Assembly: GCA_950295325.1 (NCBI GenBank)
Contig: OX485803.1
Location: forward strand, 63,441,554 to 63,505,553
Source: Polytrichum commune
Lineage: Eukaryota > Streptophyta > Polytrichopsida > Polytrichales > Polytrichaceae
Length of the DNA: 64,000 bases
Direction: 5' to 3'
The notes under the pieces are model-generated. The model made no database searches, was not told where the DNA came from, and was given only the letters and a program-made list of their open reading frames with translations. The position numbers and the translations under genes are program-made. Numbering within the stretch: the stretch's first letter is position 1; the number at the start of each line of letters is the position of its first letter. This document shows positions 1 through 64,000 of the stretch, piece by piece.

Positions 1-772
1 GCAATTGAACATAAAGTGGTCACCATATTCCTAAAAAATGAATGTTTTCTTATTAATTTTCTTTCCTTCTCACCACTAGTAGAAAACTATGACCAGCCTA
101 ATCTATTGTTGCTAAACGACTACAAAATTTCTTTTTTTGTTTTTCAAGTTTAATTTCAAAATTTTGGGGCGTGTAATATTCCATTGGAAAGGTATTTTCA
201 AGACCTTTCCAACAGTATATTACATGTCCCAAATTCCTAAAAGTTTAGTCACTAAACCAAAAACAAAATCTGCAGTCGTTTAGCGACTTCAAATTAGGCT
301 TATCAAAACAACCGCAACCAATTTCAGTTGCTGTCGCAACCCTTGCTAGTCCCCTTAAAAATCTTGCCAATTTCCATTTCTAGCAAAGGTTACGAGTGCT
401 AACCCTTCGCATACCGCCATGCTAATGGTTAGCTCCTCCTACCCCGGACCTTATAGTTCATAGGAGGGAACCAACCCTCCTACTTTGCTTTTGGGACTCA
501 CCCCTTAATCAGTAACCAATCCTTAGATGTGGACTTCCATCCATGGAAGTCCAATCTTATGTTGATCATCGCATTGCCGGAGCAACACTACAACAACCCG
601 AACCATACTAGGCAACTATGGCCTCACAATGGGCCCAAGCCCATGAAGGCCGTGCCGTTCGGCCTCGGATGGGTGAGGCCACACCACCTCACCCATATAA
701 GCCTCTAGGACTCTACGCGGGGCCCCTACCCCAACGTCAAGAGACCTCTTGTCTCTCTACCAAGAGTTGGGG
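1..772. other. Intergenic sequence, no gene seen
   Basis: No convincing coding region is visible. The stretch contains an imperfect inverted repeat near 150-240 (ttccattggaaaggt against accttccaacag-like sequence) and GC-richer text from about 430 onward. The GC-richer part probably belongs to the same decayed retroelement as the LTR-like repeat that follows it. Confidence 0.4.
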
Positions 773-1302
773 CCAAGTAGACATTTTCCCTTAGCCGCTG
801 GGCCTAGAAGCCCCAGTAGCTTCAGACCATCATAACTTCCTTGTATGATGTCTGATTCCAACAACCAACCACTCCATCTACATCTACGCTTCACGTAGAT
901 GCCGATGGACTCCTCACTTGCCCCATTCGGGCAAGTCTTGAGGAAGTTATGCCTGTTTGAACCTTGGCAGTCCCGGGAATCACTCCCAGGCACTGCTGCA
1001 CCAGGGCGCTGTCCCGGGACAGCGCCCCACTCAAATGGCCATAACTCCTAGCTCACACCTCCGATTGAGGTGTTCTTGAGCATTCTAGAATCATCACGCC
1101 ATGAGCTACTCATAGCTCTTGGCTTTACCCTCATGCCTCCTAGTCTCCGCGGGTGGGAGGCGTTCCCAACGCCCGGGGCCCTCGCCCACACTAGGATCAC
1201 TTGGGCCCTCTCACCAACGGCGCCACAAGTCCCGGGTGTCACTCCGGGGTCCCCCTTGTGCCCATGGTGTTTCGGCCATTCCTCATGGAGAGGTGCGCGA
1301 CA
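773..1302 (+). repeat. LTR-like dispersed repeat, copy A
   Basis: About 530 bp is nearly identical to 6638-7156, and its last 200 bp also matches 6252-6445. All three copies stop at the same place, ...GGTGCGCGACA, which fits the CA end of an LTR. The copy contains a perfect 24-bp palindrome at 1004-1027 (GGGCGCTGTCCC and its complement). No internal retrotransposon genes or paired LTR with a target duplication could be seen, so the LTR assignment is an inference. Confidence 0.6.
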
Positions 1303-2156
1303 GCTGCAGTTCTTTTTGGCATAGTATTCTACTAGTGTACGTATCCCACATAACAGTTTAGCTAAGTTTGTACAATGGGTGGGGCTAGGAATAAGCTAGG
1401 TTCTATTTGAAATTACGCTATCTTTATTCTCACTACAAAGCACTGCACTTGTAGACACAAGTTCCAAAATCTCAGGTAAAATGATGTACTAATACTCTTA
1501 GAATGGGACGACAAATAGTAGCTGAATAATGCTATGCAATTGAGAGACCACACGACTTGGAGGGGACTGGGTACATCCTAACATGTGGAGTGGCTGCCAT
1601 GTGGGGTCATGTACAGTGTCTGAGGAGACTTTTGGAAAGAATGGATCAAGATCACAGTGTGTCCAAGTCCAACCGGTTACAGGTTGTGATCTTTTGGTTT
1701 TCGTTGCCGTGTTATTCTGAGATATATTCCAGAGATTCCTTTCACATGATTGATGATTTTCCTGAAGCTTGAACTTCAACCAGTTATTTCTCAAAGGCAA
1801 CTGGTTCATTGGCAACTACGTGTCGGTCCTCCCCGTTCATTGGTCATACAGATAGAGCTCAACAAATAATGTCCAACCGCACCAAAAGGTCAACGCCGAG
1901 AGGAAGGATCGGAAGAACTTAAGAAGAAGCCTGAGAGACCCAACTCCACTAACTTATTATGTTATGATGCGGCAGTCTAGTCATCTATCAGAGACCTGAT
2001 TTTGTAAAGAAATAGTTCTTGCATGTATCTCCAATCACTTTATACGAGTTCACGTGTATAAGACGTACTCGGCTTGTGTGTTAAATCAGATCCCACGAGC
2101 ACCTGACGAGCAACTGCATTTCATTTAGGCCTTCTTGAGACCTTAGGTTGGCAGTT
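1303..2156. repeat. Intergenic, with a dispersed repeat at about 1650-1840
   Basis: The part around 1660-1840 (phrases 'ccaaccggttaca', 'gaacttcaaccagttatttctcaaa') recurs around 41930-42560 and 43430-43570. In the 41.9-kb copy a TIR element has inserted at the TTACA site that is unoccupied here. Nothing coding is convincing. The last part, about 1850-2156, should hold the promoter and 5' leader of the SufB-like gene, but no core promoter motif stands out. Confidence 0.45.
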
Positions 2157-4782
2157 ATGGCGGGTGTGGCAGTCACTGCGTCTAGTTCTTTCACAAATTC
2201 ATGTGAAAGATTTTCGAGTTCAAATTTTCGAGTAACTCCTGCAGGAGAACCTTCTGAATGCAATGCATGGACGAAGAGACGTTTTTCTCGACCGGCCAAT
2301 TGCAGCAAGTCCTCCGATGGAAATGAGTCCTGCCACAAATCGGCAGGTCGGGCTATGATCCGCACCTGCCCTGCCACGACGTCTGACCTATTGCGAGAAC
2401 GCGACACCAAAATGAATTCGTCGTTCACGTTCTCAAAGTGGAACGTATCGAATGATCTGGTGGGTGATGATCCCATGAAAAAAGTGGGATCATTGTCGCG
2501 GCATCCTCATGATGGGCTGGTGGAATTCATCTCGTCACAGAACTCGGAGCCTGACTGGATGCTGCGGTTTCGTCAGCGCGCGTACAAGCAGTGGCTGGCT
2601 ATGGAGAGGCCGGGGTGGGCGGCCGATGAGTTCCATCCTGCGATAGACGTAGACCAAGAGCTACAATTTCATTCAGTGGCAAGTCTGTCAAGTAACAAGA
2701 AGCAACAAGAAAACGTCGACTTTGATGGCGCAAATAATATCAGCAACACTAATGCTCTTGATCAGAAATTCGCAGGAGCAGGGTTTGACAGTGTGTCCTT
2801 TGCCACCGAACACCGTGAAGCGCTCAAAGAAGCGGGAGTAATTTGCTGCTCTTTCAGGGACGCCATACGCGAGCACCCGGAGCTGGTGAAGAAATATCTC
2901 GGGAAGGTCATCGACATGGCGGATAATTACTACGCGGCACTCAATTCTGCGGTTTTCCGTGGCGGCTTGTTCTGCTACGTGCCGAAGAACACAGTATGTC
3001 CGATGGACATCTCGACGTACTTTCTCCCGGACGCCGGAGAAGATGTTCAAGTCAACAATAATTTCGAGCGAACTCTCATCGTGTGCGATGAGAACGCATC
3101 CGTCAGCTACCTGGGCTGCACGTCGCCGAGCGGCGGAGGGTCGCGAAGCTCCAGCCTGCACTTACAGGCACCGGTGGTGGAGCTCTACTGCGCACGCGGG
3201 GCCGAGATCAGATTCGCTACCATCCAGAACTGGGACTCCACCGTGCACAACTTCGTGAGCAAGGGCGGCCTGTGTGACGGTGCGGACTCCAAAATCTCGT
3301 GGGTGCAATTGGACACGGGCTCCGCCATGACTCGGCACCGGCCGCGTGTGGTGCTCCGCGGCGACCGGAGCTCCGCCGAGTTCTTCACGGCCACCTTGAC
3401 AGATGCGCAGCAACGCGCGGATGTAGGTGTTGATGTTCTGCACATCGGGAAAAGCACGAGCAGCCGGGTGGTTGCGCGGGCCATCGCCGCCGGCACTTCA
3501 CACAACAACTACCACCATCTCTGCCAGGTTCTAGCATCCGCAACCGGTGCCACGAGCGCCCTCGATTGGGATTCCATACTGATCGGAGACCGTGCATCCT
3601 CGCAAGCCATCCCATGCATTTCAGTGAGTGATTCGTTTCTCTACTCGCCTTGTTTTGTTTTGTTTTGGTTGTTGTGTCCAATCGACCCAACATACCATAA
3701 CCTCTTGATGCTTCAGGTGGTGTTTCAGGATTGGGGAAGAGGATGACTTCTCGAATGCATAATCCTCGCGTTGCTCCTATCCTCAATCTATGTTGTACAG
3801 CTCCATGATCGTAAGGGACTAGAGGAAATGGTGCCCAAATGTTTGTGTTTGGTGACCCACTCAAATTTGCCGACCCTCGTGGGTTATCTACTCCATAATA
3901 TCAGGCTTTCAACAAGCCATGTGCTCATCGTTTCCCATTCTCAGCTAACTCTTGCTATCAGCACACCTCATGGCCTCAACAAATGACCTTGTCAGCTTTC
4001 AGTGCACGGTATTACCTTTCATTGTGCACAAAAGGTCAAGGTTACACTTCTCGAGGAAGTGCGGTTCCTTAGGAACTGGATCAAGTGGTTGTCTTCCACT
4101 ACGTTGAATATACCAATTACTGGGTGCAAATTAGTGAAGGTGATACTAAATTCATTTATGCTTTGAAATTAGTGTCATCAAAGATTTAGGACGCATTATT
4201 CATCTTGGCCTTTGCCACTATCCAACGGCACCCTATCCAACTTACAGTACTGACACCTGGCATGAAAGTACTGACACTAGACACTATTACTGACAAGCAT
4301 GTGTGAACATGTGTGACCCCTACATGCGTGGAACCTTCTGATTTCTCAGGCTCACAGCCCTAAATGTGGATGCATTTCTTCGAGATTCCACGATCATTCT
4401 TGGGCCCTGTTTAAGTATATGTCTTTGAGTGGCCATTCATGATCATCTTTTTTCTTGTTCTTCATGACCATCTGAATCGGTTGAAGGTCCAGATGTGAAG
4501 TGCTTAAATTATTTGATCCTCATGGGTTACAGGCCGGGGGAATTACTGCAGGTACAGAATTCTTCGGCTCAGATTCAGCAGGATATTCGAAAGACATCAA
4601 ATATTCTTAGCAAGGAGCAGCTCTTCTATTCTGAACAACGAGGTATCCCAAGCAAAGAAGTTGTAGCGGCCATGGTCCAAGCTTTTTGCATGCAAGTCCT
4701 CCATGTTCTTCCTTACGAATTTGCATCTGAGGTCAGCCACATGATGGGACTCAAAATGGAGGACGCACTTCGAACTATGTAA
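2157..4782 (+). CDS. SUFB-like: SufB-like Fe-S cluster scaffold paralogue, divergent
   Basis: Exons 2157-3623 and 4552-4782, joined in phase 0 (donor GTGAGT, acceptor CTGCAG), encode about 565 residues. SufB is the scaffold of the SufBCD complex, which in plants assembles Fe-S clusters in plastids. The first ~100 residues are Ser/Thr-rich, like a transit peptide, and precede the SufB core. Family signatures visible are SEPDWMLRFRQRAYKQW, HPELVKKYLG, ALNSAVF, CPMDISTYF, FERTLIV, SKISWVQLDTGSA, ADVGVDVLHIGK and LFYSEQRGI. ATG 2157 is the first start in frame. The cysteine of the YxxGC motif is kept (about Cys321). The equivalent of E. coli Cys405 is Trp (LDWDSIL for TQCDSML, about residue 471), and the EHE triad (E. 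coli 432-434) is QQD (about 498-500). Over 560 codons are open, so this is a divergent paralogue under some constraint, or recently derived. It is unlikely to be the main catalytic SufB. Confidence 0.85.
3624..4551 (+). other. Intron of the SufB-like gene
   Basis: 928-bp phase-0 intron, GTGAGT donor and CTGCAG acceptor. Splicing here restores the family text '...IPCIS|VQNSSAQ...'. It contains no recognisable insertion. Confidence 0.8.
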
Positions 4783-6251
4783 ACTACTGCATTGAGGGCC
4801 CCTTCATGCCCCCCCAATGTATAATACATGATATGGCTAAGGTACTGAGACCTTAAAGCTTCACTTTAAGAATTTTTTGCTATTTCAGGCAAGTTAGATA
4901 GCTTGGAAACTTTCTGAAATGAAAAAAACCCATAGATTAGCAAGTCAATACATAGTCTACCAAAAACAATTCATATGCAACTTACAAAAATTTGTAAAGT
5001 TGGCTTGAGTAAAGAGCTTTTTACTCTGCACTAGGGGGGTCTATAAATGTTGGATGATTATGTGAGAATCATCACAAAATCAATCATGTTCATAACACTA
5101 AGTAACAAGTCTAGATTGACCTTCTCAAAAGAGCATCAAACCGGCGCATGCCGGTCTGATACTCTTTCAAGAGCAAAGGTAGCGCTACCTTTGAGTTTCA
5201 CTTAGGCTATTTTTGATCTATTTGGGTAGTTACCTTCAATACTTAGAATTAATTATGGTAGTTTCTAGGACATAACTAATGCCAAGTGTTGGTAGAGGTT
5301 CTAATCTAGGCTAAATTACGCTTAGGGAGTGCACTATTCATTAAAACCAAGCATCACGTGCGTGCATACCCCTTATTAAAATACCCTTGTATACATTTTA
5401 TTTTTGCTAAAATCAAGAAATATACTTACAAATCTCATTGCTTCAAAATACATTTCCATACATACACAAGGGCCCAAAAACAAATACAAAAATTGTATAT
5501 AACATGTGTGCAAATGTTTGGAAATGCAAAAATATGGCCCTATTATATGTATAATATCAAATTATGGATTTTTAGTTATAAAGTCGTTACTTAGTGGATG
5601 AAAAAACGCATGATTCTTGGTCCAGGTCTGACTTGAACGAGTAACGCGTACTTAACATATATTTTTCTATAGCCTTATCTCCAGCCTCATGTATATCTAC
5701 TTTCTGCTTAATAGCAATATGTCTCTTGTACGTACATTTTGTACATGCTTGTTCTAAATAATACCCCTTTTGTGCACGCACGTGTATATTTACAGTACTT
5801 GAACAGTGCACTCCCTGGGAAATTACGATCTAAAAAATATATAAGTAACTATAAAGCAATGGGAAAGTTGGTCATATGAAATAGGCAGTTGCACTTCTTG
5901 GAAAAGTCTCCCAACACCCGCGTTGAAAACCTCTTTGATACATTTTTGAAGCTACTATATTTGATTAATTATCCATTAATACACCCTTGTTTTGCAAGTT
6001 TTTCCCTTGTTGAGGTAATATTGCGGGTACTCAAAGGGTACCCTACTAGCATTACTACTTAATGTTATGTTATAAGTGAGAATCTATTATTAATTAAAGT
6101 TGTTGTCCCCCTTTTTGGATCACTTCTTACACCACCTCATTAAGCAAATAGAATCCCGATTCGTCATTGTGATTGGCCAAAGTTGGTGTTCTTCTAAAAG
6201 TGTTATTGCAATTTACTCACACCACTATTACGAATGGCCTTAACTGATGAC
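4783..6251. other. AT-rich intergenic sequence
   Basis: No gene supported. There is a short inverted repeat at about 5123-5170 (aaaagagcatcaaaccggcg / cgccggtctgatactctttc type), a small foldback. Open frames here are short and low in complexity. Confidence 0.4.
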
Positions 6252-6445
6252 ACGCATAGTTGATGGCCTTACCCTCGTGCCTCCTAGTCTCTGTGGGTGG
6301 GAGGTGTTCCCAACACCCGGGGCCCTCGCCCACACTAAGATCACTTGGGCCCTCTCACCAACGGCGCCACAAGTCCCGGGTGTCACTTCAGGGTCCCCCT
6401 TGTGCCCTGGTGTTTCGGGCACTCCTCATAGAGAGGTGCGCGACA
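6252..6445 (+). repeat. LTR-like dispersed repeat, copy C (5'-truncated)
   Basis: Matches the last ~200 bp of copies A and B and ends at the same ...GGTGCGCGACA border. It lies only about 190 bp upstream of copy B. Confidence 0.6.
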
Positions 6446-6637
6446 ATAACAATGGGATGCTACAACAAGTTATGCACTAATGATGATGGAAAGGCGTACG
6501 AAACTTGGATTTAATAAAGATACAAAAATTCGGTTTTATATTTGAACTTGAAAGTTGATACATATGACATTTTATTTTTATTTTTATTTTTATTTTTAAG
6601 CTATTTGGTCACCAAATATATCATCTATAGTTGATGA

Positions 6638-7156
6638 CCAAGTAGACATTTTCCCTTAGCCGCTGGGCCTAGAAGCCCCCAGCAGCTTCAAATCATCATA
6701 ACTTCTTTATGTGATCTCTGATGCTAATAAGCAACCACTTCATCTTCATCTACGCTTCACGTAGATGCCAATGGACTCCTCACTTGTCCCATTTGGACAA
6801 GTATTGAGGAAGTTATGCCTGTTCAAACCTTGGTAGTCCCGGGAGCCACCCCCAAGCCACTGCTGTACAAGAGCGCTGTCCTGGGACAGCGCCCCACTCA
6901 AATTGCCATAACTCTTAGCTCACACCTCCAATTGAGGTGTTCTTGAGCATTCTAGAATCTACACCCCATAAGCTACGCATAGCTGATGACCTTACCCTTG
7001 TGCCTCCTAGTCTCTGTGGGTGGGAGGCGTTCCCAACGCCCGGGGCCCTCACCCACATTAGGATCACTTGGACCCTCACCAACGGCGCCACAAGTCCCAG
7101 GTGTCCCCCTTGTGCCCATGGTGTTTCGGCCACTCCTCATGGAGAGGTGCGCGACA
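6638..7156 (+). repeat. LTR-like dispersed repeat, copy B
   Basis: Nearly collinear with 773-1302, with small deletions near 7075-7105. The 24-bp palindrome of copy A is present at about 6873-6892 with one changed base in its centre. It shares the ...GGTGCGCGACA end with copies A and C. Confidence 0.6.
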
Positions 7157-8104
7157 ATGGGGGCAAGCATGGTAAAGTGGACAATCTTTGATCCTTGCAC
7201 ACATTCGTTATAAGTGAATTCATCACTTGTTAATATCATGGGAACGTGGGAGGGAACATGGGAGAACAAAAAGGGAACCACATAGAACATGGGCCTTTAT
7301 TCCACTCTATGTCACATAAAATATCCATAGGTTTATTATTAACGTACTTAATATGCTTTCTAGACCCAATGGTTTCAAAATTGAAAAGATCCCAAGTTAA
7401 TTAATGGCCGGATGAAGCTTTACAATTAATCAATGAATGTGGCGACCATATGGGAGGAGACAGATAATCCCGGGTTAAAATGGGTGGGCCCGGGATGTAT
7501 CTCGAGGTGGACAACATAAATACCCCCAATAACCTTTAGCCACGCACTCTATTAGGCCACTCGCATTAAATGGGGTAGTCAGTGTACTGTAAACCTCAGA
7601 TTAGAACTGAGGAGTCAAGTTTTCTCATGGGGCAACGGAAGCTCAAGTTAATTAGGACATGAACAATAAGAGATGCACCAACCATGACCTCAAAGTGCAT
7701 ATTCCATCCAGTTGGCAGCCTAATTAGCTCTAATCTGAGATTAGGCTGGTTGTGTTTTTCTGCTAAAGTTTCAAATCTAGCCCAATGAAAATAAATAGCG
7801 AGAAGCAACGGCTAGTCACATATGCTTTCACTAGAGTTTGAGAAATAGCGGGTCAAAGTTCAAGACTTCAGTCCCATCATTTTAGAGGGATTTTAGAGAA
7901 AATGCCCTTAATTAACCCTTAGCCTGGGAGGTCGTGTCTGCCCCATGCCTGCAAGATCTCAAGGTTGCCAACGTCCTCCCTCCACCACCTCATGTGTTGT
8001 TGAAACGCTTATGCCCCCTTCCCACCTGACTTTAGCTATAAGGCTAAAAGTTGGTTCTAACAACCTAGCCTTCACACCATTGACATTATCTAGTTCCGAG
8101 TCTA
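7157..8104. other. Intergenic sequence, no gene seen
   Basis: No protein or RNA gene could be supported. Sequence from about 7930 grades into the dispersed repeat that is also found at 16.4 kb. Confidence 0.35.
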
Positions 8105-8560
8105 GTTGGCGAATGATGTGGCATGGCTTAAAAGCGGAGGTTATAATAAGTCTCAAGCACCGACCCTCCCATCGGTTCCTAAACATGAGGCAAGAATATA
8201 GGACCTTTAAAAGTGTCACCTCCTGCCCTTGTGATTGGTTGCTTTTTAGTCTTAGTTATGAGGGCACGAGGAGCTTCATTAACAAAAACCGATGGTAAGA
8301 TAGACGAGTAGTAAGTCATTTGGGGATGGGACAAAAACTACCCAACATTCATTGCTTGGTAGATAAAACAATGAACATGTGTGAAAGCTACTTAACTAAA
8401 ACCTACTTGAAAATCCCTGGAGCAAGTTCTTGTAGGTGCATATTGGGATAACCAGATGCCTCTGCCATAACTAAGGGAGCTTTACCCAGTTTTTAGGAAA
8501 TACTTTGGTTATTAGCTAAAGTCATGTGGGAAGGGGGCATTAGGGTTCTAGTAGTATAGC
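8105..8560 (+). repeat. Dispersed direct repeat, copy 1
   Basis: About 450 bp aligns with 16365-16810 (shared phrases 'gatgtggcatggcttaaaag', 'agcttcattaacaaaaaccg', 'gggatgggacaaaaactacc'). Copies lie 8.3 kb apart in the same orientation. Each lies directly upstream of sequence reading into an ATG-GCx-CC(A) start (MAPRAR here, MAPKKR in the 18-kb gene). Telomere-like TTAGGGTTTAGGGT follows at 8577. Confidence 0.75.
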
Positions 8561-8595
8561 ACAAATGTCTGCTAGCTTAGGGTTTAGGGTGCACT

Positions 8596-9269
8596 TTGAG
8601 GACGAAGGGGGATATTGAAATGGAGGTATACAACTCAAACTTAAAGTTTTGGATTTGCATTACATCTTTCTTCTTTTGTACATTGCTTTGTAAATTTGTC
8701 TTTGTTAACATGGCACCAAGGGCACGTGTCCAAAGAGTGAAAGTTGAGGGTAATGAATTGTCATCACAAGAAGCTGAGGAAATTCTAGTTGCTACTATTG
8801 TTCTTGAGAAGGAGAATTGGACAACTCATGATTTTGCAAAGAATCTTGGTGTGAGAGACTATGGGCTTGATACTTTGAAAAGATTTAGGTGCAGATGTAG
8901 GAATCGATAATGATGCAATTATCGCATTTTTTGGGCCTCGAGGTGACCAGGGGTGGAAGCTGGATTCAAACTACTTGTCACATGAGGATATTTGCGATTG
9001 TAGAAGGCATAGTGAGCTTGTATATGGTCATTTGCCGTCAAATGGGTTCTACTTGGCCACATTGGCTAGTTGAGAGGAACAACCACAAAGTTAATTGGAC
9101 CAAGTTCGCCTATGATGCTACCGAACGCCAAGTGACTCTAAGGGAAAATGTGGAGAACAAGAAGATGAAAATTGAGTCTAGTGATGCAACATCATCTTCC
9201 TCCAAACAAAGTAGTTTCTCTGATAACACTATATTCGTTAAATTGAGACTTTCTCTAGTCTCAAATTAA
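8596..9269 (+). pseudogene. Broken ORF of unknown type, probably transposon-derived
   Basis: An ORF with start at about 8710 (MAPRARVQRVKVEG) runs to a stop at 8908-8910. Good-looking coding text continues in another frame (AIIAFFGPRGDQGWKLDSNY, about 8915-9070) to a TGA, and then in a third frame (ERNNHKVNWTKFAYDATERQ, about 9074-9270). At least two frame breaks are therefore needed to read it through. I do not recognise the family. It follows the dispersed repeat that also lies upstream of the 18-kb gene. Confidence 0.4.
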
Positions 9270-9923
9270 TATATGGATCAAACAACATTCCGTGTTCCGA
9301 AACTATATTGCGAACAATCTCAAATATATTATATGTTCTAATATCCCAAATCTATTATGTGTGGACATAAGCACATATGGTAGAGCACTCAACACCAACT
9401 TCATCAACAAAAACACTTTGGGTAGAGCACTCCAAACTAGTTTCATCCAATAAACATATAAAATGGTTTATATTATTAGCATGGTCAATAAAATATAGAC
9501 ATTGCAACATACAAAGTGCATGCAATAAATGCATTTTTCTTCAATGGACAATTTAGTCCCAAACTTAATAAAAAAATGAACTTCACATTTGTATTGAAAT
9601 ATAGTAAATGGATATTCATCCAACCCCAAACAATATAGCATTCGCAAGTTCTACCCAAACTTTGCCCCAAGTTTGAGGAGCACACATATGAGTAATATAT
9701 ATTCGTCGAATTACATATTACACTATAATCATGCTAACACAATCCTACCAACTTCTCATTTAACGTGGGTTGCTTCTTCTGCGATCCGAGCAAGGTTGTC
9801 TTTTGCAAAAGTTATGTACTTTTGAGGGATGGACACCGATCCACTATGATTTTTCCGTGGTTTCCATGCTATGAATATGGAATCTGTATCTATCCAAGAT
9901 GGACCATGCTCAGAATCCACCTT
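9270..9923. other. AT-rich intergenic sequence
   Basis: Nothing coding is supported. It contains the 3' flank of the transposase-like gene on the minus strand. Confidence 0.4.
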
Positions 9924-12824
9924 CTACCGAAAGTTAGGGTTTGTATCCCAGCCTGTATAATGCCGAACAACATCTTCATTCCGTGATGTCGGTCGGTAGT
10001 ACTCTACTTGTATTTGTCGAAAATGAGGGCTGGAAGTTACAAAATTTGGTTTGGACAAAGCTCTTGCCACCCACACTGGCTTTGCATATGTCTCATCTCC
10101 AGGACGCAAAATGAGCATATAACCTTCATGACAATCCACTGCAATGCGGAAAGATGGTGGCGGACGACTACTAGCAGGCCCCACGTAATGGTCGTCCACA
10201 TCAAACTCCTCTCGAACCTCTCCATTTCCCAAAAGACTAGCCTCCGAAGCTTGTACATTGACACGTGTTTGTGGCCAAAACCCATGCCTTAAAGTAAGGG
10301 GTGTATCTTGATGAAGGTTTGCCAAAGCGCCACGAACACGTGTCCAATATTGTATCCAACTTCCGTAACGAAGCCAACACGATCCACCAACATCCGCTAC
10401 CCTCAAACTCTCCCAATATTGTATGAAGCCTGATATGCCTTTACAAATGTCCTCCAAATTCTTCATGGGTATTGGTTTGCAAGGCTTAGGCTCTCCGTCA
10501 GGCAACATCGTCCTTCCTTCCCCATCAACACGCCATACAAGGAGACCCTCCGGCGGGCTCCAGTCTTGTGATGTGCACAACAACTTGTATTGCATGGCGG
10601 GGACACCATCGTCACGCACGTAGAACCGAAATTGTTGTGCCTTCGTATGCCCGATCAATCGGTGAGCTCCGCTTCGAATATACGGTTCTATAAATGCCTT
10701 GAAGTCTGGAACCTCTTCAATCATATGTGGGATGACGGGAATGTTCTCCAAATCCATGTACGACTTCATCAACAATGGGATTGTTGGAAAATCCTCCTCG
10801 CGCAACTTCATGCTCCACCGCCCAAAGGACGCATCAATATCATCATGCGTGTGGCCTACCAATAGAAAGGACACAAAAACCTCCTTGAAAATGCCTTTCG
10901 CAACCAACAACGACCAATATGCAAAAACATATCTACTTTTATTGTCCTTCGCACAATTGTCCAATTGGACACGCAGAGTTGGGGGCAAATTCTTGGCAAT
11001 CACATCTTCACTTGGTGGCTCCGGCAATGAGTGCACGCATACATCTCTTCCATCCAAGACCGCTTTATATAGAGGTGTTGATCCCGAGTTTTCAAATAGC
11101 AATCTTGATGAATAGGACGGCGGTTTCTCCAAATCACGTAAAAGCTTTGCAAATGACCCTATCGTGTGGTTTGAATCCCCCGGATACAAATCAAGAGCAT
11201 AATGAGCATACTTGACATCTCCATGCCCATGTGCAATCATTCCTGCAAAGGCAACCCAATGGTTTAATATTCAACTATAACACCAAAAAATTCACATGGT
11301 GTACATGTATGGCCCCAAGTACAATCCTAAACGCACAAATTTATGTTTAGGTAATGCAATGCAATTGTTATCAAAATCACCTGTAACCGAAACAGGAAGC
11401 TTAAAAAGGCCGTCCGTGGCTTTTATTCGATTTGCAAAACATGGTGAGGCTGTTTTGGCATGGTCCATTTTGTCATGGATGATTGTAAGGACTTCCAAAG
11501 GCCTGGAGATGGACAAAGCTCTATTTGTGTAGTAATCATTACAGTGTGCCTCTTGCATGTTCACATGCTTGAAATAGTTCATTTGATGTGCGGCATAGGA
11601 CTCTGTCCCCATCGTGTGTGCATCTCGAAGGCGTTTCAACTTCTCGCATTTGGAACAACGGGCAAATTTGTCGCCTCGTCTTTTTGTGATGTATTCGCTA
11701 AAGTGAGATTTTTTGATAGCACTCAGTTTCGACAACGAAATAGGGTCCAACCCGGCCTTCTCGCCAACTGCGTTTACGTCCAACAATATGTCTTTCCATT
11801 TCGTGCCTGTAGGAAGAACCTTCTCCACAACCTTTTCATCGGTTGCGAGTGTCCGTGTTTTGTGCGGCATTGCATCGGCAAGGGGGACAATGATGGTTGC
11901 CAGAGTGGCTGTTGCTTGTCTCGTTGCTTCTCTTGGTTTCTTTAAGCCCGTGTTCTCATGGTGACGGGCACGGCGGCCTTCATTGGCATACGCGGCTTGT
12001 CTATAAAATTCCGCTTTCGACACACCGTGAATGGTGTACCATGCCGTACAACACACGTCTATGTTCTCAAGGGTGATGACCTTGCGACCCGCTCCGTTCA
12101 CATGTATCGCCCTATGGACATCAAGTTTTTTGGTGGATCTTAGACGGAAATCTCCAAGCCACATTTCTTCACGGATGACCTTCAATTTATCTCTTGGGAA
12201 CAATTGGCAACAACGATGTACACAACAATCCTTCGTAGCAACTTCTCTAATAGACTCCTCACAGAGCAACCTTTGACGTTTACACTTATTTGCAGACGGA
12301 GTAGGACGTGTCAATGTTTCGTACTTCCGAAGGCCTTTGCGTGGCCGAATCTTTGCTTGGAGCTCCTGTTGGATTTGGACGTGTCGTCGCTCATGGTCGC
12401 GCAAGCTAACCCCCTCAATTGTCACATTCCTCAACGGCCACCTTCGCAACGAGAACCTATGAGTTGGATTGACTTCCGAATGTACAAGTGATTCTAATAT
12501 AACAACTCCAACGTCCTCGGTGCCAAGGGAGTGTTCATCAATGCAATCTTGTGGATGTGTGTTACGACAAATACCCTCCGCCACAGCAACTCCACTGTCA
12601 TTAACAAGTACCACATCCAAATTCACCCATGAAGCTCGTGAAAGCCCCGCACATTCCACAATGGGGCAAAAAGGGTCAGATGGCGAAGGACTCCCCAAAT
12701 GACCTTCATCTGCACTGTCATCAAAACTATCCTCCCCGACAATGTCTAGCTCATCCCTAGACAGAGATTGGGTGCTGCCCATGTCTTCAGAGAAGGAATC
12801 CCCTCTTCCACCAACTCCCTCCAT
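9924..12824 (-). CDS. Transposase-like protein of the plant DUF7869 type
   Basis: Two exons on the minus strand, 12824-11381 and 11242-9924, joined across a 138-bp intron (donor ACAG|GTGATT, acceptor TTTGCAG|GA). The join reads ...PVSVTG-MIAHGHG... and gives 920 residues without a stop. The N-terminal third is acidic and low in complexity. The middle holds Cys/His-containing text (CCVHRCC, CSKCEKLKRLRDAH) and a DHAKTASP motif. The C-terminal half has LDNCAKDNKSRYVFAYWSLL and FLLVGHTHDDIDASFGRWS, which I associate with DUF7869 proteins, large plant families thought to be mobile-element proteins with an RNase-H-like core. Start: ATG 12824 was preferred because a splice-acceptor-like TTTGTGTAG ends at 12830, so the longer reading to 12845 probably includes intron. 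It is divergent from the 18-kb gene, with the palindrome array between. The family name is moderately certain; enzymatic activity is inferred. Confidence 0.7.
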
Positions 12825-13024
12825 TGCGCCTACACAAATGCACATGAAACCTCAACAAACATGGACACAACGTAAGGGTCCAAAAAAATCAAATATTGGA
12901 AAATGCAAAACATCACGATAAATGGGGACACTGAGGATCAAGACATTTGCAACACAAATGCAATGTGAGCTCCCAATACTATGCGCCAGTCCACAAAATG
13001 TTCCACAAAATATTTTGGGTGGGA

Positions 13025-14160
13025 GTTTGGGTCGGCCGACCTAAACCCTGTGGCACCAGGGATTGAGGGCCATCCACACCTTGCCCGTGGGATAGGGTCG
13101 GGTTCCGGTCGACCGACTCAAACCTTGTACAATGATGGGTTGAGGGCCATTTAGAATTCCATCACGCTGTGGGGAAAATTTTGGGTCGACCGACCCAATC
13201 CTTGTCATGGTCAACTACAACCTCCGAAACTCGGGAAGGGGTTGGGTCGACCGACCCAATCTTTGACGGGGTTAATCCACCCACACTGGATAGGGGTTTG
13301 GGTCGGTCGACCCAAACTTTCACAGGCTAAATCCATCCACACTGGGAAGGGGTTTGGGTCGACCGACCCAAACTTTCACAGGGTAAACCCACCACACTCG
13401 GAAGGGGTTTGGGTCGGTCGACCCAAACTTTCACAGGGTAAGTCCACCCACACTGGGAAAGGGTTTGGGTCGGTCGACCCAAACTTTCACAGTGTAAATC
13501 CACCCACACTGGGATGAGGTTTGGGTCGCTCGACCCAAACATTACATATGATGGGATAAGGTTCCTACTCTGTCCGTCCAAACCTTTTGAGTACCTTGGG
13601 TAAGGGCCATTAACAATTCGTTCACGATGTGCGAAAAAGTTTGGGTCGACCGACCCAAACCTTCTGAAAGGTTTTACGATAAACGCCCATAGTGGGGTAG
13701 GGGTTTGGGTCGACCGACCCAAATCTCAGAAGGGTCAGACTAGACCCCCCCCCCCAACACTAGTGAAGGGGTTTGGGTCGACCGACCCAAACCTCACAAG
13801 GGTCAGACTAGACCCCCCCCCAAACACTAGTGAAGGGGTTTGGGTCGACCGACCCAAACCTCACAAGGGTCAGACTAGACCCCCCCCCCAACACTAGTGA
13901 AGGGGTTTGGGTCGATCGACCCAAACCTCACAAGGGTCAGGCTAGACCCCCCCCCCCCAACACTAGTGAAGGGGTTTGGGTCGACTGACCCAAACCTCAC
14001 AAGGGTGAGACTAGAACCCGCCCACACTAGTGGAGGGGTTTGGGTCGATCGACCCAAACCTCAGAATGGTCAGACTAGAACCCGCCCACACTAGTGGAGG
14101 GGTTTGGGTCGACCGACCCAAACCTCACAAGGGTCAGACTGAAACCCGCCAACACTAGTG
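13025..14160. repeat. Array of about 17 short palindromes (PAL-1)
   Basis: A 22-bp palindrome with conserved arms GTTTGGGTCG and CGACCCAAAC and a free central dinucleotide (AC, GT, AT or CT) recurs at 13025, 13179, 13240, 13296, 13352, 13407, 13463, 13519, 13639, 13703, about 13770, 13838, 13905, 13975, 14039 and 14103, plus degenerate copies near 13095 and 13575. Spacing is about 56 bp in the first half and 64-68 bp in the second, where spacers are themselves repeats ('cactagtgaagggg', runs of C). The arms are better conserved than the spacers. It lies between the divergent transposase-like gene and the 18-kb gene. Confidence 0.95.
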
Positions 14161-14985
14161 TCGACCGACGTATAATACAGCGTATAATGCGGCGTATAAT
14201 GCAGCGGATATTGAGAGGTGTGTGGAATTTCATCTCATTGCAAAGTTCACTGCGGACTTGCATGCTGTGAATAGGTCCTCATGAACAACAGCGTGAACGA
14301 ACCTCGAAGTACAGCTCCGACTAAGAGTTCTCTCTACGAATTCAGGAGTGGGAGAAGAGCAAAAAAGAACCAACTTTTGGGGGGTGCGCCCCTTTATACT
14401 ATCCACCTCCACTTGCCCGACTTCCTCGTTGGATGCCTTTCCCACCTTGTTATTTCAAACCTCCTGACAGAATTCCCCGTTTTCTGTTTATTGTAGAAAA
14501 TGCGCATCTTTTAATGCCCCTCTCATACCCCAGCCGTCATATGTCTTAGTCTATGATATTTAATCTTTTTTTGGTTTTGTGTGTATATGACATACGACAT
14601 TGGGAGGAAGGGTGGCGGCCACATTAATTTTTTCAAGTGTCACAACGGTATATTTTAACCAATATGTATACCCAACCACAACTCCATTCAATGCTTTCAA
14701 GTGCAAACCTATTTAGGTGGGGTTGGGGCCATTTGGAGGTTGCAATTATGAGAGAGTTTCCAAGGCTTGAGGCCATTGTCATGATGAATAAAATTATTTA
14801 TTTGTCTCCCCTAAACCCTAAACCCTAGAACATTGCGGCTCTGTTATCTCGCATGGAAGTGTGGCAATGATAAACGTATGTGGACGTTGTTAAGGGGATA
14901 CTAACTAGCAATGTCGCTTTTTGGTTCAATCTTTTAATGTTATTTCAATCCATCCTCAAGTTCACTTCAAGTTTACTAATGTGTG
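14161..14985. other. Spacer between palindrome array and tandem duplication
   Basis: Three 12-bp units CGTATAATRCRG follow the array at 14169-14205. The 14706-14806 segment matches 34808-34863 plus 35033-35079, where about 170 bp extra is present. Telomere-type CCCTAAACCCTAAACCCTA occurs at 14811-14829. No gene. Confidence 0.5.
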
Positions 14986-15830
14986 TGACCAAAACATCCA
15001 AAGTTGGACCCTAAACCCTTATAACATCCACAACATGAAATACGTATTGACAAAATACAAAACCAATTAGTATATCATGTTTAAACGTCCCAAATAACAT
15101 ATTAACATGATCAAGATTGTATTTACTATAACCTTCCTATTAGACTCTTCTTCATATTATGCAAACAATATCTGTTATATCTTTCTCCATTATCCAATAC
15201 ATGTGGAGGGAACAATGAATAAGAACATGATTGCGTGAATGGCTTCATTTGATGTTGTGCTTCTCTTATTTACTTTTGCATCACATTCCATATATTAAAT
15301 ACATCATGAACCATGGTTTATTGGCGACTATGTGATTCCCTAAAGTGAGCAAAACATCCAAAGTTGAACCCCTTACCCCTAATAACATCCACAACATTTC
15401 ATGTTATTTGAATAAACACAAGACCATTCACTATATCACGTTTAAACGTCCGTAATAACAAATAAACATAATCAAGATCGTCTTTTCTATTACCTTCCAG
15501 TAAAAACCTATTCTCACCAGTAAGTCAATGTTATATGTTAATATTGGATAGATTAATATGTTATAAACCTAACTCCTAACTCCTAAACCCTAAACCCTAA
15601 ATACAAAAATTCGTAGTTGTTCACTGCTACCTCCACATACAAACAACATGAACTTTATCTTGCGCCATTATGTAATATATGTGGAGGGAACATTCAATAA
15701 CAACATGATTGCGTCAAAGGGCTTCATTTGATGTTGTGGTTCTCCGATTTACTTTTATATCACATTCGAAGTACATATATCACGATCCATGGTTTATTGG
15801 CGACTATGTGATTCATTCAAGTGAGTATGT
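14986..15830 (+). repeat. Imperfect tandem duplication with telomere motifs
   Basis: Unit 1 (about 14990-15350) and unit 2 (about 15352-15830) share 'acatccacaacat', 'atatcatgtttaaacgtcc', 'atgtggagggaaca', 'aacatgattgcgt' and 'atggtttattggcgactatgtgattc'. Unit 2 has extra sequence at about 15510-15650 that includes CTAAACCCTAAACCCTAAA at 15583-15601. No coding capacity. Confidence 0.7.
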
Positions 15831-16364
15831 AAGGGATTTACTAAAAACTTGAGCATGTTAGCATTTCGACATAAGGATCATGCAATTCCAAACCCTGAGA
15901 AAATGCTCTTGGGGAAGGTATACATTTAGCAAACACATTCAAATATCCTAAATTTCCGAATTTCATGTTGGGGGACGGGGGTTATATTTTTTATTCATTG
16001 CATATTGTGTGAGTTCTTGGCATCATTGGTAAAGTCTAAATGTCAACGATTACATCGTTAAATGTCACGCAATTGTATTATTTTTCTAACTTGCTCAAAC
16101 AAAAGAGAAACCAATGATTTCAACTTGTTTGGGAAATTTAGGTTATGGTGTCATGTGAGTAGGGGTTAAGTCTTAGTTTTAGCATAACGTTGCGTTGTAA
16201 AAATGCATTAGTTGTATAAATGGTTTCATTTTGTAGAATACCGCATTTGATGTGCACCTTATGGGGCATTCCCTCTTGACATTAGTTAGAAGTAGTATTA
16301 GTCTAAATGCGGTTTTAGTTATCTAGGTTTCACACATATGGCTCTTTTTAGTGCCGAGCCTAGG
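15831..16364. other. Intergenic sequence, no gene seen
   Basis: AT-rich sequence between the tandem duplication and the 16.4-kb dispersed repeat. Nothing supportable. Confidence 0.35.
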
Positions 16365-16810
16365 TGGCAAATGATGTGGCATGGCTTAAAAGTGGAGGTT
16401 TTAAGCCTCAACCACCGACGCTCCCATCGGTACCTAAACATTAGGCAAGAATATAGGAATTTTAAAAGTGTCGCCTCCCACCCTTGTGACTGGTTGCTTT
16501 TTAGTCTTAGCTATGAGGGCACGAGGAGCTTCATTAACAAAAACCGATGGTAAGATAGGTGAGTAGTAAGGCATTTGGGGATGGGACAAAAACTACCCAA
16601 CATTCATTGCTTGGTAGATAAAACCATGAACATGTGTGAAAGCTACTTAACTAAAACCTACTTGAAAATCTCCGGAGCAAGTTCTTGTAGGTGCATTGGG
16701 ATAGTTGGATGCCTCCGCTATAACCGAGGGAGCTTTACCCGGTCTTTATAAAATAGTGAGGGTCTTAACTAAAGTCAAGTGGGAATGCCCCATTAGGGTA
16801 CTCCAAAGTG
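16365..16810 (+). repeat. Dispersed direct repeat, copy 2
   Basis: Same orientation as 8105-8560 and similar over its whole length. It ends just upstream of the presumed promoter and 5' leader of the 18-kb gene. Confidence 0.75.
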
Positions 16811-16849
16811 TCTTGAAAATACTAATGCCCGCTAAGGGTTTACAGTTTG

Positions 16850-17805
16850 GCTTTAGGATTTAGGGTTCCCCGTAATCCTAATTCCGTTGGTGCCCTAATC
16901 CCGTTGGCACCCTATTCGTGCGGTTGGGGGCCAATTCCCGAGGCATACAAAACCCCAGCCGTCACAACTTTTCGCTCTTTCTCTCTCTCTCCGCGCCAAG
17001 CATTCGCTCCGCGCCTCTTGTGGAAGCGCCGCCTCTCCTGAAGCGCCGCTTTCGCGAAGCGCAGTGGCGATTCAGGGTGGCGATTTTCTTCTCTTCCCTC
17101 CCTTCTTGTTGCTTTGGCGCCTACTGATTCTTCTCCTTCCCTCCCTTCTCTTGCTGTAGAAGTTAGGAAGTGTTTGCAATAGAACAGAAACCTAAGGAGA
17201 GAGTTTTAGAGTGCGTGAGAGTTAGTAGAGTGATTGTTGTAGAGTGAAGTAAGTAGAAGATTGTTGAAGGGTTTTCCAACATTCTAAGCTTGCGGGTTTT
17301 GGAGGCTGTATTGTAGTTGGAGAGTTTGTGAGATTTAGGAGTTCTATAAGATAATCAGGAGGTGTTTGAGAGATACAAAAGTCATTTGAGAGAGTCAGTC
17401 ATTGTTTTGAGAGATTCACTTGTTCTTAGGGATTCAGAGGTTGTTTGAAACACTCAATTGTTGTTTGAGAGATACAAAAGTCATTTGAGAGAGTCAGTCA
17501 TTGTTTTGAGAGATTCACTTGTTCTTAGGGATTCAGAGGTTGTTTGAAACACTCAATTGTTGTTTGAGAGATATCTAAGTCATTTGAGAGAGTCAGTTAT
17601 TGTTTTGAGAGATTCACTTGTTCTTAGAGATTCAGAGGTTGTTTGAAGTATTGAATTGTTGTTTGAGAGATTCAAAAGAGATCTAGGAGTTGTATGAGAG
17701 ATTGTGGATTTGTGTGAGAGGTTACATTCAACTGTTTCTGTGTTATTGGAAGAAGAACACCTGTTCTAAAGCAACTGTTTACAACAACTGCTACATACAA
17801 CAAAG
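16850..17805 (+). promoter_or_regulatory. Presumed promoter and 5'-UTR exon of the 18-kb gene
   Basis: A pyrimidine-rich stretch at 16977-17000 (ttctctctctctcc) is followed by GC-rich text and then a long leader without a sustained ORF. A donor-like CAAAG|GTATTT at 17801-17806 pairs with TTTTCTTACAG, which ends at 18367 immediately before ATG 18368. This suggests a noncoding first exon. Transcription start is not defined by sequence. Confidence 0.45.
17360..17680 (+). repeat. Tandem ~100-bp repeat in the 5' leader
   Basis: The unit 'tttgagagatacaaaagtca ... gattcagaggttgtttgaa' starts at about 17363, 17464 and 17563, with a partial fourth at about 17660. Each unit is itself built from variations of 'ttgagagattca', giving a purine-rich leader. 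Confidence 0.85.
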
Positions 17806-18367
17806 GTATTTTCTTTTATTATATGCAATAAGTGTTTGTCAATTGAAGGTATTGTAGCATACACAACGCATAAGCATTGTATATGCTACGTGCCAACTTT
17901 TAAAAATTACATTAAAATAGGAAAGTTTGGGGAGACGACCCAAACACGGCCACAGGTTTGGGTCGGTCGACCCAAACACAGCCTCTTGTTTGGGTCGACC
18001 GACCCAAACACAGTCTCTTGTTTGGGTCGACCGACCCAAACACAAAACAAAGCATCATGTTTGGGCCGAACGACCCAAACAACGTCTTCTAATTATAAAC
18101 TCATAAAGAAATCCATGATTTTTGCATCAATATAAAATTCACATCCACTAAAAAATAATAATCAAGGAATGTATCAAGGAAAAGTATCAAGTAATCCTGC
18201 ATGTCACAAACAATATAAAATGCAAATCCACCCAATAATCAAAACATTCTTATTATCAATACAAATGATGCTGAAATATATAAATATACAATCCACCTAA
18301 ACCTATTCATGTCGTAGATGTTTGGGTCGAACGACCGAAACTAACATTGCACATTATTTTCTTACAG
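17806..18367 (+). other. 5'-UTR intron with five PAL-1 palindromes
   Basis: Palindromes at 17956-17977, 17988-18009, 18020-18041, 18059-18080 and 18320-18341. The first four are spaced about 32-39 bp apart. Intron ends are GT at 17806 and AG at 18366-18367. The last two copies have diverged centres and arms. Confidence 0.6.
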
Positions 18368-21300
18368 ATGGCTCCAAAGAAAAGACCCGGCGAAAGGTGG
18401 TTCATGCCTGCGCCGGACATGTTGTGGCAGGAGCACGAAACCCCGCAGGATGACTCCTATTCCCCTAAGGACGGGCTTGTCCTCGCGTGGTCTATACAAG
18501 TGGTTAAGGGTTCGCAATACAAAATGATTTTTGTTGTGAAGGTTGGGACCGTGGAGAAGCACACATGGGCTACTCTTACGGGGTGGGAGGTGGCATCGGT
18601 TCAGTCTCTTGGAGACTACGTGGATGTCATCCTCGAGAACAACGCTGTCCAGAACGCGCATATGTTTATGCACCAGTTCTCCGAACCCTTTGACGCTATC
18701 TATGCAAAAGAAACATGTGTAGAACCAGACGTCATCAAACCGGAGTCCATATTCATCGATAACAGTACATCGAACACAAAGGTGTCGAGCAGATTCACGA
18801 AACTAAAGCATGCAATCAGCGTGCTCAACAAAGCCCTGCAGAGCAAAACCAAGTCTCAGCAACCCGTGAGGCGGAAAGCAACCACAGAGGAAGGAGCAGG
18901 GTCGTCAAGACCTCAATCGGTGAGGAAGCCGCGACCAGTACCGGCTGACTCGCGGAGGACCACTCCCTCCCAAACACCTGCGGATAGCGAGACGCCTACA
19001 CCTTCTGGGAGCCATCAAACAACTCCATCCAAGAGGGGGAGAGAGTCATCTGTGATGACTGACGAGCCAGTCTCACCGGAGTTGCGCATGCCGAAGCCCG
19101 GCGAAGAGGTGGATGCAGGGGAGCTGCAGAAAATCGTGAACAATTTCACGACGAAATGCTCCCACTGTTTTTTCATGGGCAGGGATTTTAAGTTCGACGT
19201 GAACATCAGCCAGTGCCATCTAGCGCCACCGGAGAAGTGTGTCCGGGCAAAGGAGGATGCCTACGTTGACTGGATAATCGCGCAGATCGTTTGCGAGCAG
19301 TTTAAAGACGACAGGCAAACGATAGTAGTGATGCCACAGGGTCTCAAGAAAATGCCTACACCTGAAATGTGGCCCACAATTCAGAAGGGCGATTTTTGGC
19401 TCATAGACGGCCAGCACAGCGTGGAGGCATCCAAGAAAATCCAACTCATGAATGAGTGGGATGATCCGAACAATCAGAAGGAAAAGCTGAAGGTTTGGAA
19501 GGCACTGGTGGTGTGGTCTGACGACGAGACCAAGCTCAGCGACATCTCCCGGTACTTCAATATGGGAAATAAGAAGAGGGCCTACCAAGCTTCCTCGATA
19601 AGGAATATCATGGCCTTGCGGGAGGTGTGGGAGTTCTATGGTAGGCCTCCCAAGGAGAGGGAGAATGCGAAGGACAAGAATCCCAAATGGGAGGTGAGTA
19701 TTGTTTAGGTCGACCGACCCAAACTCCTGATGCAACTAGTTTATTTAGTTTGGATCGATCGACCCAAACTGTTGTTGCAGATGTTGGTCATGATATGGGT
19801 TGGAAATCACATGTACATATCTAACACGCATTCAAATGTTCTGTTTTGTGGACGTGCAGGATTTCAAATACCAAATGATCAACAAATTCTCCTCCATTGA
19901 TAATTCGAGCCACAAGCAGAAGAAATACAGCGACCTCAAGGGGGAGATTTACTTGATTACAGCATCTGACTCAGTTTGGAGGAAGTGGAAAACCGTGTTT
20001 GAAAAGCACGAGACGGGGGATTTTATCGACCCCGACACTGGCATTTTCTTCAGCCAAACCTCGCGCTTCAAGCAGATGAAGCCTCTCGTGAGAGAGTTCT
20101 TTAGAACTCTTCAAGGGCTGTCAGAGACGGAGGTGGAGAAGGCGGCATCTCACATCCTGCACGTGGCACCCACGGCGAAGAGGTGTTGGGTGCACCCGAA
20201 GATTGTCTTCCAAAAGCCCAAATCCTTCGTTCCTTCATGCTACACCATGAAGGAATGGACGGATAACAGGAAAAAGAAGACGACTATCGTGCAGGAGCTG
20301 CATAAACTAGTGCCAGAGAGGAATATTGTCGTGGACGGCGAGGTCCATGAGGCTAACTGGAGAGCATTCAAAGCTGAATATAAGTTCACCAGTGCCTCCA
20401 TGGCGGCTCTAATAAGGGAAGCGGGGGACGACTTCTTGCGGGCCAAGATGGTGAAGGGTGGGAAGAACCGGGCGCTTCCGGATCACACAGCGCGTGCGTT
20501 CTCGAACTTCATCAAGGAGAAGAAGATTGTCCAGTTTGAAGGGGAAGCGTACTTCAACCTTGTCATCGCCGACCCGTTGAAAATTCAGGGCTGGCCAGGT
20601 CAAGACGCCAGAATGGCGATAAGGACGAAAGCAAGGGACCGCTTTCCTTTTGGGATGATTGATTTCAGGAATATTCCTGGAAGCTCATTTGAGGGCACGA
20701 TGAGCACCCTCTTCTATGACCCCTTCCTATCTAAGTTCGTCGATTATGCAAGCCCTAAGTTCAGGGAGGTAGATATCTGGCTTTGGATAGTCGAGGATAG
20801 GAGGGCGGAGCAGGTGTACGAGCTTGTCCGGAAATTGCAGCCGGAGTATGCAGTCTCCAAGTCTCACTACATCGCCGCACCGGCGGAGGGAGCTTATACG
20901 ACGTTGAGGGACAAGAAGACCAAGTTCGTCAACGTCTTGTGTTTGTACTTCGTGTACAAAGCGGAGTTGCTGAAGGTGCCGAACCACCCTATATCCCAGA
21001 TGGACAAACTCTTCCAAGTTCCAGAAGGGTTGGGTGTCAACAAGTGCCTCTACGACGAGGCTAAATACGCGAACTATCCTTTAGATGAGCTGCGGATGGA
21101 ATTTTACGTGAGAATGATGAGGACGCTGACGAGGAGAGGGGATTGCATCTTCAACGTCTTCGGAGGCTCTAAACCTATCTATGCTGCCATGGTAAGCGAC
21201 TTTCTATAACTCGTGCACAGTTTGGGTCGATCGACCCAAACTAGGCTCTGTGTTGGTTTGGGTCGATCGACCCAAACTAGGCTCTTTGTTGGTTTGGGTC

Positions 21301-24286
21301 GATCGACCCAAACTAGTCTCTTTGTTGGTTTGGGTCGATCGACCCAAACTAGTCTCTTTGTTGGTTTGGGTCGATCGACCCAAACTAGGCTCTTTGTTGG
21401 TTTGGGTCGATCGACCCAAACTACACATTGTACTTGGTCTTGTTTATGTCCCTCGCCTAATTCTAATGTCTATATAACTTGGATTGTGTAGATGTCGGGG
21501 CTGAGTATATACTCCTACATAGAGGATGGCGATCTGCCATTTTACAGGACGCAGAGATCGTTGGCGAAGAAGATGGACATCCTCGATTGGATCCCGGGTA
21601 GCTACGTCGACGAGGTTGTTCAGGGGGGCGAAAACCCTCTTGATAGGGTGAGGCGGATCAACCCGGAAGAAATGGCCATGAGGGCCACAACCCAAGAACC
21701 CGAACCTCTTGTCGGGTTGCATCCGGGCAATCCGTCCCGCACAGAAGGTGGCGATGTCGAGGAGGAGGAGGAAGAAGAGGAGCACGAGGAGGCGGAGAAG
21801 GAAGGCGACGTGGAGGAAGGGGCAACGGGCTTCACGCAAGAATCCGAAGCCCCTCAACGGAAGAAGGCGATGCGGGCGGCAACCCCGCAGAGTAAGCTCG
21901 TGCCCGTCCTGACGGTGGACGATGCACGGGACATGTACTCCAGGGACGCGACCGCCACGTTCAGGGAGAGGAGGAAGATGAAGGGGAAGAAGCTGTATGG
22001 CGACTACTCCGTGGAGGAGACCATTGCCATAAGCAGCGAGGACGACGATGACATTGAGCTCGCCAAACGGCTAAGATCAGATCCCCCGTCCCCGACAGCG
22101 TTCGCTGGCATGGTTAGGGTGAAGCCCGAGGTTCTGACTGTGGAGGAGGCGAACGAGAAGATGAGGAGGGACGAGGAGCAGCGAGTCCGCCTGCAGAAGG
22201 CTGCCGCGGAAGAACCCTCAATGCGGAACGAGGTAGCAGAGCTAAGGGCTCTCCTGTTGGAGCAGGAGCGACAGAGGGCGATGGCCCAACCTCCGTCCCA
22301 CACCGAATTGATATCACAAGTGATACAAGGAATGTGGGCGCAAGGTTTGGTGGTGGCTCCCTCCAGCTCCTTCCCGCACTTGCCCCCCGGCTTCCCTCCG
22401 CAGAGCATCCCTCAGCAGCCTGTGCCGCAATCGTCTTTCAGCTTCCAGCACTTGATGCGGCCCCACCAAGTTCCGTACGCGCCGGTCCAGCAAGTGGATG
22501 ACCCCAACATCTGGCGCGTCTGTGGAGCCTCCTCCCCTTTGGGCCCTCCACCACTTCGGCCCCCGATAGTCATGGCGCCCCCTCACCAATCGGACGACCC
22601 CAGGATGTTTGGGTCGACTGACCCAAACCCACCATCCACTGGAGTGTCCGAAGGGCCCTCTCCAGATGCAGGACAGTTTGGGTCGCCCGACCCAAACCCC
22701 GTTGCAGCGCAGTCCTCCTTTGACCAACATGGGTGTCAACTAGACACGGCCATGCTAGATGTTGAAGGCTTGCAAGGGCTTGGTGATACCTCTACTCCTA
22801 ACCAAATCGATGAACCCATGCATGATGCAAATGCGGAGATTGGTTTAGGACAAGGGCCTGATGCCGATCGTTTGCAGGAGAAGGTTCCTGACGTCGTCGG
22901 AGAAGGCGGTGGCGAGAGAGGCGGGGCAGCGGGGATGGTGGAGGCTTCCACATCGTCGAGACATGACCAGGGCGAGGTAATACACTGAGCCCTCCCCAGT
23001 TTGGGTCGACCGACCCAAACTTCCTGGGTCATTGTCTTGTTGGCGTGGTCGTGTCCCCCTTGCTAGGAGGAAATGCACACCCCCTGCCCCCCATGCTCTA
23101 CACTTGCTCCCCCTCCCCCCAACGTGCCCCCCCGCGATCCCCTTCGTCTCACCTGCACTCGACTATGCTCGACCTTGGCGGCGCGCAACCAATTTTGTAG
23201 ATGTAGAATTAGGATAGTGTGAATGCCCTTGTTCACCGCGGTCCCCCCCCCCCCCCCCCAATCAAATTGTACATAGAGATTTGTAAAAATAAAATTATTA
23301 TTTTGGGCGCCCATATGTTTGCATCTGTGTCCCAATGTATGTTGTTCCCCTTGTATGTTTTTGTTGCCACCAATGGTCCAATTCTTCTTGTGTTTGCACA
23401 AAATTTCCGTTCTGCTTGAGATGGACATAGCATAACATAGTCCTCGTCCGCCTTCTCTCGCTTGTCGCCGCAGGGTTCGGAGCATAGCGTCGCAGCTCCC
23501 CACCGATCCTCTCCGAGGAGTGTGGAGGACAGCGCGGTGGTCCCCCCGATTTTGCCCTCGCCACCTTCGCCTCCCAAGACCCGGTTCCTGGTGCTAGACC
23601 TCAACGGGGTCCTTGTCCAGTGCGTGCATTGTCTGAGGGTCCCCACGGTGCCTTTCTGCAAGCCCGAGGACGCCAACTACGATGGTCCCCCCGCGTACAT
23701 CAAAAGCAAGCTAGTGTACCTCCGCCCGTGGCTTCGGCGCTTCCTGCAGGTCGCCCTATCCAAATGGTGGGTGATCGTGTGGAGCTCCATGAAGTCCGAG
23801 AACACCCAGGCCGTCGTGGAGTTCATCTTCAAGGGACTCCAACCCCCGTGCTTGGTCCTAGGACAGGACTCTTGTAGAACGTTATACACCCCCGAGGGCA
23901 GGGTTGTGAAAAAACCCAACAACCCCGCCGTAAACCAATTTCTTAAGGTCTTGAAGCTAGTCGTATGGGACCAGCGTCCGACCATGGTCGGCTGTCCCTA
24001 CGACGTTCGCCCCACCCGTGACAACACGTTGATGGTGGACGACAGCGCTTCCAAAAACATTTTGAACCCGACCTCGAACTTCATAGTTTGCCCCACGTGG
24101 ACGGTCGAGAAGGTCCGAGACCGCTTTTTGTTAGACCTACTTAAGTACATTCAAACGCTCGTGGGGAGCGGACTACCCGTGCCCCGGTTCCTTAGTTGTA
24201 ATCCGATAGGCGAAAGATACATGGATCCGAAGGACTATATGTACAGAGAGTTGTACGCTCACGCGAAATATAATAAACTCATTTGA
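18368..24286 (+). CDS. Large ParB/DGQHR-like and FCP1-like HAD phosphatase protein
   Basis: Exons 18368-19693, 19860-21191, 21492-22976 and 23474-24286 join in phase 0 with canonical GT-AG ends to give about 1,650 residues. Residues 1-442: MAPKKRPGERW start, Ser/Pro/Thr-rich linker at ~175-250, then FWLIDGQHSVEASKK (DGQH 347-350), which resembles the DGQHR/ParB N-terminal fold. Exon 2 (443-886) continues as DFKYQMINKFSS and has no family I know. Exon 3 holds an acidic run, possible coiled coil (~1110-1160) and Pro-rich tail. Exon 4 is an FCP1/NIF-type HAD domain: motif I DLNGVL (Asp1423, Asn1425 where the second Asp is usual; Asn also occurs in other plant FCP1-like proteins), VIVWSS and DDS (1570-1572). 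It probably acts as a phosphoprotein phosphatase if active. ATG 18368 directly follows an acceptor. Every intron carries the PAL-1 palindrome. Domain assignments: HAD good, ParB/DGQHR weak. Confidence 0.7.
19694..19859 (+). other. Intron 1 with two PAL-1 palindromes
   Basis: Donor GAG|GTGAGT, acceptor GTGCAG. Palindromes at 19703-19724 and 19748-19769, the first only nine bases after the donor, so the pre-mRNA could fold right beside the splice site. Confidence 0.8.
21192..21491 (+). repeat. Intron 2: six palindromes at exactly 36-bp spacing
   Basis: Copies start at 21220, 21256, 21292, 21328, 21364 and 21400. All have the perfectly palindromic centre AT (TTTGGGTCGATCGACCCAAA). Linkers are 14 bp variants of 'taggctctttgttg'. 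Donor ATG|GTAAGC and acceptor TTGTGTAG border the intron. The high identity suggests recent local amplification. Confidence 0.9.
22607..22697 (+). repeat. Two PAL-1 palindromes inside exon 3
   Basis: Copies at 22607-22628 and 22676-22697, 69 bp apart, lie in the reading frame and encode FGSTDPNP and FGSPDPNP in the Pro-rich tail. The frame is kept, so either the sequence is old and tolerated or it arrived with frame-neutral flanks. Confidence 0.85.
22977..23473 (+). other. Intron 3 with one PAL-1 palindrome and a poly-C run
   Basis: Palindrome at 22999-23020. A run of 17 C lies at about 23245-23262. Donor GAG|GTAATA and acceptor CGCCGCAG bound it. Confidence 0.75.
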
Positions 24287-24405
24287 GATACTACATGGTG
24301 TGCCATTGTGTGTGATATATTATGCCTCAATTGTATATCGATTTTCACATGCTCCCCCCTCCCCCCCTCCCCTTGGGTTTTGTTTTGTTTCCTTTTTTGC
24401 GCCAG

Positions 24406-25227
24406 CGTTTGGAGCCCTCGATTGAGATCGTCAGCGAATCAAACTTGGGGAGCTTCTTCTACGAGACCGTCTACGATGCCGCGTCCACCATCGACTACTC
24501 CAAGGAGCCTATCGACGCCGGCGTCGTCGATAGCCCCCCACTCAAGCAAATCTTCCGGCCATCTCCGTCCCCGTCGCCGCTCAAGGGCATAAATCGCAAA
24601 TGCGTCCGGACGTCCCCCTCTCGGCCCGGCGGCAGTATTACACCTCAACGGCGGCTGCGGATGGACGCTCGGCCCACGAAGAGTGGCACCCTTCCTATCC
24701 CTTTGCGGGACGCCTTGCCCCTCCTCGCCAACTCCGACGGGAACGCCCCCGGTGACAAGGTGAACCCCCCCCCCCCCCCCAAAACATGGTTAACCGCGCA
24801 TTACAATCATCCCGCACTTAAAAATTGAACGTGTGACACGTTTGGGTCTTCCTCCCTAAACTAACACATGTGTTCTTGCATTGACGCGTTGCAGGTTGCT
24901 CCCACCCGTAAACCTATGCGGGCTAGTGCGTCCGTCGAGTTGGAGCGTTTCTACTCCATGACCAGAAATGCAAGACAGTCCACTTCATCGTATTCGAATT
25001 CTTCGTCGTATAATTCGGGCGGCCGACGGAATCCAAAATGTGTTTTTGATGGCGGTCACCCCAAGAATGGCTATAGTCGCGGGGCGGAGATTTTCAGGAA
25101 TGTTGAAGCAATGCGAGCAAAAGAAGCCGCAGCAAAAGAAAAAGAGGCAAAAGAAAAAGAGGCAAAAGAAAAAAAAGCAAAAGAAAATGAAGCAAAAGAA
25201 AAAGAGGTAGTCTCCGAGGCTAGATAG
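24406..25227 (+). CDS. Two further phase-0 exons, end of the 18-kb gene or separate unit
   Basis: Exon 24406-24759 follows a long pyrimidine tract and CAG; it reads RLEPSIEIVSESNLGSFFYE and is then Pro/Ser/Arg-rich. Its donor AAG|GTGAAC pairs with GTTGCAG at 24894 and exon 24895-25227, which ends in a Lys/Glu repeat (KEKEAKEKEAK type) and TAG at 25225-25227. Both exons are phase 0 like the four upstream, and the intron (24760-24894) holds a degraded palindrome at 24840-24861, so they look like part of the same gene. However exon 4 ends with TGA at 24284-24286 and I see no canonical phase-0 donor before it. An alternative isoform, a lost donor or a separate small gene are all possible. No family recognised. 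Confidence 0.5.
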
Positions 25228-25369
25228 GCCATAGTAGGCGTAGGGTTGTGGGCCATAGGCAAGAACATTTTGGGTCGCACTATCCAATGGATGTGTGGTG
25301 TTAGCATGCTATGCATTTTACATGCCACACTTTGTATGTTTTTTTTGCAATAATATAAGTGTCACATGA

Positions 25370-25630
25370 TTTCCCCTTCCATATGGTCTAAGGTTTGGAT
25401 TGCCCTACCTAAACCATCACAAATATGAGTTTGGAATATTTTGTATGTTATATTATATTGGTTCACATATTTCCCCTTCAATATGATCTATGGTTTGGAT
25501 TGCCCTACCTAAACCATATTCATACAAGTTTTTGTGCGATAATATGAATGTTTTAAGATTTCCCCTTCAACTTGGCCTAAGGTTTGGATTGCCCACCCTA
25601 AACAATCCCAAATATGAGTTATTAATGGGG
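25370..25630 (+). repeat. Tandem ~95-bp repeats with diverged PAL-1-like sites
   Basis: Three units each contain 'atttccccttcaa...' followed by a 22-bp site GTTTGGATTGCCCTACCTAAAC or close variant at 25393, 25493 and 25582. The outer bases match PAL-1 (GTTTGG...AAAC), with the inner arms changed. It lies directly 3' of the last exon, in the presumed 3' flank. Confidence 0.65.
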
Positions 25631-26680
25631 TTCTTGTTCTAAACACCCGCTTCAAAGTGTTCGCATCTTACAACTTTCTCCAATATGTGTTCCATTTATC
25701 CTTGTTCTTATTTTTGTGAATGTCTCAAAATGCCCAAAAAGTCTCAATTTAACGAATATAGTGTTTGATTGGATAAACAATAAGGTATTGATTCTAAACA
25801 TGCGAACAAGTTGCTGCTACAAGTCTCTGAATAAGTTTAGGTCATGTTGGAACAATTGTAAGCTAAGTTTCTTTGTGTGGATTGGAGGTTGCTAGATGTG
25901 ATCACTCGAGAGGGGAAGGTTTTAGGCCTATGAGTGATAGAATCAAGTTCCCAGCATTGAAGGACTTGAACACAGTAATGTTGTTGCAGTAGTACATGCC
26001 ACTAGTTACAGTTTGTTCATGAACTCAGATCTAAAGCTTCGATCAGTTCTCACCCACATATCCATTAACCCTTAAAGGACATATGCTTTCCCGATACCAC
26101 ACCCAAAATATCTTTTAAAATTCATTTTAAGCATGATTAACCAATTAATTTACATAGGCTCTATTCTAAAGAAGTATAGATCTTGCTAAGGTGCTCGATT
26201 TGGCATCCTAAAAACCCCATTTGGTGCAATGGAGTAGAAGTTTTGAACAAGATTCTCCCAAAATAATACCAAGCCCGTGGGGCTTGCATTGTCGTTTAAG
26301 GGTTAACAGAGCCGAAATGTGACCATTTTGGTAATGTCCGGCAACCTAAGATGTTTCAGCTTGGATGGCACCATGTGACAACAAGGTCGACTTTTGGTTC
26401 TTATGGTGAAAGTCTGTGGTTTTAGGGTGGTCTGCCGGTGCACTCTGCACATGACTTTTCGTGGTGTTTGTGAGTGTGGATTACCAAAGCTGGCTGGATG
26501 TGAGTTGAGAGGAAATTTAAATTATACTGCTAAAAGTGATGGATTATTTTTCCTCATGTGATTTGTCAACTCACTTGAAGGTGCATTTTGGGGACCTTTA
26601 ACTATGGTACGCTTGAGGACTACGACTAACTTTGGGTTGCTCTTGCCTAGGACATGGGCATTGTGCAAGAAAATGATGCT
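25631..26680. other. Intergenic sequence, no gene seen
   Basis: AT-rich, no sustained coding text. There is no TIR partner for the 9-kb side that I could recognise. Confidence 0.35.
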
Positions 26681-26682
26681 AG

Positions 26683-27371
26683 TTGTTTCATAACTGGTTC
26701 CAGGTGTGCAACAATTTTTCTTCCTCGCCAGTCGCCGAGGGCACGCGCTTTGCTCGCTCAAGCAGAAGAAGTAGAGTTATTTGCAACTACAAAGCGAACG
26801 GGCTTGATATGAATGACAATGAGGTCGACAATAGGCAGCGTGTGGCGGATATCTTGGTGTTGAGAAGAGATTCATCAAAAGAGAAGAATCTGACATTAAT
26901 TCTACTTACTGTAAACTGCTCCACGAGATTTCACAGTACCACAAAGAAATTTCGAAGGCAGAGGAGAAAGCACGGTCATTAGTAACGACCGCAACTCCAG
27001 AGCAACTACAGGCAATTTGTGCCGATGTTTTAAGGATCACCGACCAGTTGAGACTACCAAGAAGGGACTCCGACATGCAGAAATATTTGCTTGACAAGAT
27101 GCGAAGCAAATTCAAGACTATAGAGAAAATTAACCTGGAGGAAGAATCCACCAAGCTTGCAGAAGTGAGCTCAAAATTGATCGACTTTGGTCACGGTCAA
27201 GAGTGCAATAAGCGCTGGATCAGGGCCCTAACGGAGCAAATACTACAGATGTCGGAGGCGCAAGGTGTAACAGGACGTCCTGTGCCAATGGAAGTAACAG
27301 ATGAAATACTATCAGAATCCCCATGCTGTGTTGTTTGTACGTCCATGCCCTGTGTGCGGGAAATTCTTTAG
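26683..27371 (+). pseudogene. Decayed ORF with coiled-coil character
   Basis: From about 26835 one frame runs open to 27371 and reads as a heptad-rich helical protein (KLLHEISQYHKEISKAEEK, YLLDKMRSKFKTIEKINLEE). The preceding coding-like text is in other frames (ARALLAQAEEVELFATTK, about 26740-26800, and MNDNEVDNRQRVADIL, about 26811-26857), so frameshifts or unrecognised introns separate them. No start codon fits the longest frame. I do not recognise the family. Confidence 0.35.
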
Positions 27372-27390
27372 TAGGAAGTCTTCATGTGTC

Positions 27391-27802
27391 ACTACACTAA
27401 ATATGATATTTAGTGTTTGATACACTAAATACGAACGCATACACTAAATGTCAATAACCCTATGTAAGTAAGTAACATTAACTGTAAACTCAAACACTAA
27501 ATATCAACTATGGTAATATGTGGAAGTTTACATGTTTGATTTTAGTGTTAGTAAGGGTATGAAAAGAATGCCATCGACTTTGACAGATGAGAGATCTGCG
27601 AGCAGGAAGGTGGGACGCAATCCCTAAAATCACAAGTCCAATGAAATCCATGCTTCACATGAATGGAGGTGGCAGTAGGGAAGGTAGCGACACATTTATG
27701 TCTAACACTAATTGTCAAGGAATTGAAAATTAGTGTTGAGCAAGGTAGGATGGTAACAACATTAAATGTAATCAAACATCTAAATATCATATTTAGTGTA
27801 GT
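27391..27802. mobile_element. MITE-like element with ~30-bp terminal inverted repeats
   Basis: The left end (ACTACACTAAATATGATA...) is mirrored at the right end (...TATCATATTTAGTGTAGT). The 412-bp body has no ORF and repeats the CACTAAATATC phrase at about 27423 and 27494. The target-site duplication is not clear, so superfamily is undecided; the CACTA-like start is suggestive only. Confidence 0.7.
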
Positions 27803-28764
27803 TGTGGTTGCATGTACCATCCCTTCTGTTTAGGAGCGCACTTGGAAATATTCAAAAATCCAATTTGTGTTATATTCTAAGAGCCCACAAAACAAGAGTT
27901 GAATGATGAGTAATTGTTATCGTAAGTGTTGACTTGTTAAGCATAGAGATGCACTCTATTTTATTTGATGCTTTAGATGACTTCCAATAACACACATAAA
28001 GGAAATGCTACCATGTTATCATTGTTTTTCCCTCTCACAAAGGGTACAATTAGGTGCTTGCAAACCCTTTGTATCCAAAAAATTTATTGTAAGTTGTTAT
28101 GTTTTCTCATACATGTCCATGATCCAAAGCTTATGCATTTTGAGGACTGTGCTTAGGGTCCTAATGTACTTTTAATCCCATTAGCATTTTGGCTTCCTAG
28201 ACTTTAATTTAGTTTCATTTTATTTCCATGTATACAATGGCCATCCACCAATTAATCAATTCCTAACAACCACTAAAATGTTGGGGGTTTTCATGTGTAA
28301 AGTAGTATCACTTGCCCATCATTCCAATGTGATCAAGCATTATTTCAATAGCCCCCCCCCCCTCCCTAGAGAGTGGGGCAAACCAACCCGTACATTGGTT
28401 TCTTGGAGGCAAGGGTTCAAGCATCCAACATGGAATGTATGGGTTGGTTCGCCCAAGTCACCCTCTAGACTTGGAGATTTCCATAAGACTTACATGTGGC
28501 ATATGACCTAGAAGTAAACCCTAAATATCCTCATGATGTATGCAATATGGGAGTTACCTCTTTTAGTTGATTTGACACCTGAGTCAACATTAAAGGCACT
28601 GAGTCTCGTTATTAATGGACAGCCCCAGTGACGTCACAATTAGGCTAGGCTAAGTTTGTTTGCCGACATACCCACGCCAAAAGACAGCGCTCACAATTTC
28701 ACTATACAATCCTTCCTATCATGTCGGCTACACTGCTTATCCCGATTTGTGTGTGTGGTACTAA
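27803..28764. other. Intergenic, with a small foldback at 28376-28454
   Basis: Arms 28376-28396 and 28434-28454 are 21-bp inverted repeats (GGGCAAACCAACCCGTACATT type) around a 37-bp loop. No coding region. TSD TAA of the Harbinger element ends at 28764. Confidence 0.5.
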
Positions 28765-29036
28765 GGGCCGCTTTACACCTAGAGGCCGGGCCAATTTCCC
28801 TTGAGGCCGATTGCACAAAATTTGAGCCTTTTTTGGGTTGGAGGCCGGCCTCTACTACACATTATAATAAGATTATAACGGGGGCCAATTTTCCCATATG
28901 TAAAGGCCCTTGGGCCAAGAAGCCAAGCCGATTCAATAAATTTAGGAAAATTTTAGCCCCTCTTTCTTTCTTTTCATTGTCATTTGTACAAGATGGATGA
29001 ACGTAGACGGAAGATTTTAGTTTTCTTGTGTTCTTC

Positions 29037-30383
29037 ATGGCCGTGCGACATGTTATGGCGGTTGTTGCAATTTTGCAAAAAATTGCTTTGCATGATCATT
29101 ATGCTGCCATGACAATTGTTTTTGCTACGATGGTTGTGGAGAGTAGTACGTCTAGGAGGACACGGAGTATTTGGATGTATGACCAGAGTATTATTTTTGC
29201 GGATAGATTGTTATTTGGATGTTACTCGGTTAAGTTATTCAAACAATATACAAGGTTACTTCCCAAAACTTTTGATTATTTGTGCGGTGTCTTATCTCCA
29301 TCATTAAGTCGTAAGGATACAAATTTCAGAGCATCCATTCCTCTTAAAAACCGGATTGCTTTTTCTTTTAATAGACTTAGTAGTGGTAATTCATTACGCG
29401 GTTGTGCTGAAACTTATGAAATTCATGAAAGTACTGCATCTATCATTGTAAGGGAGTTTTGTGCAGCAATTGAAAAACATTTAAAACCACTAGTAATTGA
29501 GAAACAATCTAAAGCTACATTGAATAGAATTGCAGCCAAGTTTGAGGAGCTTAGGGGATTACCTTATGTAATTGGAGCGGTTGATGGTAGTCATATACCC
29601 ATCATTGTTCCTCCTATAGATCCTACTTCATATTATTGTAGAAAAGGTTTCTATTCAGCTCTACTTCAAGGTGTAGTGAATAGCAAATGTAGGTTTTGGA
29701 ATTATGATTTTGGATGGGCTGGGCGTTGCCATGATTGGACTTTGTTCCAAAATTCAGATATTGGGAAAAAAATGATGAAAGGTGAGTTATTACCTTACAA
29801 ACTTATGGGTGATGTTGCTTATCCAATGAGACCATGGTTCTACTCTCCTTTCAAAGGTGAAAAAGATGGATTACCTAGAGCAAAGGCGCATTGGAATTTC
29901 ATCCAATCATCAACAAGAATGGCAGTAGAAAAAACTTTTGGCATATTGAAAGGGAGGTAGAAGATATTATTGAAAAGAATTGACATGCCTCTCCGACATG
30001 TACCTAATTTGGTTACTACTTGCATTTGTCTTCACAACTTGTGCATATTACACCGAAACAAATTTGATGATGAATGGGAAAAAATAGAAGAAAGAATCAT
30101 GCATAGAGAGAGTATAAATCAACTTGGACAGCTAGAAAATGTAGATATATTTATGGCAGCTACACAAGCTGCAAAAGAGATGAGGAGGTACCTGAAAATG
30201 GACGAGGTTGAAGCAGGAACTATGCAAATTGAAGACCTTGAAGAAACTATGGTAAATACATTTGAAGATTTAGGAGAAGATGAAGATGAAGATAAGAGTG
30301 CGGAGGTAGTCGAAACAAAAAAAACAAAAAAACAAGGATTAAAAACTTGCTGGTGCAAGCAACACAAGCACATAATTTACTAG
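29037..30383 (+). pseudogene. PIF/Harbinger transposase with one premature stop
   Basis: A 449-codon frame encodes a DDE_Tnp_4 transposase. Key text: GAVDGSHIPI (first Asp), YYCRKGFYSALLQGVV, GWAGRCHDWTLF, LMGDVAYPM (second Asp), AVEKTFGILKGR (Glu) and HVPNLVTTCICLHNLC. The frame is interrupted once by TAG at 29958-29960, in GR-*-KILLKR; related transposases usually have Trp (or a similar residue) here, so TGG to TAG is the likely change. The C-terminal part (29961-30383) remains open and ends in an acidic tail with Lys-rich end. The start is uncertain: ATG 29037 is the first in frame, while ATG 28993 begins MDERRRKIL in another frame and may be the original start before a frameshift. The protein would bind the element's TIRs together with the Myb-like partner. 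Confidence 0.9.
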
Positions 30384-30475
30384 CTCAATCTTTTTGGGAA
30401 GCCCATTTGAGGATGGAGGGAAAAATTCTCTTCTCTCGTAACCATTGATGCATCTGATTCGGAAGAGGATTAGTT

Positions 30476-31714
30476 CTAAAATTTGTCTATAAGTCTATAT
30501 ATATGGCGGTCTACCCTTTCTAATAAAGCATTGGTTTTCTCAAAATTCTTCATCATGTCTAAATTATTTTCAGCCATTTGTGCAAAAACTCCATAGCATC
30601 GCTCTTGAAAATTCTTCTTGTCCACTTTGATTGTTGAATTTGGAGTCGCTGTCATAGATAGAATTGGAGTGTCATTTGAATGCAAATCATTATCATTGTT
30701 TGTGGTGTTGTCTTCGACACTAACAGAATCGCTAGCGGATGTTGTCACATACTTCATTACAGTTCCAGTTTGATGCCACCACTGATAAAAAGAATCATAG
30801 AACTTACAAGCATGACGATCTGATCCTGAAATTCCATTTGTCAGCTTGTCTTCTTTGTACAAGTTATTGAATTTTTTTTTGCAACCCTCAGAAGTTCGGT
30901 TCAGTCCAGGAATTACTGCAAGCAGACGAGCATGCAATTTCAACCATGTATCCACCCCTGCACATAATATGAGAGCGTCATAAGGACGATAAATTACTGA
31001 AATGATTCTAGTTTAATTACTACATATGAGACAAAGTGGACACGGTGGAAAAGAATGTAGAGTTGGTACTCCGATGGATACCACTTCTCACGTGTGAGAG
31101 GTGGAGGGATCAAACCTTAGCACCCACAACTTGCTCTCCCAAGGCTTGCCCCAAGTATTGGGGGGGAAAGAGGGGGCGAGAGGCGAAGGCCAATGCCTTT
31201 AAAAAGGCCAAATCTGAAATCAAAATTTTTTTTTCAAAAATTTTAGGGTTGCAAAAATCTTACCTTGTTTCTTTGCGTTCTTCAAAAATTCAGGTTCCAT
31301 CTCATTGCGCATTGCAATCATTGTCTCCACATCGCGATCCCTCCAGTTCTTTGATCCGAGTTCTTCATCTTCTTCCACCTCCTTCACGCTCTTTTTCCGA
31401 GGTTTTTTTGAAGTTGCGATTCCTTTTTTCTTCAGTGCTAAAGGAGCTAAAATCTGGACATCCTCATCCCCAATCTCTTCCGTAGTCTTTCTCTTCAAAT
31501 TACTTGCACACATGTCTATAATCAACGGAGGCGGAGGAGGAATATGATGTCCACAAAGTGGTTGAAAAAATTCGGGAACCCCTACACTACCTCCATGTTC
31601 TTGTAGAGAAACTTGATAGGGTTGGAAAGCATGAGCTTCAGCACTTTGATACCTTTGCATTGCCTCATACACTTCACTAGAATTCCATCCACTCCTCTCT
31701 AAAGACCCCTCCAT
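30476..31714 (-). CDS. Harbinger Myb/SANT-like (trihelix) DNA-binding protein
   Basis: Minus-strand exons 31714-31264 and 30957-30476, joined across GTAAGA...TGTGCAG; the join reads ...KNAKKQG-VDTWLKLHARLL. The product is about 310 residues. Residues ~110-200 form the trihelix/Myb_DNA-bind_4-like domain: NWRDRDVETMIAMR, VDTWLKLHARLLAVIPG, RTSEGCKKKFNNLYKEDK and FYDSFYQWW. The N-terminal part has a Lys/Arg cluster (KKPRKKS) that could be a nuclear signal. In PIF/Harbinger elements this second protein helps bring the transposase to the nucleus and the TIRs. Both exons are intact, unlike the transposase, so this copy could still supply the partner protein. Confidence 0.85.
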
Positions 31715-31780
31715 GCTAACCCTAGAAACGGTAGCAACAATCTTGCAAGCGCAAAAAAAAATCAGTAAGAAAAACTCTAA

Positions 31781-31859
<79 letters not shown>

Positions 31860-32202
31860 CACGATGAACCATAAGAGCTGTTCAGATTTCCACATAATCC
31901 AACGGAGCTGTTTTGCTGAATTTTTTTATATTTTATTGGAAAAAATATTTTTTATTAAAATCTGACATTGGCCCCTAGGCCATGAATTGGCCTTCCATTT
32001 TCGGTGCACCCGTTTGAGTGAGCTCGGGCCGTGTCAGACCATCCATTTTTTGATTAAAAAATTCATACCACCAAATCAGCCCGGCCTCCTCTAGGTGTAA
32101 AGGGGTTCAGGCCGATTTCAGCCTTTTGACCAATCACAAGCGAGGATTTCAAGCCTCTTACACAACAAATTGGCCCGGCCTCTAGGTGTAAAGCGGCCCT
32201 AA

Positions 32203-32700
32203 GGGCCACTTCACACACAAGCCAAGAGCCGTGACCATGAAATTGTGAGAGCCCAAAAGAAAGTGTCCGAAGGCCGTCCGAACACACCTCCAAAATCATG
32301 TAGTGTGGTCACGGATGCTCGAGCGCAGTGTGAAGTCATATGTGACCAGACTCTCAACTAAATGTTATTTCGATAAATTTTTATTCATGCGGGTATTCAC
32401 ACATGATAAAATATAATAAATCAATGGTTGTGAGCGTTTGGAGAGCCATGGTCTCCCCGTTTTGTGTTAGGTGTACCTCCAAGAGGTGGTTTTTGAAAAT
32501 AATACAAGTGACCATGAAACATGATCCATCGATGACATGTAGGAATCCATGTGGACTTTACATCCATCTTGCACTCACATACTTCGTTGGTCCCTCAAGC
32601 GTAGTGTGGAATGAACTTGGACCGGCTCCGCCTTTTCCACCAATGAAAGTGCTTGAAGTGTATTGGTCACGGGCTCTTAGTCTCGCGTGTGAAGTGGCCC
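32203..32700. mobile_element. Harbinger-type MITE sharing the TAA with its neighbour
   Basis: Terminal inverted repeats GGGCCACTTCACAC... (from 32203) and ...GTGTGAAGTGGCCC (to 32700), about 36 bp with a few mismatches; TAA lies on both sides (32200-32202, 32701-32703). The left TAA is also the right target duplication of the full Harbinger element. 498 bp, no ORF. A related truncated copy lies at 33929-34258. Confidence 0.9.
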
Positions 32701-32703
32701 TAA

Positions 32704-33925
32704 TTTCCAAAACACACACTATTTTGCCAAATCTCAAAATTATTGAGGTTTGAAATGTTTACCAAGTGATACTAGATTCAAGAATACATGTTCATTTATC
32801 ATACATTTCAAAAAAGTTATTGCATGTTCTAAGGTGTTTGTAAAAAATAAAATGAAATAAAATCGTATGTAAACACATGCTTGTCAGTGAATAGTGCCAG
32901 GATGAATAGTGAATAATGCCCCTTTGGATAGTATTTTCAGTTAATAATGTTAGGATGAATTGTGCTTTCTAGATTTATTGGTGGCATTAATTTCATAGCG
33001 TAAAGAAATTCCGTATCACCTTCACTAATTTTCCACATGCACTATTAGCCCTCCCTCACCAATTGAGATAATCACTATAGTATCGGCAACGGAATGTTCA
33101 CAATACCTACCGAAAGAGAGCACAAATGGGGGGCACGGAGAATGAAAAATATTCCTGGTAAATTAACTTCCAAATCAAGGTCAAAGACTCCAAATTAGTC
33201 TATTACAATGTAAAACGGGATTACAAGAACAACCAACTTATAAGGGGGTCAGTTTTTACTAGCACCCCTACGTAGGTGTTAAGGAACTAAACCCGTATGG
33301 GTCCATAGATTGATTTACAAAGGTTAAAAACAATTATAGGTAGGCTGTAAATAGTGGGCAAATATTTAATAAATAAAAAAGTGAGTATGTGGTTCATAAT
33401 AGACTAATATATGGGAAGTATTCAGGAATATTACGTGGAATACTATCAGTTCCACAAAACATTGTTATGAATCTGAATAATGTTATGTTGCCGAGTGGTC
33501 AGTCAGTCAAGTGTGTTGGTAGAGTTAAAATAAAAATGGTCTAACTAACTTAGCTTAAGGCATGTGGGTGTTATTTGGTTCATTTTTCATGTTCTCCAAC
33601 TTCTATCAATGAGATTCACACAACAAAACTCGTGTTGCATTAGCGAATCTACGATGAAACACCTCCAAAAACAAGATTGAAAATTGGACCTCCTGTGATT
33701 TAGTTATGGTTATTGGAAGTGGATGTTTGTTGATTTCTTAATTGGATAAATATTGAAGGTCCTCCCAATTGTGTTCACTACTAAGAGTAGAATTGTTACT
33801 AATATATGGAGACGTAACATAGCCTAATCTCTTCTAAACTTGTGTCTTCATGATGTTTGCTAATTGATCCTCACCGAACCACACACCAATCAAATGTAGG
33901 GGTCTGATTAAGAAAATGAGCCACT
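32704..33925. other. Intergenic sequence with a half copy of a foldback
   Basis: 33430-33486 matches the right arm of the foldback at 43854-43980 (ggaatatt...ttccacaaaacattgttatgaatct). No gene. Confidence 0.4.
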
Positions 33926-33928
33926 TAA

Positions 33929-34258
33929 TGGCCACTTCACACACGAGCCAAGAGTTGTGACCATGAAATTGTGAGAGCCCTAAAGAAAGTGTCCGAAGGC
34001 TGTCCCAACACACCTCCAAAAATCATGTAGTGAGGTCACAGACCCTCCAGTGTAGTGTGAAGCCATTTGTGACCGGGGTCCTCGGTCAAATGCTATTTTA
34101 ATGAATTTCTATTCATGCGGGTCCTCACACATGATAGAATAGAATAAATCAACGAATGTGAGCGTTCAGAGTGCCATGGTCTCCCGGTTTTGTGGTTGGC
34201 CTACCTTCAAGAGGTAGTTCTTGAAAATAGTCCAAGTGATCATGAAACATGATCCATT
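33929..34258. repeat. Truncated copy of the 498-bp MITE
   Basis: Starts TGGCCACTTCACACACGAGCC after TTAA and follows the 32203 MITE for ~330 bp, then loses similarity before the right TIR. Confidence 0.8.
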
Positions 34259-34807
34259 CCACATGGAATACAAGTGGGTTGTGACAAGTGTGAGCATGAC
34301 ACGTGACAATTTATGAGGAGAAAATAATTCTTTTGGGTGGCAATAGAGAGACCTCTACAGTAGTTGATTTCACTAACTCACATTGTTAGCTCATTCTCCT
34401 ACCTAGGCGGTGCAACCATGATTTTAGTTAGCTAGAATTTTGATTAGCTAATCCTGACTAACTCATAAGTTAGCACCACCTCCATTAAATGATTGCACCA
34501 CAACGTAACTCAACTTAACCTAGTAGTATTTAGCGACCCCAACTAGCTTAATATGTACATATAAATGAATATATATGAGTTTGAGTATAAGTTAAAGGAG
34601 TTGGAAGATTGTCATCTGTGGGAAAGTTTGGGATTACCATACCAAGCAACACAAGCCTATTATTGGAAACATGGCCATGGTACTAATTGTTAGTAAGTTA
34701 ATTGAAGCATTTTGGCATGTGTCGTGGGTCATGGGTCATGCATGGCATGGCATGGCATGGGCACCTTTTCTCTTTATTGGTCACTCTGCCTCACTCAGCC
34801 TCACTCA
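34259..34807. other. Intergenic sequence, no gene seen
   Basis: AT-rich; (GGCAT)n-like run at 34740-34760 (catggcatggcatggcatgg). Confidence 0.4.
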
Positions 34808-35079
34808 TGTGTAAACCTATTTAGGTGGGGTTGGGGCCATTTGGAGGTTGCAATTATGAGAGGGCTCCAACGTACTCATGAACTATTCGATGTATAATGA
34901 TTAAAGTATAATAAATTTAGAATTTCTCCCCTCCTATTCAATGCTCAAAGAATAAACTACTACAAGCAAATAAAAGCTCTAACAATGGCCTCAACTAAAG
35001 GGAAAGAGTCCATAAGGTTGGGAGCTCTCTTTTCCAAGGCTTGAGGCCATTGTCATGATGAATAAAATAATTTATTTGT
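34808..35079 (+). repeat. Repeat matching 14706-14806 with ~170 bp extra
   Basis: Left part 34808-34863 and right part 35033-35079 match 14706-14806 almost exactly. The extra 34863-35032 has short inverted ends (GGCTCCAAC and GTTGGGAGC). It is either a small TIR insertion here or a deletion in the 14.7-kb copy. Confidence 0.7.
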
Positions 35080-35249
35080 TAATTGGCCCCAACTCATGGT
35101 GTAAACTTGAAGAGGCGAGTCCCAGCCTCTCTACCAATGAGAGGAGTGGATTTCTTGCACCCCGACCCATTTTTGAGCCCTGACTCCAAGTCTAAACCCG
35201 CCTTTACTGTAGATCCAAATTAAACACCTCACCTCGGGCTCATAATTAA

Positions 35250-37121
35250 ATCACACCACTTTGATGGCACACAAATTACCATTATGGGGTCCTTACTTAG
35301 TATTGTCTTATCTATTATATATTGCATCTTGTTTCCGTTTTTAAAGTACGTCACTCTAAAAAATATGTTGCTATCATTAGAGAATACACATGTATTTTTA
35401 TTGCAATCTTAATAATCCGTGTGGTATTACCTAGATGTATTTTTCTTTGTGAAATTTTAACTGCATTCAAATACATATGTATGTGGCCAAGGGCATGAAT
35501 TCGTAAGCAAACCGAGTGATGTACCGAGATGGGTGTTTTATCTATAGCCAAATCTCATCAACTCTTTTCATATGTAAGAATCGTCACCAACTCTGTTGTC
35601 ATAAAGTAAGTTGAATGTTTCGTCTTGTGCCACTTGTTTGAGGATAAATGTTTAAAAAAAATGTCATGTGAATGAGTCCAAGTGAGCGCATGAACCGATG
35701 TTGAAGCTACTTTAGAAGCACTTTGTTGCGACAAAAAGCATATAAGCCCACCTCTTTCATCATTGTGCGTTTATAATTAAATCGCACCACCCCAATGGCA
35801 CACGAATTATCATTATGGGGACCTTACTTACTATTGTCTTATCTATTATGGGGGCATTCACGGTTGGGGTACTACTTTTGGGTGTCTAACGGTTTAAGGA
35901 CTATTTTAGACAACTTTACATACTTGGTGTGCTTAGATTTGTATTGTGGAGCATATTTTGGATCATACCTACATTTCATACTCCATATTGAGTACACCGA
36001 CAAAGTTAATGTACAAGGAATAGGGTCATCTAACATATCATTTTGATTCCTTAAAGGACATTCATGGGTGTTGTCAAAATTGTTCACCTCATGATCAAGG
36101 AATGAAAAGGACAACAAAAATTAATCGAAACGATCCCAATTTTTTTTCCTCATAATCATCGTTCAAGTGTGTACCAATAGAATCAAAAATGTATTGCATA
36201 CCAATTGTATAACTTTACATGTGGCACCAAACATGGCCAACAATACACAAAATCATGGCTACATGAAAAAAGAACGTTTAGTATTAGAGTTGGACATTAA
36301 AAAATATATGTATGGACACATGACACTTACACCAAGGTACTAGGATGCAAAATAGGAAAAAATTGACCTCTGATGTACACTTGAATAGTAAAAATTGCCA
36401 TTGATGTGGCCCAAACAAGTCATATGACCTCTTTACAAGTTTTATGACTTATCTACTCATTTCATAGGGAATTTATCCATTATTGATGATTATTTAATAA
36501 GAAATAATATCTTTCTTGATAAAGCCTATGAACTACATACTTATCTATTTAAAGTTTATTGATCAAATAATAGTAAATCATGATAAATGCCGAGATCCAA
36601 TGCGACGTAGTCCTTAAGTCTTTTGTCCCAAAAGTAGTACCCCAACCGTGAATGGACCCTTATACACTGCATTTTGTTTCGGTTTTTCAAGTATGTCACT
36701 CTCAAAATGATGTTACTATCGTTTGAGAATACACATGCATTTTTATTGTAGTCTTAATAATCCGTGTGGTATTTCCTAGATGTATTTTTCTTTGTGAAAT
36801 TTTAACTGCATTCAAATACATATGTATGTGGCCAAGGGCATGGATTCATAAGCAAGCCGAGTGAATGTACCGAGATGGATGTTTCATCTATAGCCAAATT
36901 TCATCATCTCCTTTCATATGTAAGAATCATCACCAACTATGATAATAAAAAGTGAGTTGAATGTTTCATCTTGTGCCACTTGTTCGAGGAGATATATTTG
37001 AAAACAATGTCATGTAGATGAGTCCAAGTGAGCGCGGGAACCGGTGTTGAAGCTACTTTGGAAGCATTGTGTTGCGACAAAAAGCATACCAAGCCCACCT
37101 TTGTCATCATCGTGCGTTTAT
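35250..37121 (+). repeat. ~525-bp tandem duplication, second unit split by an insertion
   Basis: Unit 1 is about 35251-35776. Unit 2 is 35777-35849 plus 36660-37121. Shared phrases include 'ttgtcttatctattat', 'aatccgtgtggtatt', 'tgtatgtggccaagggcat' and 'ttgcgacaaaaagcat'. Units differ by scattered substitutions and small indels. Confidence 0.85.
35850..36659. mobile_element. 810-bp TIR element in the second tandem unit
   Basis: Ends GGGGGCATTCACGGTTGGGG and its inverted match ...ccccaaccgtgaatggaccc share ~30 bp (continuing TACTACTTTTGGG), with two mismatches. TTAT lies on both sides (35846-35849, 36660-36663), and unit 1 of the duplication shows the uninterrupted site. No ORF of note. The TTA-containing target and G-rich ends suggest a Harbinger-related nonautonomous element. 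Confidence 0.9.
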
Positions 37122-37187
37122 ATGCTGAAAGGTGATCCACGTAACCCATCCAAGAGTCATTTCATGGTTGCCGCATGAAGAGCCTCT

Positions 37188-37592
37188 CACGGGGAGGTCA
37201 CTTCATTGTCAAGTTGACACCACGTGCGGACAAAGTTTGCTACCCCTATATTACATGCCATATATAATTTTAAAATTTATGATAAATTTTCTACATATAC
37301 ATAACCATTGATAGTATCTTTTGTATATTTTTTTGAAATTTTTAGTCATCTTTATTTTTTTTAGTAATTGTTTTAGTTCAATTATGTGTCATTCTAGTTA
37401 GAAACGGTATGTTTTATGAAAAAATAAATCATCAAATTTAGTTACCACTTTTAACTATGTCATAGGTACTATGTATATCTACTCATGAAAAAAAAATTGA
37501 TAAAATTTTGACCCATTTTGGTGGTGCAACTTACCAAAGATTTTTTTGGCTGCACGTGGTGTTCAACTTGACAATGGAGTGATCCCCCCGTG
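37188..37592. mobile_element. hAT-like MITE with 8-bp target duplication
   Basis: Imperfect ~42-bp terminal inverted repeats start CACGGGGAGGTCACTTC and end ...GATCCCCCCGTG; both run through 'attgtcaagttga' and 'caccacgtgc'. GAGCCTCT is duplicated at 37180-37187 and 37593-37600. 405 bp, AT-rich interior without an ORF. Confidence 0.92.
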
Positions 37593-37600
37593 GAGCCTCT

Positions 37601-39510
37601 TTGAGTGCAAGCTATTATTGACCTCTTTTGAGGTTGGATTCTATACACGGTAGCTTAGTAAACTCAAATCACATGTTCCTCATGTCCATTATAGTTAATA
37701 CATGAATTGTGACAAATAGTTCCATGTCATGCAAAACTTCAATGCCCATTATTTCTTCCATTATGTGATTTATGAATTTATATACCATAATGCTTCATAA
37801 CTTATATTTGGTATACATAATTTAAAAAAACAATATACATGAATTGGAGTTTGATGTTATTGAATAAATAAATAGCAATATTATATAGTCCATAGAGAAT
37901 TATTTTCCTATGCAATTTACTATTTGGGGGGGTATATAGGTGGCTTTATTTATGCTTTCCGCATGCACATACCTCCCACACTTCAAATAGAGTGAGACTC
38001 CAAGCCTAACCCTCGCCTACAAGCTACATTCTTGCACATTGATCAAGTAGTATTTGTTCAATATCATGCTATTAAAGTAAGTATGAACATTGTTCCAACA
38101 AATATTAGTGTTGATTTGTTCAATCTTCTACGTGGATTTGCCTATATAGATTTATTTTGGTCTTGATTGGGTCTTCGTTTCATAAGGGGTGTGTGACTTT
38201 TCAATATTTATGTCAATTGTATAATCACATGGATAATATGATAGTTGAGCAGTCATCAAGCTCTCTAGATTGGAGCCTAGAGTAAGCCATGCTCAAAGCG
38301 ACATATCAATGGAATAATAGTACTAAACAAAGGAGAATCCAAGACAAGTCCAAGATATTTGGAAAGCCGATTAGCATGGGATCCACAAAACTAAAGCTTA
38401 AATTCTTGACACTTGTAAGCTCGAAGAGATAGATTATAATTTTAAGCAAAAGCTTGTTAAAAATGATAGAGATTGTAGTACATATTCCACATGGAATCCA
38501 TCATGGCACCATCTAAGTGTTGTAAGCCTTGTAAAACCCAAAGATTAGAGGCAATTATCACTTATTACTCTCATTCATCCAATATGAAAGCCATGAAATA
38601 ACATGCATCCTGAAGGTTTTTGTTTTTAGTTGATTTGCCACGAGAAATAACTACAAGACCCCCAATGAGAGTCAACCAATGTAAGGTTGAATCATAATAG
38701 GACACAATTATAATAGGTGAGAACCATTACATGTCCACTTCAAACACATGAGTATTGATACATTGGCCCTACCCATTTTCAATAAAGTGTCATTGTTTGT
38801 TGGATTTTCAATGTAAGTGAAACTTCGGCAATTGGGAATTTTCGGAAAACAAGCAATTTAGTAAAATATGACATGACATGTACAACATTGGTGTCCTGGA
38901 AAGACTTTATGCCTTCCTCATTGAATTCAGTAACATTGTAATATATCCTATCAATGTCATATATCAATCTATGCAACATCCATTGTTTTCAGTGTTGTCC
39001 TAACATAATCTAAACTCTCATGACAGGCTTGTCCAACCTTGTTGAAATAGTTAATTTTATGGTATTGAATTTCGCATAAAGTGTTATTCATATACAGTTG
39101 TTTCGCCACAAAATTGCATTGGCATCCTCGCTTAGAGGTTAGACTGGCTTACAATATACTTGCCCTCCTCTGCTTTGTCTGTCCTATTGGGAGTGGTTGC
39201 CCTGTAAGGCTTTTAGGACAGCTTGTATCAGAGTGATAGGCTGTAGAAACAACTGGACAACTAAATGTGGAACAAGAGGTGTCTTTGTACTATTTTGTTT
39301 TTCCACTATCCTAGCATCTAGGGTTGATCCTACCCCGCCCTTAGTTGATTTTCTCCTCCCAAGAAATATTTGTCCTGTCAAAGGGCCCAGGGGGTGGGAT
39401 CTGCAACCTCGCCCGCACATTTTCAAGAGTTACATCCCGCACCCTAAACCTTTCTTATGCACCAACTTTCAAGCACGTATTGGTACCCTTGTGGACGATT
39501 GTACCTGCAG
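37601..39510. other. AT-rich intergenic sequence
   Basis: No coding or structured feature could be supported. Confidence 0.35.
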
Positions 39511-39511
39511 G

Positions 39512-40045
39512 AATTTTCAGATCTGAAACTAAACCCTGTCCTACCTGTAGATCTTCCGTGACCTCCTCTATGACAAAATCAAATCCTTCTTCGAAAGAGA
39601 CACAATTCCCTCCTAGATCCACAATGCCCACCTCTATGGCGATCGACTAGGACAACGTCGATCAAAGTTACAACTCTTCCAAATCCTAAACTAGCAATGC
39701 AACAGCCTTTCCTCAGCTTCCTCACTCGCTCCGAAGCTGTCCAGTGGCGTGAGCAAGGAAGAATGACAGAAGAATGACGGAAGAATTTTCAGATCTGAAA
39801 TTAAACCCTATCCGTCCTGTAGATCTTCCGTGGCCTCCTCTATTACAAAATCAAACCCTTCTTCAAAATAAACACATTTCCCTCCCAGATCCACAATGTC
39901 CACCTCCATGGCGGGCAACTACAACAACATCGATAAAAGTTACAACTCTTCCAAATCCTAAACTAGCAATGCAACAACCTTTCCCCAATTTCCTCACTCG
40001 CTCCGGAGCTGTCTAGTGGCGTGAACAAGGAAGAATGACGGAGCT
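39512..40045 (+). repeat. Tandem duplication of ~268 bp
   Basis: Unit 1 (39512-39777) and unit 2 (39782-40043) share 'gaattttcagatctgaaa', 'gtagatcttccgtg', 'agttacaactcttccaaatc' and 'ctcactcgctccg'. Short frames occur but are not conserved between units. Confidence 0.85.
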
Positions 40046-40059
40046 CGAGTTCGGTGTGG

Positions 40060-40260
40060 GGTAGTGGTGGAGACGGATATAACGGATATGACGGATGAAC
40101 GGCCGGATGGACGGATGGACAGACGGGTGGACATCTGGACAGACGCGTGAACAGCTGGACAGGCGGAAGGCCGCGTCGGGCAGGATGGAGGACACGGGCA
40201 GGAAGGCCAAGTCGGGCAGGTAAGACGGGTCGGGTCGGGAGGACAGGAACGGGCTGCCCG
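40060..40260 (+). repeat. GC-rich low-complexity tract
   Basis: Degenerate short repeats of GGACGGATGGACAGACGGG and, further on, GGGTCGGGTCGGG type. The base composition differs strongly from the AT-rich surroundings. Frames through it are repetitive on both strands and not taken as genes. Confidence 0.7.
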
Positions 40261-41945
40261 AACATGAACGCTGCCCGCGGGAGGCGTCCTACAAACGCTC
40301 GTAGCACTAAAATACAAAGATCCCTCCAATAGGCTTGAACCAAGTTTAGAACAAATTTTCCTACTAATTAGTGTTGTGGAATTACGTGTGAAGTAGACTC
40401 TAAACCAAGTGATGGATTTGAGTTAAATCCTACTTCATTTCAAAATTTGTTATGATTTGTATGTATAGTTGAAGGATTGGGCAAGATCGTATTATATGTT
40501 AGTGGGCCACAAAATTTGAAGTAAAATACATTTTTTGCGGTCTACTTCATTGTCACTTTTCAAAAACCGACAATTATGGAAATAAATTCTACAAACATTA
40601 GAATCTAATTATATGGATGTAAATCATGTAATTTGTAAAAGTATTTATGAAATCATCATGATCCACCCTATTAACACCCTTATTATGAAATAATTATAAT
40701 TGATTTGACTTGTATAACTAGGATATGCCTCTATTTGCCCCTCTAAAATGGCCAGGGATTCGTGGCATTCATGTATGCTCATTAATGAGAGCAAATTCAT
40801 CTTTGCAGATGATATGAACCACTTTAGAGACTACCTTACGTTGCCAGTTCCTTGTCTCAAGGGTTCCGAAAATACCAACCTTTAGTAGTTCTAAATAATC
40901 CGAGTCTAATCTAATACTTAAAGCAATAATACAAAGAGGTTAGACATAGAAATCAATGTCTCATATGAAAGCAAGTGGATGCATCATGGGTTGCCAACCC
41001 ATCACTACTGGTATGGTAAATTTTAAGAGAGTAGTATATCATCTTATTAAGCCATTTAAGGTTCTTTACCTTCTCACCCAATCATCTTTGTATAAACAAC
41101 TCCTACCTCCTACCTCAACACTTTCCCAATCTTTCGGGTTCTTCTCTTCCTTCTTTATTATTTCTCTTACACTCTCACCTTTGTCGCATTCTCTCTCACA
41201 TCACTCACCTTCTACTCATTTTTGCAATGTCTTATTTAGGGTCTTGTAACTTAACAACTGCAAAGCTGAACTTTAGGGAGTAAATGTTAGCACTCAATTT
41301 CCTTGAACTCTTGCAACTTGCATTTCTTTCTATGAAATCATTTCTTTATCTATAGAGTGTTGTGCATTCACTTAAATCGGGTGCTTATTATCTTGGACTT
41401 TGGAACTTTGGTTCTTTATGTATTCAAGAGTTTCTACATAAACTATCCCTCTTAACACGATCAGATCATTCAATCATCATATTTGTGTTTAGCCATTAAT
41501 TGTCAGATAAATGTTATTTTATATTGTAGAAGAGAACATGTTGTTGAGCATGATGATCCTAAATGCTTGTGAGTAAGATGAAATTGTTTGTTTTTCAAAA
41601 ATATCATCTAGATCATCTAATAGGTTTGTGTACAGTACAACATCAATCCTCATTCAGTATTGTCACTTACAAGGATCCCTCGCACATGCGGATTCTCGAG
41701 AAAACTTGATCATAATTCTGTGGATGGCATTGGAAAATCTGTGTGAGGTAAAATTGGCAGTAAAACGTGAAGTAGAATATTGCATTATTTTCTGAACTAT
41801 TATAGATCTTCAACAATTGATTGATTTAAATTACTGTAGTGCTAAGTGGTTTGCGGCAACTGAACATCAGAAAGTGATCCTATTTGGATAAATAAAAACC
41901 AATGGAATCTCTGTATAGATCCTAGTGATTCTAAATCCAACCGGT
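40261..41945. other. Intergenic sequence, no gene seen
   Basis: AT-rich with a pyrimidine-rich stretch at about 41090-41210. From about 41890 it enters the dispersed repeat also present near 1.7 and 43.4 kb. Confidence 0.35.
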
Positions 41946-41947
41946 TA

Positions 41948-42422
41948 CATTCCACCCTCTATAAACGTTACACTTATAAACGTTAACTCATTATATTTGT
42001 TAACAAAATCGTACTCCCCTCATATTGCTAACTAGAATGTTAGCAATAATTTACTCCCCTCTTTGTTAATTTGCCACTTATAAATGTTAACCTACAAAAT
42101 ACATCCAATATTGTGTGATGACATTCATTACATTGACTCACAACCTTTCAAAGTGGCAAACGCCACCAAATTTGACTTTTGTGATCAAATTATTCATCTG
42201 GACTATATTGATTCTTATTTTGTTTCATAAAAATAAAAGATTGATTTGATACACATATTTTATATATGATAATTTTGCAAAACTCTCCCTCCATAATTGT
42301 AATGAATTTATATTTGTTGTTAAGCATTCAAAAAGCTCCCCTTATAACTGTTACAATGTTAACTCACTATAAATGTTAGAAATTTTTTACTCCAGAGCCT
42401 AACATTTATAGAGGGTGGACTG
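41948..42422. mobile_element. Mariner-like MITE in a dispersed repeat
   Basis: TIRs CATTCCACCCTCTATAAACG and ...ttatagagggtggactg (about 23 bp) are flanked by TA (41946-41947 and 42423-42424). The host repeat reads ccaaccggtTA|CA at 1.67 kb and a similar phrase at 43.44 kb, giving related empty sites. 475 bp with internal repeats of the 'taacnnttataaangttaac' type; no ORF. Confidence 0.88.
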
Positions 42423-42424
42423 TA

Positions 42425-42910
42425 CATGGTGGCATCTTCCGGATTTGCTTTATTTCATTGAAGTATGTTCTCTAAATTCCTCTTAGATGATCGGTAAGTC
42501 TCGAACTTCAACCGCTTGTTTCTCAAACTCAACCATTTTTAACTAACCATTGGTTCTCCCCGAGCCCTGATCATGTCTATGAAATGGATATAGTTTCAAG
42601 TGCTTTTGCCAAGTTTGAGTCACCAAGACTGCTTGGATCAATGTTAGTACGAGAATGATAAACATTTGGTCAAGAGGAACTTCATTTTAATCCTCTAATG
42701 TTTTGTGATTGGCATTGGAAGATCTGTGTGAGGTATATAAGTCGGCAGTGGGAAGTGAAATAAAATATCACAATATTTTCTGAAAGGATTACTAAAATTT
42801 TAAGTTAGCACAGGCTTTGTTCCTCATGATTGTTGTAGATCAACATAGTTTTTTTGGATTGGCCACCTGCTGGTTTGATTGCACGTTTCTGTACTGGATG
42901 TAGATCTTGC
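42425..42910. repeat. Dispersed repeat, right part, and flank
   Basis: Continuation of the repeat interrupted by the mariner-like MITE: 'ggcatcttccgg', 'cgaacttcaaccgcttgtttctcaaa'. Related sequence is at 1690-1840 and 43450-43570. Confidence 0.55.
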
Positions 42911-42914
42911 TGGC

Positions 42915-43035
42915 TATGAAAAGAGGCATAACTCCTCATGCTACAACATGGTCCGCCATGTTAAGCATTTGGATAACGGGCTCACATTCATGCCGGTACA
43001 ATGTATGGGCGTAATTTTTCTTTTTCTTTCTTCTG
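42915..43035 (+). mobile_element. LINE 3'-tail fragment
   Basis: Matches the 3' end of the 58-kb LINE (aagaggcataac, taacgggctcacattcatgc, cggta, atgtatgggcgt). It includes a stem-loop ACATGG-TCCG-CCATGT at about 42948-42963. Only the tail is present, as expected for a severely 5'-truncated copy or a SINE using the same tail. Confidence 0.75.
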
Positions 43036-45000
43036 CTGGCTATGGTAGCTTAGCTGATCGATTTGGATTAGTCTCCAAAATAATGTTGTGTTAATCTTGT
43101 GAGGCCAAACATGAATCTTATGTAGGAAAAATTCAAATGCTCTCTAATATACAAAAAGTGCAGTAAAGTTAAGGTGAGATCTTATGAGGTAGTTAGGTAC
43201 CTGCTCAACTATTTCATAATCAATTACCATACCCACGAGTTTCAACTAGGAAATATTCTAGCTTGAACCCACAATAATTTACTTCACGTTGCAAGTCTGC
43301 TGGAAGTTGCCTACTAATTAAGTAGATGTATAACATTTGAAGCACATTTGATGTGACAACGTCCTCATGTACTAGTGGATGTAGTGTCCGGGGAGATTTA
43401 AGGACATAATCGGTTGAGTTCGTAGAGCTCTCCAAATCCAACCAATTACATATTGACATCTTCCGTTCTTTATTCATTAATTTGAGGTATATTCCATATA
43501 TTCTTATAAAATAATGGATAATTTCTCTTGAACTTCAACTAGTTATTTCTCAAACTCAACCGGTTCCTTTGTAAGTAGTAGTTAGTTTACTCCATCCATT
43601 GACTGGATGTGATTTTTTTGGGGGGAGTTTTTGTACAAAACCATGACATACCAAATTACCAGGTGTAAATCATGTAATTACTGGGTGTAATTATGGCATG
43701 GCAATCCATGGAGATGAGTTAGATGAGACCCGAGGATCACATCTATAGATGGGTAAGGTGAGAAAACTTGATAATGTGATTTATTTCTAAATTACCCCTA
43801 AATCAGGCAAAATTTGACGTCATTTGATGACTATTTCGCATAATATTATTCAAATCCATAACAATGTTATGTGGGACTAATAGTATTTCATGGAATATTC
43901 TTAGATATTTTCACATTCAGTATGAATATGGGGGAATATTTTGTGGAATAATGTCAGTCCCACATAACATTGTTATGGATCTAATTAATGTAATGAGTAG
44001 AAAATAAGGACAACTGTGCATGTAGGCTTCACACATCATGTAGGTCTTATTTGATTACAATAATCAAAGTGATAGGGTACTATTAGGGGCGCTAAACCTC
44101 CCCTTGCGAATTTTTTAGGGGAGGTAGATATGGACAGGGGCAACCCCCAGAAAGAAATCAAGATTATTTGGACCCAACCAAAAACTTCTACCCGCCCCAC
44201 CCAACTTTGAAAAAACCATTGTCCTTGCATTTTTGAAGGCGACTTATCTACAAATCCCATATTGAGTGCACTTCACCTTCAAGGTCCACAATCCAATATA
44301 TATGCTCACTTCCATTGAATAAATAAGCATTTGACTAGGAGTTCATTTTTGAAGTGAAACTATCAATAAAGCATGTAATTAACTTAGAAGTCTAAAATAT
44401 TACAATACCCTTATTAGCACCGAGGCTAAAAATTTGTGACTTACCATTGAAAGGGTCTTTGTCATTCTAAAATGGATCTAAAATTAGTATTTTAAGTTTA
44501 GTATCTTATTTTATAATATTTTAGTTAATACCTTCTACTTTTACAAAGTATTCATACACTTTCAAACTAATTAAGTGTGACTGAATGTAATACATAAGTT
44601 GTTTTGGCAAGAAAATGCATACATAAGTTGTTTTGGTTGTCAACTAAAGGTTGTTAGTTCTCAATTATCCAAAACTGCTCCCAAAAACTTACGGTTCACA
44701 ACCTAAACAATTTACTTATGCATTTTCTCGCCATTAGTTGGAATGACCAAGTCACAAAGGATAATAGTAATGGACAAGTTTTCTTTTGCTAGTGATAGGA
44801 TCCAAGAAGTAAACTCCACCTTTCATCCTTAGTTTAAACAACTTGACTAAAGTGACAATTGTTATCAAACAAATTTTGCATGAAATTTAAAGATGTGGTG
44901 CTAACATTTTTAATGTAAATTAGGCAATGAGATGACTATTCATGGAGTTTATTTACACCAAACATCATGAATTTCAATAAGCCTTAAAATCATTGTGTGG
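43036..45000. other. Intergenic, with dispersed repeat and foldback
   Basis: 43395-43575 belongs to the 1.7/42-kb repeat family. A foldback lies at 43854-43980. The rest is AT-rich; a second weak inverted repeat lies near 44620-44735 ('cataagttgttttgg', 'ttatgcattttctcgcc'). Confidence 0.45.
43854..43980. repeat. Foldback element with perfect 25-bp arms
   Basis: Left arm 43854-43878 and right arm 43956-43980 are exact reverse complements (core ATAACAATGTTATGTGGGAC), with a 77-bp AT-rich loop. A diverged right half occurs at 33430-33486. Confidence 0.85.
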
Positions 45001-45006
45001 AAATGC

Positions 45007-45457
45007 TTATTGATTATGGGATGGTGTTTCCCCATAAAGGGTCCAAAATAGGTGTTGAAAGGTTACAGACAAATGAAATACATGATCTCCATTTTGGTAA
45101 TCATTGAAAAATTCGCCTTCAAGCTTGAGAATGCTAGTCTTTAGAGCATAACGAACAACGGGCATTGCAACCATACGACAAAGAGGCACACAACAACGAG
45201 ATACACGTAATTCAATAAAAATAGCACTTGTATTCACTTTTCGTTTGGTCATTATATTAGAAATCTTAGTTTGATAGGAAAATATCATCATCTTCAGAAG
45301 CTTCGAAAACCTCATCACAAAAATTATGAAGAAACAACATCATCGTGAAATTTTCGTTTGCCAATCCTCTTCCTACATCAAGCAGTCTTTCCAATCTTAT
45401 GTTGACTAGGAACATGAAGACTTGTATCAGAAAGTCGCAGTTCACGATCATTAACAT
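45007..45457 (-). pseudogene. Possible transposase remnant
   Basis: Overlapping minus frames contain text with a protein-like flavour (ENFTMMLFLHNFCDEVFEAS; LEGEFFNDYQNGDHVFHLSV), but frame changes and stops break it. I cannot assign a family. Confidence 0.2.
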
Positions 45458-45694
45458 TTGTAGAAGAAGGAGAACGTTGGGTCTTCAAAATTTCCATATT
45501 TCCACCCTAAAAATACAAAAAAACTTAGTATATGTAACCGATAATAACAAAATGAGTTCTATATATATGAGCTTAATGCAATAGATATTTAAATTAAATA
45601 AACATATGTGAAAATGATAAAGTATAGTGCTAACAACATACTCAATGAGAGTGAATTTAAAGTTCATATAATGCAATAAAACATATGAGAGGTG

Positions 45695-46365
45695 AAGGGT
45701 TAGGAATAGAACATTGATGCCCTACCTACCTAATGAGAGGTAATTGAAGTTGTATATAATGGTAAAAAAATAATGAAAGATTTTGCAAAATTAAAAACAC
45801 ATATGATAGTTGAAGAGGAAGGAGTAGGGCGTTAACGTCCTACCCAATGAGAGGCAAATAAAAATATATGTAATGCTAAGAAATAACATAAAATTATTTT
45901 GAAAAAACAAAAAGAAAGGTGATAGTTGAAGGCAAAGGGGTAGGGCATTAACGCCCGACCTAATCAAAAGCAAGTGAAGGTATATGCAATGCTAAAAAAA
46001 TAAGGAGAAATAATTTTGCAAAACTAAAAAAACATGTGACAGTTGAAGAGGAAGGAGTAGGGCTTTAACGCCCTACCCAATGAGAGGCACGTGAAGTTAT
46101 ATGTAATGCTAAAAAACAACAAAAAATAATTTTGAAGAACCAAAAAAATATGTGGCAGTTGGAGGCGAAAGGGTAGGCATTAATGCCCTATCCAATGACA
46201 ATCAATTGAAGGTATATGTAATGCTACAAAAAACATGAAATACTAATGAGAGCCAATGGAAGGTGTGTATAATGCTAAAAAATAATATGAGATGATTTTG
46301 AGAAACAAGAAAATACATATGATAATTAAAGGCGAAGGGGTAGGACGTTAGCGCCCCATCTAATG
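45695..46365 (+). repeat. ~115-bp tandem repeats built around a second palindrome (PAL-2)
   Basis: Each unit has 'gatagttgaaggcgaagg', a ~20-bp palindrome close to GTAGGGCGTTAACGCCCTAC, 'caatgagaggcaa', 'gaaggtatatgtaatgctaa' and an A-rich part. Palindromes lie at about 45699, 45824, 45938, 46057, 46171 and 46339. The palindrome is the best-kept GC-rich part in AT-rich units. Confidence 0.88.
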
Positions 46366-46586
46366 AAAGCAAACTGAAAGCTTATACAATGAAATGAGAA
46401 AATAAAATAGATAAAATATTATAGAAATAAAGGATTTGGATTTCATAGATCATCTTAGAATGAGTTACACTTATGAAGGAAAAAATGATTTTGGAAGTTT
46501 ATAAAATGTAGCCTATGAGTAGATTTTGTAGAAACCTACAATGTCGCCAATTTCAGTACTTTTGAAAAATTCTTGTAATTTGAAGT

Positions 46587-46775
46587 TTGAAAAAAAAACC
46601 AGAATCTTTTTGTACAAATATACAAGCTGATGATGTCTATGTACAAAAAATTCAAAAAAATAATAATTTGACAGGCGTGAGGTATACTCTACCAAAGAAT
46701 TGTGAAATCTATGAGTTTTTTTGTTTTTTTTGTTTCGGCTTGCTTGCTTGCTTCGTACCCTGTACTGTACACTTC
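46587..46775. other. Short AT-rich spacer
   Basis: Low-complexity sequence between the PAL-2 array and the PAL-2 foldback; the open frame across it is not convincing. Confidence 0.3.
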
Positions 46776-46934
46776 AGTTGGGGTTGCGGGGGTAGAGCAT
46801 TAACGCCCTACCTCATTGACCTCAACTGTGCTTCAAAAATTGGCTTCCAGTGGGTACGCATGCATGCAGTCATTTGGACATCAGTTGAGGTCAAAGAGGT
46901 AGGGCGCTAACGCCCTATCCCTGCAACCCCAACT
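46776..46934. repeat. Foldback with a PAL-2 palindrome in each arm
   Basis: Arms of about 54 bp (46776-46829 and 46881-46934) are imperfect reverse complements, starting AGTTGGGGTTGCGGGGGTAG and ending ...TGACCTCAACTG. Each contains a PAL-2 copy (46791-46812 and 46897-46920). Confidence 0.85.
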
Positions 46935-49900
46935 AAAACCAGATTTGCCACATGTAAGGTGCATTTTGCCTATGTTTGTTTTTGTATCCATTGCGGTCAC
47001 AGAATATCTGCAGACATTTAATGGAGCTTGTATTTCTTTGTACAGACTTAAGTTACGGGTGATGGAGGAGGGCGTTAATTAGACAAGAGTTTCTTCAAAA
47101 AAACTAAGAATATGATTGCATCATATAGTTACATACATTCAAATAAATTGCAAGAATGAACTTCAGATTTGAAACATGTCAATATTGTAGAGCTTTAGTT
47201 GATTCTTCCCTTTCACTTCTGCTCGCCATAATCATTAAGTAGTGGCCATGAAATGAGTTATCGTTCCTTGCATATATTGTTATCATTTTAAATGCCAACC
47301 TCATTTTGTTCTACATCTTTACAATCTCCTATCAATTTGAAGATCCGGCCTTCATATTCAAGATCCACCCTCATTTCACTCCCACTTTCATATTATAAAT
47401 CCAACCCTCTTTGCATGTACACACTCTAGATCTGCCCTCTTTCTACTTTCATACTCAAAATATAGTCCTCTATTCACCTCCACACTCAAGATTTTCCCTC
47501 CTTCCACTTTCACATGAAAGATCCAACCCTCTTTCCACTTTCACATGAAAGATCCAACCCTCTTTCCACCTTTACACTCCACATTTACCCTCTTTCCACC
47601 TTCACACTCAATATCCAACACTCTATCCACCTTCACACTCAATATCCAACACTTTATCCACCTCCACACTCAAGATCCGCCCTCTTTTCACCTCCACATT
47701 CAAGATCCAACCCTCTTTCCACCTCCACACTAAAGATCGGGTGCTTCCTTCACCTTCACAGTCAAAATCCGGTCCTTTCTTCCACCCTCACTCTAGGTAA
47801 AAAAGGCAAAACGAAGACCAAAATTCAAAGCTACATAGTCGGCGTGAGGGTGGTGGGTAAGGTTTAAGGTTTTCTAGTGGCCAATTCCAATTCAGAAAAT
47901 ACCTACCGAACATTCTCATTCAAAGACCTTCACAAGCAAATCATTTACATAATAAAAATTCATGAATTCTTATAATTGAAAAATGCTTACATCTCTTTTT
48001 CTTTCCTCTTCTTAATTGTTCGTAATTGTATCCACATTGTTGATTGTGCATTCATTTTCACCTTCCTCTTCTTCACACTGATCTTTCATGTCTCCAGATG
48101 TCAATGTCTTCATCGTCCTATTGAAAATCAATGTCTTTTTGGTCTCCACTATATCATTTAATTTCCTATTATTTCCTTTCTTTTGTCCTCTTGGCATGTT
48201 CTTCTTTCTACACCTTTGCTTCTCTGAAGTAAAATATAACAATTTCCTACATTTCCTATTTAATCTCTCCAGTGCTACAACAACAATGTCTTCTGACCTC
48301 ATCAAACATACTCATATACTTCGTCCTTTCCAAATCCCTCTATTTTTCTTCTTCTTTCTTTTGTACCTTCATACGTTTCATTCGTTTATACTTATATATT
48401 GCAAATATGGGTTTTTTATCTGTCACATTCTTACAACACATTGTCTTCCCTATTTTATTTTATTTCTATCTTCTCTACATTGTCCTAGCTGTATATTTTT
48501 TATTCACTATATTCAAATTATTTGATTTTCATAAAGTTTTATATTAGTATTGTTAAACATATTTGTTTTGTGTTACCGTTATTTCTTATTTATTTTCATA
48601 CAATGTTTTTAAATATCAACTTCCAATGTGTCTATCTCACATGAACTTGGCGTTTATTTCGATCACCCGTGTTGCAATTGGTGTCCAATGACCGAGTTAT
48701 TTGTACGCATCTTTCATTCTACTTCTGTTTTTATTATACCCGCCAAATTTCCCTAACAACCCAACCTTCTCCAACCACTTGGCTTTATTCATAATTGTCA
48801 ATTATTTACATTCTGGGCCAAATCTAATGGTTTCTACATCTACATCCAGACTGCACTGCCATAAGTCAAAACTTTGTCAACTTTTATTATTATTTAACAC
48901 CATTTTCTCCATGATATTTGTGCTCGCATTTCTCCCGTGTTCTTATTTTTTATGATATGTATATATTTTTATCTTCATGTGATAAACTTATAATCCACAT
49001 CTCCCTTACGGGTTGGGATTCCCTATGGTTTAGTTTCCAGAGGAGATATTTTTTAGGATTTGGTTTAAGATTTTATGCCTTGCCCACAAATATTCTTTGA
49101 CTATAATTTTGATTTGTCTACGTCTGTATTATTAGATACTATGGTATCACACGTTTTGATCTCCATCCATTATTGTACTATACACCACTCAATACAAATA
49201 GCTTCACCGATCCGATATTACTGTGATGTGATGTTCATCTATTACTTTGTTTCTCCATGACTACCATTAGAGCTCATGGATCTTTTGTTCCCTTCATGTT
49301 GCTACTTCATGATGATGGTCATGTGAGTGTCTCGGAGAATTTGTTTAGCTTGAGGTTCAACCTCCAAATATGGACCATGTATTAAAAGCAAAAGATGTAT
49401 TATGCGGATGGAGAGGTGTATGAAACGATTTTGGTTCAAAAGAACAAAACTGAGGTTGGTTCTATATGGATTTTAGGGCCTCGTTCATTTAGGGTGATAG
49501 GTATTTTTTGAGTCTCAAATGCAAGCTTCACCTATTATATTAACAAACGAATTTGGTACATCCACATTTCAAATTTTCTTTGTCGCACATATTAAATTAT
49601 AGCTCACTGATGATTATGTGTTTGTGCTATCAGGTTCAAGATGACATTTGTGCATTTGTTGATCTTTCAGACACGCCGCTATTTCCATTTGGAAATGTTA
49701 ATTTACCAAACTTTCCATGCATGTAGCCAAATCACCATGCAGTCCTATGTACGAAAGGTTGATTCGCCATAACACACATTCTCAACGTACTTCATTACAT
49801 CCTTCACCTTCATATATAGGGTTGACTATTATTGATGCCTTGAAGCTCACAAAGTCAAGAAAAAGATCAAAGTAAGATCTCGTATCCATTGATTTTTACA

Positions 49901-49950
49901 GTATAGATGTCTGTGATGTCAAGTACTTACCATCTTCTTGTAATGACGAT
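46935..49950. repeat. AT-rich intergenic with pyrimidine-rich tandem repeats
   Basis: 47330-47790 holds about a dozen degenerate units of 'ccaccttcacactcaagatc-caaccctcttt', mostly on one strand C/T-rich. Beyond 47900 the sequence is AT-rich, with frames made of hydrophobic low-complexity residues that I do not take as genes. Confidence 0.6.
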
Positions 49951-50454
49951 GTTTTGTTTCTCTTGCCCCTTGTGGTACATGGAGTTGCAAGTACATATGG
50001 CCGTTCAATGGACAACATGGACAAGATGTACGACGGTCACCCTTGGTGCACCACCAAAACCATGAATATCCAAAATAATTTTGGATTGTTTTTTCGGCGC
50101 TTTATTTGTGCAAGTCATCTCCAATGTCATAACGACTGTTGTGATTACATGCATCGCAATGGGGGTGTGCAGAATAAAATTGAATGGGGTAGTTCAACTC
50201 CTCTCCCATTTGTTACAGGTAATGTTGCCCCTATTAGCTCTACTATTATATGTAAAGTATGTTGTTCTATACATGTGTGCATTGTTTTGTGCCATGCTCG
50301 AATAATATACATCTACTCCACATCCGTTGGAAATATCTTGGTGTACATAATCACCTTGTAGCCAATGACACATGCTGTGAATCATTGGATATGACATACC
50401 AGTGCGTTACAAATGAAGTATTGAAAATACCATAACAAAAACTTCAGCCATAGT

Positions 50455-52809
50455 TATGGCAACGAACAAACAATTCTTGGCCGATTATCTTCTTAAATCT
50501 CCCGCAAATAGCGAAGGCCATCACTTTGTTGGTTCGTCCTTAGAGGTGGTCATGGACAAATTCAGCACTCTTGCGTTCCCAAATTGTCGTAACTTTGTAT
50601 CTGGATCAAAACATTTTTTTGCGTAGTGGAATGATAAATATGGATAGTATTATGGCACTCAAAGACCATTTTGCTTTTAAGTTTGTCTAAGGTAGTTGGT
50701 TTCCAAGTCAATCAAATGACAAAGTGTTTGTAGACCTTCTAGGTAGTGATGTGGAACTTGTGAAGAAGATGCAAATCGGGGGGGAGGGACATGGAAAATT
50801 CTTGAATTATGTTTGATCATGTCAAATGTTTGAAAGAATGGAGAACAATGGCTTATCATATATACGACAATCAAGAGTGTAAAATATTGACCATTGCGTG
50901 TTGTGACATGCAATCTGAAGATGATGCAACACAAATTCTTTTTTTGGGAAAATTTGAATGCTGTCATGGCAGAAAATGGTGTACCACACGTAAACTTCAA
51001 AGGGTTCATGACAAACAATACTCAAGCTAATTGGAATGCGGTGAGGATAATTTACAAGGATGTTGTCCCAAGTCTACATATGATTGTACATGAACATACA
51101 TGCCTTTTCCACTGGTTTGCGAGCTTGGATAAGGTGACACAAAAACACATCAAACCATTTTTGTAGTTTCAACACAAGCAAATATGCAAGAATTACAAGG
51201 ACGCAAAAACAGTGGACGACACCAAAATTAAATACCATGTGATTCATTCTTGGTGATTATCATCCGGAATTGCCTCATAATAAGACATCCTTGGCCTTTC
51301 AGAGTGGTTGGATTTTTTATACTTACTTTATAGACAATGGGATGGTCATATGTTCTTTGTAAGTACATACCACACTTTATTACTCAATATCATTCAATTT
51401 TTTTTCTCTATATATATATATAATTTTTATTATCCTCATATTTGTGTGTTATTCATAGGATATGACAATAGAAGAACGTACGGAAATGCCAATATACAAC
51501 CTTGCAAAGATTGTCCACAACAAATGGCTCCAACAATCCGGCAACAAGATGACTTGTTTATATGAAGCTATAGTGGACGACATGATCCATGTTTTCATGC
51601 AAATTACCATGCATGGTTAAAAGGGGGTTATGATGGTAATGATCATGATTTGGTGTCTTTGAAGCGGTTGTCAGGTGTGAAGATCCAAAAATGTTGGTTG
51701 ATGCCATGAAGTCTTACCAAAGGCAGAAGAGGTCAACACCAGAGATTGTGTATTGAAAGGGTCTGAGCTTTTTGGTTTCACCAAACGCAAACTCAACCTA
51801 CCACTAGATGTTGATTATGATTTTTATCGACCCGACAAAGTGAACTATTCCATTCCTCGCCCTAACACCCAAACAACTTGTCGACACATAGAGGAATTGT
51901 TGAGTTCTGCAAAGTATGGTGTAGCTCATATTACATCTGTGTTAGAATATGATTGTCTTGTTTTCAAGTGGCATATTTCAAGATTGCCACCCAACTCAGC
52001 CAAACGATGTTGGGCACTGCAGGCCATTACATGAACTATGTACAAAGTCAAAGTCTGGACTTGCAAACATGACACACTTACTCTGACATACAAAGGGCTC
52101 AGGATGGAATTTTGCTCTCCCAACAATGTGGAGTATGAATTTTGGTTTTGCCCCGACGACATCAAGCGTTGTGTGAGTGGCAGTAAAAAGAAGTATGTGT
52201 TGGATTGGCCTATAGTACCCAACACGTGGCCAGTGAATATAGGTACCAATCTATCAAGAGAGGAAGTTGGCGTTTAAGGATGCTGGATTTCAACTATAGC
52301 AGAGGGAGTCATTGTCCCCTTGTCGTAGGCTTTCAACAATCACAACCCTCCCCATCCCTCACTCGCATTTTTGTATGCCACCGAACCTGGACACCTACCC
52401 TACATTCAGATTTGGGAAGTAAGTGCGTCGCAATCCAACAGCACCGGCGGCGGATCACAAAAACAAATGGGAGAACATTGGACTCATGGACAGTTATTAT
52501 GTGGTCGGGGTCACTGCCATTCCATACCCAGGCTTTGGAATGATAATCAACATTGTCTCCAAAGAGAATATCACATACCGTGTCACAATTGGCGACATCC
52601 CATATTGCACATGCCCAGATTTCATGAAAGTGTCCTCTCATGCATTGGGAAAGAAAGGGAAATGGGTATATTGCAAACATCTTTATTATGTGTGTAGATT
52701 TTTGTGCAAGGTGGATTACGAGAGTGACAAGTTCATTCATGAACCTACATATACCTACAACGAGGTCATACGACTACTTGAACTTGATGGTATTGTAGAG
52801 TGTGAGTAG
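50455..52809 (+). pseudogene. Decayed MULE-type transposase with SWIM zinc finger
   Basis: Pieces of one protein follow in order in changing frames: MATNKQFLADYLLKSPANSE (50457), MAYHIYDNQECKILTIACCD and, after a frameshift near 50935, AEDGV-like text with TQANWNAVRIIY and HTCLFHWFASLDK (to 51166). Then MTIEERTEMPIYNLAKIVHN (about 51463) and KVNYSIPRPNTQTTCR (51840). Finally a SWIM domain in 52423-52809 with CTCPDF...YCKHLYYV, i.e. CxC...CxH. Mutator-like transposases combine an RNase-H-like core with a C-terminal SWIM finger. At least four frame breaks and several stops show it is inactive. No TIRs or 9-bp duplication were found. Confidence 0.8.
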
Positions 52810-55800
52810 TATTGCAAGTGTTCTATTAAGCCACATGTATAAGAATGTCAATAAATGACATGTATTGGTTTGGATTGTTATATTAGAAATCAACATTGGA
52901 CTGAAAGTATTCCAAATGATTCATGGTAATACGCCTCCTTTATTCTTGCTTCATTTAAAATTGTTCCAACTTACAATTGAAAATATGCAATTAATGTAAG
53001 ACCGAATTTAGTCTTTGAACCCTAAACCCATGCACCTTTACTAAATTTGGATTCATTACTCATGTGTTATTGCTCACCGCTCATTGCTCACTGCTCATCG
53101 TTCATAAGATAGCTTCCATCTGTTGACAACCATCATTTGATTATGAGGTATGTAATGAGCACTCTATAAATTTTCATCTTAGGCTTTCTTATTCTTGTAA
53201 TGTAAGATCTTGACAAATTTATAACTAAAAATATTATATCCCCATTTCATTAGCATTTGCTTGTGTACCAGTATTAATAATGAGTAGTGAAGATTGAAAC
53301 ATGTATGACACATGTGGATTTTGGCATGAATTTTGAATTTACTTTGTATATTTTATGTAGTAGAAACAAATTAAATTATAAATAAACCATTATTATGATA
53401 TGATTTGATGGGAAGGGAAAACCTCCATGAATTGTACAAGCACACCCCCTATTTGGGGATTTGTCGAGCTTTTTAAATGCAATATCTAAGATCTTAAGAA
53501 ACCTCTCAAAGGGGGTAAGAAACCATTCACATTATTCTTTAAAAGCCATGAACTTGATTTCATATTGGTTAACTTGATGTTTGGAATAATTGTACATGTA
53601 CAAATCACTCCCAATTATTAGATTCACAAATTTTATTTGTAGATTATAATTCCCATTCCCTTCAATTGAAGCTCATTGCACATGTTGCAAAAAATAAATT
53701 CTTGACATTGATATTTGGTAATATTTGTAGTTTAATATGATACAAAGACATGTGATCACTTGGTGAATTGTACCAAGAAGTTGGTGAAGGAAGTATAGTC
53801 TCGAGTCATACACTATATTGCCAAAAAGTCAACCACACAAGAATTTGACTTGGAAAACATCATGAACCATTGAACCTCATGTATCTATTAATATCCATAT
53901 ACACACATTTGCTAACCATTTGTATATTTATATACACATACACACACATATATGTTTGCAAATAAGCAATTTTGTAAACATTTCACCTTAAATCATGTTA
54001 CAAATTCACCTTTCCTCTACAAACATTCATTTTTCACACAAGAATTGTTTTAAATGAACATGGGTGTACGCTAGATTAAAAATCTTGATCACCCGTGACC
54101 ACTACCACTATGAGTAAACACCAAGCGAGAAGTCTTATTTCTTGCTCAATTGTGAGTTAAAATTAAGTTTGAACATCATTTGCTAGCCACTCTTCCGGAT
54201 TTGTTGAATTATGAAGGTGTGCATGTCATCCTTGCTTGGTTACATGATGATGTTGAAGTTGAGCCTGTAATTGAACACAAAGGATCGAAGTCTGTGACAA
54301 AATAGAGGCGAAATATGACCCCTAAATTGACTACTTAGTGACCACAAAGAAGCAAACATCATCTTAGACCCCTATGCAAGGGAAAATGAATAGTAATCCA
54401 CACTTGAGATTTTGAGAGATTCTAACAATTGCAAAATCAAACTTCAAAGAGCTCAAATTAATACATTATTAATGAGCATTTTATAGTAAATACTAAGTGA
54501 ACATCATTTATTCGATTTATTCGATTTTATAATTATCATATAATGAATTTTGAACATATATTGAGACGGTGGGAAGAAGATCATAGAATGTTCATTAAAA
54601 ATCTATGCTCACATTTTGAGTTTATTTCAATGTATGGAATATAGTTATGGAATTTATGAAGCTTAACCTAATCACAATATTACTTTAGATCTCATAAAAT
54701 CAAATTGTTCAAGTTTGATGAGCTTTAACGTCTAAATGGTCAATGCTTATTTTGTATGCAGAGAGTAGAGTACCGTAGCACCATAGCTGGTTCATGCACC
54801 TTGAAACGAATATATATAAGTTTCGTCAACTAGAAATATAATTTATGAAATTTTGTTAGTCCTACAATTTAAAACAATTTAATTTGTTTTTTTGGTAAGG
54901 TCCAACAATACCGGAAGTAGGTTGTCGTTTTTTTCATTCATTCGTGGCGGCTTCTTGGCCTTAAACCTAAGTATCCACCTTAACCTTACTTAGTGTGGCT
55001 CTTGTTTGTCGTTGCACAATGTATGTGTTAGGTCTTTTGTATGTATTTGCACTTTGACATGTGTGAGAAAAGTATTAGAAATGACACCAAAACAACGATT
55101 GGTGGACAACCAATGTCCTATGATGATGATAATGAGGTCACAAAACGCAACACATTGCAGTGTCCCAAATTGGAGTTGGAAGATCTGGTGCACACACAAC
55201 CAAGCAAACCATAGTATGTGGCCAAGTTGCACAATTATTTCGCGGAGAACGGTTTCCCTCTTCCTCCTTCACTCTACAGAATCCCTCTCCTATGACCTTC
55301 AAGCGGTTAGCCATAGCCGATAATCCCAAGCTTAGAACATTGAAACTGTAACCGGCGTTACAAGTGAGCTAGGATCAACAATCCTAGTCGTCACAAACCC
55401 AATGTGATCACGAGAGAAACCGGTGACAACAACTTACAAGATTTCTGGAAAAGATTTGGATTCTAAGACATACATTGCGGCACTGTGTCCTAGAGAGAGA
55501 TGCTCCGCACCAAAGGCCATCGCACATGATTGAACAAATTAGGGACAAGCTTTCAACTTCACAAGAGGAAAAAGTATTGAAGTCACAAGCAGAGTGTAAT
55601 CTCCGTTGCAATCTCAAAAATTATCGATAACCATGAAACTGAGTCAAAATTTGCTTAAGAAAACGAAATACTGAACCAACTGAACCTTTGCTTAAGTAAA
55701 ACGAAATACTGACAATAAGCTGGCATAAACGGAGAATTATTACATCCAAGAAAAATTAGATTGGTAGAAGGGGCAACAAATATTATAAATAATTACATAA

Positions 55801-56400
55801 GCTTGTATTCGAGCATTACCTAAGAGAATGCATGTTACAAATGATTCCAAGCCTCTGAGTATGTTGAGACGATTCCATTCTCTAACGATTCAAGCACTTC
55901 AAAAGTGACGCATTGACTATTTCAAGCAATGATTGCCGTACACACACTATGCTAGACAAACACTACACCTGTGATAATCAAATCATGGACATTTCCAGTG
56001 TGAAAACGGATTTTGATTTTGACCTACAAATCCGTGAATGTAATACCGCAAAATATCCAAGAGGACGCATGAGAGATATCTTAATTGGATTGTGCGTGTC
56101 AGGGAATATTGTAATAGAAGTAATGAATCTTAGGTTGATCTAAAGCCAAGAAAGGTAGATTGCTTTTGGAGCCCATGAGTCACACCCTTTCGACTCCATC
56201 CGACTTCTCACTCTGATTCATACACCTTTCTTTCTCTTTGAGCAGAGTATGTGTATTTCATGTCTAAACCCTTGTGTTGGGGAAACAAATTTGATTATGA
56301 AGGATCTCGACTCGATTAATTGTCACTTGGAGGTGCAAAGTATTCATCAATGAGGTCTGTTGGTTTGTAAGAATGTGAAGATTTGATTAACCTATCTTGA
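52810..56400. other. AT-rich intergenic sequence
   Basis: No gene supported. Short frames at 55160-55350 (LFRGERFPSSSFTLQNPS) and 55913-56143 are isolated and unrecognised. The last ~250 bp before 56400 may be the leader of the RNase H-like unit. Confidence 0.35.
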
Positions 56401-56407
56401 AGACATC

Positions 56408-57721
56408 ATGCCTCACTCGATTAAGAGTGCCGTGATGGGGCACAGAGTCCAACCACAGTCTCCATGGATCTTATACTTTGATGGAGTAACAAGGGACATC
56501 CCGAGCAACCATGGCGGCATTGGCGCTGTCTTGAAAGATTCCCGAGGTCACACAGTCGTGGAACTCAAAAAATTTGTGGGTCTGGGGGTTTCTTCATGTG
56601 TCGCAAAGTACAAGGCGCTCATTGCGGGACTGAAGAAAGCACGTTCATTGGGAGTGGAGTATTTGCTCGTGAAAGGAGACTCTCGACTTGTTCATAACCA
56701 GGTAAAACCGGGGTCAAATCCATGTTTAAAAGTCAATGCCTCGACTTGCCATGTCATAAGGTTAACAAATTGTAGAAGGCAAACATGATTGCAGCTTACT
56801 TGCGAGCATGTGACGCACATCTTGTGGTATGGGATGTAGCTTGTAGGGCATTGTAGTGTGCAAGACGAGGGTTTGTTTGATTACCACAAGAGAGTGAAAT
56901 CGTTGGCGAGGGAATTTCGCGTCATTTTCATGGAACGGATTTCAAGAGAGGATAACATGCGGGCGGACCGACTGGCAAATGAAGCCATTGATGAAGAGCT
57001 TCAAGCTGTGAGCAGTTTGTCAGAGTACATTGACAAGGAATGGATGCCGATGTCACAAAAACATACAACAACCCCATTAGCTGTCCACACCAACCTCAAA
57101 ATCAAGCCGGTGGCCTCTATTTCACCACACGTCGTGAAAGAACACGCTCAAGTGGACTCTCCCATAATGGCCAAGACCACAACCACCACTAAACCTAATT
57201 CATTCTCTAAGAATCCAAGCCCTAGGAGACTCAAGGTTTGTAATATTTCTGACGAGAAATTGCGGAATAATTCCTCAGATCTAGACTTCATAGGAGATTG
57301 TTGCAACCTCAAAGTCGAGCCCACCACGAAAACTCCACATTTACATGTGCAAACAGCAGCTCAACAATCTAGAATCAGGAATAGTTCTTATGAGAGTGTA
57401 CACAGCTCGAGTCCAACCCGAAGATCATCATCACGGACGACACCGATAGCGCCTCTCTACCACAAAAGCCGGTTGCAATTAGACTCCCCAGAGATAACTA
57501 TGAATTTGATGGAAACCCTCTCCACATTCTCGGATGAATCTACGGGTACTTCGCAACTGGTTGATCGGGAGGTTGACAGGCCTTGCAGCCAAGAAGACAA
57601 CATTGCAAACTTGAGCGATGGATCTTTGAGCGATTCTGAGTTCTCAAAGGCAAACTATGAGAAATTGTTGCGGACGATCCTCAAGGGCTACTTTCATAGA
57701 AAGAAGTTATCTCGGTCTTGA
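56408..57721 (+). pseudogene. RNase H-like gene, interrupted and lacking the catalytic Glu
   Basis: Text of a type I RNase H domain starts at residue ~19: WILYFDGVTRD (first Asp), GGIGAVLKDSRGH, VAKYKALIAGLKKARSLGVE and LLVKGDSRLVHNQ (third Asp). The second catalytic residue, the Glu of the usual AEYxALI motif, is Lys (AKYKALI). The frame changes after about 56702, where HNQ|GTAAAA could be a donor. The end of the domain (REFRVIFMERISREDNMRAD-RLANEAIDE) resumes in the frame 56858-57721, followed by a ~230-residue Ser-rich tail of unknown type. No phase-matched acceptor was found, so a frameshift is as likely as an intron. RNase H cuts the RNA strand of RNA-DNA hybrids; this copy probably does not. 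It could be a retroelement remnant or a captured host gene. Confidence 0.65.
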
Positions 57722-58019
57722 GGGCCATTGAGTTCCATGTCAATGTATAGAGGAATTTTTTTTACAAGTTTATGTTAACTTAGTCCAACCTTCTTTTTCA
57801 AGAGTTGAAGGCTGAGTTACCATTGAAGAGTGAACCTTTTAACCCTTAGGGTTTAAGGAAGTAGGGACTCAATGTATGACCTATATACACAATTTCTACG
57901 ACCCTCATCAAGTTTTAAAAAACATATTTTTATAATTATGTGTCTAAAACGATATATATGATGCAATATCACAGGTCAAAGAGACAATAAAGTCTATATG
58001 TTCATATGTGACATTGATG
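57722..58019. other. Spacer between RNase H-like unit and LINE
   Basis: AT-rich; nothing seen. Confidence 0.35.
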
Positions 58020-59180
58020 ATCGTAAATAAAAGATAACGCCCATACATATGTACCGGCATGAATGTGAGCCCGTTGACCTAATATTAATCACGATTGCCG
58101 TGATATAGTATTAGGTGTTATGCCTCTTTTGGGAGGGGGGCTCAATGGGAGGTGCCTAAGTAGTCCCCTTTTATGGCGGGGGCGGCACGGGGGTTTGTTT
58201 GTTTTCAAGTTTCCTTTTATTTAAGACAAGGTATGTGAGGTATTTGATGGCATTTTGGTGTATGTTTTTCATGAGGGTTTTAATGGTGGGTTCCGGGATT
58301 TTCAATGTAGCAAGTTTCTTAATGCAGTCTTCGTGGATAGCCCCTCTCACTCCTGCCGTGGCGGTGATAAGTGGGTTTGTCTGCCATCCTTGATTGTGTA
58401 TAGTGTTAATCAGTGGGTCATATTTGTCGTGTTTATGTGTGAGGGCTTGGTCGGGGAACCTATCATGGCAATATGTGAATTCGATGAATTGAACTATTAA
58501 TTTGGGGGAGGGTGTAATAGGTGTTTGTGTTTGGTTTGAGGCTCCTATGATGCATAGGATATTTGGTCTTAGTTTGGCTTGGCATTGGCATATTGTTTGC
58601 GTGCATGTGCATGGCAGGAGCCAGTCTGGGATTGTTTGTTCGGGTGAGTTATTATTTATGTGGCCCGCATTGGTTAGTGTGAAGAAGTGGGTGTTTTTAT
58701 GGGCTTGTAATGTCTGGGTGATAAGATGTATTGCTTTGTTGTGTCTTGCGATTTTGAGGCCTTTAAGGTATGGGTGTTCACATGTTGATAGAATGTGGGG
58801 CCATGTATCCCTGTCATTACGTGGGCATAATGTGCAGTTGGGGTTTTGGTGTGTGAGGGGCCAGAAGATATTCTTTCTGTGGTTACCCATGTATTGTACA
58901 TATCTAAATTTTAGCGTTTGAGTGATTTGGGCATATGTCACGTGTTTGTTTTTCCAAAAGTGATTGGATATTTTATTTATTTATTTGTGTGTTTGAGACC
59001 CATTTGTCTACATAGGGGAATTTGGATTTGGCCATTCCTATTTCTCGGTTGTTATGTGCTTGTGTGACAAATGTGTGAAGGTTCCGGATTGCCCCATCAT
59101 GTGTGGCCATGTGGGGTAGCTAGCTAGCCAATAGGGGGTAGTGTGTGCTATGTGTATGTGTGGGGTGGGTGTTGGTTTTT
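58020..59180 (-). mobile_element. 5'-truncated LINE (non-LTR retrotransposon)
   Basis: Minus strand. The C-terminal end of the ORF2 protein is open from 58941 to 58171 (256 residues). Upstream sequence to about 59180 continues the similarity in broken frames (PNSP, KISNHFWKNKHVTYAQI). Diagnostic text: YVQYMGNHRKNIFWP and CTLCPRNDRDTWPHIL-STC, a zinc-binding CxxC...H..C, followed by KGLKIARHNKAIH, as in LINE ORF2 C-termini. Reverse transcriptase and endonuclease are missing. The 3' tail (58170 down to ~58020) carries the AACGGGCTCACATTCATGCC block and a stem-loop shared with two other loci. Confidence 0.8.
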
Positions 59181-61360
59181 CTATATTATCAAGCGCATGT
59201 AAGTGTATACCTTCTTTTGATGTTGAAGGAGCAGATTCCTAATGTGCTTATAGAGAAAATTTATGAAGACCAAAAATACAACCACGTGAGGATGACATAT
59301 GTTAGAAATCTATGAGTAAGACATAAAGATAATGAATAAGGATTGAATTTTCATGAAGTCAGTGGATAAAATATGTGTTGTGTAGAATGAATAAACGTGA
59401 AAGATTCAATCATATACAATGGTTAATCACTGTTGCAAATCTTTATTGCAAATATGTAGATAGATTCTACAAAATTGAAGTTGAAGGTCAAATTCAAAAA
59501 ATAACAATGCAAACACAAAAACAAAATAATATACGATAGATTTTCTTTAATTATGTTAATTTCATACATTTGCAAGATCAAAACTACAAGGATATAAAAA
59601 ACAATTCATATAAATCCAATTTAAAATGTTTAGCTCGTAATGGAATTTGAGCTACAACATTTAAAATATGATGAGATCCAAAGTTAACTACGATCCAAAG
59701 CTACATGACTCTTTATGTGTTGTTGTCAACATCCAAACAAGAACGCCTTGTATTTTCAAGAATCACCAAAGTATCATGTGACATGTTTTTGTGTCCCGTG
59801 CAACAAGAAAAGGATGACAATTTTTTTTTAATGTTGAGACTATCGAGGAATTCCTTTCTTGTAATTGAATTTTCAATTTGTGCCAAAAAAAAAGAAATTG
59901 TTGAGGAGTAAATTGTCAAATGTTTGCACAATAACATCCATGTGGTCTCATCGATTTTACATTCTTTCAAGAATACAAAATCATAGATTATTTTTTGAAT
60001 TAACTTGCTCATTTAATGTGAATAAGATACAAGCACAATACAAATTTTTGATTTGTGCTTCAATTTTTTCTTAACCACGTATGACATTATTGTGCTTGCA
60101 CTGTTCGAATCAAATGACTTGAAACCAAATTCTCGCATAGAGGATCAAGGTATTTCTTTTTCATTTCATTTTTTGCTTGATTCAATATCCACATTCTTTT
60201 TTTTATTCTTGCAAGAGCTTTCATTCTTATTATCTCATGTGCACATGTAGGATATTTGACTTATATATATATATAATATAATATAATATAAATGAACCGG
60301 ATTCTTGGTCTTTGTGCCACCATAAAATATATACAATATAGAACAATATAAATCTTAATTACATATTGCAATTCAATACCTTTCTCCTTGACACATGATA
60401 CACCAAAAATGTCATTCTATAGATATACAAGCCCATCCACCAATTTTGTTGTTATACATATTCATAATCCTTAAAAAACATGATCATGTGTTTTCTAACA
60501 TATGTATACATTTCACTTTTTTACAAATTTCATGAAAACTTCTATCCTCTTTTTCTCTCACACACACGTGAATTCTTTTCATACATACATACATACATAC
60601 ACTTCTACAATTTTTTTATTTATTTTTAATTTTTTGCTCAAATAACACACACACATACACGCCATAATTTCATTCTCTTATGTACGCACGCACGCGCGCG
60701 CACACACACACTCGTCAGTTTTGGTATTTTTACATACACATACACTCACCAATTTCAATATTCTTACCTACACACCCAACCCCAAATTTGATTCTCTTAC
60801 ATACACACTTCTCAAAAAAACGTTATTTTTCTCTTCTTACAAACACAACAAAGTTCATTCTCTTACACACACCCAAACCCACAAGACTCATTCCCCTCTT
60901 ACATACATACGTAAATTTCAATCTTTTTTATACACACACAATCGAAAGCTTGTATGGTCGCTTTCCCACTCTCCCCCTCTCGCTCTTTGTTTTACACACG
61001 CACAGACAAACATACAATGCATTTGAAACCCTAAGAATTGAAGTGAACGAAGTTGAAATTGAAAGAAAAGCCAAAGTCGTTGGTAGTTGTAGGAGGTGGT
61101 GAGTTGAACTAAAAGACAACAACAATTCTTGAAGAATTGCACATTATTTGAGTGTTTAAGATACTTGCTTTCAATAATATGGAAAGGTGTCAATCTAATG
61201 TGGTAGAAAGATTCACCTCCTCCTCCCACAAAATTAGAAACCCAGACATTTTCCACAAAACCCTCAAGAGACCTCAATGAGACGCATGAGTGCAAGAAAG
61301 GGAAGGAAGCTGGACGGTAATTCAAAACCTTGTTAGTTTGCATGGCTTCCTAGTTATCCC
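59181..61360. other. AT-rich intergenic with simple repeats
   Basis: (CATA)n at 60580-60602, (CA)n and (CG)n tracts at 60640-60712, and repeated 'cttacatacacac' words to 60940. Frames across it are simple-sequence translations. Nothing else seen. Confidence 0.5.
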
Positions 61361-61363
61361 GGT

Positions 61364-61475
61364 TTTTACCTCATACTACAACACAGTCCGCTGTGTTAAG
61401 TATTTGGATAACGGGCTCACATTCATGCCGGTACCATGTGCATGCATTTCTTTTTCTTTTCTTTTTCTTTTCCCG
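61364..61475 (+). mobile_element. LINE 3'-tail fragment
   Basis: Carries CTCATACTACAACACAGTCC, gctgtgttaagtatttgga and the taacgggctcacattcatgc block seen at 42.9 and 58.05 kb, followed by a T-rich tail. Stem-loop ACACAG-TCCG-CTGTGT at about 61382-61397. Confidence 0.75.
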
Positions 61476-62159
61476 TTTTTTACAATTCAAAATAAAATGA
61501 AATGCATTTGCCGGCTCTAAGCTACTTGGGCTGCCCCTTGCCCAGTAACAAGGAAATAATGTTGTAGATTATAGCGAGGGATGCATGACTCTCTTTGTAA
61601 CGAGGGACATTTTGTGAATAAGGGCATGCTTAAGGACTGATCATAAATCGCACAATGCGTCCTCCCAAGGAGCTTATTGACCGTGAAACTCTGTCACAAA
61701 ATTCAGGCCGTTGGATAATGAGTAGATTAACGATCCAGATGAGGTTGTGTATGAAGGCTGGCTATGATCAACGGCGAGCACTTAACCCCCCCCTGGGGGC
61801 CTTTTTCTATTACAGAAAGCCCTTCCCTCAGGGTCTTCCCTTGGACTTCAATTTGCCACCTGGACAGCCGCGATTGGGCTTCAAACCCCGGCACAAATAT
61901 TTCCATCCAGAAATGGTGCAGAATTCATCCATCCAAACCGTTCATCCGAACAATCCTCTGCGCTGTGTGTGTGTGCGCCAGCTTGGCTTGCGTTGCATTT
62001 GCCTTCGTTATTCGCAATTTGCTTGCGATTTGGCGAGTTGGGCCGGGACTTCGTGACCGAAAGTAGGATCGTGACCAACCACTCCGCAGTAGCAGCAGAT
62101 TGCTTGCCGGATTCTTGCAGAGGACACGATTGTGAGGAGAGAAAGGATCCGTGGTGGTC
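61476..62159 (+). promoter_or_regulatory. Upstream region of the last gene
   Basis: Unique sequence between a LINE tail and ATG 62160. GC content rises from about 61780, which fits a promoter and 5' leader. An open frame at 61655-62056 is probably chance. No TATA box is obvious close to the ATG. Confidence 0.35.
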
Positions 62160-63832
62160 ATGGGAAACCAGCAGGCGTGCTGGGTTTTGTTGGCGGTGGC
62201 AGCTTTGAGCTTCGTGGCATGCGATGCAGCTTTGGTTTCCGACCCCTCCGCGACTGTCACACCTGCGTTTTTGTGGTCGGATTCAAGGTAAGCCGAGCGT
62301 TCGTTGTGATTTTGTATCTGCCACTTGCAGATTTTGAGCTGGGCTATGCCAAGTTTTAGGGTTAGGGTGTGCAGAGGGATTGAAGCTCTTTCATATCTGC
62401 CCCTCATGTGGTCATAATGAGAAGAGATTGCCGATCTGTTATCGAAATTCAATTTCCTAATTCCTATCTCGATGAGATCATCAAGAGTGCCTTCTTTGTC
62501 GAGTCAGGGAGATGTGATCCAGGAGATTTATTCACGGTAGTAGTTCAAGAATAGCTAAACTCTGCAGTGTATAAGGTGCATCAAGTTAACCAGAATTATT
62601 TTCAAATGTATGATTCTTGGGAGACTGTGAATTGGCCTCTCACGCTGCTGAGTGGCCTTGGTGATTGCCTTACAGATTATTTGGTGCAAAGGAGCGGAGT
62701 GTCAATTATGAGTCGCATACTTCTGAAAGCTTAGGAAATGCCATCTTCGAGGGTTTTGGCAGGAGTTCAGCTGCAGAGGTAGGGTTTCTTCTTCTATTGG
62801 TTCTGTGGTCGAATCTGTTATGGGTTGTACTTTCCTGAAGGATGCGGTGTCACTTTCCGTTTGTCAAATTACTCGCACTTATGAAGTTATGGCAGATTGT
62901 ATGGTTGCTTTTAAGATGAAGGGTTGCACCCTACGAGAATTGATTCGGTTTCTTACAGCTCAGAATCACGATGCAATTTCTTGGATAGTGGCATGTTATC
63001 AATCAGACAGCCTGTGACTTTACTGTAATGGCTATCTTCAGATAGGAAGCATTTCGGAAACAGATAATATTTTCAACATTTGTTTGCTTCCATTGAGTTG
63101 GGGATTGTTGAATGCAGGAGTCTGGTGCCAAGGATGTAAAGATGCCAGAGCTAATTCTCGCCTTTATTGGGCAGGAGGTGAGTGATTGCGCATTTTCTAT
63201 TGAGATTGTCACATTATAGTGTTGTAATACATTGACAGTCTATGAAGTTTCTCTCTGTAGGAGGTCAGTAATCAAGAATTGTAGATTTATGTTTTGAGTT
63301 TGTTGATGAGCAGCTGCAGGCAGTGGATGTTTCTCGAACTCATTCTTCTGCTTCGACTGACGTACTGGATGTTATTCAGGTATTTCTTCAACCACCACCC
63401 TTGAAAGTGGTTTCCATTTTTGTCTGAGCTGATACTTCAGAAGCATTGTGATCTTGAAGCTGATATTTCTTCACTTTCAAATATTTTCTTGATCCTGTTG
63501 TGTTGTATATTATCCAAACTGCTGATATTCTGAAAACTTTTGTGCTTCATCTTGAACATTACTTGGTTCAGATTTTTGTGACTATATTGGCACATAGCGT
63601 GGTCACTAACCATTGTTTCCTTTTACAGACATCCATGGCAGGTGCCAAATACTCGTTATCTATTCCGTACGTGACTGTTGGCAGTGATGAAACCTCAATG
63701 GCAGAATCTTTTCTTTCAACTGTACAGAAGAAGCTGGGATCGGACGTGAAGATGGGAGATGCAGTTGTCACAGGCTCCTGCTCTGTTCAAAAGCATGGTA
63801 TTAAGAACCTTGCTGGTGTACATGACATTGAG
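62160..63832 (+). CDS. V-ATPase accessory (Ac45/VOA1-like) membrane protein, 5' exons
   Basis: Exons 62160-62287, 62700-62778, 63118-63177, 63314-63379 and 63629-63832 join in frame (AG|GTAAGC donor with one base from exon 2, then phase-0 joints) to give 179 residues; the gene runs off the window. The N-terminus is a signal peptide (ACWVLLAVAALSFVACDAA), followed by TPAFLWSDS. Short exons give VNYESHTSESLGNAIFEGFG, KMPELILAFIGQE-LQAVDVSRTHSS and SLSIPYVTVGSDETSMAES. This order fits the lumenal part of plant type I membrane proteins related to ATP6AP1/Ac45 and yeast Voa1, which assist V-ATPase assembly in the endomembrane system. That assignment is from motif memory and moderate. Alternative: another ER protein of unknown role. 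All exon borders are GT-AG. Confidence 0.6.
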
Positions 63833-64000
63833 GTAATCTTTTTTCTCTGCTAAAATTATCCCTGCAAAAGGATTTACTCAAAAGGTATATTGAACCATTA
63901 GGATGCCGAATTGGGATATGTATTTTTCTCTTTGGAACATGGGGCCTGCAAGCAATGACTATTGGTGCAGCTCATCTTTTTTCACCAGAGTGAAATATTC
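63833..64000 (+). other. Intron 5 of the last gene, running out of the window
   Basis: Starts GTAATC after GAG. No acceptor is evident before the window ends. Confidence 0.5.

Follow-up and report, generated by a model that had tools for sequence, protein, structure and literature searches.

Transposon structure and gene content

The analysed stretch of Polytrichum commune DNA (the window, 64 kb) contains a palindrome locus that is one intact DNA transposon of 16,541 bp, here named W type. Its terminal inverted repeats and target duplication (Table 1) identify it as a cut-and-paste DNA transposon. The whole locus is a high-copy element, which the initial annotation had missed: at up to one mismatch, W-type ends were found 393 + 407 times in the genome (control, 0). 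Both ends were common to copies A, B and C on C1, B showing 3 mismatches in its right end, and the target duplications of these copies were AAGT, CCTT and TTAT, respectively, so that inverted repeats and 4-bp target duplications were present in all four copies (W, A, B and C). Target duplications of 4 bp are a feature of the Sola superfamily. The product of the DUF7869 gene is presumed to be the transposase. DUF7869 was not mentioned in the literature searched, nor was anything found on these palindromes in the literature on moss and bryophyte transposons, subscription journals lying mostly outside the scope of both searches.

The second gene, referred to as the partner gene, was delineated by visual inspection of open frames and splice sites. 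It is conserved in copies A, B and C, stops or frameshifts being present in some of them, and in family X. At about position 19406 its product carries a ParB-like signature, IDGQHSVEA. A Pfam scan of the exons matched no family except NIF, and scans at E up to 1 revealed no match to DUF1985. The phosphatase-like domain PF03031 was also found in family X (E 5.1e-14). NLI-type phosphatases are expected to show the motif DxDxT/V, and that of the W domain is DLNGVL. AlphaFold2 single-sequence runs on two pieces of the window gave low pLDDT values of 41 and 34.

The CpG observed/expected ratio was only modestly higher in W (0.79) than in its flanks (0.51-0.65); inside W, the genes showed 0.82-0.83, whereas the arrays and the spacer reached only 0.60-0.63. 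We judged these differences too weak to indicate escape from methylation.

Table 1 Features of the W-type transposon, in window coordinates
Feature	Position	Strand	Remarks
W transposon	9225-25765		Perfect 28-bp terminal inverted repeats; 4-bp target duplication TGAT/TGAT
Left terminal inverted repeat	9225-9252	+	AACACTATATTCGTTAAATTGAGACTTT
Right terminal inverted repeat	25738-25765	-	
DUF7869 gene	9924-12824	-	ORFs 9924-11270 and 11292-12824; Pfam PF25273, E 8.6e-42
17 palindromes	13025-14123		Upstream of DUF7869 gene; spacing 55-77 bp, one 120 bp
4 palindromes	17956-18080		5' of first coding exon of partner gene; spacing 32-39 bp
Single palindrome	18320-18341		Just 5' of first coding exon of partner gene; kept in copies A, B and C
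Partner gene	18368-24286	+	Divergent to DUF7869 gene
Partner gene, predicted coding exon 2	18368-19693	+	Non-coding exon 1 presumed upstream
2 palindromes	19703-19769		Predicted intron 2 of partner gene
Partner gene, predicted coding exon 3	19860-21191	+	
6 palindromes	21220-21421		Predicted intron 3 of partner gene; 36-bp period
Partner gene, predicted coding exon 4	21492-22976	+	
2 palindromes	22607-22697		Starts 22607 and 22676; inside predicted exon 4; conserved at DNA level
Palindrome	22999-23020		Predicted intron 4 of partner gene
Partner gene, predicted coding exon 5	23474-24286	+	
NLI-interacting-factor-like phosphatase domain	23474-24283	+	Pfam PF03031, E 1e-13
5 degenerate palindromes	24840-25603		4-5 mismatches

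Number and position of the palindromes

The word GTTTGGGTCG-NN-CGACCCAAAC gave 33 matches in the window at up to 3 mismatches, 22 of them exact and all between 13025 and 23020; in 100 dinucleotide shuffles the expected number was 0 and the largest 0. The roughly 34 recurrences reported in the initial annotation are thus real, and their distribution over arrays, introns and an exon was seen again in the predicted gene structure. At up to 5 mismatches 39 matches were obtained, including six with 4-5 mismatches that start at 9416, 24840, 25268, 25393, 25493 and 25582. Since the stretch from 24.8 to 25.6 kb has degenerate palindromes only, the previously given extent of 13.0-25.6 kb is robust for 13.0-23.0 kb. 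The number of palindromes in predicted intron 2 varied between copies, with four in copy A and three each in B and C. The central dinucleotide was free, as had been proposed: among 213 palindromes from seven loci, with 5 mismatches allowed, 12 dinucleotides occurred (AC 46, GT 36, AT 27, AA 21, AG 19, TT 18, CT 15, CC 12 and four others). Isolated half-sites were rare in the seven loci, with 0-5 per locus.

These positions bear on the possibility that the palindromes are sites for the transposase, or for a TNPA-like accessory protein, needed for excision as in En/Spm. Such a role would fit repeats that are element-encoded, multi-copy and family-specific, as the subterminal repeats of CACTA elements are described to be (PMC2613891). 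However, the robust W palindromes begin about 3.8 kb from the left end and 2.7 kb from the right end, and in W-type copies they are found in introns and promoters and are not subterminal, which makes this explanation unlikely. Element F, of 4.8 kb, has both ends and a CACT duplication with only three palindrome matches, each with 4 mismatches. The junction created by its deletion is unique in the genome; we rejected this element as proof that the palindromes are dispensable, as a single deletion junction may postdate insertion.

Sequence constraint on the palindrome arms

Several of the palindrome arrays are plain tandem repeats, as neutral amplification without any function would produce. At six matched sites of W and copy A, however, the arms were identical at 116/120 positions, the centre at 4/12 and other positions at 766/1271 (Fisher p 1.8e-19, arms vs rest). 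None of these six belongs to the large arrays; their locations include introns and the exon. The statement in the initial annotation that spacers are less conserved than arms therefore holds in the most diverged copy compared. The closely related copies say little on arm constraint (B: arms 116/120, elsewhere 1116/1271; C: arms 117/120, elsewhere 1210/1271). Both exon palindromes are present in each of W, A, B and C. At third codon positions of exon 4, in the nucleotide alignment, identity was 15/16 in the arms vs 85/144 elsewhere (p = 0.006); at four-fold sites alone the difference was not significant (7/8 vs 46/84, p = 0.13). Exon 4 of copy A contains a frameshift. The arms are under constraint as sequence and the centre is free. 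With non-array sites keeping their arms but not their centre, and with different words of the same design recurring in other families (see below), purely neutral amplification is a highly improbable explanation.

Perfect inverted repeats within predicted introns and an exon could also form an RNA or DNA hairpin, serving as a small-RNA source or a structural element. Yet imperfect sites did not keep pairing: 71 of them contained 2 complementary double changes vs 3.3 in shuffles (p = 0.87), and 594/710 paired positions were retained vs 591.4 expected (p = 0.26). In the wider set (5 mismatches allowed), changes affected both sides of 22 arm pairs, in 5 of them in a complementary way, and one side of 150. 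The lack of base-pair compensation argues against a hairpin, and the sites are conserved as a fixed word; we regard a hairpin module as very unlikely, and one that amplifies is disfavoured by the same covariation test. A recombination site was rejected as well, because the transposon ends carry other repeats without the palindrome and the number and position of sites vary.

Genome-wide distribution and family-specific words

The initial annotation had described the word at this locus only, which is correct within the window, and had suggested a genome-wide search, in which an even spread unrelated to these genes would mark an ordinary dispersed repeat. Genome-wide, 9,231 exact W palindromes were found (control, 0), and the first 100 sites listed were all in or beside elements of the W type or of a second, MULE-like type. 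On this basis we rejected an ordinary dispersed repeat. Neither viral_contigs nor genome_contigs contained an exact match to the W word, and we accordingly rejected the idea that it came from a prokaryote or a virus; three protein queries returned no relatives in viral_contigs, and three phage matches to the E-type exon (E 4-10) were taken as chance.

Related transposons bear different palindromes of the same design, 18-22 bp long and mostly with a 2-bp centre. Eight palindromes, chosen from the same loci as were then scored, were counted at 24 loci, with two mismatches at most allowed in the W and CCTGTGCG words and at most one in any other. One type only was found in 21 loci and two in E and E2; none was found in L026. 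The table of 24 comprised neither loci F and L034 nor locus D, a nest of insertions with three palindrome types. Counted by consensus, family palindromes numbered 10 in L022, two each in L020, L021 and L031, and 0 in L026; the last four loci speak against a binding function. Perfect palindromes in 22 transposon loci, which are not independent of each other, had an even centre in 242 cases and an odd one in 3, the rest of the window containing 4 of each. Both arms changed together between families, from CCACGGGTG to CCACGGGCG in Y vs L031, whose DUF7869 proteins are 87% identical, and from GTTTCGG to GTCTCGG in G vs L023.

With arms constrained, the centre free, half-sites rare and the palindrome varying by family like the partner gene, a site for a dimeric protein is favoured among the three readings initially offered; the recombination site gained no support and the amplifying hairpin is disfavoured.

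Partner proteins across lineages

In all four DUF7869 lineages for which enough sequence was read (W, X, Y and L033), a fast-diverging partner protein with a [D/N]GQH signature was found, its gene divergent to the DUF7869 gene. The MULE-like loci E, E2, G and H showed no DUF7869 match; they have a DGNH protein together with palindromes of the same design. The same palindrome occurs in W and E despite very little resemblance between the partner proteins of the two, which means that the word is not tied to a single protein lineage. In a profile alignment of the DGQH and DGNH proteins the two motifs coincided, without reaching significance (E = 0.14), and profile alignments did not establish homology.

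The E-type DGNH protein has a degenerate DNA-methylase-like tail (PF01555, N6_N4_Mtase, E 6e-4, profile positions 30-218 of 221, 20.3 bits vs a cut-off of 26.7). This match, together with the precedent from Ectocarpus, where green and red algae are also cited (PMC12477816), would suit self-marking along the lines suggested for transposons of algae, with the methylase-like domain of the partner modifying the palindromes or DNA close to them. But the catalytic motif [DNS]PP[YFWH] was absent from the coding frames of seven partner-gene stretches, a scan in which those of Y and L033 were partial and an intron-split motif would be missed, and the W partner has no Pfam methylase match. Self-marking is therefore quite improbable. 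The two motif matches obtained fall within an intron or in a different frame.

The [D/N]G[QN]H signature, the methylase-like tail of the E type (below the cut-off) and the many palindromic sites per element are also compatible with a ParB-derived protein that loads at the palindromes and spreads or bridges DNA, for cohesion of copies, segregation or insulation and not against silencing. We consider this a doubtful alternative: the signature is the only ParB-like mark of the partner proteins, searches of Pfam and PDB gave no notable match in support of a ParB fold (a weak DUF6551 match, E 0.045, was seen in one of 5 members), and a partition system would serve no obvious need in plant nuclear DNA.

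Proposed function

We put at about 0.5 the probability that the palindrome is a putative family-specific site of the element's own partner protein, bound as a homodimer and most likely acting against silencing in the manner of VANC. On this sequence-based reading, the divergently transcribed [D/N]GQH protein is the likely binder, and it would quite probably bind as a dimer, with each arm of 8-10 bp contacted by one subunit and the central 2 bp left unread. With sites over both promoters and in introns, the partner could coat its own family's non-coding DNA. By analogy with VANC, the binding may serve to counter host silencing, a purpose to which we give slightly less than even odds, or else to switch on the two genes of the element. 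The two W sites in an exon run against a VANC-like reading.

A broader and more tentative idea is a self/non-self address system, in which a ParB/methylase-like protein derived from prokaryotes, its methylase dead, would bind palindromes private to its family and keep that family active. It would operate in at least two unrelated superfamilies of one genome, with words and proteins co-diverging, and a MULE-like family would have copied the word of another to profit from its protein. In the E type with its W word, one transposon may thus have borrowed the tag of another. The family palindromes can be synthesised and tested against the partner proteins; they form a natural series of protein/site pairs from which to learn how specificity changes, and provide candidate tools for sequence-specific epigenome control.

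Comparison with known systems

In bacterial ParB-parS, ParB binds a palindromic site. The palindromic site and the DGxH-type signature of the presumed binder are shared with the present elements; unlike there, no sequence homology was detected here, each element has many sites, and the carrier is a transposon of a eukaryotic genome. With TNPA of En/Spm and the CACTA repeats the W type shares a (here putative) element-encoded DNA-binding protein and diverging repeated sites; theirs are subterminal and serve excision, whereas those of W are internal and palindromic (PMC2613891).

Self-defence against silencing by a private DNA-binding protein has been described for Arabidopsis VANDALs (PMC5735166, PMC10398659). 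VANC proteins are reported to recognise family-specific motif arrays in non-coding DNA, and the VANC6 motif also occurs in an unrelated transposon (PMC5735166). Alike in both systems are a transposon-encoded partner beside the transposase (presumed here), short motif arrays in introns, upstream and in other non-coding DNA, motifs that vary among related families with the transposase more conserved than the partner, and a motif common to an unrelated transposon (AT9TSD1 in Arabidopsis, the E type here). The VANC motifs differ in being 8-9 bp long and in one orientation (YAGTATTAY; AGTTGTCC or AGTTGTAC; PMC5735166, PMC10398659), against palindromes of 18-22 bp here. VANC moreover has DUF1985, which the partner exons did not match; the transposon superfamily is another, and each of W, A, B and C has two of its sites within an exon.

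The giant algal transposons, such as Sola1-1_Ec32, have ParB-like and N4C/N6A methyltransferase accessory proteins, for which self-binding was proposed (PMC12477816). Sola1-1_Ec32 is likewise a large DNA transposon with an accessory gene on the strand opposite the transposase and with ParB-like and methylase-like parts. Here, by contrast, the search for the catalytic methylase motif was negative and the partners of W and X continue into a phosphatase-like domain; the available text of that report describes no binding sites. ParB-like/methylase accessory proteins of transposons are thus already known from algae, and what is new here are the family-specific sites: with palindromes that differ by family, this moss genome seems to supply the other half of the algal proposal.

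A DNA transposon carries the palindrome

Alignment of the window with three other motif-bearing loci of the Polytrichum commune genome gave common borders near 9225 and 25765, both marked by an identical perfect 28-bp inverted repeat (three mismatches at the right end of copy B, another element of this type). Because these repeats are joined by target duplications at four such insertions (TGAT, AAGT, CCTT and TTAT), the locus is a DNA transposon of 16,541 bp, here called W. At up to one mismatch its two ends were found 393 and 407 times in the 408-Mb genome. Exon 3 of its partner gene, which is divergent from the gene for the presumed DUF7869 transposase, had 1,232 genomic candidates, and the 95 that were scored are 91-100% identical to the window. 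The matches listed in this and related searches were all located on contigs C1-C7. The last exon of the partner gene encodes a phosphatase-like domain, also present in the partner of a related family, X, and the motif reads DLNGVL in both. The second Asp of the NIF/CTD phosphatase motif is catalytic; with this residue replaced, the domain may be inactive. The other exons gave no Pfam family match. The partner also carries FWLIDGQHSVEASKK, a signature that is ParB-like by resemblance only.

Features of the window and of the X partner gene
Feature	Position	Details
SufB/SufD-like gene	2157-3743	PF01458, E 2.1e-38; left of W, apparently a host gene, consistent with a plant
Transposon W	9225-25765	
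DUF7869 gene of W		minus strand; Pfam E 8.6e-42
Partner gene of W		divergent; four predicted coding exons, numbered 2-5; non-coding exon 1 presumed
W palindromes	13025-23020	at most 3 mismatches
NIF-type phosphatase domain	23474-24283	last exon of W partner; Pfam E 1e-13
PIF/Harbinger-like DDE transposase	29007-30383	PF13359, E 5.2e-19; just outside W; one in-frame stop after 29957
Tandem arrays	39511-40039, 45725-46233, 47382-47791	units of 272, 116 and 31 bp
Decayed E-like element	45061-45279 and 48620-53120	DGNH gene remnant (49% identity over 76 aa); minus-strand transposase ORF remnants
NIF/CTD-phosphatase-like last exon, X partner	L029:7737-8516	

The 22-bp palindrome, counted about 34 times in the initial annotation, was recovered as GTTTGGGTCG-NN-CGACCCAAAC in 33 matches with at most three mismatches, 22 of them exact, against none in shuffled sequence, and its two central bases were indeed free to vary. 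The range first assigned to it, 13025-25602, stood as far as 23020 at this threshold, but not for 24.8-25.6 kb, where only five versions with 4-5 mismatches each are left.

Distribution in the genome

The genome holds 9,231 exact sites and none of the reversed control. The listing covered the first 100 places, and all of these lay in W-type copies (A, B, C) or in clusters of a second element type (D, E and L034, the last with an E-type transposase ORF at 96% identity). This second type, tentatively MULE-like, showed no DUF7869 match when one was looked for. It matched a SWIM zinc finger weakly (E 0.076), and in one copy a 10-bp duplication, AGTTGGCATG, was read by eye. A plus-strand gene of its own contains FFIWDGNHRFFAW and ends in a tail similar to Pfam N6_N4_Mtase, with an E of 6e-4 that falls short of the curated threshold. 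The decayed E-like stretch in the window contains no W palindrome, and none of six other family palindromes occurs anywhere in the window.

Each family has its own word

Two loci, G and H, whose gene is 40% identical to the E-type gene, lack the W motif and contain 18 and 14 copies, respectively, of GG[G/T]TTCGG-NN-CCGAA[A/C]CC. G also has one exact copy of a second palindrome, TTGAAGCC-TC-GGCTTCAA, and H has three, within or close to the 85-bp tandem repeats. Eleven further E-like or G-like loci and two more DUF7869 families were then included, and as a prediction test three DUF7869 loci (L031-L033) were chosen before their sequence was inspected.

Palindromic words (arms, with centre where given) by family
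Loci	Word
W, A, B, C	GTTTGGGTCG
X (DUF7869 gene 65% identical to W)	TTACGGACG
Y (35-52% identical, three stretches)	CCACGGGTG
L031 (Y sub-lineage, protein 87% identical)	CCACGGGCG, two copies only
L032, L033 (one more family, 95% identical to each other)	GGTGAGGCA, 28 and 15 copies
L016-L020 (E-like)	CCTGTGCG, 4-bp centre, often TTAA
E, E2	CCTGTGCG-NNNN-CGCACAGG, common to E-like relatives, and the W word, common to an unrelated transposon
G, H, L021	GG[G/T]TTCGG
L022-L025	GTGTCTCGG
L026	none

When eight words were scored across 24 loci, 21 loci had a single word, E and E2 had two and L026 had none, all remaining cells being zero; as the words were picked from the same loci, the zeros are the informative part. 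Genome-wide, the X word (arm GTTTACGGACG) has 847 exact copies and the Y word (arm CCCACGGGTG) 644, with none for the controls. A word-free count covered 22 transposon loci, not independent of one another and with some AT-rich matches among the hits. Perfect palindromes numbered 242 where the centre was even and 3 where it was odd, compared to 4 and 4 for the remainder of the window. Seven of the eight family words have a CpG in each arm (GGTGAGGCA is the exception), so recognition might be tied to CG methylation.

Constraint on the arms and divergence of the partner

W and copy A were compared at six sites: a pair each in intron 2 and exon 4, a single site in intron 4 and another upstream. 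Identity was 116/120 in the arms, 4/12 in the centre and 766/1271 elsewhere (arms against the rest, p 1.8e-19), the intron alignment being partly anchored by the palindromes themselves. Exon 4 is less exposed to that concern: there, third codon positions were identical at 15/16 in the arms and 85/144 elsewhere (p 0.006), and 4-fold sites pointed in the same direction without significance (7/8 versus 46/84). Copies B (arms 116/120, elsewhere 1116/1271) and C (117/120, 1210/1271) resemble W too closely to be of much further help. No compensating changes were seen in the imperfect sites checked, and isolated half-sites were rare (0-5 per locus in seven loci). The full dyad is thus maintained as a word and not as pairing.

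Between neighbouring families both arms are altered alike, as in CCACGGGTG of Y and CCACGGGCG of L031, or GTTTCGG of G and GTCTCGG of L023. Arms that change symmetrically from one family to the next, yet independently of each other inside a family, are the trace expected of a homodimer shifting its specificity, which we infer to be the source of the arm changes. The partner was compared in X, Y and L033, the stretches of L031 and L032 that were covered not extending far enough to show it. For the X partner, identity with W is 32, 37, 25 and 42% in exons 2-5; over the aligned ParB-like part the Y and L033 partners reach 18 and 22%, with VNGQHTLAA and VDGQHVEHA as signatures. DUF7869 identity to W (X 65%, Y 35-52%, L033 37%) was higher wherever both were seen.

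A candidate binder and its possible role

What DUF7869 and MULE-like elements have in common is a [D/N]G[Q/N]H protein, which makes the partner protein the best candidate for the binder. The DGQH and DGNH proteins aligned exactly at the motif, at a non-significant E of 0.14; no PDB or Pfam match supported a ParB fold, and single-sequence AlphaFold2 models were unusable. In the G-like loci no methylase-like tail was seen in the region covered, which was the vicinity of the first exon or reached as far as the transposase gene. Because the catalytic [DNS]PP[YFWH] of DNA methylases was not found in the coding frames of seven partner-gene stretches (two partial), the protein more probably binds DNA than modifies it.

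The literature searched yielded no description of the family-specific palindromes or of their turnover; the protein class has already been proposed, for giant algal transposons (PMC12477816). VANC, an Arabidopsis VANDAL anti-silencing protein, belongs to a system with likenesses to the present one: sites in promoter regions, introns and non-coding sequence elsewhere, growth of arrays, family-specific words and a fast-evolving partner (PMC5735166; PMC10398659). In that system an unrelated transposon, AT9TSD1, likewise carries VANC6 motifs and responds to VANC6 (PMC5735166), much as E and E2 bear the W word beside their own. On the strength of these two parallels, we tentatively prefer anti-silencing, with a probability of about 0.45, to a role as excision sites, in partition-like bridging, in self-marking or as hairpins: the palindromes would serve the partner proteins as VANC motifs serve VANC.
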